The position numbers and the translations under genes are program-made. From Cellulomonas triticagri (GTDB lineage Bacteria > Actinomycetota > Actinomycetes > Actinomycetales > Cellulomonadaceae), in contig NZ_RFFI01000011.1 in NCBI RefSeq assembly GCF_003696205.1, positions 1 through 50,619 of the forward strand: a stretch of DNA of 50,619 nucleotides, in the 5' to 3' direction. The notes under the pieces are model-generated. The model did not search any database, was not told the origin of the DNA, and saw only the letters and a list, made by a program, of their open reading frames with translations. The first letter of the stretch is position 1. Each line of letters starts with the position of its first letter. Positions 1 to 50,619 of this stretch are shown piece by piece.

Positions 1-1087
1 GGTCGAACGGGCGACCGCTGTACGTGCCCGCGCTCGTCGCGTCCGCCGTGGCGGCCTGCGACTCGCGCCGCGCCTCCGCCAGCGCCTCCTTCGGGTCGGT
101 CAGCGCCACCGGCGGCAGGTCGTCCGGGCTGAGCGGGGACGCCCCGGCCGGGCGGGACGGCGCGGGCGCCTCGGCCCCGCCGCCCGCGGCGCCGCCGAAC
201 GCCGCGCCGAAGCCCTGCGTGAACTGGCCCAGCATGCCGGTGAGCTCGGACGGCACGATCCAGACCTTGTTCGCCGGGGTCGCGGCGAGCTTCGGCAGGG
301 CCTGCAGGTACTGGTAGGCCAGCAGCTTCGGGTCGGCGTCGCCGCGGTGGACGGCGTCGAACACCTGGAGGATCGCGCGGGACTCGCCCTCGGCGGTGAG
401 GATCGCGGACTGCGCCGCGCCCTCGGCCCGCAGGATCGCGGCCTGCTTCTCACCCTCGGCGGTGAGGATCTGGGACTGCTTCACGCCCTCGGCCGTGAGG
501 ATCGCCGCACGACGGTCCCGCTCGGCGCGCATCTGCTGCTCCATCGCGCCCTGCACGGAGGCGGGCGGGTCGATGCTCTTCAGCTCGACGCGGTTCACGC
601 GGATGCCCCACTTGCCGGTGGCCTCGTCGAGGACACCGCGCAGCTGGCCGTTGATCTGGTCCCGGCTGGTCAGCGTCTGCTCGAGGTCCATCGAGCCGAT
701 GACGTTCCGGAGCGTGGTGACGGTGAGCTGCTCGATACCGGTGATGTAGTTGGCGATCTCGTAGACCGCGGACTTCGGCTCGGTGACCTGGAAGTAGATG
801 ACCGTGTCGATGCTCACGACCAGGTTGTCCGAGGTGATCACGGGCTGCGGCGGGAACGACACCACCTGCTCGCGCAGGTCGACCCCGGCCCGGACCCGGT
901 CGATGAACGGGATGATCAGGTGCAGTCCCGCGTCCATCGTGCGGTGGTAGCGGCCCAGCCGCTCGACGATCAGCGCGACCGTCTGCGGCACGACCCGCAC
1001 CGCCCGGGCCAGCGTGACCACGACGAAGATCGCGAGGACTGCGAGGAACACCCAGCCCACGATCGCGCCGACGTTGGGGTCGTCCAC
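1..1087 (-). CDS. SPFH/band 7 (stomatin-like) membrane protein, 3' end cut by window
   Basis: About 362 codons are visible; the C-terminus lies beyond base 1. The GTG at 1085-1087 follows a GGGAGGAG ribosome site by 6 nt. An N-terminal membrane helix (residues about 8-24, GWVFLAVLAIFVVVTLA) leads into an SPFH domain with the family phrases VPQTVALIVERLGRYH and VVSIDTVIYFQVTEP. After the domain come four 10-residue ILxAEGxxx repeats (residues about 195-235), the usual helical oligomerisation segment. The tail is rich in Gly, Ala and Pro. Family members form membrane-bound ring assemblies linked to membrane microdomains and protein quality control. The gene lies 109 bp downstream of an NfeD-type gene on the same strand, the classic pairing, so co-transcription is likely. 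The exact role is unknown. Confidence 0.9.
   Translation of the reverse strand, partial: MDDPNVGAIVGWVFLAVLAIFVVVTLARAVRVVPQTVALIVERLGRYHRTMDAGLHLIIPFIDRVRAGVDLREQVVSFPPQPVITSDNLVVSIDTVIYFQVTEPKSAVYEIANYITGIEQLTVTTLRNVIGSMDLEQTLTSRDQINGQLRGVLDEATGKWGIRVNRVELKSIDPPASVQGAMEQQMRAERDRRAAILTAEGVKQSQILTAEGEKQAAILRAEGAAQSAILTAEGESRAILQVFDAVHRGDADPKLLAYQYLQALPKLAATPANKVWIVPSELTGMLGQFTQGFGAAFGGAAGGGAEAPAPSRPAGASPLSPDDLPPVALTDPKEALAEARRESQAATADATSAGTYSGRPFD
385..510 (-). repeat. in-frame 30-bp tandem repeat coding ILxAEGxxx units
   Basis: Four degenerate copies of a 30-base unit encode consecutive ILTAEG, ILTAEG, ILRAEG and ILTAEG peptides in the stomatin-like gene. The repeat is coding and typical of the family's coiled region. 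Copy number could vary by slippage because the units are close in sequence. Confidence 0.75.
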
Positions 1088-1196
1088 GTCCGTCTCCTCC
1101 CTGCGGCGGCCCGGGACGGACCGCGTCGTGGCGGCGGCCGGTCGGCCGTCGCCGTGCGTGCCGGGCCTCGCGGACCCGGCACCTCCCGGCGCCCGG

Positions 1197-1721
1197 TCAG
1201 GCCCCGGCCGGTGCCCCCGGTGCTCCCGGCGCTGCCGCCGGGCCGCCGGGTGCCGTGTCGGTGGCGGCCCCCGAGGGGCCCGTGGCACCAGCGGGTCCGA
1301 CGGGCTCGACCACGGCGGTCGCACCGTCGATGCGCGCCACGCGCACCTCGGTGCCCGCCGCGAACGCGGCCCCGCCCACTGCCCGGGCCGACCAGACCTC
1401 GCCCGCGAGCTTGACCCGGCCGCCCTCCAGGTCCGTGGGCGCCACCACGACGGCCGACCGGCCGACGAGCGCGGCGGTGTTGGTCTCCACCAGCGACGTG
1501 CGCAGGCGCAGCCGCCGGAGCAGGAACGGGCGCAGCGCGAACAGCATCAGCAGCGACGCCACGGCCGCGGCCACGATCTGCACCGCCAGCGGCGCGCCGA
1601 GCGCGTTCGCGAGGGCGCCCACCAGGGCACCGCCCGCCAGCATGAGGAAGATGAGGTCGAGCGCGAAGATCTCGACGACGCCGAGCAGCAGCGCACCCCC
1701 GAGCCACCAGAGCCAGCCCAT
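1197..1721 (-). CDS. NfeD-like membrane protein
   Basis: 174 aa. I chose the ATG at 1721 (MGWLWWLGG) because AAGGGGG lies just upstream; a GTG at 1736 would add five residues. Residues 1-65 hold about three membrane helices (for example LVEIFALDLIFLMLAGGALVG-like hydrophobic stretches and a helix ending LMLFALRPFLL). A small OB-fold-like NfeD domain follows (GRSAVVV ... GGRVKLAGEVWSAR ... GTEVRVARIDGATAVVEP), then a low-complexity Pro/Ala/Gly tail of about 35 residues. Short NfeD proteins accompany SPFH proteins and probably modulate their assembly. The SPFH partner starts 109 bp downstream. It lacks the ClpP-like protease domain of long NfeD proteins. Confidence 0.87.
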   Translation of the reverse strand: MGWLWWLGGALLLGVVEIFALDLIFLMLAGGALVGALANALGAPLAVQIVAAAVASLLMLFALRPFLLRRLRLRTSLVETNTAALVGRSAVVVAPTDLEGGRVKLAGEVWSARAVGGAAFAAGTEVRVARIDGATAVVEPVGPAGATGPSGAATDTAPGGPAAAPGAPGAPAGA

Positions 1722-1810
1722 CGGGACCCCCTTCACCAGGGCGCCGTCCGGCGCCGTCGTCGTCGCCGCGCCGGTCCGGGGTCGTCCCCGGGGCGCGGCC
1801 GCTCACCACG

Positions 1811-1816
1811 ATCCTA
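1811..1816 (-). promoter_or_regulatory. candidate -10 element (TAGGAT) for the nfeD-SPFH operon
   Basis: On the minus strand TAGGAT lies about 90 nt before the chosen nfeD start, leaving a leader of roughly 80 nt. No convincing -35 is visible, so this is a weak call from the -10 pattern alone. Confidence 0.35.
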
Positions 1817-1917
1817 GACGATCCCTTTGCCGACCTGTGAGGAACCGGTGAGGTCCGCCGGACGAGCGGACGAACCGGGCACCGTCCCGGCGACCCCGGC
1901 GGCCCGCGCGGAGCGGG

Positions 1918-2703
1918 TCAGTCCGCGGCGCGCGCCGTCCACCGGTCGCCCACGCGCTCCACCTGCAGCGGGGTGCCGAACGCGGCCGTGAGGTTCTCGC
2001 CCGTGAGCACCTCCGCGACCGGACCGGCGGCGTGCACCTTCCCGCCCGCGAGCAGCAGCAGGTGCGTGAAGCCCGGCGGGATCTCCTCGACGTGGTGCGT
2101 CACGAGCACCAGCGCCGGGGACTTCCGGTCTCCCGCGAGCTCGGCCAGCGCCGCCACGAGCTCCTCGCGCCCGCCGAGGTCGAGGCCCGCGGCGGGCTCG
2201 TCCAGCAGCAGCAGCTCGGGGTCGCTCATCAGCGCCCGCGCGATCTGCACGCGCTTGCGCTCGCCCTCGCTCAGCGTGCCGAAGTACCGGTCGGCGAACC
2301 CGGCGACGCCGAACGCCGCCATGAGGTCCGCCGCACGCGACTCGTCGACCTGCTCGTACGCCTCGCGCCACCGGCCGGTCACGCCGTAGGCGGCGGTCAG
2401 CACCACGTCGCGCACGAGCTCACCGCCGGGGATCCGGTCCGCGAGCGCGGCGCTCGCCAGGCCGATGCGGGGCCGCAGCTCGAAGACGTCGACCCGGCCG
2501 AGGCGCGAGCCCAGCAGGTCGGCCGTCCCGGAGGTGGGGTGCATCCGGCCGGAGGCCACCTGGAGCACCGTTGTCTTGCCGGCGCCGTTGCGTCCGAGGA
2601 CCACCCAGCGCTCGCCCTCGCGGACCCGCCAGGACAGCCCGTCGAGGATCGTCGTGGTGCCGCGGCGGATGGTCACGTCCTGCAGGTCGAGCACGTCGGT
2701 CAT
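1918..2703 (-). CDS. single ABC transporter ATP-binding protein (YlmA/ModF-like)
   Basis: 261 aa with one nucleotide-binding domain. Walker A is GRNGAGKTT near residue 40, the signature is LSEGERKRVQIARAL, and Walker B is ELLLLDEPAAGLD. The switch region VTHHVEEIPPGFTH matches the YlmA/ModF-like group of free-standing ATPases. No permease gene is adjacent, so it may serve a distant partner or a non-transport role. The ATG at 2703 is preceded by TAGGGT 8 nt upstream and no SD, which suggests a leaderless mRNA; a GTG two codons earlier is possible. It is transcribed divergently from the hypothetical gene at 2793. Molybdate-type uptake is only one possibility. Confidence 0.85.
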   Translation of the reverse strand: MTDVLDLQDVTIRRGTTTILDGLSWRVREGERWVVLGRNGAGKTTVLQVASGRMHPTSGTADLLGSRLGRVDVFELRPRIGLASAALADRIPGGELVRDVVLTAAYGVTGRWREAYEQVDESRAADLMAAFGVAGFADRYFGTLSEGERKRVQIARALMSDPELLLLDEPAAGLDLGGREELVAALAELAGDRKSPALVLVTHHVEEIPPGFTHLLLLAGGKVHAAGPVAEVLTGENLTAAFGTPLQVERVGDRWTARAAD

Positions 2704-2711
2704 GGTCACCG

Positions 2712-2717
2712 ACCCTA
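2712..2717 (-). promoter_or_regulatory. -10 element TAGGGT, leaderless promoter of the YlmA-like gene
   Basis: Minus-strand TAGGGT ends 8 nt before the ATG at 2703. It faces the divergent -10 at 2780-2785. Confidence 0.55.
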
Positions 2718-2779
2718 TCCGCCCGGACGGCCACGGGCGGCACGAAGCGGGCGCGGCGCCCGACGTCCGCCGGTGGACG

Positions 2780-2785
2780 TACGTT
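2780..2785 (+). promoter_or_regulatory. -10 element TACGTT, leaderless promoter of the gene at 2793
   Basis: TACGTT is followed by 7 nt and then GTG. No SD precedes the GTG. Confidence 0.5.
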
Positions 2786-2792
2786 GGGTGCC

Positions 2793-3641
2793 GTGGACCG
2801 CACTCCCCTCGCCCTGCCCCGTTCCGTGCTGCTGGCGCTCTGGCTCGCCGAGCCGGGCGCCGGATCGGGACCGGTGCAGCGCACCCTGGACGCCGTGCAG
2901 GGCGACGACGAGCCGCACCGCGTCGAGGTGGTCGGCGCGAGGGTGCCGGGGCTAGGCGCGTCGGAGGACGCCCCGCTGCCGGGAGCCGGGGCGGGCACGG
3001 CGACGCTGGCCGACCTCGTCGCGGCGTGGGCGAGCGGCCCGCGCGTCGTCGCCGCCGTGCTGCCCGCACCTGGCGACCCGGCCGGCGCCCCCGCCGCGGT
3101 GGCGGGTCCGGCCCAGGAGTCCGGCGAGGCGGTGCTGGTCAGCACCCCCGACGGCGACTTCGCGGCCGTGCCGCGCGTCGAGGTGTTCGGCAGCGTCTAC
3201 GAGCAGGGCCACCAGGTCACCTGGCGGGTGCACGCGGTCCCCGCGTGGCGCACGACGCTCGTCGGGCACGTCGGCACGCTCGCCGAGGCGGACCGGGAGC
3301 TCACCGTCGCGCTCACCCGCGCGACCGAGGCGCTGACCACCCTGGACGTCGCGCGGTGGCGCCCGGACGCCGCCGAGCGGATCGCCGCGCTGCGCGACAC
3401 CCCGGACGCGCGCGGGGTGCTCCCGCCCGGCCTGGACCCGCGTCGGGTGCGGGTCATCGGGTCGGCGCTGCGGCTGCGGGCCATCGTCGACATCGCGACC
3501 GCGGACGACGGTGCCGCGGTCAACCTGTGGCAGGCCGACCAGCGCACCACGGCGCTGCGGGACGTGGACCGGGCCGCGCGGCGCGCCCTGGCGGTGGCGA
3601 CGCACCCGGCGCACGACGCCCCGGACCCCGCCCGGGGCTGA
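2793..3641 (+). CDS. conserved hypothetical protein
   Basis: 282 aa, soluble, with no signal peptide or membrane helix that I can see. It begins MDRTPLALPRSVLLALWLAE. A central part reads like a compact beta-rich domain (VSTPDGDFAAVPRVEVFG ... GHQVTWRVHAVPAW). The second half is helical (LAEADRELTVALTRATEALT ... DVDRAARRALAVAT). I recognise no catalytic motif. The GTG at 2793 fits a leaderless start. It is convergent with glgM 34 bp downstream and divergent from an ATPase gene. The coding signal is strong: GC-rich third positions run throughout on this strand. The function is unknown; it may be an actinobacterial orphan of the glycogen locus, but this is only positional inference. Confidence 0.75.
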   Translation: MDRTPLALPRSVLLALWLAEPGAGSGPVQRTLDAVQGDDEPHRVEVVGARVPGLGASEDAPLPGAGAGTATLADLVAAWASGPRVVAAVLPAPGDPAGAPAAVAGPAQESGEAVLVSTPDGDFAAVPRVEVFGSVYEQGHQVTWRVHAVPAWRTTLVGHVGTLAEADRELTVALTRATEALTTLDVARWRPDAAERIAALRDTPDARGVLPPGLDPRRVRVIGSALRLRAIVDIATADDGAAVNLWQADQRTTALRDVDRAARRALAVATHPAHDAPDPARG

Positions 3642-3675
3642 GCCGCCCGGGGCCGGGCAGGACGGACGCCGCGCG

Positions 3676-4905
3676 TCAGCGCAGCACGGAGCGGTAGACC
3701 TCCAGCGTCCGCTCGGCGACCGCGTCCCAGGAGAAGTGGTCCTCGACCCGCTGCCGGGCCGCGACGCCCCAGGCCCGCGCGCGCTCGACGTCGGACACGG
3801 CCTCGGTGAGCGTCGCGCCGAGGTCGGCGACGAACGCGTCGGGGTCCACCGGCGTCCCCGTGCCGTCCTGCACCTGGTCGATCGGCACGAGCCAGCCGGT
3901 GCGCCCGGCGTCCACGACCTCCGGGATGCCGCCGGTCGCCGTGCCGACGACGGGCAGGCCCACGGCCATGGCCTCGAGGTTGACGATGCCCAGCGGCTCG
4001 TACACCGACGGGCAGGCGAACACCGTCCCGGTCGCGAGCACCGCGACGAGCTCGTCGCGCGGCAGCATCCGCTCGATCCAGACGACCCCGTCGCGGCGGG
4101 CGCGCAGCTGCTCGACCAGCCCGGTGACCTCGGCGAGGATCTCCGGGGTGTCGGGCGCACCGGCGCACAGCACGAGCTGCACCTCGGGCGGCAGCTGCTC
4201 GGCGGCGCGCAGCAGGTACGGCAGCCCCTTCTGCCGCGTGATCCGCCCGACGAACACCACCGCGGGGCGGTCCGGGTCGATGCCGTTGGCGCGGGCCACG
4301 TCGCGCGCGGCGTCCCACTCGTCCTCGGTGCCGGGACGGCGCCAGCCCGCGAGGTCGATGCCGTTGTGCACCACGTGGACGCGACCCGGGTCGATCGCCG
4401 GGTAGCAGCGCAGGATGTCGGCCCGCATGCCCGCGCTCACGGCGATCACCGCGGCGGCGGACTCGAACGCCGTGCGCTCGGCCCAGGACGACAGCGCGTA
4501 GCCGCCGCCGAGCTGCTCGGCCTTCCACGGGCGCAGCGGCTCCAGGCTGTGCGCGGACACCACGTGCGGGACGCCGTGCAGCAGCGACGCCAGGTGGCCC
4601 GCGAGGTTCGCGTACCAGGTGTGCGAGTGCACGAGGTCGGTCGCGTCGCCCGCGTCCCCGCCCGCGCGGCCCACGCCGTCGACGATCGCCAGGTCGACCC
4701 CGAAGGTCGCGAGGGCCGGGTTCGCGTCGGCCAGCGGACCGGGCACGTCGTACCCCGTCACGCCGGGCTCGTCGCGTGCGCCGTCGAAGCAGTGGACGCG
4801 CACGTCGACGCTGCGCCGCAGCACCGCGGCGAGCTCGGCCACGTGCACGCCGGCACCCCCGTAGACGTGCGGCGGGTACTCGCGGGTCAGCAGGTCGACT
4901 CTCAC
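3676..4905 (-). CDS. glgA: GT4 glycogen synthase / maltose-1-phosphate synthase (GlgA/GlgM type)
   Basis: 409 aa. The GT4/GT5-like fold starts with LLTREYPPHVYGGAGVHVAEL, whose GG loop binds the ADP-glucose phosphate. The C-terminal half has VVFVGRITRQKGLPYLLRAA and the donor-binding VYEPLGIVNLEAMAVGLPVV with the E-x7-E motif. The actinobacterial enzyme next to glgC (Mycobacterium Rv1212c) is known to make maltose-1-phosphate from ADP-glucose and glucose-1-phosphate, so glgM is the likely true role; databases usually call it glgA. I chose GTG 4905 (family start MRVxxLTREYPP) because TAGCGT lies 7 nt upstream. A GTG at 4914 is the alternative. It is divergent from glgC, which supplies ADP-glucose. 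Confidence 0.88.
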   Translation of the reverse strand: MRVDLLTREYPPHVYGGAGVHVAELAAVLRRSVDVRVHCFDGARDEPGVTGYDVPGPLADANPALATFGVDLAIVDGVGRAGGDAGDATDLVHSHTWYANLAGHLASLLHGVPHVVSAHSLEPLRPWKAEQLGGGYALSSWAERTAFESAAAVIAVSAGMRADILRCYPAIDPGRVHVVHNGIDLAGWRRPGTEDEWDAARDVARANGIDPDRPAVVFVGRITRQKGLPYLLRAAEQLPPEVQLVLCAGAPDTPEILAEVTGLVEQLRARRDGVVWIERMLPRDELVAVLATGTVFACPSVYEPLGIVNLEAMAVGLPVVGTATGGIPEVVDAGRTGWLVPIDQVQDGTGTPVDPDAFVADLGATLTEAVSDVERARAWGVAARQRVEDHFSWDAVAERTLEVYRSVLR

Positions 4906-4912
4906 GCGCGAC

Positions 4913-4918
4913 ACGCTA
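4913..4918 (-). promoter_or_regulatory. -10 element TAGCGT, leaderless promoter of glgM/glgA
   Basis: Minus-strand TAGCGT with 7 nt to the GTG at 4905. The match decides the start between two in-frame GTG codons. Confidence 0.5.
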
Positions 4919-4963
4919 GCGCGGAACTGCCCGTTCGCCTCGCCGTGGGCGGTCCTGTGGCCC

Positions 4964-4969
4964 TAGGGT
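4964..4969 (+). promoter_or_regulatory. -10 element TAGGGT, leaderless promoter of glgC
   Basis: TAGGGT, 6 nt, then the ATG at 4976. No SD is present. The -35 region is not recognisable. Confidence 0.55.
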
Positions 4970-4975
4970 CGGGGC

Positions 4976-6217
4976 ATGGCAGCGCCGCGCATCCTGGCAA
5001 TCGTCCTCGCAGGTGGAGAGGGCAAGCGGCTCATGCCGCTCACCGCCGCCCGCGCGAAGCCCGCGGTCCCGTTCGGGGGCATCTACCGGCTCGTCGACTT
5101 CGCGCTGTCGAACCTGGTGAACTCGCGGTACCTGCACATCATCGTGCTGACCCAGTACAAGTCCCACAGCCTCGACCGGCACGTGTCCAAGACGTGGCGC
5201 ATGTCGACCCTGCTGGGCAACTACGTCTCCCCCGTGCCCGCGCAGCAGCGGGTCGGCAAGCACTGGTACCTCGGTAGCGCCGACGCGATCTACCAGTGCC
5301 TCAACATCCTGGACGACGAGCGGCCCGACATCGTCGTCGTGGTCGGCGCCGACCACGTGTACCGCATGGACTTCTCGCAGATGGTGGACCAGCACATCGC
5401 CACCGGTGCCGAGATGACGGTCGCGGGCATCCGCCAGCCCATCGCGATGGCCGACCAGTTCGGCGTGATCGAGACCGACCCGGCCGACCCCACGCGGATC
5501 ACCGCGTTCCGGGAGAAGCCCGCCGACCCCGTCGGGCTGCCGGACTCCCCCGGCGAGATCCTCGCGTCGATGGGCAACTACGTCGTCAACACCGACGCGC
5601 TGATCCGCGCCGTCACGGAGGACGCCGAGAACCCGACGTCCCGGCACGACATGGGCGGCGACCTCGTCCCCGCGTTCGTGGAGCGCGGTACCGCGGGCGT
5701 CTACGACTTCATCAACAACGACGTCCCCGGCTCCACGGACCGGGACCGCGACTACTGGCGCGACGTCGGGACCCTGGACTCGTACTACGACGCGAACCAG
5801 GACCTCATCTCCATCGAGCCGGTGTTCAACCTCTACAACGACGCGTGGCCGCTCTACACCGGCTACACGGGGCTGCCGCCCGCGAAGTTCGTGCACGCCG
5901 GGGCGGGCCGCCTCGGGCACGCCGCGGACTCCATCGTGTCGCCCGGCGTCATCGTCTCGGGCGCCACCGTGTCCGGGTCGGTGCTGTCCCCCGGGGTCTA
6001 CCTGCACTCGTGGGCGCAGGTCACCGACTCGGTGCTCATGGACGGCGTCATCGTGAACCGGTACGCGCAGGTGCACCGCGCGATCCTCGACAAGAACGTC
6101 GTCGTGCACGAGCGCGCCCGGGTCGGCATCGACCGCGAGCACGACCTCGCGCGCGGGTTCACGGTCACCGAGTCCGGCATCACGGTCGTGCCGAAGGGCG
6201 CTGAGATCACGCTCTGA
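4976..6217 (+). CDS. glgC: glucose-1-phosphate adenylyltransferase
   Basis: 413 aa, the usual length. It makes ADP-glucose and pyrophosphate from glucose-1-phosphate and ATP, the committed step of glycogen and maltose-1-phosphate synthesis. The N-terminal nucleotidyltransferase motif is [19 protein letters not shown] followed by [16 protein letters not shown]. Catalytic and substrate segments GADHVYRMD and FREKP are present. The C-terminus (from about residue 300) is a left-handed beta helix ([20 protein letters not shown]). It stands back to back with glgM, whose product uses its ADP-glucose, with only 70 bp between the starts. All key residues look intact. Confidence 0.96.
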
Positions 6218-6273
6218 CCGCGTCCGGGCGCACGGGGGCTGGACACCCGGCGCGGCACCGCCGCCGCGCTCGG

Positions 6274-6279
6274 TAGCCT
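6274..6279 (+). promoter_or_regulatory. -10 element TAGCCT, leaderless promoter of serB
   Basis: TAGCCT, 6 nt, then the GTG at 6286. No SD. Confidence 0.5.
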
Positions 6280-6285
6280 GCCGTC

Positions 6286-6933
6286 GTGAGCCAGCCCACG
6301 CCGCCCCGCCTCGTCGTGATGGACGTCGACTCCACCCTGATCACCCAGGAGGTCGTCGAGCTGCTGGCCGCCCACGCGGGCAGCCGGGACGAGGTCGCCG
6401 ACATCACCGAGCGCGCCATGCGCGGCGAGCTCGACTTCACCGAGTCCCTGCGGGCGCGCGTCGCGACCCTCGCCGGGCTGCCGGTGTCGGTCCTGGACGC
6501 CGTGCTGGCGGAGGTCGTCGTCACCCCCGGCGCCGTCGAGCTGCTGGCCGAGGTCGACCGGCGCGGCTGGCACGTCGGCGTGGTCTCCGGCGGGTTCGCG
6601 GAGGTCGTGCAGCCGCTCGCGGCGCGCCTGGGCATCCCGCGCACGCACGCGAACGTGCTGGAGGTCGAGCACGGGGCGCTGACCGGGCGGGTCGCGGGCG
6701 AGGTCGTGGATCGGGCGGTCAAGGCCCGGCAGCTGCGCGCGTGGGCCGCCGAGCTGGGCGTGCCGATGGACCGCACCGTCGCCATCGGAGACGGGGCGAA
6801 CGACCTCGACATGATCGCCGCGGCGGGCTACGGCATCGCGTTCAACGCGAAGCCCGTGGTGCGCGCGCAGGCCGACGCGGCGGTGGACGACCGCCTGGAC
6901 GCGGTGCTGACCCTGCCCCCGTTCGCGGACTGA
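6286..6933 (+). CDS. serB: phosphoserine phosphatase
   Basis: 215 aa HAD-superfamily enzyme that releases phosphate from O-phosphoserine in the last step of serine synthesis. Motif I is MDVDSTLI, with nucleophile D13 and acid D15. Motif II is VVSGGF, and motif III/IV spans the conserved lysine region and GDGANDLDMI. The C-terminal IAFNAKPVVR phrase is diagnostic for SerB rather than other HAD phosphatases. It has no N-terminal ACT domain, so it is the short form. It is convergent with the SixA-like gene across a 101-bp spacer carrying four copies of a 12-mer. Confidence 0.94.
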   Translation: MSQPTPPRLVVMDVDSTLITQEVVELLAAHAGSRDEVADITERAMRGELDFTESLRARVATLAGLPVSVLDAVLAEVVVTPGAVELLAEVDRRGWHVGVVSGGFAEVVQPLAARLGIPRTHANVLEVEHGALTGRVAGEVVDRAVKARQLRAWAAELGVPMDRTVAIGDGANDLDMIAAAGYGIAFNAKPVVRAQADAAVDDRLDAVLTLPPFAD

Positions 6934-6954
6934 CGCGGGGGCTTCCCCACCCCA

Positions 6955-7023
6955 CGAGGTCGGGGGAACACGTCGAGGTCGGCGGAACGGATCCACCGAC
7001 CTCGTCGGCGACCACCGACCTCG
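6955..7023. terminator. nested inverted repeats between serB and the SixA-like gene
   Basis: The 12-mer CGAGGTCGGNGG occurs at 6955-6966 and 6974-6985, and its reverse complement at 6993-7004 and 7012-7023. The spacing is 19 bp on each side. The inner pair folds with a loop of about 13 nt, and the outer pair can extend or replace it. Placement between two convergent stop codons suggests a bidirectional terminator. There is no U tract. Confidence 0.6.
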
Positions 7024-7034
7024 CCGGGAACGGC

Positions 7035-7562
7035 TCAGTCCGGGCTGATCACCGTGAGCAGGCGCGCGGCGTCCGGCTCCAGGTCCGCCCAGGCGCCGCT
7101 GACCTCGAGGACCGAGTACGTCGCCGTCGGGACCCCGACGCGCACGCGCGCGACGGCGGCCTCGTCCGAGCCCGGACCGGCGAGCGCGGCGGCGGTCTGC
7201 GAGACGGTCGGCTCGTGGCCGACGACCAGCAGCGTGCCGACGGACTCGTCCGTCTGCCGGAGCAGCCCGAGCAGGCTGCGCACCCCGGCGGCGTAGACGT
7301 CGTCGCTGAGCGTCGCCACCTCGGGCGGCACACCGAGGCCGGCGCGCACGAGGTCCCACGTCTGGCGGGTGCGCAGCGCCGTCGACACCAGCACGGCGTC
7401 CGGCACCAGTCCGGTCGCGGCCAGCGACCCGCCGACCCCGGTGGCCTGCGAGCGGCCCTTGAGGGCGAGCGGGCGCATCTGGTCGTCGAGGGACCCGGCG
7501 GGCTCCGCCTTCGCGTGGCGGAGCAGGACGAGCTGGTGCGCGGAACGGTCGGTCACGCGCAC
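7035..7562 (-). CDS. SixA-like histidine phosphatase family protein
   Basis: 175 aa, branch-2-type phosphoglycerate-mutase-like fold of the short SixA class. The phosphohistidine motif is LVLLRHAKAEP with H16. The second core segment VSTALRTRQTWD and the late histidine motif VVGHEPTVSQ are intact. SixA of E. coli removes phosphate from phosphohistidine on HPt or PTS proteins; actinobacterial members are not well defined. The GTG at 7562 has GGGA 5 nt upstream; GTG 7556 is also possible. It starts 13 bp after the fabI stop codon on the same strand, so it is probably the last gene of a fabG-fabI-sixA unit. Confidence 0.85.
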   Translation of the reverse strand: MRVTDRSAHQLVLLRHAKAEPAGSLDDQMRPLALKGRSQATGVGGSLAATGLVPDAVLVSTALRTRQTWDLVRAGLGVPPEVATLSDDVYAAGVRSLLGLLRQTDESVGTLLVVGHEPTVSQTAAALAGPGSDEAAVARVRVGVPTATYSVLEVSGAWADLEPDAARLLTVISPD

Positions 7563-7575
7563 CAGCGTCCCACGA

Positions 7576-8343
7576 CTACTGGCCCATCGCGTGCACGCCG
7601 CCGTCGACGTGCACCATCTCCCCCGTCGTCTTGGGGAACCAGTCGGACAGCAGCGCCGCGACCGCGCGGGCCGTGGGCTCCGGGTCGTGCACGTCCCAGC
7701 CGAGGGGCGCGCGGCCGTCCCAGCCGCCCTCCATCGACTCGAAGCCCGGGATGGACTTCGCGGCGGTGGTGCGGATCGGGCCGGCGGACACCACGTTGAC
7801 GCGGATGCCCTGCGGGCCGAGGTCGCGGGCCAGGTAGCGGGAGGTCGACTCGAAGGCGGCCTTGGCGACGCCCATCCAGTCGTAGACCGGCCACGCGAAC
7901 CGCGCGTCGAAGGTCAGGCCGACGATGGAGCCGCCGCCGGTGAGCAGCGGCTGCGTGGCGGTGGCCAGCGACTTCAGGGAGAACGCGGACACCTCGAGCG
8001 CGGTGGCGACGTCGGCCCACTCGGCGGCGAGGAAGTTGCCGCCCATGACGGACTGCGGCGCGAAGCCGATGGAGTGCACGACCCCGTCCAGGTGGTCCAC
8101 GTGCTCGCGGACGCGCTCCGGCAGGGCCGCCAGGTCCTCGGCGTCCGTGACGTCGAGCTGCACGACCGGCGCCTCCTTCGGCAGCCGCCGGGCGATGGCC
8201 TGCGTGAGGCGGAACTGGCGCCCGAACGAGCTCAGCACGACCTCGGCGCCCTCCTCCTGCGCGAGGCGCGCGACGTGGAAGGCGATGGAGCCGTCGGTGA
8301 GGACGCCGGTGACGAGGAGCTTCTTGCCGTCGAGGAGACCCAT
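7576..8343 (-). CDS. fabI: enoyl-[acyl-carrier-protein] reductase (NADH)
   Basis: 255 aa. It is an atypical short-chain dehydrogenase that reduces the trans-2-enoyl thioester in the last step of each fatty-acid elongation cycle (FabI/InhA family, target of isoniazid- and triclosan-type inhibitors in relatives). The N-terminus GKKLLVTGVLTDGSIAFHVA has the FabI/InhA-type nucleotide-binding loop. The active site is VYDWMGVAKAA, with Y154 and K161 in the family's Tyr-x6-Lys arrangement. Substrate-loop residues are SAGPIRTTAAKSIPGF. The ATG at 8343 gives MGLLDGKKLLVTG. It lies 41 bp behind fabG in the order seen in mycobacteria (mabA-inhA). Confidence 0.95.
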   Translation of the reverse strand: MGLLDGKKLLVTGVLTDGSIAFHVARLAQEEGAEVVLSSFGRQFRLTQAIARRLPKEAPVVQLDVTDAEDLAALPERVREHVDHLDGVVHSIGFAPQSVMGGNFLAAEWADVATALEVSAFSLKSLATATQPLLTGGGSIVGLTFDARFAWPVYDWMGVAKAAFESTSRYLARDLGPQGIRVNVVSAGPIRTTAAKSIPGFESMEGGWDGRAPLGWDVHDPEPTARAVAALLSDWFPKTTGEMVHVDGGVHAMGQ

Positions 8344-8384
8344 GGTCGATCCGATCTGTGCGAGGTGGTGCGGGAGGTGGGAGG

Positions 8385-9648
<1,264 letters not shown>

Positions 9649-9652
<4 letters not shown>

Positions 9653-9939
9653 CGACGCCCACCCCCGACGCCGTCGGCGACCTCGACTGCAGCGCGCGCG
9701 GCTGCCGCGCCGAGGCGGCCTGGGGCGTGCTCTGGAACAACCCGCGCCTGCACACCCCCGTGCGGCGCAAGGTCTGGCTGGCGTGCGACGAGCACCGCGA
9801 GCACCTGGAGGAGTACCTGCGGGCGCGGGCGTTCTGGAAGGAGACCGTGCCGGTCGCCGACCTGCCGCGCCTCGACCTCGGCGAGCGCCCGGCCGGGCTG
9901 CCGGGGACCGGGCTGCCGGGGCTGCCCGGGCTGCGATGA
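9649..9939 (+). CDS. small conserved Cys/His protein upstream of SURF1
   Basis: 96 aa, soluble. It holds a possible metal site: C14-x4-C19 (CSARGC) and later C46-x2-H49-x2-H52 (ACDEHREH). The middle reads WGVLWNNPRLHTPVRRKVWL, a conserved signature of this small actinobacterial family. Relatives are sometimes labelled acetone carboxylase, which the size and motifs do not support. The C-terminus is a Leu-Pro-Gly repeat (GLPGTGLPGLPGLR). It overlaps the upstream and downstream genes by 4 bp each, so it is tightly coupled with SURF1. A role in cytochrome oxidase assembly is positional inference only. Confidence 0.8.
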
Positions 9940-10805
9940 CCGACGACGCGCCCCGCCCCCGGGTGACCCTGCGCGGCAACCCGGCGCTGCGCCGCGCCGT
10001 GGGCCTGGTGGTCCTCGCGGTCGTGGTCTCCACCGCCTGCGTCTTCCTGGGCCGGTGGCAGTGGCACCGGCATGTCGCCCGCGACGCGGCGATCCGGCTG
10101 GTGGAGCAGAACTACTCCGCCGACCCCGTGCCGCTGGCGGACCTGCTGCCGGGCGCGGGCGCCGACCTGGACCCGGGCGACGTGTGGCGGCAGGCCACCA
10201 TCACCGGGACCTACGACGCCGACGCGACGGTGCTGCTGCGCAACCGCCCCGTGAACAGCGAGCCGGGCTTCCACGTGCTGACCCCGCTGGTGCTCGCGGA
10301 CGGCTCGGCGCTGGTGGTCGACCGCGGCTGGGTGGCGTGGGACGACGACGCCAGCGGCGAGGTCTCCCTGCCCGCTCCCCCGTCGGGCGAGGTCGACGTC
10401 ACCGTGCACCTGCGGCCCGACGAGCCGGCCAGCGAGCGTTCGGCCCCCGCGGGCCAGGTGCAGGCCATCCACGTGGACCAGGTGCTCGCCGCGGGCGGCA
10501 CCGACGTCGCGTCGTTCGGGGGCTACGGCGCGGTGGTCGAGGAGCGGCCCGCGGCGGACGTGCGGCTGGGGTCGCTGCCCGCGCCGTCCACCGACCCGGG
10601 GTCGCACCTGTCGTACGCGTTCCAGTGGTGGACGTTCGCGGTGGGCTCGCTCGGCGCGTTCGGGTGGCTGGCGCGGCGGGAGCTGCTGGAGGCCGACCAG
10701 CCCGACGGCGAGCCCGGCGCGGTCCCGACGGCGCAGCGCTCGCGCCGCCGGCGCACCAGCGACGAGGACACCGAGGACGCCCTGATCGACGCCCAGCTGC
10801 CCTGA
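9936..10805 (+). CDS. SURF1 family protein (cytochrome c oxidase assembly)
   Basis: 289 aa. SURF1 proteins help insert heme a into subunit I of the aa3 oxidase. An N-terminal helix (about residues 18-36, VGLVVLAVVVSTACVFLG) is followed by the family motif GRWQWHRH and a large extracytoplasmic domain with LLRNRPVNSEPGFHVLTPL and VDRGWVAW. A second helix near residue 230 follows the family phrase SYAFQWWTFA. The tail is cytoplasmic and highly charged (RRRRTSDEDTEDA). The ATG overlaps the upstream stop by 4 bp. It is convergent with the PucR-type regulator, only 16 bp away. Confidence 0.93.
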   Translation: MTDDAPRPRVTLRGNPALRRAVGLVVLAVVVSTACVFLGRWQWHRHVARDAAIRLVEQNYSADPVPLADLLPGAGADLDPGDVWRQATITGTYDADATVLLRNRPVNSEPGFHVLTPLVLADGSALVVDRGWVAWDDDASGEVSLPAPPSGEVDVTVHLRPDEPASERSAPAGQVQAIHVDQVLAAGGTDVASFGGYGAVVEERPAADVRLGSLPAPSTDPGSHLSYAFQWWTFAVGSLGAFGWLARRELLEADQPDGEPGAVPTAQRSRRRRTSDEDTEDALIDAQLP

Positions 10806-10821
10806 GCGCGCCGCCCGGGAG

Positions 10822-12327
10822 TCAGCCCCCGGCGACGAGCCGGAGCCGGCAGGCGAGCTCCAGGGCGAACCGGGTGTCCGGGTCGTCGAGGTCGAGGGCG
10901 AGGGTCCGCTCGATCCGCCGGACCCGGTAGTTCACCGCGTTCGGGTGCAGCGTCAGCAGGGCGGCCGCGCGCGCGAGGGAGTTGCGGGTGCTGAGGTAGG
11001 CCAGCAGGGTGCGCACGGCCGTGTCCGCGGGCTCCGCGCCGAGCGCGTCCAGCGGCGCGAGCAGGTCGTCCAGCAGGCTGCGGCTGAGCGGCGAGGCGTG
11101 GAAGTCGAGCAGCACCCGGCGCAGCCCGGTCACGTCGCTGACCTCGACCGCGCCGTACCGGCCCGCGGCCACGGCGGACTCGGCGGCGACCCGCGCCTCG
11201 CTGGCCGACTGCCGCAGCCCGGCGGCGCCGCCCTGCGGGGTGCCGAGGCCGACGGTGACCGTCCACCCGTCGCCCGCGACGGCGCGGGCGTGCTCCGCCA
11301 GTCGCTCGGCGACGTCGCGCAGCCGCCGCTGGTGGTCGGGCGCCCCGGTCTCCTCGGAGGCGACCACCACGAGGTCGTCGTGGAACGTCGCGACGTGCCA
11401 CGTCTCGGCGCGCGCGTCCACGAGCTGCAGGGCGCGCAGCTCCATGGTGGCGGCGAGCGCCGCGGGCGGGCGGCGCAGCGGGTCAGGGCGGTAGCGCGGG
11501 ACCAGCCACGCGACGGTGTGCGACAGCGCGACGGGCAGGCCCGCGCGCGCGGCGTCGACCCCGATCGCGTCGATGCGCGCGGTGTCGGCGAGCAGCAGCT
11601 CGACCACGAGGTCCGCGCGCGAGCGCACGGGGCCGAACCGGTCCTGGGTCTCGCGGGCGAGCGCCCGGGACAGCATGGACGCGACGACGGGCAGCGCGAG
11701 CGCGACGGCGGGGTCCTGCCGGTCGGCGACCAGGCGGCCGAGCGGGACCTCGCCGATGCAGACCGCGTCCGGGTCGGTCCACCGCACGCCCGGCACCTCG
11801 TCGAGACGCAGCACCGCGCCGAGCGCGGTGCCCGCGGTGCCGAGCACGGCGGTCCGGGCGTCCGACGGGTCGGCGGCCAGCGCCTCGGCGACGGCGGCCA
11901 CGGCGTGCTCGGCGCGGGCGAGCGACCCGGCGGCACCCCGGCCGACCAGCCGGTCGACCAGCACGGCGAGCTCGGCGGGCTCCGCGCGCGCCGTGAGCAC
12001 CGGCAGCGCACCGCCCGCCGCGAGGGTGCGCGCCGTCTCCGGCAGCGCCTCCACGCCCGGCAGCACGAGGGCCGCGACCGACCCGGCCAGGGCCCGGCGC
12101 ACGGCGATATCGATCTGGTAGGCCCGCGCGGGTGCGCCGGTGCCCGTGGTGGCGACGACGAGGTGCCCGGGCTCCGCGCGGTCGAGCTCGTCCAGCCGGA
12201 GCGTGCGCACCCCGAGCACCGGCACGCCGACCGGGTCGCCGGTCAGCACCCGGACCCCGAAGCGGTCCGCCTGGGCGACGACCTCGTCCAGCGCAACATG
12301 CTCGACACGCACCTGTGGTGGTGGCAC
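10822..12327 (-). CDS. PucR/CdaR family transcriptional regulator
   Basis: 501 aa. The N-terminal part (from about residue 5, VRVEHVALDEVVAQADRFGV) resembles the PucR purine-catabolism regulator domain. The middle is a GGDEF-like degenerate region. The C-terminus carries the PucR helix-turn-helix, ARAAALLTLHPNAVNYRVRRI. PucR proteins respond to purine or related N-compounds and act near their target genes. I prefer GTG 12327 (MPPPQVRVEH), which has GGGGTG upstream and leaves room for a promoter and operator; ATG 12360 would add 11 residues and overlap the inverted repeat at 12348-12374. It is divergent from the DUF917 operon and is its likely regulator. Confidence 0.87.
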   Translation of the reverse strand: MPPPQVRVEHVALDEVVAQADRFGVRVLTGDPVGVPVLGVRTLRLDELDRAEPGHLVVATTGTGAPARAYQIDIAVRRALAGSVAALVLPGVEALPETARTLAAGGALPVLTARAEPAELAVLVDRLVGRGAAGSLARAEHAVAAVAEALAADPSDARTAVLGTAGTALGAVLRLDEVPGVRWTDPDAVCIGEVPLGRLVADRQDPAVALALPVVASMLSRALARETQDRFGPVRSRADLVVELLLADTARIDAIGVDAARAGLPVALSHTVAWLVPRYRPDPLRRPPAALAATMELRALQLVDARAETWHVATFHDDLVVVASEETGAPDHQRRLRDVAERLAEHARAVAGDGWTVTVGLGTPQGGAAGLRQSASEARVAAESAVAAGRYGAVEVSDVTGLRRVLLDFHASPLSRSLLDDLLAPLDALGAEPADTAVRTLLAYLSTRNSLARAAALLTLHPNAVNYRVRRIERTLALDLDDPDTRFALELACRLRLVAGG

Positions 12328-12347
12328 AACCGCACCCCGTTCTGTGG

Positions 12348-12374
12348 TCTGACGGCACATTGTCGCACGTCAGA
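12348..12374. promoter_or_regulatory. inverted repeat TCTGACG-N13-CGTCAGA, candidate PucR-type operator
   Basis: Perfect 7-bp arms at 12348-12354 and 12368-12374 are separated by 13 bp, centre to centre two helical turns. The site covers the -35 region (TTGTCG, 12360-12365) of the DUF917 promoter, so a bound regulator could block or steer polymerase there. Confidence 0.55.
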
Positions 12375-12383
12375 GCCGGTTCG

Positions 12384-12389
12384 TACGGT
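12384..12389 (+). promoter_or_regulatory. -10 element TACGGT of the DUF917 operon
   Basis: TACGGT sits 6 nt before the ATG at 12396 and 18 bp behind a TTGTCG -35-like hexamer at 12360-12365. No SD precedes the ATG, so a leaderless mRNA is likely. Confidence 0.6.
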
Positions 12390-12395
12390 CGGTCC

Positions 12396-13547
12396 ATGCC
12401 CCGCAGCACCGCCCTCGCGGCAGCCACCACGCCCCCGCCACCCGAGCCGTCCCCGCCGCCCCTGCGGCCCCTGACCGCCGTCGGCCCCGACGACGTCGCC
12501 CCGCTCGCGGCGGGCGCCGCGGTGTTCGGCACCGGCGGCGGCGGGGCGGTGCACACCGTGCGGCTGTCCGTCGGCACCGCCGTCGCCGAGCACGGCCCGG
12601 TCCCGCTGGTGCGGGTCGCCGACCTCACCGCCGACGACGTCGTCATCAACCTGTCGGCGATGGGCGCCCCGTCCGTCGGCATCGAGATGCTCGGCGCCGC
12701 GGCGCAGGCCCGCACGCTGGTGCACGAGGTGGAGCAGCTCGTCGGGCGGCGCGTCACGACGCTGATGGCGGCGGAGATCGGCGGCAGCAACGGCGTCGCG
12801 CCCGTCGGCTGGGCGGCCCAGCTCGGCCTGCAGGTGCTGGACGCCGACGGCATGGGCCGCGCGTTCCCGCAGGCCACGATGATCGCGATGAACGTCGCCG
12901 GGCTGGCGAGCGAGTTCGCGGTGATGGCCGACGTCGTCGGGAACGTCACCGTGCTGCGCACCCGGGACATCGCCTGGCTGGAGCGGCACGCCCGCGCGTT
13001 CACCGTGGCCGCCGGGGGCATCGCGCTCGGCGCGCACTACCTGCTGGACCACCGCACCGCTCCGGGCGCCGTCATCGAGGGCACCGTCAGCCGGGCCGTC
13101 GAGGTGGGGCGCCGGCTGCTGGGCGCCGCGGACCCCGTGGCCGAGGTCGCCGACGAGCTCGGCGCGGCCGTGCTGGTCGCGGGCAAGGTCATCGACATCG
13201 ACCGGGTCACCGAGGGCGGGTTCACCCGCGGCTCGGTGACCGTGCAGGGCGTCGGCCCCGACCGCGGGCGGCTGCTGCGGGTCGAGATCCAGAACGAGAA
13301 CCTCGTCGTCGTCGAGGACGGCGAGGTGCTGGTCAGCGTGCCCGACCTCGTCACGGTGGTGGACTCCGAGACGGGCGAGGCGATCTCGACCGAGATGCTG
13401 CGGTTCGGCCAGCGGGTCAGCGTGCTGGCCTGGGCGTGCGACCCGCTGTGGCGCACCCCGCGCGGCATCGAGCTCGCGGGGCCCCGCGCCTTCGGGTACG
13501 ACCTCGACTACGTGCCGTTCGACGGCACCGCGGCGGTGGGGGCGTGA
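12396..13547 (+). CDS. DUF917 family protein (S-methyl thiohydantoin desulfurase-like domain)
   Basis: 383 aa. After a Pro-rich leader the DUF917 core begins near residue 28 (LTAVGPDDVAPLAAGAAVFGTGGGG). Family hallmarks seen are LSAMGAPSVGIEML, AAEIGGSNG, DADGMGRAFPQ and, late, VEIQNENLVV. As I recall, Pfam renamed this family after an S-methyl-thiohydantoin desulfurase; many members sit beside hydantoinase-A-like genes, as here. It probably acts in the cytoplasm on a five-membered N-heterocycle taken up by the downstream transporter; the substrate is not known. It is the first gene of an eight-gene operon and overlaps the next start (GTGA). Confidence 0.85.
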   Translation: MPRSTALAAATTPPPPEPSPPPLRPLTAVGPDDVAPLAAGAAVFGTGGGGAVHTVRLSVGTAVAEHGPVPLVRVADLTADDVVINLSAMGAPSVGIEMLGAAAQARTLVHEVEQLVGRRVTTLMAAEIGGSNGVAPVGWAAQLGLQVLDADGMGRAFPQATMIAMNVAGLASEFAVMADVVGNVTVLRTRDIAWLERHARAFTVAAGGIALGAHYLLDHRTAPGAVIEGTVSRAVEVGRRLLGAADPVAEVADELGAAVLVAGKVIDIDRVTEGGFTRGSVTVQGVGPDRGRLLRVEIQNENLVVVEDGEVLVSVPDLVTVVDSETGEAISTEMLRFGQRVSVLAWACDPLWRTPRGIELAGPRAFGYDLDYVPFDGTAAVGA

Positions 13548-15157
13548 GCGGCCGGGACCTGTCCGTCGGCATCGACGTCGGCGGGACCAACACCGACGCG
13601 GTCGTGCTCGACGCCGACGGCACCGTGCTGGCCTGGACCAAGCAGGCGACCACCGAGGACGTGACCGGTGGGGTGCGTGCGGCGCTGGCCGCCGTGCTGC
13701 GCGACCTCGGGCCCGCCCGCGACGCCGTGTCCCGGGTCATGCTCGGCACGACGCACGCCACCAACGCGATCGTCCGCCGCCGGGACCTGGGCCGGGTCGC
13801 GGTGCTGCGGCTCGGCGCCCCGGCGTCCACCGACTTCCCGTCCCTGGTGGGCTGGCCGTCCGACCTGCGGGACACCGTGCTGGCCGGGGCGCTGCTCGCG
13901 GGCGGCGGGCACCTCGTGGACGGCTACCCGCTGTCGCCGCTGGACCTGGACGGCGTCCGCCGGTTCCTCGACGGCCTCGACCGCACCGGCGGCGGGTACG
14001 ACGCCGTCGCGGTGTGCGGCATCTTCAGCCCGTCGTTCCCGGAGCAGGAGCTCGAGGTGGCGGCGCTGGTCGCCGAGCACGCCGGGGCGGACCTGCCGGT
14101 GTCCCTCAGCCACGAGGTCGGCGAGCTCGGGCTGCTGGAGCGGGAGAACGCGACGGTGCTGAACGCCGCGCTGCACCGCGTCGCCGGGGACGTCACCCGG
14201 GCGCTGCTGGTCGCGGTCGCCGACGAGGGCCTGGACGCCGCGACGTTCTTCGCCCAGAACGACGGCACCCTGATGGCGGTCGAGTACGCCGCCCGGTACC
14301 CGGTGCTGACCATCGGCTCCGGCCCGGCGAACTCGATCCGCGGCGCCGCCCGGCTGTCCGGCGCGGACGCCGCCGTCGTGGTGGACGTCGGCGGCACCAC
14401 CAGCGACCTCGGCGTGCTGGTCGACCGGTTCCCCCGCGAGTCCACCCTGCCGCGCGAGATCGGCGGGGTGCGCACCAACTTCCGGATGCCCGACGTGCTG
14501 AGCGTCGCGCTCGGCGGCGGCACGGTGGTCGACCTGGACCGCCGGGTGCCGCTCACCGACTCGGTGGGCCACCGCATCCGCACCGAGGGGCTGCTGTTCG
14601 GCGGCGGCACGCCGACGCTCACCGACGCCGCCGCGGCGGTCCGCCCCGGCACCGTCCCCGGCCACGACCTGCCCGGGCTGCCCCGCGGCACGCGCGACGC
14701 CCTCGCCGCCGCGCTGGCCGTGGCGCACGAGCGGGTCGAGGCCGCCGTCGAGCGGATGTCGCTCGGGCGCACCGACCTGCCGCTCGTCGTGGTCGGCGGC
14801 GGTGGGTTCCTCGTGCCGGACGCCGTCGCGGGTGCGGGCGAGGTGCTGCGCCCCGGGCGCGGCGACGTCGCCAACGCCGTGGGCGCGGCCATCGCCCTCG
14901 CCGGGGGCCGCGCCGACCAGCTCTGCGACCACGCCGACCGGGACGCGGCCATCGCCGAGGCCAGCCGGCAGGCCGTCGAGCGCGCGATCCAGGCCGGTGC
15001 CGACCCGCACGCCGTCGAGATCGTCGACGTGCTGGAGACGCCCGTGTCCTACGCGACCCGCCCCACCGTCCGGGTCGCGGTCAAGGCCGCCGGCCCGCTC
15101 GCCCGGCTCTCCCCGACCGGCACCACCAGCCCCCGCACCTCCCTGCTCCCCTCCTGA
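13544..15157 (+). CDS. hydantoinase/oxoprolinase family ATPase (HyuA-like)
   Basis: 537 aa. The N-terminus GIDVGGTNTDAVVLD and the later VVVDVGGTTSDLGVL are the two phosphate loops of the hydantoinase A/oxoprolinase (ASKHA-type) fold. LGTTHATNAIV and ERENATVLNAAL are family phrases, and VVVGGGGFLVPD near residue 420 closes the nucleotide site. Relatives open hydantoin, oxoproline or related lactam rings with ATP. It is shorter than classical HyuA (about 680 aa), and there is no HyuB gene, as is usual for the DUF917-linked subgroup. The GTG start overlaps the DUF917 stop codon, so the two products may form a complex. Confidence 0.88.
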   Translation: MSGRDLSVGIDVGGTNTDAVVLDADGTVLAWTKQATTEDVTGGVRAALAAVLRDLGPARDAVSRVMLGTTHATNAIVRRRDLGRVAVLRLGAPASTDFPSLVGWPSDLRDTVLAGALLAGGGHLVDGYPLSPLDLDGVRRFLDGLDRTGGGYDAVAVCGIFSPSFPEQELEVAALVAEHAGADLPVSLSHEVGELGLLERENATVLNAALHRVAGDVTRALLVAVADEGLDAATFFAQNDGTLMAVEYAARYPVLTIGSGPANSIRGAARLSGADAAVVVDVGGTTSDLGVLVDRFPRESTLPREIGGVRTNFRMPDVLSVALGGGTVVDLDRRVPLTDSVGHRIRTEGLLFGGGTPTLTDAAAAVRPGTVPGHDLPGLPRGTRDALAAALAVAHERVEAAVERMSLGRTDLPLVVVGGGGFLVPDAVAGAGEVLRPGRGDVANAVGAAIALAGGRADQLCDHADRDAAIAEASRQAVERAIQAGADPHAVEIVDVLETPVSYATRPTVRVAVKAAGPLARLSPTGTTSPRTSLLPS

Positions 15158-15173
15158 GACGAAGGGCCACACC

Positions 15174-16763
15174 ATGACTCGCAGACCCCGGGGCCTCGCC
15201 CCCGCCACCGCGCTGGCGGCCGTCGCCGCGCTGACCCTGACCGCCTGCGGCTCGGGCGGCGCCGGTCAGGACGGCGCCGCGACCGGCGGCACGCCGGTGT
15301 CCGGCGGCACATTCACCCTGGCGGTGAACGACGACCCGGGCAGCCTGTCCCCGCTGACCGGCGTCTCGCTGGTGCAGCGCGGCCTGGTCCCGTTCGGCTA
15401 CGAGTCGCTGGTGTACACCACCGAGGACGGCGAGACGATCCCGTGGCTGGCCGAGAGCTGGGAGGAGTCCCCCACCTCGATCACGTACACGCTCAAGGAG
15501 GGCATCACCTGCGCGGACGGCACGGAGTTCACCGCCGAGACCGCCGCCGCGAACATCGCCTACCACGCGGACCCCGAGCACGGGACGTTCTGGTTCGGCT
15601 CCAACGTGACCGCCGACATGACCGCCACCGCCGACGGGCGGACGCTGACCATCGCGACGACGGCGACCAACCCGTTCCTGCTGCAGTCCACCGGGGCGGT
15701 CGAGATGGTCTGCCAGGCCGGGCTGGACGACCCGGAGACCCTGACCGACGCGACCAACGGCACCGCACTGTACGAGCTCGCCGACGCCACCGCGGGCGCC
15801 GACTACACGTACGCCAAGCGCGACGGGTACACCTGGGGCCCGGACGGCGTGACCAGCGAGACGGCGGGCCTGCCGGACGAGATCGTCGCCCGGGTGATCC
15901 GCGACGAGGCCACCGCGGCCAACCTCCTGCTGTCGGGCGAGCTCAACGCCGCGTCGGTGATCGGCGCCGACCGCGCCCGGGTGGACGCGGCCGGGCTGGA
16001 CTCCGTCGGCGTGCTCAACCCCATCGGGCAGATGCTGTTCAACGAGCGCCCGGACCGGCCGACCGCCGACGAGCGGGTGCGTCGGGCGCTGGCCCTCGCG
16101 CTGGACCGCGAGGCCGTGGGCGAGCTCGTCACCGACGGGCAGTACCTCGAGTCCGTGTCCCTGGTGAACAAGACGCCGCTGACCTGCGTGGCCGACGGCC
16201 CGCTGTGGGAGCTGCCGGAGACCGACCTGGACGCCGCGGGCGACCTGCTCGACGAGGCGGGCTACCCGGCCGGGGCCGACGGCGCCCGGGATCTCACCAT
16301 CCGGTTCATCTACGACGGCGGCACGCCCTCGCACGGGGCGGCGGCCGAGGAGGTGCAGGCGGAGTGGGACGCGCTCGGCATCACCACCGAGCTCGTCGCG
16401 GAGGACTCCGCCGGGTGGGCGGCCGACCTGTACCAGACCTACGACTGGGACACCGGCTTCGTGCAGCTCGCCCCGGGCAGCCCCGTCGTGCTCAGCCTGT
16501 TCTTCCTCGGCGCGCACAGCGAGGAGGGCGGCTACAACTTCATGGCCGTCGACAACCCGGAGTACGACGCCCTCGCCGAGCAGGCGCTCGTCGCCCCGGA
16601 CGCGGACACCGCCTGCGGGCTGTGGCTCGAGGCGGAGCGCGAGCTCATCGAGCGGGTCGACACGCTCCCGGTCGCGGACACCCTGTCGCCGACGTACCTC
16701 AACGGGGCGACGGTCGAGATGCCGGGCAGCATCATGCCGACGTCCGTGCGGATGCTGGGCTGA
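15174..16763 (+). CDS. ABC transporter substrate-binding lipoprotein (family 5, peptide/opine/nickel type)
   Basis: 529 aa. The signal peptide ends in the lipobox LTAC, with lipidated C25. The mature part is a family 5 solute-binding protein: GGTFTLAVNDDPGSLSPLTG, then LAESWEESPTSITYTLKEGI, and RALALALDREAVGELV in the hinge. The protein would sit on the outer face of the membrane and deliver ligand to the permeases that follow. The ATG at 15174 has GAAGG 8 nt upstream. The 16-bp gap after the hydantoinase gene keeps it in the operon. The ligand is more likely a modified amino-acid or heterocycle than a peptide, given the enzymes. Confidence 0.92.
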   Translation: MTRRPRGLAPATALAAVAALTLTACGSGGAGQDGAATGGTPVSGGTFTLAVNDDPGSLSPLTGVSLVQRGLVPFGYESLVYTTEDGETIPWLAESWEESPTSITYTLKEGITCADGTEFTAETAAANIAYHADPEHGTFWFGSNVTADMTATADGRTLTIATTATNPFLLQSTGAVEMVCQAGLDDPETLTDATNGTALYELADATAGADYTYAKRDGYTWGPDGVTSETAGLPDEIVARVIRDEATAANLLLSGELNAASVIGADRARVDAAGLDSVGVLNPIGQMLFNERPDRPTADERVRRALALALDREAVGELVTDGQYLESVSLVNKTPLTCVADGPLWELPETDLDAAGDLLDEAGYPAGADGARDLTIRFIYDGGTPSHGAAAEEVQAEWDALGITTELVAEDSAGWAADLYQTYDWDTGFVQLAPGSPVVLSLFFLGAHSEEGGYNFMAVDNPEYDALAEQALVAPDADTACGLWLEAERELIERVDTLPVADTLSPTYLNGATVEMPGSIMPTSVRMLG

Positions 16764-16766
16764 CGC

Positions 16767-17795
16767 GTGACGCTCCCGTCCCCCGCCCTCGAGGCGACCA
16801 CCCCGGCCGGTCCCCCCGCGGGACCGGCCGGGCGTGCCGGGCTGGCGGCGCACCCCCGGCTGGCGTTCGTCCTCGCGCGCCTCGCCCGGGCGCTGGTCTC
16901 GCTGGTCCTCGTGCTACTCGCCGCGTTCTTCCTCGTGCACCTCGTGCCGGGCGACCCCGTGCGGGCCGCGCTCGGCCCGACCGTCTCGCCCGAGACGGTC
17001 GAGGCGCTGCGCCAGCAGCTCGGGCTGGACCGCCCGCTCGGCGCGCAGCTGGGGCACTACGTCACCGGGCTGGTCACCGGCGACCTCGGCACCTCGGTCA
17101 CCTCGCAGCGCCCGGTCGCGACGATCCTCCTCGAACGGCTGCCCGCGACGCTGACCCTCGCCGGGCTGTCGTTCCTGCTCGCCGCGGTCGGGGCGTTCCC
17201 GGTCGGTGTCGCCACGGCGGTCTCCGCCCGCGGCGGGCGGCGGCGCGGGCTCGACCTGGTCGTGTCCGGGGTGCTCGGCGTGCTGGTGGCGGTGCCGGGC
17301 TTCCTGCTCGCGGTGCTGCTGGTCTCGGTGTTCGGGGTCACCCTCGGCGCGCTGCCGCCCGCCGGCTGGGGCACGCCCGCGCACGCCGTGCTGCCGGTCG
17401 TCGCCCTGGCCGCCGGGCCGCTCGCGTACCTGGCGCGGATCGTGCACGTGGAGATGCTGCGCGTGCTGGACGAGCCGTACCTCACCACGGCCCGCAGCAA
17501 GCGGCTGCCCGCCGCGACGCTGTACCTGCGGCACGCGCTGCCGAACATCGTCGGCGCGGCGCTCACCGCGGGCGGCGTCGTCCTGGTCGGGCTGGTCGCG
17601 GGCACGGTGCTGGTCGAGACGGTGTTCGTCATCCCCGGCATCGGCTCGACCATCGTGTCCTCGATCAGCGCCAAGGACTACCCGCTGATCCAGGGCGTCG
17701 TCCTCGTCTACGCCGTGCTGGTGCTGGTCGCGAACCTGCTCGTGGACCTCGCCCTCGCCGTGCTCGACCCCCGATCCACCGTCGCGGAGGCCTGA
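16767..17795 (+). CDS. ABC transporter permease (DppB/OppB type)
   Basis: 342 aa. About six membrane helices are visible, starting with ARALVSLVLVLLAAFFLVHL and the family motif VPGDPVRAALGP. The N-terminal 25 residues are Pro/Gly/Ala-rich. The EAA-like loop that contacts the ATPase follows LARIVHVEMLRVLDEPYL, with LYLRHALPNI. The GTG at 16767 lies 3 bp after the upstream stop. It would pair with the permease half of the next gene product to form the membrane channel. Confidence 0.92.
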   Translation: MTLPSPALEATTPAGPPAGPAGRAGLAAHPRLAFVLARLARALVSLVLVLLAAFFLVHLVPGDPVRAALGPTVSPETVEALRQQLGLDRPLGAQLGHYVTGLVTGDLGTSVTSQRPVATILLERLPATLTLAGLSFLLAAVGAFPVGVATAVSARGGRRRGLDLVVSGVLGVLVAVPGFLLAVLLVSVFGVTLGALPPAGWGTPAHAVLPVVALAAGPLAYLARIVHVEMLRVLDEPYLTTARSKRLPAATLYLRHALPNIVGAALTAGGVVLVGLVAGTVLVETVFVIPGIGSTIVSSISAKDYPLIQGVVLVYAVLVLVANLLVDLALAVLDPRSTVAEA

Positions 17796-17796
17796 C

Positions 17797-19635
17797 GTGC
17801 CCGGAACCCGCCCCCGTCCCGCGCTGCTGCGCACCCTCGCGACGCCCCGCGGCGCGGCCGTCGCCGCCGGGCTCCTGCTGCTCGCGCTCGTCACCGCGTT
17901 CGGCCCGGCCCTGCTCGGCGACGCCGCGGACACCCGCGACCTCGCCGCCCGGCAGCAGGGCGCGAGCCTCGCGCACCCGTTCGGCACCGACGACCTGGGC
18001 CGCGACCTGCTCGCCCGCGTGCTGGTCGCCACCCGGCTGTCGGTGCTGCTGGCCCTCGGCGCCACCGCGATCTCCGTGGTCGGCGGCGCGGTCGTCGGCA
18101 TCGTCGCGGCGGTGCTGCCCGCGGCGCTGCGCCGCGCCGTCAACGCGCTGGTCGACATCCTGCTGTCGTTCCCGTGGCTGCTGCTCGCCCTGTTCTTCTC
18201 GGTGATCTGGGGCACCACCGCCACCGGCGCGATGCTGGCCGTCGGGTTCGCGGGCGTGCCCGTGTTCGCCCGCCTGGTCAGCACCCTCGCGGCGTCGGTC
18301 GCCGGGACGGAGTACGTGCACGCCGCACGGATGCTCGGCAGCGCGCCGCTGCGCACCGCCCGCGTGCACCTGCTGCCCAACGTGCTGCCGCCGCTGCTGG
18401 TGAACGCCGCCGCGCACGCCTCGGTGTCGCTGCTGTCGTTCGCGGCGCTGTCGTTCCTCGGCCTCGGGGTCCAGGCGCCCGCCTACGACTGGGGCCGGCT
18501 GCTGAACGAGGGCGCCCGGCGCATCTACGTCGACCCGATGGCCGCCGTCGGCCCCGGGCTCGCGATCGTGCTCACCGGCGTGCTGCTGGCCCTGCTCGGC
18601 GAGGTGCTGAGCGAGGGTGGTCGCCGCCGCGGCCGGGCCGGCGGGCGACCGCCGCGCGCGGGCACCGGCGTAGCGCCGGCCGTGGCCGACGACGCCCCCG
18701 TGGTGGACGTGCGGGACCTGCGCGTCGCGTTCGCCGCCGAGGACGGCTCGCTGGTGGAGCGGGTGCACGGCGTGGACCTGCGGGTCGCGCCCCGCGAGGT
18801 CGTCGGCCTGGTCGGCGAGTCGGGGTCCGGCAAGTCCGTCACCGCGATGGCCGTCGCCGGGCTGCTCGGGCCGGACGCCCGGGTGCGCGCCGAGCGGCTG
18901 GTGTTCCGGGGCATCGACATGACCCGGCCGCCGTCGCCCGCCGAGCGCACCCGCCTCGGGCTGGAGCAGACGATGATCTTCCAGGACCCGCTGAGCTCGC
19001 TGAACCCGTCGCTCACCGTCGGGCGCCAGCTCACCGAGGTGACCGAGGTGCACGCCCGCACCCTGCGCGCCGCGGCCCGGGCCCGGGCGCTCGCCGCGCT
19101 GGAGCGGGTCCGCGTGCCCGAGGCCGCGCGCCGGCTGCGCCAGCTGCCGCACGAGCTGTCCGGCGGCATGCGGCAGCGCGTGATGATCGCGACCGGCCTC
19201 ATGGTGACGCCGCGGCTGATCGTCGCCGACGAGCCGACCACTGCCCTCGACGTCACGGTGCAGCGGCAGGTGCTCGGCGCGCTGCGCGGGGCGCAGCGGG
19301 AGACGGGCGCGGCGATCCTCCTGATCTCGCACGACATCGCCCTGGTCAGCGGGTTCTGCGACCGGGTCGTGGTGATGCGCTCGGGGCGGGTCGTCGAGGA
19401 GCTCGACCCGCGGCGCTGGCAGGACGCGACGCACCCGTACACCCGCGGCCTCATCGCCTGCGTGCCCGACATGACCACCGACCGCACCCGGCCGCTGCCG
19501 GTCGTGGAGCCGGAGGCGCCCGACGACGCCGCGCCGGCCCTCGATCCGGGCGCGACCGACCGGTCCGGCCGGACGGGTCCGCCCGCCCGACCCGGCCGAC
19601 CTGGCCGCCCGACCCGCAAGGGAGTCCCCGCATGA
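17797..19635 (+). CDS. ABC transporter permease-ATPase fusion (DppC-DppD)
   Basis: 612 aa. Residues 1 to about 285 are a DppC-type permease (HPFGTDDLGRDLLARVL, EYVHAARMLGSAPLRTARV, SFLGLGVQAPAYDWGRLL). A short Arg/Gly/Pro linker follows. From about residue 305 there is a DppD-type ATPase with Walker A GESGSGKS (340-347), Q-loop FQDPLSSLNP, signature LSGGMRQRV, Walker B LIVADEPTTALD and the HPYTRGL tail. No stop codon or frameshift separates the halves, so one polypeptide is made. The C-terminal 50 residues are low complexity. Such fusions occur in actinobacterial Opp/Dpp importers. Confidence 0.92.
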   Translation: MPGTRPRPALLRTLATPRGAAVAAGLLLLALVTAFGPALLGDAADTRDLAARQQGASLAHPFGTDDLGRDLLARVLVATRLSVLLALGATAISVVGGAVVGIVAAVLPAALRRAVNALVDILLSFPWLLLALFFSVIWGTTATGAMLAVGFAGVPVFARLVSTLAASVAGTEYVHAARMLGSAPLRTARVHLLPNVLPPLLVNAAAHASVSLLSFAALSFLGLGVQAPAYDWGRLLNEGARRIYVDPMAAVGPGLAIVLTGVLLALLGEVLSEGGRRRGRAGGRPPRAGTGVAPAVADDAPVVDVRDLRVAFAAEDGSLVERVHGVDLRVAPREVVGLVGESGSGKSVTAMAVAGLLGPDARVRAERLVFRGIDMTRPPSPAERTRLGLEQTMIFQDPLSSLNPSLTVGRQLTEVTEVHARTLRAAARARALAALERVRVPEAARRLRQLPHELSGGMRQRVMIATGLMVTPRLIVADEPTTALDVTVQRQVLGALRGAQRETGAAILLISHDIALVSGFCDRVVVMRSGRVVEELDPRRWQDATHPYTRGLIACVPDMTTDRTRPLPVVEPEAPDDAAPALDPGATDRSGRTGPPARPGRPGRPTRKGVPA

Positions 19636-20420
19636 GCGAGCTCGAGCTGCGCGGCGTCACCGTGCGCTACGGCCACGGCGCCCGCGCCCAGACCGCCGTG
19701 GACGCCGTCGACCTGACCGTGCGCCCCGGCACGACGCACGGCCTGGTCGGCGAGTCCGGCTCCGGCAAGTCCACCCTGGCGCGCGCGGCCGTCGGCCTCG
19801 TCCGCCCGACCGCCGGGCAGGTCTTCCTCGGTCGGGTCGACGTCACCGGACCGTCCCGGTACGCCCGGCGGACCCGGCGGCGGGTCCAGATGGTGTTCCA
19901 GGACCCGATGAGTGCCCTGGACCCGCGGCTGCCCGTCGGGCTGTCGGTCGCGGAGGGCCTGCTCGCCACGGGGCGACGGACCTCGCGGGCCGACCGGGAG
20001 GCGCGCGTGACCGCGCTGCTCGACCGGGTCCAGATCGACCCGCGCCGCGCGGGCGACCTGCCCGGGGCGTTCTCCGGCGGCCAGCGCCAGCGGATCACCA
20101 TCGCCCGCGCGCTCGCCGCCGAGCCCGAGGTGCTGGTCGCGGACGAGATCACCTCGGCTCTCGACGTCTCCGTGCAGGGGGTCGTGCTCAACCTGATCCG
20201 TGACCTGCAGGCGGACCTCGCGCTCACCGTGCTGTTCATCTCGCACAACCTCGCGGTGGTCCGGTACGTCAGCGACGACGTCAGCGTCATGCGCGCCGGG
20301 CGCGTCGTGGAGCACGGCCCGGCCGAGCGGGTGCTCGCCGACCCGGCCGACCCGTACACCCGCGAGCTGCTGCGCTCGATCCCCGTGATGGGGCAGCCCC
20401 TGGTCCTGGCGGACGCGTGA
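19632..20420 (+). CDS. ABC transporter ATP-binding protein (DppF/OppF type)
   Basis: 262 aa. The second ATPase of the importer has Walker A GESGSGKSTL, Q-loop FQDPMSALDPR, signature FSGGQRQRITIARAL and Walker B VLVADEITSALDVS, with Ile where Pro is usual. The switch histidine is in FISHNLAVVRYV, and the family tail is DPYTRELLRSIP. It would form a heterodimer with the ATPase half of the fused protein. The ATG overlaps the preceding stop by 4 bp, and its own stop overlaps the next GTG by 4 bp. Confidence 0.92.
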   Translation: MSELELRGVTVRYGHGARAQTAVDAVDLTVRPGTTHGLVGESGSGKSTLARAAVGLVRPTAGQVFLGRVDVTGPSRYARRTRRRVQMVFQDPMSALDPRLPVGLSVAEGLLATGRRTSRADREARVTALLDRVQIDPRRAGDLPGAFSGGQRQRITIARALAAEPEVLVADEITSALDVSVQGVVLNLIRDLQADLALTVLFISHNLAVVRYVSDDVSVMRAGRVVEHGPAERVLADPADPYTRELLRSIPVMGQPLVLADA

Positions 20421-21958
20421 GGACCGTCCCGACCCCGCGCGGCGCCACCGCTCCCCCGGTGCTGCTGCGCCGCGCACGCCTGCTCGCGTCGACCGGCACC
20501 CGGGACGTGCTCCTCTCGGGCGGCCGGGTGGCCGCCGTCGTGCCCGGCGGCACCCACCCGGACGTCCCGGGGGTGCCCGCCGTCGACCTCGCGGGGCGCT
20601 GGCTCGCACCCGGGCTGCACGACGCACACGCGCACCTGACCCAGTGGGTCGAGCTCGGGCAGCGGCTCGACCTCACGCCCGCCACCACGGCCGCCGGGAC
20701 GCTCGACCTCGTGCGGGCCGCGCTGCCGTCCTGGCCCGGCGAGGTCCTGGTCGGGCACGGCTTCCGCGACGCCCTGTGGCCGGACGCCCCGACGCGGGAG
20801 GCGATCGACGCGGCCGCGGGAGGGCGGCCCGTGGTGCTGGTCAGCCAGGACCTGCACTGCGGCTGGCTGAGCGCAGCGGCCGCCGCGCTGGTCGACGTCG
20901 ACCGCGGCCCGGACGGGGTGCTGCGCGAGGGCCCGTGGATCCACGGCCTCGACGCGCTGCGCCGCCGCACCCGCCCGTCGGACGCCGCCTTCCGCGCCGC
21001 GGGGCTGGCCGCCGCCCGCCGGGGTGTCGTCGGCGTCGTGGACCTGGAGAACGCCGACAACGCGACCGAGTGGCCGCGCCGCGTCGCCGCCGGGGCGGAC
21101 CTGCTGCGCGTCGAGGCGTCCGTCTGGCCCGACCGGCTGGACGAGGTGATCGACCGGGGCCTGCGGTCCGGGGACGCCCTCGACCCGGCGGGGCTGGTCA
21201 CGATGGGCCCCCTGAAGGTCGTGGTCGACGGGTCGCTGAACACCCGGACCGCCTGGTGCTGGGACCCCTACCCCGGGCTCGCGCCCGACCACCCGCACCC
21301 CTGCGGGCTGGAGGCCGTCGCGCCGGACGCGCTCGCCGGGCTGCTCACCCGGGCGGCCGCGCACGGCATCCGCGCCACCGTGCACGCGATCGGCGACCGC
21401 GCCGCCTCGGACGTGCTCGACACCTTCGAGCGCCTCGGCCTGCCCGGGACGATCGAGCACGCCCAGCTGGTCCGCGAGGCCGACCTCGCCCGGTTCGCGC
21501 GGCTCGGCCTGGTGGCGAGCGTGCAGCCGCAGCACGCGCTGGACGACCGGGACGTCACCGACCGGCACTGGGCGGGCCGCACCGGGCGGGCCTTCGCGTA
21601 CGGGTCGCTGCACCGGGCGGGGGTCCCGCTGCGGCTCGGCTCCGACGCACCGGTCTCCCCGCTGGACCCGTGGCACGCCGTCGCGGCGGCGGTGCACCGG
21701 TCCGACGACGACCGCCCCGCCTGGCACCCGGAGCAGCACCTGCCCGTCGCGGTCGCCCTCGCCGCGTCCGTGCGCGGGCCGCTCACCGTGGGCGCCGGGG
21801 ACGTCGCCGACCTCGCGGTGCTGGACGCCGACCCGCTCGCCGCACCGGCCGCGGTGCTGCGCACGATGCCCGTCGCGGCCACCGCCGTCGGCGGCCGCTG
21901 GACCTGGAGCGCCCTGGACGACCTGCCCGGGCCCGACGCGACGCAGGGAGCACGCTGA
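20417..21958 (+). CDS. metal-dependent amidohydrolase (Amidohydro_3, YtcJ-like)
   Basis: 513 aa. The small beta-sandwich with LLSGGRVAAVVPGG leads to the metal motif APGLHDAHAHL. Further ligands are seen in ATVHAIGDRAASD and GTIEHAQL, and GSDAPVSPLDPWHAV gives the final aspartate. A conserved lysine region occurs in MGPLKVVVDGSLNTRTAW, where the Lys may be the carbamylated bridge. YtcJ-like enzymes hydrolyse C-N bonds of diverse amides and rings, but few have known substrates. Its place behind the importer suggests it opens or deacylates the imported compound. The GTG start is coupled to the previous gene by overlap. Confidence 0.88.
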   Translation: MRTVPTPRGATAPPVLLRRARLLASTGTRDVLLSGGRVAAVVPGGTHPDVPGVPAVDLAGRWLAPGLHDAHAHLTQWVELGQRLDLTPATTAAGTLDLVRAALPSWPGEVLVGHGFRDALWPDAPTREAIDAAAGGRPVVLVSQDLHCGWLSAAAAALVDVDRGPDGVLREGPWIHGLDALRRRTRPSDAAFRAAGLAAARRGVVGVVDLENADNATEWPRRVAAGADLLRVEASVWPDRLDEVIDRGLRSGDALDPAGLVTMGPLKVVVDGSLNTRTAWCWDPYPGLAPDHPHPCGLEAVAPDALAGLLTRAAAHGIRATVHAIGDRAASDVLDTFERLGLPGTIEHAQLVREADLARFARLGLVASVQPQHALDDRDVTDRHWAGRTGRAFAYGSLHRAGVPLRLGSDAPVSPLDPWHAVAAAVHRSDDDRPAWHPEQHLPVAVALAASVRGPLTVGAGDVADLAVLDADPLAAPAAVLRTMPVAATAVGGRWTWSALDDLPGPDATQGAR

Positions 21959-22800
21959 TGCCGCTGACCACGACGGACGACGTCCGCATCCACTTCGAGG
22001 TCGTCGGACCCGACGACGGCGAGCCGCTGGTGCTGGTCGGCGGGGGCGGCACCCAGCTGGTCGAGTGGCGCGAACCGTTCTGCGACCTGCTGGTCGAGCG
22101 GGGGTTCCGGGTCATCCGGTTCGACCACCGCGACACCGGCCTGTCCCAGCGGTTCGGCGCCCCCGAGGACGTGGACGGCGGCTACGCCGTGCAGGACATG
22201 GCGCTGGACGTGCTGCGGGTGCTCGACACGCTCGGGCTGGCGTCGGCGCACGTCGCCGGGCACTCCATGGGCGCGATCATGGGCCAGTACCTCGCCCTGG
22301 ACCACCCCGCGCGGGTGCGCAGCCTCGCGGTGCTGTCCGGCATCCCCGGCCTGGACCCGGCCTACCTGCGCGGGCCGCAGTACGCGGCCACCGCGATGGT
22401 GCCGCAGCGGCCGCTGCCCCGGGACGTCGCGGTCGAGCAGTTCGTCGCCACCCAGCGGGCCATGCACGCGACGGCGTTCGCGTTCGACGAGGACGCCGAG
22501 CGCGCGCACGCCGCCCTGCAGATCGACCGGGGCTACGAGCCCAACGGGTTCTGGCGGCACATCAGCGCGCTGCTGCGCGCGGACGACCGGCTCCCGCGGC
22601 TCGGCTCGATCCGGGTCCCGGTGACCGTCGTGCACGGCGCGGAGGACCCGGGGCTGGCCCCGCTGGCCGCCGAGCTCACCGCGGCGGCCGTCCCGGGCGC
22701 GGAGCTGCACCTGGTCCCGGGGATGGGCCACCGCGTCGAGCAGGCGCTCTGGCCGCTGTACGTCGACCTGATCGCGACCAACGCCCGCCGCACCGCCTGA
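21958..22800 (+). CDS. alpha/beta hydrolase
   Basis: 280 aa, alpha/beta-hydrolase fold. The oxyanion region is LVLVGGGGTQLVEW, the nucleophile elbow is AGHSMGAIM with S103, and D230 (GAEDPGL) and H258 (MGHRVEQ) complete the triad. FDHRDTGLS is typical of the esterase/haloperoxidase-like subgroup. The substrate is unknown; an ester or amide product of the pathway is likely. The ATG overlaps the amidohydrolase stop by 1 bp (TGATG). It is the last gene of the operon and is convergent with the ABC-F gene after 46 bp, in which I see no clear terminator hairpin. Confidence 0.88.
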   Translation: MPLTTTDDVRIHFEVVGPDDGEPLVLVGGGGTQLVEWREPFCDLLVERGFRVIRFDHRDTGLSQRFGAPEDVDGGYAVQDMALDVLRVLDTLGLASAHVAGHSMGAIMGQYLALDHPARVRSLAVLSGIPGLDPAYLRGPQYAATAMVPQRPLPRDVAVEQFVATQRAMHATAFAFDEDAERAHAALQIDRGYEPNGFWRHISALLRADDRLPRLGSIRVPVTVVHGAEDPGLAPLAAELTAAAVPGAELHLVPGMGHRVEQALWPLYVDLIATNARRTA

Positions 22801-22846
22801 GCCGCCGGGCGGGCGCGGGTCGCGCGCTCAGGCGGGGGCACCGCGT

Positions 22847-24445
<1,599 letters not shown>

Positions 24446-24534
24446 TGGTGGTTCCTCGTCCTTCTGGCCGTGCGCGGTCGGTTCGTCAGCGTCTGCCGCG
24501 CGCCCGCGTCGCCGCCCCGGCACAAACGCCGGAC

Positions 24535-24540
24535 AGTCTA
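24535..24540 (-). promoter_or_regulatory. candidate -10 element TAGACT of the ABC-F gene
   Basis: Minus-strand TAGACT would give a leader of about 80 nt before GTG 24445, which has its own SD. It lies in the longest gene-free stretch (24446-24712), where I see no riboswitch-like structure. Confidence 0.35.
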
Positions 24541-24670
24541 CGAGTCCCAGCGCGCGGGTCCCGACCGGAATTCCCGTGCCCGACGTCGCGGCCCCGGCTG
24601 GGGGAATCCTCCAGGCGCGGCGGCGCGGGGTTGGGCGGGTCGGACGGGGACCGCGGGATCGGGGCGGGGC

Positions 24671-24676
24671 TAGCGT
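24671..24676 (+). promoter_or_regulatory. -10 element TAGCGT of the bioYMN operon
   Basis: TAGCGT lies 36 nt before the bioY ATG, leaving a leader of about 30 nt with GAGG 4 nt from the start. No BioR- or BirA-type operator is obvious to me. Confidence 0.4.
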
Positions 24677-24712
24677 GACCGGGTACCCAGCCGCACCGAC
24701 CGACGAGGCCCC

Positions 24713-25327
24713 ATGTCCGACACGCCCCGCCCCGACGCCGAGGCCGCGCTGCCCGCGCCGGTGGCCCGCACCTCCGTCGCCACCGACGTCGCCCTGGTCG
24801 CGACGTTCGCCGCGTTCGTCGCCGTGTGCGCGGTGCTGCCCGCGATCCCGACCGGCGGGGCCGTGCCGATCACCCTGCAGACGTTCGGCGTGGTGCTCAC
24901 CGGCCTGGTGCTCGGGCCGCGCCGCGGCGCCCTCGCGCTGCTGCTGTACGTCGCCGTGGGGCTGGCCGGGCTGCCGGTGTTCTCGGGCGCCGTCGGCGGG
25001 CTCGGGGTGCTGGCCGGGCCGTCGGCGGGCTACCTGCTGGCGTTCCCGCTCGCCGCCGCGGTCGCCGGGGGGCTCGGGCTGCTCGCCCGCCGGGTGCGCC
25101 CGGCCTGGCGGATCCCGGCGCTGTTCGGCGCGGCCGTCGCCTCGACCCTGCTCACCGTGCACCCGCTCGGCATCGCGGTGCTCGGCTGGCGGCTCGGCCT
25201 CGCGCCGTCCGAGGCCGTCGCGGCCGGTGCGGTGTTCCTGCCCGGCGACCTGATCAAGAACGCGCTGGCCGCCGTGGTCGCCGCCGCGGCGCTGCGCGCC
25301 TTCCCGGACCTGCTGCGCGGCCGGTGA
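24713..25327 (+). CDS. bioY: biotin ECF transporter S component
   Basis: 204 aa. BioY binds biotin in the membrane and is served by the ATPase and T protein encoded next. After a polar 20-residue start come about six helices (VALVATFAAFVAVCAVLPAI ... LQTFGVVLTGLVLG). The family phrases PITLQTFGVVLTGLVLGPRRG and GPSAGYLLAFPLAA contain the biotin-binding and coupling residues. The C-terminal FLPGDLIKNALAAVVAAA is also characteristic. The stop codon overlaps the bioM GTG by 4 bp, so the three genes form one operon. Confidence 0.94.
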   Translation: MSDTPRPDAEAALPAPVARTSVATDVALVATFAAFVAVCAVLPAIPTGGAVPITLQTFGVVLTGLVLGPRRGALALLLYVAVGLAGLPVFSGAVGGLGVLAGPSAGYLLAFPLAAAVAGGLGLLARRVRPAWRIPALFGAAVASTLLTVHPLGIAVLGWRLGLAPSEAVAAGAVFLPGDLIKNALAAVVAAAALRAFPDLLRGR

Positions 25328-26085
25328 TCGCGCTCGACGCCGCCGTCGTCACCGCGTACGCCCCGGCGGCCGACGGCCCACGGCGCGGACGGGCGCGGCG
25401 CGCGGCCGAGGACGTCGTGCGGATCCTCGGCCCCGTCACCCTGGACCTGACCGAGCACCGGATCGCCGTCGTCGGGCCGAACGGCTCCGGCAAGTCCACC
25501 CTGGCGCGGCTGCTGAACGGGCTCACGCTGCCCTCCTCCGGCACCGTGCGGGTCGACGGCCTCGACACCGCGCGGGACGGCGCGGCCGTGCGACGCCGGG
25601 TGGGGTTCCTGTTCACCGACCCCGACGCGCAGGTGGTCATGCCGACGCCGGTCGAGGACGTCGCGCTCTCGCTGCGCCGCGCCGGGGTCCCCGCCGCCGG
25701 GCGGGACGCCGCCGCCCGCGCGTGGCTGGACCGCGTCGGGCTGGCCGACCGCGCCGACCTCCCCGTGCGCGCCCTGTCCGGGGGCCAGCGCCAGCTGCTC
25801 GCCCTGACCGCCGTGCTCGCCACCGAGCCGGACGTGCTGGTGTGCGACGAGCCGACGACGCTGCTCGACCTGCGCTGGCGCGCCGTCGTGGACGCGCTGC
25901 TCGCCGACCTGCCGCAGCAGGTCGTCCAGGTCACCCACGACCTCGACGCCGCCGCCCACGCGGACCGCGTGCTGGTCGTGGACGACGGCCAGGTCGTGCA
26001 CGACGGCCCGCCCGCCGCCGCGCTGGCGGCGTACCGCGCGCGGATGCTGCCCCCCACCCCCGCAGCACCAGCGGGGCCCGCGTGA
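25324..26085 (+). CDS. bioM: ECF transporter ATPase, biotin type
   Basis: 253 aa. Walker A is GPNGSGKSTLARLLNG, the Q-loop region FLFTDPDAQVVMPTPVEDV is typical of ECF ATPases, the signature is LSGGQRQLLALTAVL and Walker B is VLVCDEPTTLLD. The switch is VTHDLDAAAH. Position between bioY and bioN identifies it as BioM. It energises biotin uptake from the cytoplasmic face. The first 35 residues are longer than usual and basic ([14 protein letters not shown]); no better internal start with an SD is evident. Confidence 0.92.
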   Translation: MIALDAAVVTAYAPAADGPRRGRARRAAEDVVRILGPVTLDLTEHRIAVVGPNGSGKSTLARLLNGLTLPSSGTVRVDGLDTARDGAAVRRRVGFLFTDPDAQVVMPTPVEDVALSLRRAGVPAAGRDAAARAWLDRVGLADRADLPVRALSGGQRQLLALTAVLATEPDVLVCDEPTTLLDLRWRAVVDALLADLPQQVVQVTHDLDAAAHADRVLVVDDGQVVHDGPPAAALAAYRARMLPPTPAAPAGPA

Positions 26086-26684
26086 CGCTCCTCGGCGCGC
26101 ACCGCACCGCGCGCGGGCCGCTGGACCGGGCACCGGTGGGCGCGAAGCTCGCGGGCCTCGCCGTCCTCGGCATCGCGGTCGTGGCGACCCGCGGCGTCCC
26201 GACGTCGCTCGGGCTGCTCGCGCTGGTGCTGATCGCCGCGGCCGTGGCCCGACTGCCCGCGCGGGCCACGCTGCGCGGTCTGCTGCCCGTCCTGGTCACG
26301 GCGGTGCTCGCGGGCGCCTACCAGGCGTGGGCGCGCGGCTGGGGCCCCGCCGTCGAGGTGGTCGCCGACCTGCTCACGCTGGTGCTCGCCGCCGCCGTCG
26401 TCACCGCCACGACCTCCGCCGACCGGCTGCTCGACGTCCTCGCGCGCGCCGCCCGCCCGCTGCGGCACGTCGGCCTCTCCCCCGAGGTCCTGGCTCTGGC
26501 CGTCGCGCTCGTGCTGCGCACGGTGCCGGAGATCGCCCGCACCGTGCAGGAGGTCCGGGACGCCGCCCGGGCCCGGGGCGCCGAGCGCGACCCGCGCGTC
26601 TGGCTGACCCCGGCGGTGCTGCGCGTCGTCGGACGCGCCCGCGACCTGGGCGAGGCGCTGGCGGCCCGCGGCATCGTGGACTGA
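26082..26684 (+). CDS. bioN: ECF transporter T component, biotin type
   Basis: 200 aa. EcfT-type protein with about four to five helices (KLAGLAVLGIAVVATRG, LGLLALVLIAAAVARL, LLPVLVTAVLAGAYQAW, VEVVADLLTLVLAAAVVTA). The coupling region near residues 155-170 reads RDAARARGAERDP, matching the conserved Ala-Arg-x-x-Gly motif that docks on the ATPases, and GEALAARGI gives a second copy near the C-terminus. The GTG overlaps the bioM stop by 4 bp. It ends just 5 bp before the convergent ROK gene, leaving no room for separate terminators. Confidence 0.9.
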   Translation: MTLLGAHRTARGPLDRAPVGAKLAGLAVLGIAVVATRGVPTSLGLLALVLIAAAVARLPARATLRGLLPVLVTAVLAGAYQAWARGWGPAVEVVADLLTLVLAAAVVTATTSADRLLDVLARAARPLRHVGLSPEVLALAVALVLRTVPEIARTVQEVRDAARARGAERDPRVWLTPAVLRVVGRARDLGEALAARGIVD

Positions 26685-26689
26685 CGACG

Positions 26690-27907
26690 CTACGACGTCG
26701 GCCCGGCCCCCGTCGGCCACAGGTCCAGCGCGTGCCGTCGCGCCGCCCGGCGGGCCTCGACCAGCGCCCCCGTGACGACGACCTCGGCTCCGAGCGGTGA
26801 GATGCCGAGGTGCGGCGCCGGGAGGTCCAGCCCGGGCGGCAGCGCAGCGCGCGCGGCCTCGACGACCTGCTGGATCCCCGCCGACACCGCCCCGGAGACG
26901 ACGATCCGCTCGGGGTCGAACATGCTGGCCAGGACGCTGACGACCCGCGCCAGCGTCGCGCCGACGCGCTGCACGACGCGCAGGGCGTCGGGGTCGCCCT
27001 CGGCGGCGAGGCGCAGCACCCGGCGCCCGTCGAGGTCGTCCGCCGCGACCGCCGCGAGCCGCCCGTCCGGCGCGACCTCGCCGCGGGCCACGGCCTCGGC
27101 CGCCCACTGCGCGGCGCGAGCCCCCAGCCCGGCGGCCGCGCCGACGCCCTCCACGAGGTCGAACGCCACCATCTCCCCGACGCCGCCGTGCGCCCCGTGC
27201 AGCACCCGGCCGTCGACGACGACCCCGGCGCCGAGGCGGTCGCCCGCGAGCAGCGCCACGTAGTTGCGGCTGCCCACGGCGGCCCCCACCTCGCCCTCCG
27301 CGACCGCGGCGAGGGAGGCGTCGTTCTCGACCCGGACCAGCGGCGCCCAGGCGAACGCATCCCGCAGTCCGGGATTCATCCGGTCCCAGAAGCCGTCACG
27401 GTGCGGGGGCGAGTCGCCGTGGGTGTTCACCGGCGCGGGCACCCCGGCGCACAGGGCGAGGACGTCGGCCCGCGAGCGCCCGGCGGCCGCGAGCGCCGAG
27501 TCCACGGCGGCGAGCACGGCGGCCCGGCGCGCGGCGGGGTCGTCGTGCTCCGGGCCCAGCACGGCCCGGGCGGTACCGAGCGGGACGCACCGCAGGTCGG
27601 CGACGGTGGCGGTGACGTGCACCTGCCCGCTGTCGACGCCGGCGAGGAGGGCGCCGTCGGCGCGCAGCCCGAACCGGCGTGCGGGGCGGCCCTTGCGGTA
27701 GTCCCCGGCCTCGCGGGCGTTGGGCAGCTCGCGCAGCAGCCCCCGCGCCGCGAGGGCGTCCAGCGCCTCGATGACGGTGGACCGGGTCAGGCCGGTCGCG
27801 GCGATGACGTCGCTGGCGGTGAGGTCGGCGGCGCCCCAGGCGCAGGACAGCACGGCGTCCAGGCTGGCGGGCCGGGGCGCCGCCGCGCGCGTCTGCTGGG
27901 TCGTCAC
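26690..27907 (-). CDS. ROK family transcriptional regulator
   Basis: 405 aa. The N-terminus has a winged helix-turn-helix (LTASDVIAATGLTRSTVIEALDAL). The ROK sugar-kinase-like part starts near residue 85 (GALLAGVDSGQVHVTATVADL) and includes VRVENDASLAAVAEGEVGAA, VALLAGDRLGAGVVVDG and HGAHGGVGEM. The usual CXCGXXGC zinc site after the GE motif is not present, so zinc binding in the standard way is doubtful. It probably represses the divergent sugar importer and GH13 gene and is released by a sugar ligand. The GTG at 27907 has AAGGA about 12 nt upstream; an upstream open frame has no family similarity. Confidence 0.88.
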   Translation of the reverse strand: MTTQQTRAAAPRPASLDAVLSCAWGAADLTASDVIAATGLTRSTVIEALDALAARGLLRELPNAREAGDYRKGRPARRFGLRADGALLAGVDSGQVHVTATVADLRCVPLGTARAVLGPEHDDPAARRAAVLAAVDSALAAAGRSRADVLALCAGVPAPVNTHGDSPPHRDGFWDRMNPGLRDAFAWAPLVRVENDASLAAVAEGEVGAAVGSRNYVALLAGDRLGAGVVVDGRVLHGAHGGVGEMVAFDLVEGVGAAAGLGARAAQWAAEAVARGEVAPDGRLAAVAADDLDGRRVLRLAAEGDPDALRVVQRVGATLARVVSVLASMFDPERIVVSGAVSAGIQQVVEAARAALPPGLDLPAPHLGISPLGAEVVVTGALVEARRAARRHALDLWPTGAGPTS

Positions 27908-27952
27908 AGGTCTTGACCGTCCTTCCTCCGCGCTGACACACTGCCGGAGCAG

Positions 27953-27968
27953 ACTTGATTTGCCAAGT
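27953..27968. promoter_or_regulatory. inverted repeat ACTTG-N6-CAAGT, candidate ROK operator
   Basis: Perfect 5-bp arms with a 6-bp AT-rich core lie in an unusually AT-rich patch (27952-27975) between the ROK gene and the sugar-binding protein gene. On the minus strand the site overlaps a TTGGCA -35-like hexamer. The position fits repression of both directions. Confidence 0.5.
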
Positions 27969-28024
27969 AGATCTAGTGGGCGACGACGACGTCGCCCGAA
28001 CCGGTGTCCGCGACGGAGGGGACG

Positions 28025-29335
28025 ATGGTGCAAGGGATCTCTCGACCAGGACGGGTGCGCCGCGCGGTCGCGTCGGTGCTCGCGGTCCTGACCAGCGGGG
28101 TGCTGCTCGGGGCGTGCGCGCAGGACGGCCGCGAGGAGGTGCGGTTCACGTTCAGCAAGCGCGAGGCGATCGGCTTCATGTCCGACCTCGTCGCCGAGTA
28201 CAACGCGTCCCAGAGCGAGGCGCGGGTCGTGCTCGACACCTCGGGCGTGGACGTCGTGTCCGCGAGCTTCGTGCGCGGCAACCCGCCCGACATCGCGCTC
28301 GCGAACTACAACATGGAGTCCGCCCGGTTCGTGCAGCGCGGGGCGCTGTCCGACCTGTCGGACACCGAGGCGGCGAGCCGGATCCGCCCGGACCTGCAAC
28401 CGCTGATGGACCAGTACGGGTCCTACCCGGGGCGCACCAGCGCGCTCCCCTACTCGGTCATGGCGGCGTCCGTGATCTACAACGAGCAGATCTTCGCCGA
28501 GCAGGGCATCGAGGTCCCCCGCACCTGGTCGGACCTCATCGCCGCGTGCGAGACCCTGCAGGCCGCGGGGATCACGCCGATCTACGCCACGTTCAAGGAC
28601 GACTGGACGGTGGCCCAGGGCTGGTTCGACTACGCGGTGGGCGGTCAGCTCGACGTGATCGACTTCTTCGACCGTCTCGCCGAGCAGGGCACGGACGTCG
28701 GCCCGGACAGCGCGGTGTCGTTCGAGCAGGACTTCACCGGCCCGCTGGAGCAGGCCACCGAGCTCGCGCAGTACGTGAACCCGGACGCCGCCAGCCGCGC
28801 CTACGGCGACGGCAACCTCGCCTTCGCCCAGGGCGAGGCCGCGATGTACCTGCAGGGGCCGTGGGCGTTCAGCGAGATCGCCAAGACCTCCCCCGACCTG
28901 GCGCTCGGGACGTTCCCGCTGCCGATGACCGACGACCCCGACGACCTGCGGGTCCGGGTCAACGTCGACCTCGCGGCCTGGATCCCCGTGGAGGCCCGGC
29001 ACCCCGAGGCGGCCCGCGACTTCCTGGAGTACCTCTACCAGCCGGAGGTCATCGAGGCCTACAACGCCTCCCAGCTCGGGTTCACGCCCACCACCGACGC
29101 CGCCCCGCCCGACGACCCCCGCGTCGCCGGGATGGCGTCCTACTACGAGGACGGCCTGGTCTACCAAGGCCCGTCCGTGCTGGTGCCGAAGACCATCCCG
29201 GTCAACAGCTACGCGCAGGCCGTGCTGCTCGGCGACGAGCCGGCCGGGATGCTGCGCACGCTCGACGCCGACTGGGCGCGCCTCGCGTTCCGGCAGCCGG
29301 CCCCGGTGTCCGAGACGAAGGAGCCGACGCCATGA
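28025..29335 (+). CDS. ABC transporter sugar-binding lipoprotein (family 1)
   Basis: 436 aa. The signal peptide has basic residues and ends in the lipobox LLGAC, with C31. The mature part is a family 1 solute-binding protein: VRFTFSKREAIGFMSDLVAEYNAS, ALPYSVMAASVIYNEQIFAEQG and GEAAMYLQGPWAFSEIAK. It binds a sugar or oligosaccharide outside the membrane for the two permeases that follow. ATG 28025 is 3 nt from GGAGGGG, while the next codon GTG 28028 is at a better 6 nt, so the start may be one codon later. It is divergent from the ROK regulator. Confidence 0.92.
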   Translation: MVQGISRPGRVRRAVASVLAVLTSGVLLGACAQDGREEVRFTFSKREAIGFMSDLVAEYNASQSEARVVLDTSGVDVVSASFVRGNPPDIALANYNMESARFVQRGALSDLSDTEAASRIRPDLQPLMDQYGSYPGRTSALPYSVMAASVIYNEQIFAEQGIEVPRTWSDLIAACETLQAAGITPIYATFKDDWTVAQGWFDYAVGGQLDVIDFFDRLAEQGTDVGPDSAVSFEQDFTGPLEQATELAQYVNPDAASRAYGDGNLAFAQGEAAMYLQGPWAFSEIAKTSPDLALGTFPLPMTDDPDDLRVRVNVDLAAWIPVEARHPEAARDFLEYLYQPEVIEAYNASQLGFTPTTDAAPPDDPRVAGMASYYEDGLVYQGPSVLVPKTIPVNSYAQAVLLGDEPAGMLRTLDADWARLAFRQPAPVSETKEPTP

Positions 29336-30255
29336 CCAGCACCGTCACCGAGGGGACCGCGACCCGCGCGGCCGCCGCCCCGCCCCCACGGCGCCGCCGC
29401 CGGCGCGTGGAGCCGATCTACTACCTGTTCCTGCTGCCGACCGTGGTGCTGTTCACCCTGGCGATCACGGTGCCGGGCATCGTCGGGATCTTCTTCAGCT
29501 TCACCGACTCCATCGGCATCGGGGACTGGTCGTTCGTCGGGCTGACCAACTACGTCGCGATGTTCAGCGACCCCGCGATCCTGCAGAGCTACCTGTTCAC
29601 GTTCGGCTTCGCCGTCGCGACGGTCGTCGTCGTCAACGTGGTCGCGTTCCTGCTCGCCGTCGGGCTGACCTCGCGGATCCGGATGAAGGTCGTGCTCCGC
29701 ACGGTCTTCGTGATCCCCATGGTGATCAGCGGCATCATCATCGCGTACGTCTTCAACTTCCTGTTCTCCAACGCCCTGCCCGCCGCGGGCGCCGCCACCG
29801 GCATCGGGTGGCTGGAGACCAGCCTGCTGGCCAACCCGGACCTCGCGTGGGTCGCCGTCGTCGTCGTCACCGCGTGGCAGTCCATCCCCGGGACGATGCT
29901 CATCTACATCGCGGGCCTGCTGTCCGTGCCGGGCGAGGTGTACGAGGCGGCCGACCTCGACGGGGCGTCCAAGACCCAGCGGCTGCTGCGGATCACCGTG
30001 CCGCTGGTCGCCGGGTACGTCGTCATCAACGTGATCCTCGGGTTCAAGGGCTACCTCAACGCCTACGACATCATCGTCGGCCTCACCAACGGCGGCCCCG
30101 GCACGGCCACGCGCAGCGTCGCGCTGACGATCATCGCGGGCTTCAACGGCGGTGACTACGCCTACCAGATGGCCAACGCGACGATCTTCTTCGTCGTCGC
30201 CGTGCTCATCTCCCTGCTGCAGCTCTCCCTGACGCGCACCCGGAAGGCCTCGTGA
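29332..30255 (+). CDS. ABC transporter permease, sugar type (MalF/UgpA-like)
   Basis: 307 aa. A basic, Pro-rich leader (PPPRRRRRRVEP) is followed by about six helices, first YLFLLPTVVLFTLAITVPGI. The EAA loop is YEAADLDGASKTQRLLRITVPL, which docks on the ATPase. The first-permease phrase FVGLTNYVAMFSDP and the late TNGGPGTATRSVALTI are typical for the maltose/alpha-glucoside class. The ATG overlaps the previous stop by 4 bp. No ATPase gene is in this operon. Confidence 0.93.
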   Translation: MTSTVTEGTATRAAAAPPPRRRRRRVEPIYYLFLLPTVVLFTLAITVPGIVGIFFSFTDSIGIGDWSFVGLTNYVAMFSDPAILQSYLFTFGFAVATVVVVNVVAFLLAVGLTSRIRMKVVLRTVFVIPMVISGIIIAYVFNFLFSNALPAAGAATGIGWLETSLLANPDLAWVAVVVVTAWQSIPGTMLIYIAGLLSVPGEVYEAADLDGASKTQRLLRITVPLVAGYVVINVILGFKGYLNAYDIIVGLTNGGPGTATRSVALTIIAGFNGGDYAYQMANATIFFVVAVLISLLQLSLTRTRKAS

Positions 30256-31139
30256 TGGCCACGCAGACGACCTCCCCCACCCGCGGCACCGCGCGCGGCG
30301 CCACCCGGCGGGTCCGGACCGAGCGCACGAGCTGGTCGTGGACGGTGATCCTCGTGCTGTGCGCGGTGACCGTGCTGCTGCCGCTGTACGTGACCGTCTC
30401 CATGGCGTTCAAGACGCCGGAGCAGGCCGTGGACGGCCAGGCGTTCTCGCTGCCGTCGCCGTTCAGCGTGGACGGGTTCGTGCAGGCGTGGAACCTCACG
30501 ACCTTCCCGGTCGGCGCGGGCATCTCGCTGCTGGTCACCGCGGGCACGGTCGTCGCGACGATCCTGCTGGCGGCGTTCGCGTCCTACGCGATCATGCGCA
30601 ACTGGGGCCACCGGCTGTTCCGCTACTCGTTCTACTACCTGCTCGCGGCGATGTTCATCCCGTTCCCCGTCGTCGCCCTGCCGCAGATCCAGCTCACCGG
30701 CCGCGTCGGGCTGGACAACCCGTTCGGCGTCATCCTGCTGGCGACGATGTTCCAGCTGAGCTTCAGCGTGCTGCTGTTCACGGCGTTCCTGCGCTCCATC
30801 CCCGAGGAGCTCGAGGAGAGCGCGCGCCTCGACGGGGCGACGACGTGGCAGACGTTCTGGCGGCTGGTGTTCCCGCTGCTCGCACCGATGAGCGCGACCG
30901 TCGGCATCTTCGCGTTCCTGTACGCCTGGAACGACTTCATGATGCCGTCGCTGATCATCGCGGACCCCGCGATGCAGACCCTGCCGGTGCGGCAGAACCT
31001 GTTCCAGAGCCAGTTCAGCAACAACTACCACGTCGCCTTCGCCTCGTACCTCATGGCCATGGCGCCCGCGATCGTGGCCTACCTGTTCACCCAGCGCTGG
31101 GTGATGGAAGGCGTCACCCAGGGCGCCGTCAAGGGCTGA
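30255..31139 (+). CDS. ABC transporter permease, sugar type (MalG/UgpE-like)
   Basis: 294 aa. Six helices start with WSWTVILVLCAVTVLLPLYV. The hallmark of the second permease is SMAFKTPEQ near residue 45. The EAA loop is LEESARLDGATTWQTFWRLVFPL. The C-terminus, LFTQRWVMEGVTQGAVKG, is the family ending. I use ATG 30255, which overlaps the previous stop as TGATG and has GGAAGG 7 nt upstream; GTG 30252 would add one residue. Confidence 0.93.
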   Translation: MATQTTSPTRGTARGATRRVRTERTSWSWTVILVLCAVTVLLPLYVTVSMAFKTPEQAVDGQAFSLPSPFSVDGFVQAWNLTTFPVGAGISLLVTAGTVVATILLAAFASYAIMRNWGHRLFRYSFYYLLAAMFIPFPVVALPQIQLTGRVGLDNPFGVILLATMFQLSFSVLLFTAFLRSIPEELEESARLDGATTWQTFWRLVFPLLAPMSATVGIFAFLYAWNDFMMPSLIIADPAMQTLPVRQNLFQSQFSNNYHVAFASYLMAMAPAIVAYLFTQRWVMEGVTQGAVKG

Positions 31140-31164
31140 CCGACCCCGAGGAGGAACCACCCGC

Positions 31165-32883
31165 ATGACCGCACAGGACACCGCCACCCCGGAGACCGCC
31201 GCGACCGCCGCGAGCACGCCGCCCGGGGACGTCCCCGCCTGGTGGCGCCAGGCCGTCGTCTACCAGGTGTACCCGCGCAGCTTCGCCGACGCGGACGGCG
31301 ACGGGCTCGGCGACCTGGTCGGGATCACCGACCGCGCCGACTACCTCGCCGACCTCGGCGTGGACGCCGTCTGGCTGAGCCCGTTCTACCCCTCGGCGCT
31401 CGCGGACGGCGGCTACGACGTCGCCGACTACCGCGACGTGGACCCGCGCCTCGGCACGCTGGACGACTTCGACGCGATGGTCGCGGCGCTGCACGCGCGC
31501 GGGATCAAGGTCGTGGTCGACATCGTGCCGAACCACACCTCGGACCAGCACGCGTGGTTCCAGGCCGCGCTGGCCGCCGGGCGGGGGTCGCCCGAGCGCG
31601 CCCGGTACCTGTTCCGCGAGGGCTCGGGTCCGGACGGAGCGGAGCCGCCCACCGACTGGGAGTCCTCGTTCGGCGGCCCGGCCTGGCGGCGCGTCGAGGA
31701 CGGCCAGTGGTACCTGCACTCGTTCGCGCCCGAGCAGCCGGACCTCGCCTGGGACCACCCCGAGGTCCGCGCCGACTTCGTCCGCACGCTCCGGTTCTGG
31801 TCGGACCGCGGGGTCGACGGGTTCCGGATCGACGTGGCGCACATGCTCACCAAGGACCTCACCGAGCCGCTGCCGTCCGCCGCCGAGATCGCCGCGCTCC
31901 CCCGCGACGGGAACCACCCGCTGTACGACCGGGACGACGTGCACGAGGTCTACGCCGAGTGGCGCGAGGTCTTCGACTCCTACGACCCGCCCCGCGCCGC
32001 GGTCGCCGAGGCGTGGGTGGACGCCGAGCGCGTGCCGCTGTACGCCCGGCCGGAGAGCCTGGGGCAGTCGTTCAACTTCGACCTGCTGCTCGCCGAGCCC
32101 GCCGCCGCGGACTTCCGGCGGATCATCACGGACAACCTGGCGCTGGCCGCCCGCTCCGGGTCGTCCAGCACCTGGGTGCTGTCCAACCACGACGTCGTCC
32201 GGCACCCCACCCGCTACGGCGTCGCGTCCCGCGGGGACGGCCTCGCCCCGCGCGAGCGCGCGGCCCGCTGGCTGGTCGAGGGCGGGCCCGAGGCCGACCT
32301 CGACCGGGAGCGGGGCCTGCGGGTGGCCCGGGCGGCGACGCTGCTCGTGCTCGGGCTGCCCGGCTCCACGTACCTGTACCAGGGCGAGGAGCTCGGCCTG
32401 CACGAGGTGGCCGACATCCCCGCCGACCAGCGCCAGGACCCGACGTTCTCCCGCACCGACGGCGCCCAGGTCGGCCGGGACGGCTGCCGCGTGCCGATCC
32501 CCTGGACCCCCGACGGCACCGCGTTCGGCTTCGGGACCGGCGGGGCGCACCTGCCGCAGCCCGCGTGGTTCGCCGAGCACGCCGCGTCGACGCAGGAGGA
32601 CGACCCGGACACGACGCTCGGGCTGTACCGGCGGGCGCTGGCCGCCCGGCGCACGCTCCAGGGCGCCGAGCGTCTGGACTGGGTCGACACCAGGGCCCCC
32701 GACGTCCTGCACTACGTCCGCCCCGGCGGGTGGCACGTCGTGACGAACTTCGGCGCCGAGCCGTACCCACTCGACGTCCCGGACGGCGCCCGGCTGGTGC
32801 TGGCGAGCGTCCCGGAGGCCGAGACGCAGGGCGGCACGGTAGTCCCGCCGCTGGCGACGGCCTGGTTCGCCACCGGCGCCTGA
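31165..32883 (+). CDS. GH13 alpha-glucosidase (oligo-1,6-glucosidase-like)
   Basis: 572 aa, cytoplasmic: there is no signal peptide. Family GH13 core: WWRQAVVYQVYPRSFADADGD-type start, DIVPNHTS (region I), GFRIDVAH with nucleophile D223 (region II), AEAWV with acid/base E282 (region III) and LSNHD with D343 (region IV). A GTYLYQGEELG-like segment (STYLYQGEELGL) is also present. The C-terminal beta domain ends near residue 570. It should split glucose from the short alpha-glucosides imported by the upstream transporter. It starts 25 bp after the permease stop with GAGGA upstream, so it belongs to the same operon. The linkage specificity is not decided by what I can see. Confidence 0.92.
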   Translation: MTAQDTATPETAATAASTPPGDVPAWWRQAVVYQVYPRSFADADGDGLGDLVGITDRADYLADLGVDAVWLSPFYPSALADGGYDVADYRDVDPRLGTLDDFDAMVAALHARGIKVVVDIVPNHTSDQHAWFQAALAAGRGSPERARYLFREGSGPDGAEPPTDWESSFGGPAWRRVEDGQWYLHSFAPEQPDLAWDHPEVRADFVRTLRFWSDRGVDGFRIDVAHMLTKDLTEPLPSAAEIAALPRDGNHPLYDRDDVHEVYAEWREVFDSYDPPRAAVAEAWVDAERVPLYARPESLGQSFNFDLLLAEPAAADFRRIITDNLALAARSGSSSTWVLSNHDVVRHPTRYGVASRGDGLAPRERAARWLVEGGPEADLDRERGLRVARAATLLVLGLPGSTYLYQGEELGLHEVADIPADQRQDPTFSRTDGAQVGRDGCRVPIPWTPDGTAFGFGTGGAHLPQPAWFAEHAASTQEDDPDTTLGLYRRALAARRTLQGAERLDWVDTRAPDVLHYVRPGGWHVVTNFGAEPYPLDVPDGARLVLASVPEAETQGGTVVPPLATAWFATGA

Positions 32884-32886
32884 GCG

Positions 32887-32925
32887 GAGCGGCCAGGCCG
32901 AGCGGCCGGGCCGAGCGGCCGGGCG
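32887..32925. repeat. three tandem 13-bp units GAGCGGCCRGGCS
   Basis: Copies at 32887-32899, 32900-32912 and 32913-32925 differ at two positions. They lie directly behind the GH13 stop codon, and the last copy forms the left arm of the hairpin at 32914-32946. Confidence 0.7.
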
Positions 32926-32946
32926 GCGCACGCCCGCCCGGCCGCT
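32914..32946 (+). terminator. hairpin behind the GH13 gene
   Basis: AGCGGCCGGGC (32914-32924) pairs perfectly with GCCCGGCCGCT (32936-32946) around an 11-nt loop. There is no U tract. Its last base is the first base of the next gene's -10 element. Confidence 0.55.
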
Positions 32947-32951
32947 AGGGT
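32946..32951 (+). promoter_or_regulatory. -10 element TAGGGT of the lipoprotein gene
   Basis: TAGGGT with a predicted mRNA start near 32958 and a leader of about 41 nt. GGGAG at 32988-32992 then serves as the ribosome site, 6 nt before the GTG at 32999. Confidence 0.45.
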
Positions 32952-32998
32952 CACCCGGTGGCCGGTCGCCGGGACCGGCCCGACGACGGGAGCAGCGC

Positions 32999-33856
32999 GT
33001 GCGCACGACCGGGGACCGCCACCGACGGAGGCGGACGGGCGCCGTGGCGGCCGGGGTCCTGCTGCTCGCGCTCACCGCCTGCGGCCCCGTGAACCGCGGG
33101 ACGAGCATCGCCGAGGACCTGGAGGACGCCCTGCGGGGCGCACCGGGCGTCACGTCGGTCGACGCGGGCGGCCAGAACCCGCTCCCCTGGTCCGGCACCG
33201 CGACCGGCACGGTGCTGCTCGACCCCGACGCGGACCCGGCGGACGTCGCCGCCGCCGTCGCCCTCGCCGAGCAGCAGGTCCGGGACGCGGACGGGGACCT
33301 GGCGGTCACGGTGGTGCAGGACGTCGCGGGCACCGCCACCGAGGTCGCGCTCGCCCCGGACTCCTGGGTCTGGGCCGACCTCCGCGCCGTCCGCGACGCG
33401 GCCGCCGCCGCGACCGGCGAGGGCACCCTCGCGATCCGGCCGACCTCCGCGACGACCGAGGTCGAGGCCTCGGTCGCCGACCCGGCCGCCCTCGCACCGG
33501 TCTTCGGCGCGCTGCTCGACCTGCCGGTGTGGCGGGCCGGCACCGCCCTCGCCGTGACGGCGCCCGACGGCGCCGCGCTCACCGCCCGGCCCGTCGACGC
33601 GGACGCCACCGCGGCGTTCCGTGCGCTGACCGCCGCGGGGGTCCCGGTGCGCAGCGGCAGCCTGAACGGCACCGCCGGGTGGCTGCGCGTCCCGCCCGAG
33701 CACGAGGCGGTGGCCCGTGCCGCGCTGGACGCCCTGCCGGGCGACCTCGCGGTGACCGTCACGGGCGCCGCACCCACCAGCACCACCGGTCCCACCAGCA
33801 CGCCCGCGCCGGACCCGACGGGCGCGCCGCGGCCCACCCGGACCCCGCGCACCTGA
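32999..33856 (+). CDS. hypothetical lipoprotein
   Basis: 285 aa. The basic n-region (DRHRRRRTG) and hydrophobic stretch end in the lipobox ALTAC with C28, so the protein should be anchored outside. The mature part has two similar halves with alternating beta and alpha segments, each containing a BON-like or divergence-type pattern (GAPGVTSVDAGG ... LAVTVVQDV and AFRALTAAGVPVRSGS ... LPGDLAVTVTG). The tail is a Thr/Pro-rich linker (TSTTGPTSTPAPDP). I do not recognise a function. It is followed by a strong 17-bp hairpin shared with the convergent suf operon. Confidence 0.8.
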   Translation: MRTTGDRHRRRRTGAVAAGVLLLALTACGPVNRGTSIAEDLEDALRGAPGVTSVDAGGQNPLPWSGTATGTVLLDPDADPADVAAAVALAEQQVRDADGDLAVTVVQDVAGTATEVALAPDSWVWADLRAVRDAAAAATGEGTLAIRPTSATTEVEASVADPAALAPVFGALLDLPVWRAGTALAVTAPDGAALTARPVDADATAAFRALTAAGVPVRSGSLNGTAGWLRVPPEHEAVARAALDALPGDLAVTVTGAAPTSTTGPTSTPAPDPTGAPRPTRTPRT

Positions 33857-33873
33857 GCACCCGCGGGACGCAC

Positions 33874-33910
33874 GACGGCCGGTCACCCCCGCGGGGGGTG
33901 ACCGGCCGTC
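33874..33910. terminator. 17-bp perfect stem, bidirectional terminator candidate
   Basis: GACGGCCGGTCACCCCC (33874-33890) and its exact complement (33894-33910) flank a GCG loop. It lies between the lipoprotein stop and the convergent sufT stop, and could serve both. It lacks U tracts on either side. Confidence 0.75.
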
Positions 33911-33927
33911 GGAGGTCTCCGGGACGA

Positions 33928-34278
33928 TCAGATGTTGAACCCGATGGCCCGCATCTGCGCCCGGCCGTCCTCGGTGATGCGCTCGGGGCCCCACGGCGGC
34001 ATCCACACCCAGTTGATCCGCACGGACTCGACGAGACCGTCCAGGGACTGCCCGGCCTGGTCCTCGATGACGTCGGTCAGCGGGCACGCCGCCGACGTCA
34101 GGGTCATGTCGATGGTCGCGTTGCGCTCGCCGTCGATGGCGATGCCGTACACCAGGCCCAGGTCCACGACGTTGACGCCGAGCTCCGGGTCGATGACGTC
34201 GCGCAGGGCCTCCTCGATGTCCGCGACGTTCGCGGGCGTCGCGGCGGCCGGGGCCTGGGGCTCCGTGGTCTCGCTCAT
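33928..34278 (-). CDS. sufT: DUF59 Fe-S assembly factor SufT
   Basis: 116 aa. The MIP18/DUF59 fold is shown by IEEALRDVIDPELGVNVVDLGLVYGI and MTLTSAACPLTDVIEDQA, with the conserved cysteine in the latter. The C-terminus has WVWMPPWGPERITEDGRAQM. SufT helps deliver Fe-S clusters to target proteins. The ATG at 34278 has GAGGAGGG upstream and overlaps the sufU stop by 4 bp; the open frame extends further but lacks similarity. It is the last gene of the suf operon, as in mycobacteria (Rv1466). Confidence 0.9.
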   Translation of the reverse strand: MSETTEPQAPAAATPANVADIEEALRDVIDPELGVNVVDLGLVYGIAIDGERNATIDMTLTSAACPLTDVIEDQAGQSLDGLVESVRINWVWMPPWGPERITEDGRAQMRAIGFNI

Positions 34279-34769
34279 CGTCCCTCCTCGGGGGTCGTCG
34301 CCGCGGCCTGCGCCACGGCGTCCTTCATCGCCGCCCAGCCGAGCAGCGCGCACTTGATGCGGGCGGGGTACCGGGCGACGCCGACGAACGCGACGGCGTC
34401 CTCCAGGGCCTCGTCCAGGTGGTCGTCGTCGAACTTCTCGGGCAGCACGCCGCGGGAGTCCATGAGCTCGCGGAAGTCGGCGGACAGCGCCAGCGCGCGC
34501 TCGACGGGGACGCCCGCGACGGCCTGCGACATCACGGACGCGGAGGCCTGCGAGATCGAGCAGCCCTGGCCGGTCCAGGTGAGCTCGCCGACGACGGGCG
34601 CCCCGGACGCGTCGGGCTCGAGGCGCACGCGCAGCGTGACCTCGTCCCCGCAGGTGGGGTTCACGTGGTGCACCTCGACGTCGTACGCCTCCTGCGCACC
34701 GCGGTGGGCGGGGTGCTTGGCGTGGTCGAGGATCAGCTGCTGGTACAGCTGCTCCATGGGGGTGCTCAT
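34275..34769 (-). CDS. sufU: SufU, zinc-dependent sulfur transfer protein
   Basis: 164 aa. IscU-like fold of the SufU type. Metal/sulfur ligands are C40 and D42 (NPTCGDEV), C70 (GQGCSIS) and C140 (RIKCALLGW), and the SufU-specific insertion of about 20 residues lies between C70 and C140. SufU accepts persulfide sulfur from SufS, whose gene is upstream. The start MSTPMEQLYQQLI at 34769 has GGACGGAA nearby; the inner Met (MEQLYQQ) is possible. Confidence 0.94.
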   Translation of the reverse strand: MSTPMEQLYQQLILDHAKHPAHRGAQEAYDVEVHHVNPTCGDEVTLRVRLEPDASGAPVVGELTWTGQGCSISQASASVMSQAVAGVPVERALALSADFRELMDSRGVLPEKFDDDHLDEALEDAVAFVGVARYPARIKCALLGWAAMKDAVAQAAATTPEEGR

Positions 34770-34791
34770 GCGGTTCCGTCCTCGTGCGTGC

Positions 34792-34824
34792 TGCGGGTCC
34801 TGCGGGTCGTGCGGGGGCTGCGGG
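34792..34824. repeat. short tandem TGCGGG(TC) repeats between sufS and sufU
   Basis: TGCGGGTC at 34792-34799 and 34801-34808, then TGCGGG at 34810 and 34819, a 9-bp period. A related set with a 10-bp period lies on the other side of sufS (36194-36220). There is no coding explanation. Confidence 0.6.
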
Positions 34825-34827
34825 CGT

Positions 34828-37064
<2,237 letters not shown>

Positions 37065-37093
37065 GCGGTTCTCCTCGGTCAGGCTCAGGCAGA

Positions 37094-37426
37094 TCAGCCG
37101 ACGGTGTCGACGTCGACGAGCACGCGCTCGCCGTCGACCGTCAGCGGGTACACGGGGACGGGGCGGACGGCCGGGGGGCCCAGCGGCTCGCCGGTGCGCA
37201 GGTCGAACCGCGACCCGTGCAGCCAGCACTCCACGGTGCAGCCCTCGACCTCCCCGTCGGACAGCGAGACGGCGCCGTGCGAGCAGATGTCGCTGATCGC
37301 GTGCAGCGCGCCGTCCTCGTCGCGGACGACCGCGACCTCGACGACGCCCGACTCCCCCTCCAGCTCGACGCGCAGGGCGCCGGCCTCGGGGACGTCGGAC
37401 GTCAGGCAGGCCAGCTGGGCCGTCAT
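37094..37426 (-). CDS. Rieske-type [2Fe-2S] ferredoxin in the suf operon
   Basis: 110 aa. The Rieske ligands are C-x-H in ICSHGAVSL and C-x2-H in ECWLHGSRFD, spaced as in ferredoxin subunits of non-heme oxygenases (BphA3-like). No oxygenase gene is nearby. A gene of this kind between sufD and sufC is common in actinobacteria, for example Streptomyces. It may carry electrons for assembly or report cluster supply; the role is unproven. The ATG overlaps the sufD stop by 4 bp. Confidence 0.9.
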   Translation of the reverse strand: MTAQLACLTSDVPEAGALRVELEGESGVVEVAVVRDEDGALHAISDICSHGAVSLSDGEVEGCTVECWLHGSRFDLRTGEPLGPPAVRPVPVYPLTVDGERVLVDVDTVG

Positions 37427-38754
37427 GCGGGCTCGTCCGCGCTGGTCACCGACGCGGGCTCGACCAGGATGGCGCGCTCGGCGTCGGTCTGGTCGGTGAC
37501 GTCGGAGGCGAGGTCGCCGCCGCTGACCGGCGTGGCGCCCGCGAACTCCGACATCGACTGCGCGAGCTCGCGCTCGATGGCCTCGATGAGCCGCGTCTCG
37601 ACGTCCGGGACGCCGATCTGGTTGATCAGCTCGGCGAAGAAGCCGCGCACGACCAGGCGCCGGGCGTCCGTCTCCGGGATGCCGCGGGCACGCAGGTAGA
37701 ACAGCTGCTCGTCGTCGAACCGGCCGGTGGCGCTGGCGTGGCCCGCGCCCTCGATGAGGCCCGTCTCGATCTCGAGGTTCGGCACCGAGTCCGCGCGCGC
37801 GCCGTCCGTGAGGACCAGGTTGCGGTTGAGCTCGTAGGTGTCGGTGCCCTCGGCCTCCTTGCGGATCAGCACGTCGCCGACCCACACGGTGTGCGCGCCC
37901 TCGCCCTGCAGAGCGCCCTTGTAGGTGACGCGGCTCTTGCAGTTCGGGACCGCGTGGTCCACGAACAGGCGCTGCTCCTGGTGCTGGCCCGCGTCGGCGT
38001 AGTACACGCCGAGCATCTCGACCGAGCCGCCCTCGCCGACGAACTCGGCGTCCGGCGTCAGGCGCACGACGTCGCCGCCGAGCGTCACGGCGATGTGCTT
38101 GACCGTGGCGTCCCGCCCCAGGCGGATGCGGTGCGCCGCTGTGTGCACGGAGCCCTCGGCCCAGTCCTGCACCGACACGACGGTGAGGTGGGCGCCGTCC
38201 TCGGCGACGATCTCGACGGTCTCGGTCAGCAGCGCCGAGCCGACGTGGTCGATGACGACGGTCGCCTCGGACAGCGGCTTGGCGTGCACCAGCAGGTGCG
38301 AGCCGGTGGGCTCGAGCTGGCCCTCGACGCCCTCGACGCGCACCGAGGTGACGGTCGAGGCGACGGCCTCCTGCGGGACGGTGACGACGGTGGCGCGCGG
38401 GAACGACGCCCACGCGACGGCCGCGGCGCGGTCGCCGGGCTGGCCGGCCCGGCCGAGGCGCGCGTCGTCGCGGTCGACGATCTCGACCTCGACCTCGGGC
38501 GCGTTCACCACGGTGGTCAGCACGCCGTGGCCGGTGAGCACGCCGGACTCCGGCGCGAACAGCGGGGCGATGCGGTCGACGGGCGAGAACCGCCACTCCT
38601 CCTCGCGGCCGTGCGGCACCGGGAAGTCGGCGACGTCGAAGGACGTCGCGCGCGCGGCCCGGGACGACTCCGGGACGCCGCCCGTGCCGTGGGTGTGGGC
38701 GCCGTCCGCGGTCGCGCGGGAGTGGTCGGTGGTCAGCGGTGCGGTGGTCGACAT
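37423..38754 (-). CDS. sufD: SufD, Fe-S scaffold subunit
   Basis: 443 aa. The N-terminal part carries FPVPHGREEEWRFSPVDRI. The right-handed beta-helix region has HRIRLGRDATVKHIAVTLGG and YYADAGQHQEQRLFVDHAVP. The C-terminal SufC-contact domain includes ATGRFDDEQLFYLRARGIPE and VRGFFAELINQI. SufD pairs with SufB on a SufC dimer. The ATG overlaps the sufB stop as TGATG. The last 40 residues are a low-conservation extension. Confidence 0.95.
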   Translation of the reverse strand: MSTTAPLTTDHSRATADGAHTHGTGGVPESSRAARATSFDVADFPVPHGREEEWRFSPVDRIAPLFAPESGVLTGHGVLTTVVNAPEVEVEIVDRDDARLGRAGQPGDRAAAVAWASFPRATVVTVPQEAVASTVTSVRVEGVEGQLEPTGSHLLVHAKPLSEATVVIDHVGSALLTETVEIVAEDGAHLTVVSVQDWAEGSVHTAAHRIRLGRDATVKHIAVTLGGDVVRLTPDAEFVGEGGSVEMLGVYYADAGQHQEQRLFVDHAVPNCKSRVTYKGALQGEGAHTVWVGDVLIRKEAEGTDTYELNRNLVLTDGARADSVPNLEIETGLIEGAGHASATGRFDDEQLFYLRARGIPETDARRLVVRGFFAELINQIGVPDVETRLIEAIERELAQSMSEFAGATPVSGGDLASDVTDQTDAERAILVEPASVTSADEPA

Positions 38755-40199
38755 CAGCCGACGGCCCCTTCCATCTGCAGCTCGATCAGGCGGTTCAGCT
38801 CGAGGGCGTACTCCATGGGCAGCTCGCGCGCGATGGGCTCCACGAACCCGCGCACGATCATCGCCATGGCCTCCGTCTCGGTCATGCCGCGGGACATCAG
38901 GTAGAACAGCTGGTCCTCGGACACCCGGGACACCGTGGCCTCGTGACCCATGGACACGTCGTCCTCGCGGACGTCCACGTACGGGTAGGTGTCGGACCGG
39001 GAGATCTGGTCGACCAGCAGCGCGTCGCACAGGACGTTCGACGCGGAGTGGCTCGCGCCCTCCAGCACCTGCACCAGGCCGCGGTACGACGTCCGGCCGC
39101 CACCGCGGGCGACGGACTTCGACACGATCGACGAGGAGGTGTGCGGGGCGGCGTGCACCATCTTGCAGCCGGCGTCCTGGTGCTGGCCCTCGCCCGCGAA
39201 GGCGATGGACAGCGTCTCGCCGCGGGCGTGCTCGCCCAGCAGGTAGATCGCCGGGTACTTCATGGTGACCTTGGAGCCGATGTTGCCGTCGACCCACTCC
39301 ATCGTCGCGCCCTCGGCGGCGGTCGCCCGCTTGGTCACGAGGTTGTAGACGTTGTTCGACCAGTTCTGGATGGTCGTGTAGCGCACGCGGGCGTTCTTCT
39401 TCACGACGATCTCGACCACCGCGGAGTGCAGCGAGTCGGACTGGTAGATCGGGGCGGTGCAGCCCTCGACGTAGTGCACGTACGAGCCCTCGTCCGCGAT
39501 GATCAGCGTCCGCTCGAACTGGCCCATGTTCTCGGTGTTGATCCGGAAGTAGGCCTGCAGCGGGATCTCGACGTGCACGCCCGGCGGCACGTAGACGAAC
39601 GAGCCGCCCGACCACACCGCGGTGTTGAGCGACGCGAACTTGTTGTCGCCCGGGGGGATCACGGAGCCGAAGTACTGCTCGAACAGCTCCGGGTACTCCC
39701 GCAGGCCGGTGTCGGTGTCGACGAAGATGACGCCCTGCGCCTCCAGGTCCTCGCGGATCTGGTGGTAGACGACCTCGGACTCGTACTGCGCGGCGACGCC
39801 CGCGACGAGGCGCTGCTTCTCCGCCTCCGGGATGCCGAGCCGGTCGTACGTGTTCTTGATGTCCTCGGGCAGCTCCTCCCAGGAGGTCGCCTGCTTCTCC
39901 GTGGACCGCACGAAGTACTTGATGTTGTCGAAGTCGATGCCCGACAGGTCCGCGCCCCACCAGGGCATGGGCTTCTTGTCGAACAGGCGCAGCGCCTTCA
40001 GGCGCGTCTTGAGCATCCACTCGGGCTCGTTCTTGAGCGCCGAGATGTTGCGCACGACGTCCTCCGACAGGCCGCGCTGCGCCGTGGCGCCCGCGTCGTC
40101 GGTGTCGTGCCAGCCGTAGCCGTAGGTGCCGATCGAGGCGATGGCCTCGTCCTGGCTCATCGGCTCGGCGGCCGGGCGTGCCGGGTCCGTCGTCGTCAT
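38754..40199 (-). CDS. sufB: SufB, Fe-S scaffold subunit
   Basis: 481 aa, continuous and intein-free, unlike SufB of several mycobacteria. Family phrases: [57 protein letters not shown] and [39 protein letters not shown] leads to the SufC-binding end. It provides the site on which the nascent cluster is built. The ATG at 40199 has GGAAGGACG 5 nt upstream. It lies 73 bp after sufR on the same strand. Confidence 0.97.
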
Positions 40200-40272
40200 G
40201 GTGTCGTCCTTCCGCACACGGGGGTCGGGGGGCTCAGGGGTGGTCGGTGGGCGCGCCGGGGCGCGCGGGGGG

Positions 40273-41019
40273 TCAGCCGTCGCCGGGGGCCGGGGCGCTG
40301 TCGGGCGGTCGCCGCCGCAGCGGCACGATCGGGATGTTGGTCGTGCACACGTGGCCGCCGCCCGCGAGGGTCGCGAGCCGCTGCACGTGCACGCCGAGCA
40401 TCCGGGAGAACGCGTGCGCCTCCGCCTCGCACAGCTCCGGGAACTCGCTGGCGACGTCCTGCACCGGGCAGTGGCCCTGGCACAGCTGGATCGCGGCGGT
40501 CCCGGGCACGGGGCGGGCGGTGGCGGCGAAGCCCTCGAGGGCCAGGCCCTCGGCGAGCACGCGCGCCCGGCGCCCCGTGTCGTCGCCGGCCTCGGCCAGC
40601 GCGTCGGCGTGCCGCTCCTCGAGCTCGCGGACGCGCCGCTCGGCGAAGCTGCGCACCGCATCCGCCCCGCCGATCTCGGCGACGAACCGCAGCGCCTGCG
40701 ACGCGAGCTCGGAGTACTGCTGGGACAGCGCCGCCTGCCCGGCCGTCGTGACGACGTACCGCTTGGCGGGGCGCCCGCGCCGGGCCGGGCCCGCGGGTCC
40801 GGCGCCGTCGTGCACGCCGATCTGCTGCTCGCCCTCGAGGACCGCGAGGTGCCGGCGGACGGCGGCGGCCGTGAGGTCGAGCTCGGCGGCGAGCTCCGCC
40901 GCGGACACCGGTCCGTCGGCGGCGATGAGGTCGAGGACCCGGCGGCGGGTGCCCGCCTCGGAGTCGGACTCGGTCACGCGCACGTCCGCGGGTCCGCGGA
41001 CGGGGGTCGTCTGGCTCAT
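40273..41019 (-). CDS. sufR: SufR, Fe-S-sensing transcriptional repressor
   Basis: 248 aa. An N-terminal winged helix ([25 protein letters not shown]) with the basic wing ([15 protein letters not shown]) resembles SufR/ArsR-type regulators. The C-terminal part has a C-x3-C-x12-C arrangement, C180, C184 (LCQGHCP) and C197 (PELCEAE), which binds the sensing cluster in SufR proteins. It should repress the suf operon when clusters are plentiful. It heads the operon, and its own leader overlaps CAAC-N6-GTTG. The ATG at 41019 has GGAGGAGG upstream. Rv1460 is the mycobacterial counterpart. Confidence 0.93.
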
Positions 41020-41041
41020 GCACCCTCCTCCGGTCCGCCGC

Positions 41042-41070
41042 TGCCGATATCGGCAACATCCTTGTTGCCG
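41042..41070. promoter_or_regulatory. SufR operator: CAAC-N6-GTTG plus adjoining palindrome
   Basis: CGGCAAC (41051-41057) and GTTGCCG (41064-41070) form a perfect 7-bp inverted repeat with a 6-bp core, containing the CAAC-N6-GTTG arrangement known for cyanobacterial SufR. A second perfect palindrome, TGCCGATATCGGCA (41042-41055), overlaps its left arm. A partial third copy (CAAGCAAGGTTG) lies at 41084-41095. Confidence 0.75.
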
Positions 41071-41118
41071 AAATACGTCCACGCAAGCAAGGTTGCCCTC
41101 ACCCGTCGCGCGGGCACC

Positions 41119-41124
41119 TAGACT
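41119..41124 (+). promoter_or_regulatory. -10 element TAGACT of the ABC-ctaA side
   Basis: TAGACT with 6 nt to the GTG at 41131. The partial third SufR-like site lies at its -35 position. Confidence 0.5.
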
Positions 41125-41130
41125 CACCGG

Positions 41131-42095
<965 letters not shown>

Positions 42096-42099
<4 letters not shown>

Positions 42100-42866
42100 C
42101 CGCCGACCTCACCGGCGCCGACCGTGCCGCGCCCGCCGCGCGCCGGGTGCTCGCCCAGGCCCGGTTCGAGACCCTGGCGGTGCTGCGCAACGGCGAGCAG
42201 CTGCTCGTCACCCTGATCATCCCGGTCGTCGCCCTGCTGGCCCTCGGCCGGTCGTCGTTCCTCGACGTGGGCACCGGCGACGCCGCGCGCATCGACGTCG
42301 TCACGCCCGGCGTCCTCGGCCTCGCCGTCATGGCGGGCTCGATGACGTCCCAGGCCATCGCCACCGCCTTCGACCGGCGCAACGGCGTGCTGCGGCTGCT
42401 GGCCACCACCCCGCTGGGCCGCAGCGGGATGCTCGCGGGCAAGGCCCTCGCCGTGCTCGTCGTCGCAACGCTCCAGGTCGTCGCCGTCGCGGCCACCGGG
42501 CTCGCGCTCGGCTGGCGGCCCGAGCCCGCGGGCCTGCCCGCCGCGCTGCTCGCCCTCGTGCTCGGCGTCGCCGCGTTCACCGCGCTCGCGCTGCTGCTCG
42601 CCGGGACGCTGCGCGCCGAGGCCGTGCTCGCGGTCGCGAACCTGCTGCTCGTCGTGCTCGCCGTCGTCGGCGGCGTCGTGCTGCCCGTCGCCGACCTGCC
42701 GTCCTGGTGGGCGGCCGTCGCGCAGTGGCTGCCGCCGGGCGCGCTCGGCGAGGCGCTGCGCGGCGCCCTCGTGGACGGCGCGTTCCCCGCCGCGCACCTC
42801 GCCGCCCTCGCGGCGTGGACGCTCGTGCTCGCGGCGGCCGTGCGCCGCTGGTTCCGCTGGACCTGA
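42096..42866 (+). CDS. ABC-2 type exporter permease
   Basis: 256 aa with six membrane helices (LVTLIIPVVALLALG, GVLGLAVMAGSMTSQAIATAF, ALAVLVVATLQVVAVAATGL, ALLALVLGVAAFTALALLLAG, VLAVANLLLVVLAVVGGVVL and a last one ending VLAAAVRRWFRW). The ABC-2 pattern DRRNGVLRLLATTPLGRSGMLAGK is in the first cytoplasmic loop. It pairs with the preceding ATPase by ATGA overlap. The counterpart in mycobacteria is Rv1457c. Confidence 0.9.
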
Positions 42867-42925
42867 CGCCCGCCGGGTGACCAAGGACTCCCCGCGACGC
42901 GGGCGGGCGGGGGTCGCGCGGACCG

Positions 42926-42931
42926 TAGGCT
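42926..42931 (+). promoter_or_regulatory. -10 element TAGGCT of ctaA
   Basis: TAGGCT with 6 nt to the GTG at 42938; ctaA therefore has its own promoter. Confidence 0.5.
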
Positions 42932-42937
42932 GAGCGG

Positions 42938-43867
42938 GTGAGCAGTCCCGAGGTCACCGACGCCCCCGCACCCCCGCCGACGACGGGTGCGAGCACCTGG
43001 CGCGACCGGTTCACCACCCCCGTGCTGGTCGCCAACCTCGTCGGGCAGATCGGCATCGTCGTCACCGGCGGCGCCGTCCGGCTCACCGGCTCCGGCCTCG
43101 GCTGCTCCACGTGGCCGCAGTGCGAGCCCGGGCAGTTCACGCCCGTCTTCCACGAGGCGGCGACGTACCACCCGTTCGTCGAGTTCGGGAACCGCACCCT
43201 CACCGGCGTGCTGGGCGTCCTCGCGCTCGCGACGCTGCTGGTCGTCGTCACCGACACCCGCCGCAGCCGCGCCTACCGGTGGCTGGGCTCCGCCCCGCTG
43301 GTCGGCGTGGCCGCGCAGGCCCTCATCGGCGGCGTCATCGTGCTGCTGCACCTGCACCCCGCGTGGGTCAGCCTGCACTTCCTGGTGTCGATGCTGCTGG
43401 TCGTGACGTCGACGCTGCTCGTGCACCGCAGCCAGGAAGGCGACGGCACGCCCGTGCCGGTCGTCGGGGCCACTGCCCTGCGCCTCGCCCCGGTGCTCGC
43501 CGTGCTCATGGGCGTGGTCCTCGTCCTCGGGGCGATCACCACCGGCGCGGGCCCGCACTCCGGGGACTCCGAGGTCGGCTACCGGTTCGACGTCGACCCG
43601 TACCTGATGGCCCGGGTGCACGCCGTGTCGGTGTGGGTGTTCATCGCCGTGCTCGCCGCGCTGCTCTGGCTGAACCGCCGCGGTCCCGCCGTGCTGCGCC
43701 GCCGGGGCTGGGTGATGGTCGCGCTCGTCGCGGTGCAGGGGGTCATCGGGTACGTGCAGGTCGCCACCGACCTGCCGATCCTCATGGTGCTGCTGCACAT
43801 GCTCGGCGCGGCGCTGCTCGCCGGGGGCACCACGCGGTACCTGCTGACGTTCCGCACCCGGGCCTGA
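42938..43867 (+). CDS. ctaA: heme A synthase (CtaA/COX15)
   Basis: 309 aa with eight membrane helices. It oxidises the C8 methyl of heme O to formyl for the aa3 oxidase. The start of the fold reads GIVVTGGAVRLTGSGLGC. The cysteine pair C56/C62 (GCSTWPQC) in the first outside loop is typical of Bacillus-type CtaA. Heme-ligand regions include HPFVEFGNR, LHLHPAWVSLHFLVS, MARVHAVSVWVF and LHMLGAALL. It lies 71 bp behind the exporter genes and is convergent with a DeoR gene. Functionally it joins with SURF1 at 9.9 kb, which needs the heme A it makes. Confidence 0.94.
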   Translation: MSSPEVTDAPAPPPTTGASTWRDRFTTPVLVANLVGQIGIVVTGGAVRLTGSGLGCSTWPQCEPGQFTPVFHEAATYHPFVEFGNRTLTGVLGVLALATLLVVVTDTRRSRAYRWLGSAPLVGVAAQALIGGVIVLLHLHPAWVSLHFLVSMLLVVTSTLLVHRSQEGDGTPVPVVGATALRLAPVLAVLMGVVLVLGAITTGAGPHSGDSEVGYRFDVDPYLMARVHAVSVWVFIAVLAALLWLNRRGPAVLRRRGWVMVALVAVQGVIGYVQVATDLPILMVLLHMLGAALLAGGTTRYLLTFRTRA

Positions 43868-43891
43868 CGCCCGCCGCCGGGCGACCCGCGC

Positions 43892-44650
43892 TCATGGCGC
43901 GGGCAGCAGCGTCGCGCCCGCCTCGGCGAGCGCCCGCGCGGCGGGCTCCCCGAGGTCGACGTCCGTGACGATCCCCGTGACGTCCTCGAGCGGCAGCACC
44001 CGGAACGGCGACGCCGCCCCGACCTTCTCGGCGCTGGCGAGCACGTAGGTGTCCCCCGCCCGGGCGGCGAGCGCGCGCTTGGTGGCGGCCTCGTCGGCGT
44101 CCCCCGTGGTCAGCCCGGCCTCGGCGTGCACGCCGGTGACGCCGAGCAGGAAGACGTCCGCGACGACCCCGGCGGCGGCCTCGGCGAGCAGCGCGCCGGA
44201 GGCGACCACGGAGTGCTTGAACAGCCGCCCGCCCAGGATCAGCACCTCGACCGTGGGGTGCGCGGCGAGGGCGGCCGCGACGGTGGGGCTGTGCGTGACG
44301 ACGGTGGCGTCGAGGTCCGGCGGCAGCGCGCGGGCCACGGCGAGCGCGGTGGTGCCGCCGTCGAGGATCGCGGTGCTGCCGGGACGCACCAGCGCGGCGG
44401 CGCGGCGGGCGACGCGGTCCTTGTTCTCGACGGCGACGCCCTGCCGCACCGCGTAGTCGGCGACGGCGGGCGACACCGGCAGCGCGCCGCCGTAGACCCG
44501 CTGGCACACCCCGGCGGCGGCCATGTCGCGCAGGTCGCGGCGCACGGTGTCCTCGGAGAGCCCGAGGCGCTCGGCGACCTCCCGGGCCACGACGCGGCCC
44601 TCGGTCGTGAGGACCCGGATGAGCTCGTCCCGTCGCTGCGCGGGCAGCAT
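43892..44650 (-). CDS. DeoR/GlpR family transcriptional regulator
   Basis: 252 aa. The N-terminal helix-turn-helix reads VVAREVAERLGLSEDTVRRDL and the recognition stretch continues RVYGGALPVS. The C-terminal sugar-phosphate-sensing domain has ILDGGTTALAVARAL, VVTHSPTVAAALA and LLGVTGVHAEAGLTTGD. It should bind a phosphorylated metabolite and repress a neighbouring gene. The ATG at 44650 has AGGAGG 4 nt upstream. The divergent partner is the DUF4406 gene, with repeated TGCACGGTT motifs between them. Confidence 0.9.
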   Translation of the reverse strand: MLPAQRRDELIRVLTTEGRVVAREVAERLGLSEDTVRRDLRDMAAAGVCQRVYGGALPVSPAVADYAVRQGVAVENKDRVARRAAALVRPGSTAILDGGTTALAVARALPPDLDATVVTHSPTVAAALAAHPTVEVLILGGRLFKHSVVASGALLAEAAAGVVADVFLLGVTGVHAEAGLTTGDADEAATKRALAARAGDTYVLASAEKVGAASPFRVLPLEDVTGIVTDVDLGEPAARALAEAGATLLPAP

Positions 44651-44666
44651 GTCGCCTCCTGGGTGG

Positions 44667-44716
44667 TGCACGGTTGATTCGCGGTCCTGCCTAGTGTTGC
44701 ACGGTTCTGCACGTTA
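44667..44716. promoter_or_regulatory. direct repeats TGCACGGTT, candidate DeoR operator
   Basis: TGCACGGTT at 44667-44675 and 44698-44706 (31 bp apart), and TGCACGTTA at 44708-44716. The last copy abuts or overlaps the -10 of the DUF4406 gene, so binding would block it. Confidence 0.55.
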
Positions 44717-44720
44717 TGGT
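44715..44720 (+). promoter_or_regulatory. -10 element TATGGT of the DUF4406 gene
   Basis: TATGGT with 7 nt to the ATG at 44728. It includes the ATG at 44716, which argues against using that codon as the start. Confidence 0.55.
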
Positions 44721-44727
44721 CGGCGCC

Positions 44728-45096
44728 ATGACCGCACAGCTGATCCTCATCGCCGGCCCGTACCAGTCCGGCACCGACGGCGATCCCGCCGCGATGGCCG
44801 CCAACCTGCGCCGCCTGGAGGAGGCCGCCTGGCCGGTGTTCGCCCGCGGGCACGTTCCGATGATCGGCGAGTGGGTGGCCCTGCCCGTACTCGCGAGCAT
44901 GGGCGCCTCCGGCCCGACCGACCCGCGCGCCGCCGACGTGCTGTACCCGACCGCCGAGCGGCTGCTCCAGCACTGCGACGCCGTCCTGCGCCTGCCCGGC
45001 GAGTCCCGCGGGGCGGACCAGGACGTCGCCATCGCCCGCCGCCGCGGGCTGCCGGTGTACACGTCCGTCGAGGAGATCCCCCCGGCGACCACCTGA
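44728..45096 (+). CDS. DUF4406 domain protein (nucleoside deoxyribosyltransferase-like)
   Basis: 122 aa. It starts ILIAGPYQSGTDGDPAAM and continues GHVPMIGEWVALPVL and LQHCDAVLRLPGESRGADQD, a Rossmann-like fold related to nucleoside 2-deoxyribosyltransferases. I see no proven catalytic glutamate, so the activity is open. The ATG at 44728 gives the family start; ATG 44716 would add four residues. The divergent DeoR regulator with sugar-phosphate sensing suits a role in nucleoside or sugar metabolism. No gene follows in the same operon within 60 bp except the exporter, which has its own promoter. Confidence 0.8.
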   Translation: MTAQLILIAGPYQSGTDGDPAAMAANLRRLEEAAWPVFARGHVPMIGEWVALPVLASMGASGPTDPRAADVLYPTAERLLQHCDAVLRLPGESRGADQDVAIARRRGLPVYTSVEEIPPATT

Positions 45097-45152
45097 CCTG
45101 CGGCGCCACCGCGCCCGGGCCCGCACCCTCGAAATGTGTCACAGGTCACATC

Positions 45153-45158
45153 TACGCT
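45153..45158 (+). promoter_or_regulatory. -10 element TACGCT of the DrrAB-type operon
   Basis: TACGCT with 6 nt to the ATG at 45165. Upstream, TGTCACAGGTCACA (45137-45150) holds two close TGTGAC half sites on the minus strand, perhaps an operator. Confidence 0.5.
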
Positions 45159-45164
45159 CGGCGC

Positions 45165-46145
45165 ATGGACCAGGCCATCGCAGCCCGCGGGCTCCTCAAG
45201 CGCTACAAGGGCGTCATCGCCCTCGACGGCGTCGACCTCACCGTGCCGAGCGGCACGGTGCTCGGACTGCTCGGCCCCAACGGGGCGGGCAAGACCACCA
45301 TCGTCCGCGTCCTGTCCACCCTGCTGCGTCCCGACGGCGGCAGCGCGGAGGTCATGGGCGTGGACGTGCTGTCCCGGCCCGCCGAGGTGCGGCGGCGCAT
45401 CGGGCTGTCCGGCCAGTACGCGGCCGTGGACGAGTACCTGACCGGGTACGAGAACCTCGACATGATCGGGCGGCTCTACCACCTCGGGGCCCGCCGGTCC
45501 CGGGCGCGGGCGCGCGAGCTGCTGGCGTCGTTCCGGCTGGAGGACGCCGCCGACCGGCCGACCCGCACGTACTCGGGCGGCATGCGGCGTCGCCTCGACC
45601 TCGCCGGGGCGCTGGTGGCCGACCCACCGGTGATCTTCCTCGACGAGCCCACCACCGGCCTGGACCCGCGCGGCCGCACCGACATGTGGGAGGTCATCCA
45701 GACGCTGGTGGCGGGCGGCACGACCGTGCTGCTCACCACGCAGTACCTGGAGGAGGCGGACGTCCTCGCCGACGAGATCGTGGTGATCGACCACGGCCGG
45801 ATCATCGCGCAGGGCACGGCGGACCAGCTCAAGCGCCAGGTGGGCGGCGAGCGGCTGGAGCTCACCGTCGCGGACGCGGCGCTCCTCCCCCGGGTCACGG
45901 AGGCGCTCACGCCGCTCGGCGTCGCGGCGCCGACCGTGGACGAGGGCCGGCGCGCCTTCCTGATCCCGGTGTCCGGCGGCCCCGACGTGCTCAGCGAGGC
46001 CCTGCGCCGCCTCGACGACGCGGGGGTCGCGCTGGAGGACGTCGGTCTGCGCCGCCCGACCCTGGACGACGTGTTCCTCGCCCTCACCGGCCGGGCCGCC
46101 GAGCCCGGCGACGAGGACGCCCCCGACGAGCAGGGAGGTGCGTGA
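45165..46145 (+). CDS. DrrA-type ABC exporter ATP-binding protein
   Basis: 326 aa. Walker A GPNGAGKTTIVRVL, the daunorubicin-exporter-type GLSGQYAAVDEYLTGYENL, signature YSGGMRRRLDLAGAL, Walker B VIFLDEPTTGLD and switch LTTQYLEEAD. The C-terminal domain contains the phrase LRRPTLDDVFLALTG. Related pairs export hydrophobic drugs or lipids. The stop overlaps the permease start as TGATG with GGAGG before it. The substrate cannot be inferred: no biosynthetic cluster is adjacent. Confidence 0.93.
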   Translation: MDQAIAARGLLKRYKGVIALDGVDLTVPSGTVLGLLGPNGAGKTTIVRVLSTLLRPDGGSAEVMGVDVLSRPAEVRRRIGLSGQYAAVDEYLTGYENLDMIGRLYHLGARRSRARARELLASFRLEDAADRPTRTYSGGMRRRLDLAGALVADPPVIFLDEPTTGLDPRGRTDMWEVIQTLVAGGTTVLLTTQYLEEADVLADEIVVIDHGRIIAQGTADQLKRQVGGERLELTVADAALLPRVTEALTPLGVAAPTVDEGRRAFLIPVSGGPDVLSEALRRLDDAGVALEDVGLRRPTLDDVFLALTGRAAEPGDEDAPDEQGGA

Positions 46146-46951
46146 TGGCGGTCCCCCACGTCATCGCCGACGCGGCGGTGGTCGCGAAGCGCAACATCAT
46201 CAAGATCAAGCGGGTCCCCGACCTGCTGGTCTTCACGACGCTGTCGCCGATCATGTTCGTGCTGCTGTTCTCGTACGTGTTCGGCGGCGCGATCGACCAG
46301 CAGGGCGGCGGGGCTGCCTACCGGGAGTTCCTCATCGCGGGGATCTTCGCCCAGACGGTGATCTTCGGGGCGACGGTCACCGGGGCGGCCCTCGCCGAGG
46401 ACCTGAAGAAGGGCATCCTCGACCGGTTCCGGTCCCTGCCGATGGCCCCGTCGGCGGTGCTGACCGGCCGGACGTTCTCCGACGTGGTGAACAACGTCAT
46501 CGTGCTCGTCGTCATGGGCCTGACGGGGCTGGTCGTGGGCTGGCGCATCCGGTCGTCCTGGCTGGACGCGCTGGCGGGCGTCGGGCTGCTGCTCGTGTTC
46601 GCCTACGCGATCAGCTGGATCATGGCCTGGATCGGCATGCTCGTGCCCAGCCCCGAGGTGGTGAACAACGCGTCGTTCGTGGTGATCTTCCCGCTGACGT
46701 TCGTGGCGAACACGTTCGTCCCGCTGGAGACGCTGCCCGCGCCGCTGCAGACCTTTGCGGAGTGGAACCCGGTGTCCTCGGTGACCCAGGCCGCGCGCGA
46801 GCTGTTCGGCAACATCCCGCCCGGGACGCCCGAGCCGACCGCGTGGCCGCTGCAGCACCCCGAGGTGTACACCCTGCTGTGGTCGGCGCTGTTCCTGCTG
46901 GTGTTCGTCCCGCTCGCCAACGCGCAGTACCGCGTGTCGACCAGCCGCTGA
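46145..46951 (+). CDS. DrrB-type ABC exporter permease
   Basis: 268 aa with six helices. The N-terminal phrase VAKRNIIKIKRVPDLLVFTT and the ABC-2 motif LAEDLKKGILDRFRSLPMAPSAVLTG are DrrB hallmarks. The last loop has FPLTFVANTFVP and WNPVSSVTQAARELFGN. ATG 46145 follows GGAGG by 6 nt. Its stop TGA and the opposing stop of the GGDEF gene are separated by one base, in the palindrome TGACTCA. Confidence 0.92.
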   Translation: MAVPHVIADAAVVAKRNIIKIKRVPDLLVFTTLSPIMFVLLFSYVFGGAIDQQGGGAAYREFLIAGIFAQTVIFGATVTGAALAEDLKKGILDRFRSLPMAPSAVLTGRTFSDVVNNVIVLVVMGLTGLVVGWRIRSSWLDALAGVGLLLVFAYAISWIMAWIGMLVPSPEVVNNASFVVIFPLTFVANTFVPLETLPAPLQTFAEWNPVSSVTQAARELFGNIPPGTPEPTAWPLQHPEVYTLLWSALFLLVFVPLANAQYRVSTSR

Positions 46952-46952
46952 C

Positions 46953-47954
46953 TCAGGCGGGACCGGGGGCCGGGACCACCGGGGTACGGCGGGTCTTGCT
47001 CGCGTACATCGCCGTGTCCGCCCGCGCGAGCAGCGCGGCCACGGGCTCGTCGCCCCGCGCCTGGGCGACGCCGTGGCTCCACGTCGGGTCGACGGGCTCG
47101 TCCGCCTGCGACCCCTCCGGGCCCCCGGCCCCGGCGGCCCGCGCCCACGCGAGCGCCGCCGCCTCGTCCCGCCCGTCCAGCACCACCGCGAACTCGTCCC
47201 CGCCGAGCCGCCCGATGACGTCCGTGCGGCCCAGCGCGGCCCGCCACCCCTCGACCAGCCGGACCAGCACGGCGTCACCCGCCTGGTGACCCCGGGTGTC
47301 GTTGACCTGCTTGAAGTCGTCGACGTCGAGGCACACCACGCTGACCGGCCGCCCGCGCCGGGCCGCACCCCGGACCACCGCGGCCGCCCGCTCGGCGAAC
47401 GCCGCCCGGGTCAGGGCACCCGTGAGGTCGTCGGTGGTGGCGAGCACCCGCAGCCGTGCCACGAGGTACCCGACGAGGGCGCTCATCGCGACCGTCGTCG
47501 CCGCGAGCACCACGAACGTGGTGGGCCGGAACCGCACGGGCGACGCGAGCATCCCGGCACCGAGCGCGAGCACGTCGACCACCAGCACCGCCCGGACCGT
47601 CGACCCGTCGCCCAGCAGCGCGGCGGCCTGCCCGGCGACGACGAGCCCGAGGCTGGTCGTCACGACACCCACGGCGGTCTGGCAGCTCGCGACGAGCACG
47701 GCCCCGACCAGCATCGCGAGGACGAGCGCGACCAGCGGCGCCCGCGGGTGCCGCCGGGCGAGCAGCAGCGCCCCGGCGAGCAGCGCGAGCGCCCCGGACG
47801 CGGCGTACCAGACCTCGACCAGCGCGAGCCGCGACGGCGGGGCCACCGCGCTCAGCAGGCAGAGCAGCGCGCACAGTCCGAGGGCCGCGGCGCAGTGGGT
47901 CGCGGCCGGGTACAGGCGCGCCCCACCGCGGCCGGGACCGTCGAGGACGCGCAC
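46953..47954 (-). CDS. membrane-bound GGDEF protein (diguanylate cyclase)
   Basis: 333 aa. About six membrane helices fill residues 15-160 (for example LGLCALLCLLSAVAP, ALVALVLAMLVGAVLVA-like and LAATTVAMSALVGYLVARL). The GGDEF domain follows (TTDDLTGALTRAAFAERA ... VVCLDVDDFKQVNDTRGHQAGD) with an intact signature GRLGGDEF (GGDEF at 251-255). It should form c-di-GMP from two GTP if active. An I-site RxxD before the signature reads RTDV, so the product-inhibition site is not canonical. The start is a GTG at 47954. Confidence 0.88.
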   Translation of the reverse strand: MRVLDGPGRGGARLYPAATHCAAALGLCALLCLLSAVAPPSRLALVEVWYAASGALALLAGALLLARRHPRAPLVALVLAMLVGAVLVASCQTAVGVVTTSLGLVVAGQAAALLGDGSTVRAVLVVDVLALGAGMLASPVRFRPTTFVVLAATTVAMSALVGYLVARLRVLATTDDLTGALTRAAFAERAAAVVRGAARRGRPVSVVCLDVDDFKQVNDTRGHQAGDAVLVRLVEGWRAALGRTDVIGRLGGDEFAVVLDGRDEAAALAWARAAGAGGPEGSQADEPVDPTWSHGVAQARGDEPVAALLARADTAMYASKTRRTPVVPAPGPA

Positions 47955-48030
47955 GCCCGTCCGATCGACCGGTCCGGCGCCCGCGTGACCCCTTCGGGTG
48001 CGGCGTCAGCCGTCCGGCCCAGCGTGCGAC

Positions 48031-48064
48031 GACGGCCGGCACCCCGGGTGGGGGGCCGGCCGTC
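48031..48064 (-). terminator. 15-bp hairpin behind the nudix gene
   Basis: GACGGCCGGCACCCC (48031-48045) pairs with 48050-48064 except for one mismatch, loop GGGT. It is similar in sequence to the stem at 33874-33910, sharing GACGGCCGG and a C tract at the tip. It ends pyrG-nudix transcription before the GGDEF gene. Confidence 0.65.
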
Positions 48065-48113
48065 ACCGGTGGCAGGTCGAGCAGGCCCCGAGACGGTGGG
48101 GCAGGGCGGGTCG

Positions 48114-48722
48114 TCAGCCCGCAGGGCGCAGCGTGCGCCACCCGCGGTCGCGCGCCGCCGCGGCGGCGAGGATCCCGACGACCGCGCTCGGGCTGTGCAG
48201 GCGCCCGGCGAGGACCGCCTCGACCGCCTCGTCCAGCGGCAGCCAGACGGGCACCATGTCGGCCTCCTCGTCCTCGCGGGTGAACCGCTCGGCCGCGGGG
48301 ACCTCGGACAGGTCGCGCGCCAGGTAGACGAGGATCTCCTCGTCCGAGCCGCCGGGCGACGTGTGGAACTCGGTCAGCAGGTCCCAGGTGGCCGCCCGCA
48401 GGTCGGCCTCCTCGGCGAGCTCGCGCGCGGCGGTCAGCCGCGGGTCCTCGCCGTCGACGTCGCGCAGCCCGGCGGGCGGCTCCCACAGCTCGCGCCGCAC
48501 CGGGTGCCGGTACTGCCGCAGCAGCAGCACCCGGTCCTGGTCGTCGAGCGCGATGACCGCGACGGCCCCGGGGTGGTCGACGAACTCGCGGACCACCTGG
48601 CTCGCGCCGAGGTCCACGGTCTCCGAGACGAGGTCCCAGATCTTCCCGTGGTGCAGGTCGGTGCGCTCCAGGACCGGGCGCGGGGCGGGCCGGTCGGCCG
48701 GCCCGCCCTGCTCCGCGGTCAT
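48114..48722 (-). CDS. nudix hydrolase (ADP-ribose pyrophosphatase-like)
   Basis: 202 aa. The nudix box is ELWEPPAGLRDVDGEDPRL and then TAARELAEEADL, with Asp replacing the common Gly near the end, as in many actinobacterial members. The N-terminal strand region (GASQVVREFVDHPGAVAVIAL, LLLRQYRHP) and the later SPGGSDEEILVYLARDL match the NudF group, which cleaves ADP-ribose to AMP and ribose-5-phosphate. It overlaps the pyrG stop by 1 bp (TGATG), the same neighbour order as in many actinobacteria. Confidence 0.9.
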   Translation of the reverse strand: MTAEQGGPADRPAPRPVLERTDLHHGKIWDLVSETVDLGASQVVREFVDHPGAVAVIALDDQDRVLLLRQYRHPVRRELWEPPAGLRDVDGEDPRLTAARELAEEADLRAATWDLLTEFHTSPGGSDEEILVYLARDLSEVPAAERFTREDEEADMVPVWLPLDEAVEAVLAGRLHSPSAVVGILAAAAARDRGWRTLRPAG

Positions 48723-50410
48723 CAGGCCGTCGCCTTCGCCTTCGCGCCCGCGCCCTGCGCCTCGAGCGCCGCCGCGATCAGCCCGGCGAACAGCGGGTGC
48801 GCCCGCGTCGGCCGGGACTTGAACTCCGGGTGCGCCTGAGTGGCGACGTAGTACGGGTGCGTCTCGCGCGGCAGCTCGACGAACTCGACCAGCGACGAGT
48901 CCGGGGACACGCCGGAGATGACCAGACCGGCCTCCTCCAGGCGCGCGCGGTACGCGTTGTTGACCTCGTACCGGTGGCGGTGCCGCTCGGTGACCCGGGT
49001 GGCGCCGTAGGCCGCGGCCGCGACCGAGCCCTCGGTGAGCACGGCCTCGTACGAGCCGAGGCGCATCGTGCCGCCGAGGTCGCCGTCGCCGCCGACGATC
49101 GCGAGCTGCTCGGCCATGGTCGCCACGACCGGGTCGGCCGGGTCCGTGTCGAACTCCGAGGACGACGCCCCGGGCAGGCCGAGCACGTTGCGGGCGTACT
49201 CGATGACCATGGTCTGGAGGCCGAGGCAGATGCCGAGCGTCGGCACCCGGCTCTCGCGCGCCCAGCGCAGGGCGCCGAGCTTGCCCTCGATGCCGCGCAC
49301 GCCGAACCCGCCGGGAACGAGCACGGCGTCGACGCCGCCGAGCGCGCGCGCCGCGCCCTCGGGGGTCTGGCAGTCGTCGGACGGGACCCAGCGGATCTTG
49401 ACCTTCGCCTGGTTGTGGAAGCCACCGGCGCGCAGCGCCTCGGTCACCGACAGGTAGGCGTCCGGCAGGTCGATGTACTTGCCGACCAGCGCGACCTCGA
49501 CGTGGTGCGCGGGCTGGTGCACGCGCTCCAGCAGGTCGTCCCAGCCGCTCCAGTCCACGTCGCGGAACTGCAGGCCGAGGCGCTGCACGACGTACGCGTC
49601 CAGGCCCTCGGCGTGGATGACGCGCGGGATGTCGTAGATGCTCGGCGCGTCCACGCAGGAGATGACGCCCTGGGTGTCGACGTCGCACATCAGGGCGATC
49701 TTCGCCTTGATGGACTGCGGGATCTCGCGGTCGGACCGCAGCACGATCGCGTCGGGCTGGATGCCGATGCTGCGCAGCGCGGCCACGGAGTGCTGCGTCG
49801 GCTTGGTCTTCAGCTCGCCGGACGGGCCGATGTACGGCACCAGCGACACGTGCAGGAAGAACACGTTGTCGCGACCGAGCTCGTGCCGGACCTGGCGGGC
49901 CGCCTCGAGGAACGGCTGCGACTCGATGTCGCCGACGGTGCCGCCGATCTCGGTGATGATGATGTCGACGTCATCGGCCGCCTGCGACCGCATGCGGGTC
50001 TTGATCTCGTCGGTGATGTGCGGGATGACCTGGACGGTGTCGCCGAGGTACTCGCCGCGCCGCTCCTTCGCGATGACGTGCGAGTAGACCTGGCCCGTCG
50101 TCACGTTCGCGGAGCCGACGAGGTCGACGTCCAGGAACCGCTCGTAGTGACCGACGTCGAGGTCCGTCTCGGCCCCGTCCTCGGTGACGAAGACCTCACC
50201 GTGCTGGAACGGGTTCATCGTCCCGGGGTCGACGTTGAGGTAGGGGTCGAGCTTCTGCATCGTGACCCGCATGCCGCGGGAACGGAGAAGTCGCCCGAGG
50301 CTCGAGGCCGTGAGGCCCTTGCCCAGTGAGGAGGCGACGCCTCCCGTGACGAAGATGTGCCGGGTCGTGGAGTCCGACCGCCCGGAGAGTCGGTTTACGC
50401 GCTCTGCCAC
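48722..50410 (-). CDS. pyrG: CTP synthase
   Basis: 562 aa, full length. It makes CTP from UTP, ATP and glutamine. The amidoligase half has [16 protein letters not shown] (P-loop), [20 protein letters not shown] and [11 protein letters not shown]. The class I glutaminase half has [11 protein letters not shown], nucleophile C395 in GICLGLQ, and a His-x-Glu (HPEFKSRP) near the end. GTG 50410 is preceded by TACAGT 8 nt upstream and no SD. The nudix gene follows in overlap. Confidence 0.97.
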
Positions 50411-50418
50411 GGGCTTCC

Positions 50419-50424
50419 ACTGTA
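50419..50424 (-). promoter_or_regulatory. -10 element TACAGT of pyrG
   Basis: Minus-strand TACAGT with 8 nt to GTG 50410. I see no CTP-attenuator-like run in the short leader. Confidence 0.5.
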
Positions 50425-50490
50425 CCGGACGCGAGGCCGTCGTGGGGCCGCCCCGCCGGTCGACGTGCTCAGCACCACCCGGACCGCTGG

Positions 50491-50619
50491 TCAGCGCGCG
50501 TACGCGCGGTCCAGCTGCGCGAGCACGTCGGCCCCGGTGGGCAGCGTCGCCGCCCGCGCGAGCGCGGCCTGCCCCAGCGCGGCGCGCCGGGCGTCGTCGG
50601 CCAGCACCGCGGCGACCGC
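50491..50619 (-). CDS. C-terminal end of an unidentified protein, cut by window
   Basis: Only the last 42 codons and the stop are visible. The peptide is helical and Ala/Arg-rich ([20 protein letters not shown] ... [14 protein letters not shown]). The pattern resembles the end of a GT4 glycosyltransferase, where a short-helix pair closes the fold, but this is a weak guess. It lies upstream of pyrG on the same strand with an 80-bp gap. Confidence 0.45.

What the first reader, a model, noticed from the sequence alone, without database searches (positions are those of the whole stretch)
10822..22800. PucR-controlled eight-gene uptake and hydrolysis operon around a DUF917/HyuA-like pair, substrate unknown
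Seen: one uninterrupted operon of DUF917, hydantoinase-A-like ATPase, family 5 binding lipoprotein, permease, permease-ATPase fusion, ATPase, YtcJ-like amidohydrolase and alpha/beta hydrolase, with 16 bp or less between genes or with overlaps, and a divergent PucR-type regulator. Known: DUF917 has been tied to S-methyl-thiohydantoin desulfurisation, HyuA-like proteins open lactam or hydantoin rings, and PucR regulators serve N-compound catabolism. Inference: the cluster imports a hydantoin-, thiohydantoin- or other ring-containing compound and opens it in several steps. No HyuB, allantoinase or ergothionase is present, so it is not a standard purine, hydantoin or ergothioneine route. I know of no described pathway with this combination.
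Basis: partly seen in the sequence, partly recalled or inferred. Interest (0 to 1): 0.7.

Follow-up and report, generated by a model that had tools for sequence, protein, structure and literature searches.

The report
Cyclic-amide uptake and ring-opening operon
An actinobacterium carries a conserved set of genes that looks built to import a ring-shaped amide and cut it open with ATP, and the company its relatives keep suggests, but does not prove, that the food is an iron-carrier molecule made by fungi.

Summary
The eight-gene operon and divergent PucR regulator are real. DUF917 and a short HyuA-type ATPase form a near-invariant pair: HyuA lies beside DUF917 in 72 of 74 related loci (both misses are at contig ends) and in 14 of 14 annotated plasmid regions opened. 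All 21 DUF917 genes in a 246-genome phylum draw have such a HyuA within 2 kb. The window's genome has no HyuB match. DUF917 fails both desulfurase cut-offs by far. Inference: HyuA activates a cyclic amide and DUF917 hydrolyses it in HyuB's place.

Substrate clue: in the window's clade the operon repeatedly neighbours a mevalonate-degrading module (degradative HMG-CoA reductase, HMG-CoA lyase, CoA-transferase, hydratase) and ornithine cyclodeaminase. The reductase occurs in 23 of 31 clade genomes, within 35 kb of DUF917 in 14; it occurs in 3 of 16 outgroup genomes, none near. In Thermocatellispora YtcJ lies inside one same-strand run with that module. Mevalonate, ornithine and a diketopiperazine are the make-up of fungal coprogen-type siderophores. 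I propose the operon imports and dismantles these or close relatives. Against: the window's genome lacks the reductase and ornithine cyclodeaminase, and nothing was assayed.

The parts
10822..12360 (-). PucR/CdaR-type transcriptional regulator (HTH_30 + GGDEF_2), divergent; a later start at 12312 is possible
   Evidence: a PucR-like gene is present in 33 of 34 clade A loci, on the minus strand next to DUF917 in the gene strings
12396..13547 (+). DUF917 (S-Me-THD_N + S-Me-THD_C) protein, proposed hydrolytic partner
   Evidence: only clear solved relative 2o3i
13544..15157 (+). short HyuA-like ATPase (537 aa), both ATP-phosphate motifs DxGGTxTD and DxGGT intact, no GxxPGP motif
15174..16763 (+). 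family 5 solute-binding lipoprotein
   Evidence: lipobox LTAC
16767..17795 (+). ABC permease (Dpp/Nik B type)
17797..19635 (+). ABC permease fused to ATPase (Dpp/Nik C + D type)
   Evidence: fusion kept in 30 of 34 clade A loci
19632..20420 (+). ABC ATPase (Dpp/Nik F type)
20417..21958 (+). YtcJ-like metal-dependent amidohydrolase; proposed N-acyl (hydroxamate) hydrolase
   Evidence: H71, H73, H323, D410 (numbered from 20417) conserved in at least 95% of 33 sequences; same clade as YtcJs inside or beside HMG-CoA reductase operons
21958..22800 (+). alpha/beta hydrolase with Ser-Asp-His triad; proposed esterase
   Evidence: S104, D231, H259 (numbered from 21955) conserved in at least 95% of 27 sequences

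Best explanation
The operon is the import and dismantling part of a catabolic route for a cyclic-amide compound built from N-acyl-(N-hydroxy)ornithine, most likely a diketopiperazine-type fungal hydroxamate siderophore (rhodotorulic acid, dimerumic acid or coprogen) or a piece of one. Proposed steps: the binding lipoprotein and ABC transporter import it; the alpha/beta hydrolase cuts the ester that joins the third unit of coprogens; HyuA uses ATP to activate a ring amide and DUF917 hydrolyses it, so the pair opens the diketopiperazine to a linear dipeptide; a dipeptidase (M20, encoded beside the operon in some relatives) splits it; YtcJ removes the acyl group from the (hydroxy)ornithine. In many relatives the released anhydromevalonate is then hydrated and oxidised through HMG-CoA to acetoacetate and acetyl-CoA, and ornithine is deaminated. 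Shown: gene content, conserved order, DUF917-HyuA pairing, intact ATP motifs, no HyuB match, and repeated linkage to mevalonate and ornithine genes in relatives. Inferred: every reaction, the substrate, and that the window's own operon acts on the same substrate class.
For: Pairing: HyuA within 1.5 kb of DUF917 in 72 of 74 loci, beside it in 14 of 14 annotated plasmid regions (a small gene lies between in the two Mesorhizobium records) and within 2 kb of all 21 DUF917 genes of 12 genomes; 7 of those 12 genomes, the window's among them, show no HyuB. ATP motifs D11 and D281 lie in columns conserved in at least 93% of 85 sequences and match the caprolactamase CapA motifs whose Asp11 and Asp295 matter for activity (PMC8453981 passages; alignment). 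Linkage: YtcJ 24/34, alpha/beta hydrolase 21/34, PaiB-like FMN protein 19/34 of clade A loci against 2, 0 and 3 of 40 others. Degradative HMG-CoA reductase in 23 of 31 clade A genomes, 14 within 35 kb of DUF917, against 3 of 16 others, none near. Ornithine cyclodeaminase over cut-off in 14 of 31, 7 within 15 kb, against 0 of 16. M. hydrothermale holds the proposed parts in one island. Thermocatellispora has SBP-permease-fusion-ATPase-regulator-HMGR-HMGL-CaiB-YtcJ-hydratase on one strand with gaps of -4 to 137. Phycicoccus has a second ornithine aminotransferase beside the CoA-transferase. Dimerumic acid is two anhydromevalonyl-hydroxyornithine units in a diketopiperazine ring (PMC8656255 passage); rhodotorulic acid is the N-acetyl form (PMC6503915 passage).
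Against: The window's genome has no degradative HMG-CoA reductase and no ornithine cyclodeaminase match. The nearest relatives tested (Labedella, Rathayibacter) lack the reductase too, and so does Agreia, which has the cyclodeaminase 5 kb away. In 9 of 23 genomes the reductase is on another contig (7) or 251 kb and 1.8 Mb away (2). Eight of 34 clade A loci show no YtcJ within the stretch first fetched; three of these (L011, L018, L034) have one further out. An ornithine aminotransferase is no marker: 38 of 48 genomes have one over cut-off and only Phycicoccus has one in the island. A family 5 binding protein is not the usual ferric-siderophore binder (recalled). No iron gene was noticed to recur, but none was searched for. 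The mevalonate and ornithine genes could be separate modules gathered in a catabolic island. DUF917 has no conserved His and no HyuB-like match was found, so its hydrolase role is indirect; 5 of 12 DUF917 genomes also have HyuB.
Confidence: 0.4

Rival explanations
1. General cyclic-dipeptide (diketopiperazine) catabolism: the same import and ATP-dependent ring opening by HyuA plus DUF917, but on ordinary cyclic dipeptides from proteins or peptones, with peptidases finishing the job; the mevalonate genes belong to neighbours.
For: Dipeptide-type importer; M19 or M20 peptidases beside DUF917-HyuA in Acidimicrobiia, Alloyangia and Shinella; DUF917 genes are enriched near cyclodipeptide-oxidase-like genes (PMC11055893 passages); diketopiperazine cleavage with unknown enzymes is reported for Microbacterium, Leifsonia, Rhizobium and Bacillus strains (PMC3852281 passages). 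Fits the window's genome, which lacks the mevalonate module.
Against: Does not explain why YtcJ and the operon travel with HMG-CoA reductase, HMG-CoA lyase and ornithine enzymes in clade A.
Confidence: 0.27
2. Hydantoin, dihydropyrimidine or thiohydantoin catabolism: DUF917 is a ring hydrolase or desulfurase and HyuA a hydantoinase subunit.
For: The DUF917 family includes named thiohydantoin desulfurases (NCBIfam); NCS1 cytosine-type permeases sit beside DUF917-HyuA in bacilli; PucR-type regulators.
Against: Far below both desulfurase cut-offs, as are 10 other HyuA-linked DUF917s; clade A carries a peptide/nickel-type ABC importer instead; no carbamoylase domain in the operon and no HyuB in the genome.
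Confidence: 0.15
3. A catabolic island that merely collects unrelated modules: the operon handles some lactam or imide, and the mevalonate and ornithine modules serve other food.
For: The modules are separable: the window, Labedella and Rathayibacter lack the reductase; 22 of 387 order-draw genomes without a clade-A-like DUF917 have the reductase over cut-off.
Against: 14 of 23 within 35 kb, where about 0.4 is expected by chance (the genomes are related, so this overstates it); YtcJ between CoA-transferase (9 bp) and hydratase (4 bp overlap) in Thermocatellispora; two unrelated ornithine enzymes in the islands.
Confidence: 0.18

Closest known systems
Caprolactamase CapAB and other HyuA/HyuB ATP-dependent lactamases, hydantoinases and 5-oxoprolinases
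   Same: HyuA-type ATPase with both phosphate-binding motifs; inferred ATP-driven opening of a ring amide
   Different: HyuA is short (537 aa against 696 for CapA), lacks the GxxPGP motif, and its near-constant partner is DUF917, for which no HyuB-like structural match was found and which has no conserved His
S-methyl thiohydantoin desulfurase and thiohydantoin desulfurase (DUF917 family)
   Same: Same family by model; their reaction, attack on a ring carbon, is recalled, no paper seen
   Different: Scores far below the family cut-offs and comes with HyuA, an ABC importer, YtcJ and an alpha/beta hydrolase
Bacterial degradation of ferrichrome A and desferrioxamine B as carbon source
   Same: Intracellular hydrolysis of hydroxamate siderophores for carbon (PMC12364333 passage)
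   Different: Those concern other siderophores; I found no paper giving these genes that role
Mevalonate catabolism through degradative (NAD) HMG-CoA reductase and HMG-CoA lyase
   Same: Both enzymes score over family cut-offs beside the operon in relatives
   Different: Here joined by a CoA-transferase and a hydratase, as a 2-unsaturated acid such as anhydromevalonate would need; the reductase is absent from the window's genome

Membership tests
Thiohydantoin / S-methyl thiohydantoin desulfurases | Score over NCBIfam equivalog cut-off (NF058529 440, NF058532 450) | tested here: not met
   80.7 and 92.6 bits
S-Me-THD-like (DUF917) family | Both Pfam domains PF06032 and PF20906 over gathering score | tested here: met
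   137 and 215.5 bits against 27
HyuA/HyuB ATP-dependent amidohydrolases | HyuA ATP-phosphate motifs DxGGTxTD and DxGGT | tested here: met
   Present in the window protein, conserved in an 85-sequence set
HyuA/HyuB ATP-dependent amidohydrolases | HyuB (PF02538) partner | tested here: not met
   No match in the whole genome
HyuA/HyuB ATP-dependent amidohydrolases | Partner subunit with a HyuB-like fold | tested here: inconclusive
   DUF917 model matches only 2o3i clearly; a missing match is no proof
HyuA/HyuB ATP-dependent amidohydrolases | ATP-dependent ring hydrolysis | not testable with these tools
   Needs enzyme assay
Dipeptide/nickel-type ABC importers | SBP_bac_5, two BPD_transp_1 domains, two ABC_tran domains | tested here: met
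   no NCBIfam subfamily cut-off reached for the binding protein
PucR-type regulators | C-terminal HTH_30 and GGDEF_2 domains | tested here: met
PucR-type regulators | N-terminal PucR domain PF07905 | tested here: not met
   Not reported at E 0.001
Coprogen-type siderophore catabolic island (proposed) | Degradative HMG-CoA reductase near the operon | tested here: not met
   None in the window's genome; met (within 35 kb) in 14 of 31 clade A genomes
Coprogen-type siderophore catabolic island (proposed) | Dedicated ornithine-degrading enzyme in the island | tested here: not met
   No ornithine cyclodeaminase match in the window's genome; an ornithine aminotransferase over cut-off lies on another contig, C254
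Cyclodipeptide-oxidase-like clusters | CDOA/CDOB pair beside DUF917 | not tested
   No model search made for PF00881 or PF19585

The most novel reading that the evidence does not exclude
DUF917 plus short HyuA is a second, HyuB-independent class of ATP-dependent cyclic-amide hydrolase that opens diketopiperazines, and clade A operons are the first identified bacterial genes for eating the diketopiperazine siderophores of fungi (rhodotorulic acid, dimerumic acid, coprogen) as carbon and nitrogen food.
Probability: 0.3. Interest if true: 0.86.

Novelty: new variant of a known kind. Interest (0 to 1): 0.7.

Why it matters
DUF917-HyuA pairs occur in bacteria and at least one haloarchaeon with no assigned reaction in the papers I could search. 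A pair that opens cyclic dipeptides would be a candidate for the enzymes that PMC3852281 says are unknown. If clade A operons dismantle fungal siderophores, plant and soil actinobacteria would take not just iron but carbon and nitrogen from fungi and would remove their iron carriers, a direct lever in bacterial-fungal competition. The M. hydrothermale island makes this testable gene by gene.
Full report
What is there. The window carries a tight eight-gene + strand operon at 12396-22800 with a divergent PucR-type regulator at 10822-12360. The gaps are -4, 16, 3, 1, -4, -4 and -1 bp. It is the only DUF917 gene found in the genome. Its closest listed database relatives are 85-90% identical, the nearest with an organism name from a Cellulomonas metagenome assembly. 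All 14 same-genus genomes in an order-level draw show no DUF917 match (in which four candidates per genome were scored), so the operon is patchy and was probably gained by transfer (inference).

Conserved core. Comparing the nine window proteins with them splits them into clade A (34 loci, DUF917 at least 66% identical: Microbacteriaceae, Pseudonocardia, Nocardiopsis, Thermocatellispora, Jiangella and others) and 40 more distant loci. In clade A the core recurs: PucR 33/34, HyuA 34/34, binding protein 34/34, fused permease-ATPase 30/34. YtcJ (24/34 at 45% identity or more) and the alpha/beta hydrolase (21/34 at 40% or more) recur but move about within about 10 kb. Among the 40 others these counts are 11, 36, 0, 0, 2 and 0. 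A PaiB-like FMN protein, not in the window, accompanies 19 of 34 against 3 of 40. In the window's own genome its relative lies on contig C248 beside a second YtcJ.

DUF917 and HyuA are a unit. HyuA lies within 1.5 kb of DUF917 in 72 of 74 loci; L049 is cut by its contig end and L069 has only a partial HyuA at its contig end. Of 129 plasmid records with a DUF917 match I opened 16 regions of my choice. Two carry no annotation; the other 14 all have a hydantoinase/oxoprolinase gene beside DUF917 (a small gene between in the two Mesorhizobium records), in Alphaproteobacteria, Bacilli, a haloarchaeon and a Streptomycetaceae. Transporters vary: NCS1 cytosine-type permease, Dpp-type ABC, other ABC, OPT. 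In a phylum draw of 246 genomes 12 have DUF917 (21 genes). The window's HyuA finds 16 strong relatives there (389 bits or more), every one next to a DUF917, and all 21 DUF917 genes have one within 2 kb; other HyuA-type hits score 67.1 bits or less. HyuB occurs in 121 of 246 genomes but not in the window's, nor in six other DUF917 genomes. Five DUF917 genomes do have HyuB as well.

Chemistry, inferred. HyuA keeps both ATP-phosphate motifs, conserved over 85 sequences; mutating the matching aspartates of caprolactamase CapA strongly cut product formation (PMC8453981 passages). It is short and lacks CapA's GxxPGP motif. DUF917 has invariant glycines and acidic residues but no histidine among its invariant or nearly invariant columns, and its model clearly resembles only 2o3i. 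The simplest reading is that HyuA activates a ring amide with ATP and DUF917 adds water, HyuB's job done by another protein. It scores far below both desulfurase cut-offs, as do ten other HyuA-linked DUF917s.

The substrate clue. Gene families that recur beside clade A loci and in none of the 40 others include degradative HMG-CoA reductase (435 bits against a cut-off of 260), a CoA-transferase, a FAS1-like hydratase, ornithine cyclodeaminase (539 against 350), an N-methyltryptophan-oxidase-like enzyme (296 against 257) and an M20 peptidase; each is in 4 to 10 of 34 within the first stretches. An HMG-CoA lyase (331 against 246) accompanies the reductase. I then searched 48 whole genomes (31 of the 34 clade A loci, 18 of the 40 others in 16 genomes, and the window's). 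HMG-CoA reductase over cut-off: 23 of 31 against 3 of 16, window none. On the same contig within 35 kb of DUF917: 14 of 23, at 4 to 33 kb; of the other nine, seven are on other contigs and two at 251 kb and 1.8 Mb; in the outgroup none is on the same contig. Ornithine cyclodeaminase over cut-off: 14 of 31 against 0 of 16, window none; seven within 15 kb. Fisher tests give p about 4e-4 and 8e-4, but the genomes are related, so these overstate the case. A separate order draw of 396 genomes (at least one, a Kineosporia, is shared with the loci) has the reductase over cut-off in 26; 9 genomes, the window's included, have a clade-A-like DUF917 (63% or more identical); 4 have both, two of these 10 and 14 kb apart, one 1.1 Mb apart, one on different contigs (p 0.0015).

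Islands. Extended stretches show in Microbacterium hydrothermale one island: alpha/beta hydrolase, a 723-residue gene of no assigned family, cupin, PaiB, ornithine cyclodeaminase, YtcJ, a ferredoxin-reductase/PNPOx-type pair, PucR<>DUF917, HyuA, binding protein, permeases, ATPase, M20 peptidase, GAF regulator, HMG-CoA reductase, HMG-CoA lyase, CoA-transferase, hydratase. In Thermocatellispora the run from binding protein to hydratase is on one strand with gaps of -4 to 137 bp, and YtcJ sits between CoA-transferase (9 bp) and hydratase (4 bp overlap); DUF917 and HyuA precede it on the same strand. The window's YtcJ groups with these (60% identical to the Thermocatellispora one). Phycicoccus, without the cyclodeaminase, has a second ornithine aminotransferase (442 bits against 378) beside the CoA-transferase. 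Such aminotransferases are otherwise common and not in the islands (38 of 48 genomes).

Reading. Mevalonate-type acid plus ornithine plus a ring amide is the recipe of coprogen-type siderophores. Coprogens and fusarinines are made of N5-anhydromevalonyl-N5-hydroxyornithine (PMC12278577 passages); dimerumic acid is two such units in a diketopiperazine ring (PMC8656255 passage); rhodotorulic acid is the N-acetyl form (PMC6503915 passages). The formulae in PMC12278577 (dimerumic acid C22H36N4O8; N-acetyl fusarinine C13H22N2O6) fit two units less two waters by my arithmetic. Each gene then has a task: ester cut (alpha/beta hydrolase), ring opening (HyuA + DUF917), dipeptide cut (M20), acyl removal (YtcJ), CoA transfer and hydration, HMG-CoA reductase and lyase, ornithine cyclodeaminase. 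The window and its nearest tested relatives lack the reductase; they may use the N-acetyl type, leave the acyl acid, or use another ring compound. I hold this reading at 0.4 and plain cyclic dipeptides at 0.27.

What is known. Diketopiperazine-cleaving Microbacterium, Leifsonia, Rhizobium and Bacillus strains are reported with the enzymes unknown (PMC3852281 passages). DUF917 is noted as enriched near cyclodipeptide-oxidase-like genes and uncharacterised (PMC11055893 passages). Siderophores as carbon source are reported for desferrioxamine B and ferrichrome A (PMC12364333 passages). PMC11800396 (passages) describes siderophore degradation by a marine Microbulbifer through proposed proteolysis, another route. 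Among the papers listed I saw none that names genes for coprogen-type degradation or a reaction for DUF917-HyuA; lists were capped and the library misses most subscription journals.

Noticed in passing
L101 (window genome contig C248, 38000-48000): A second YtcJ (about 53% identical to the window's) with a PaiB-like FMN protein, divergent from a lipoprotein that looks like another family 5 binding protein (not scanned), an M14 zinc carboxypeptidase and a permease: perhaps a second peptide-like uptake system.
   Followed up: partly
L100 (window genome contig C231, HyuA match at contig 18765-19739): A second HyuA of about 700 aa in a genome with no HyuB match; its partner is unclear.
   Followed up: no
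L111, Enterococcus raffinosus plasmid, 1-14960: Two cytosine permease-DUF917-HyuA sets with a PucR regulator between them stand directly before selenium genes (selD, yedF, selB, selA).
   Followed up: no
L087, Streptomycetaceae plasmid, 3931-12201: Cytosine permease, HyuA, DUF917, OsmC, cysteine synthase, second DUF917 and a PucR-type regulator: could be a sulfur-releasing thio-ring route.
   Followed up: no
L079, L082, L084: Two or three DUF917 paralogues share one HyuA (Aureimonas, Haloferax, Rhizobium), as if DUF917 formed mixed complexes; several clade A genomes also hold one to five further DUF917 genes.
   Followed up: no
L058, L061-L068, L070-L072 (Acidimicrobiia-type genomes and a Frankiales genome): DUF917-HyuA followed by M19 dipeptidase, PucR and a sugar-type ABC importer, in most also an FAD amine oxidase and an Asp/Glu/hydantoin racemase: a different import solution for the same pair.
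   Followed up: partly
window 7576-9119: Enoyl-ACP reductase-like and 3-oxoacyl-ACP reductase-like genes side by side (read from the translations only, no search).
   Followed up: no
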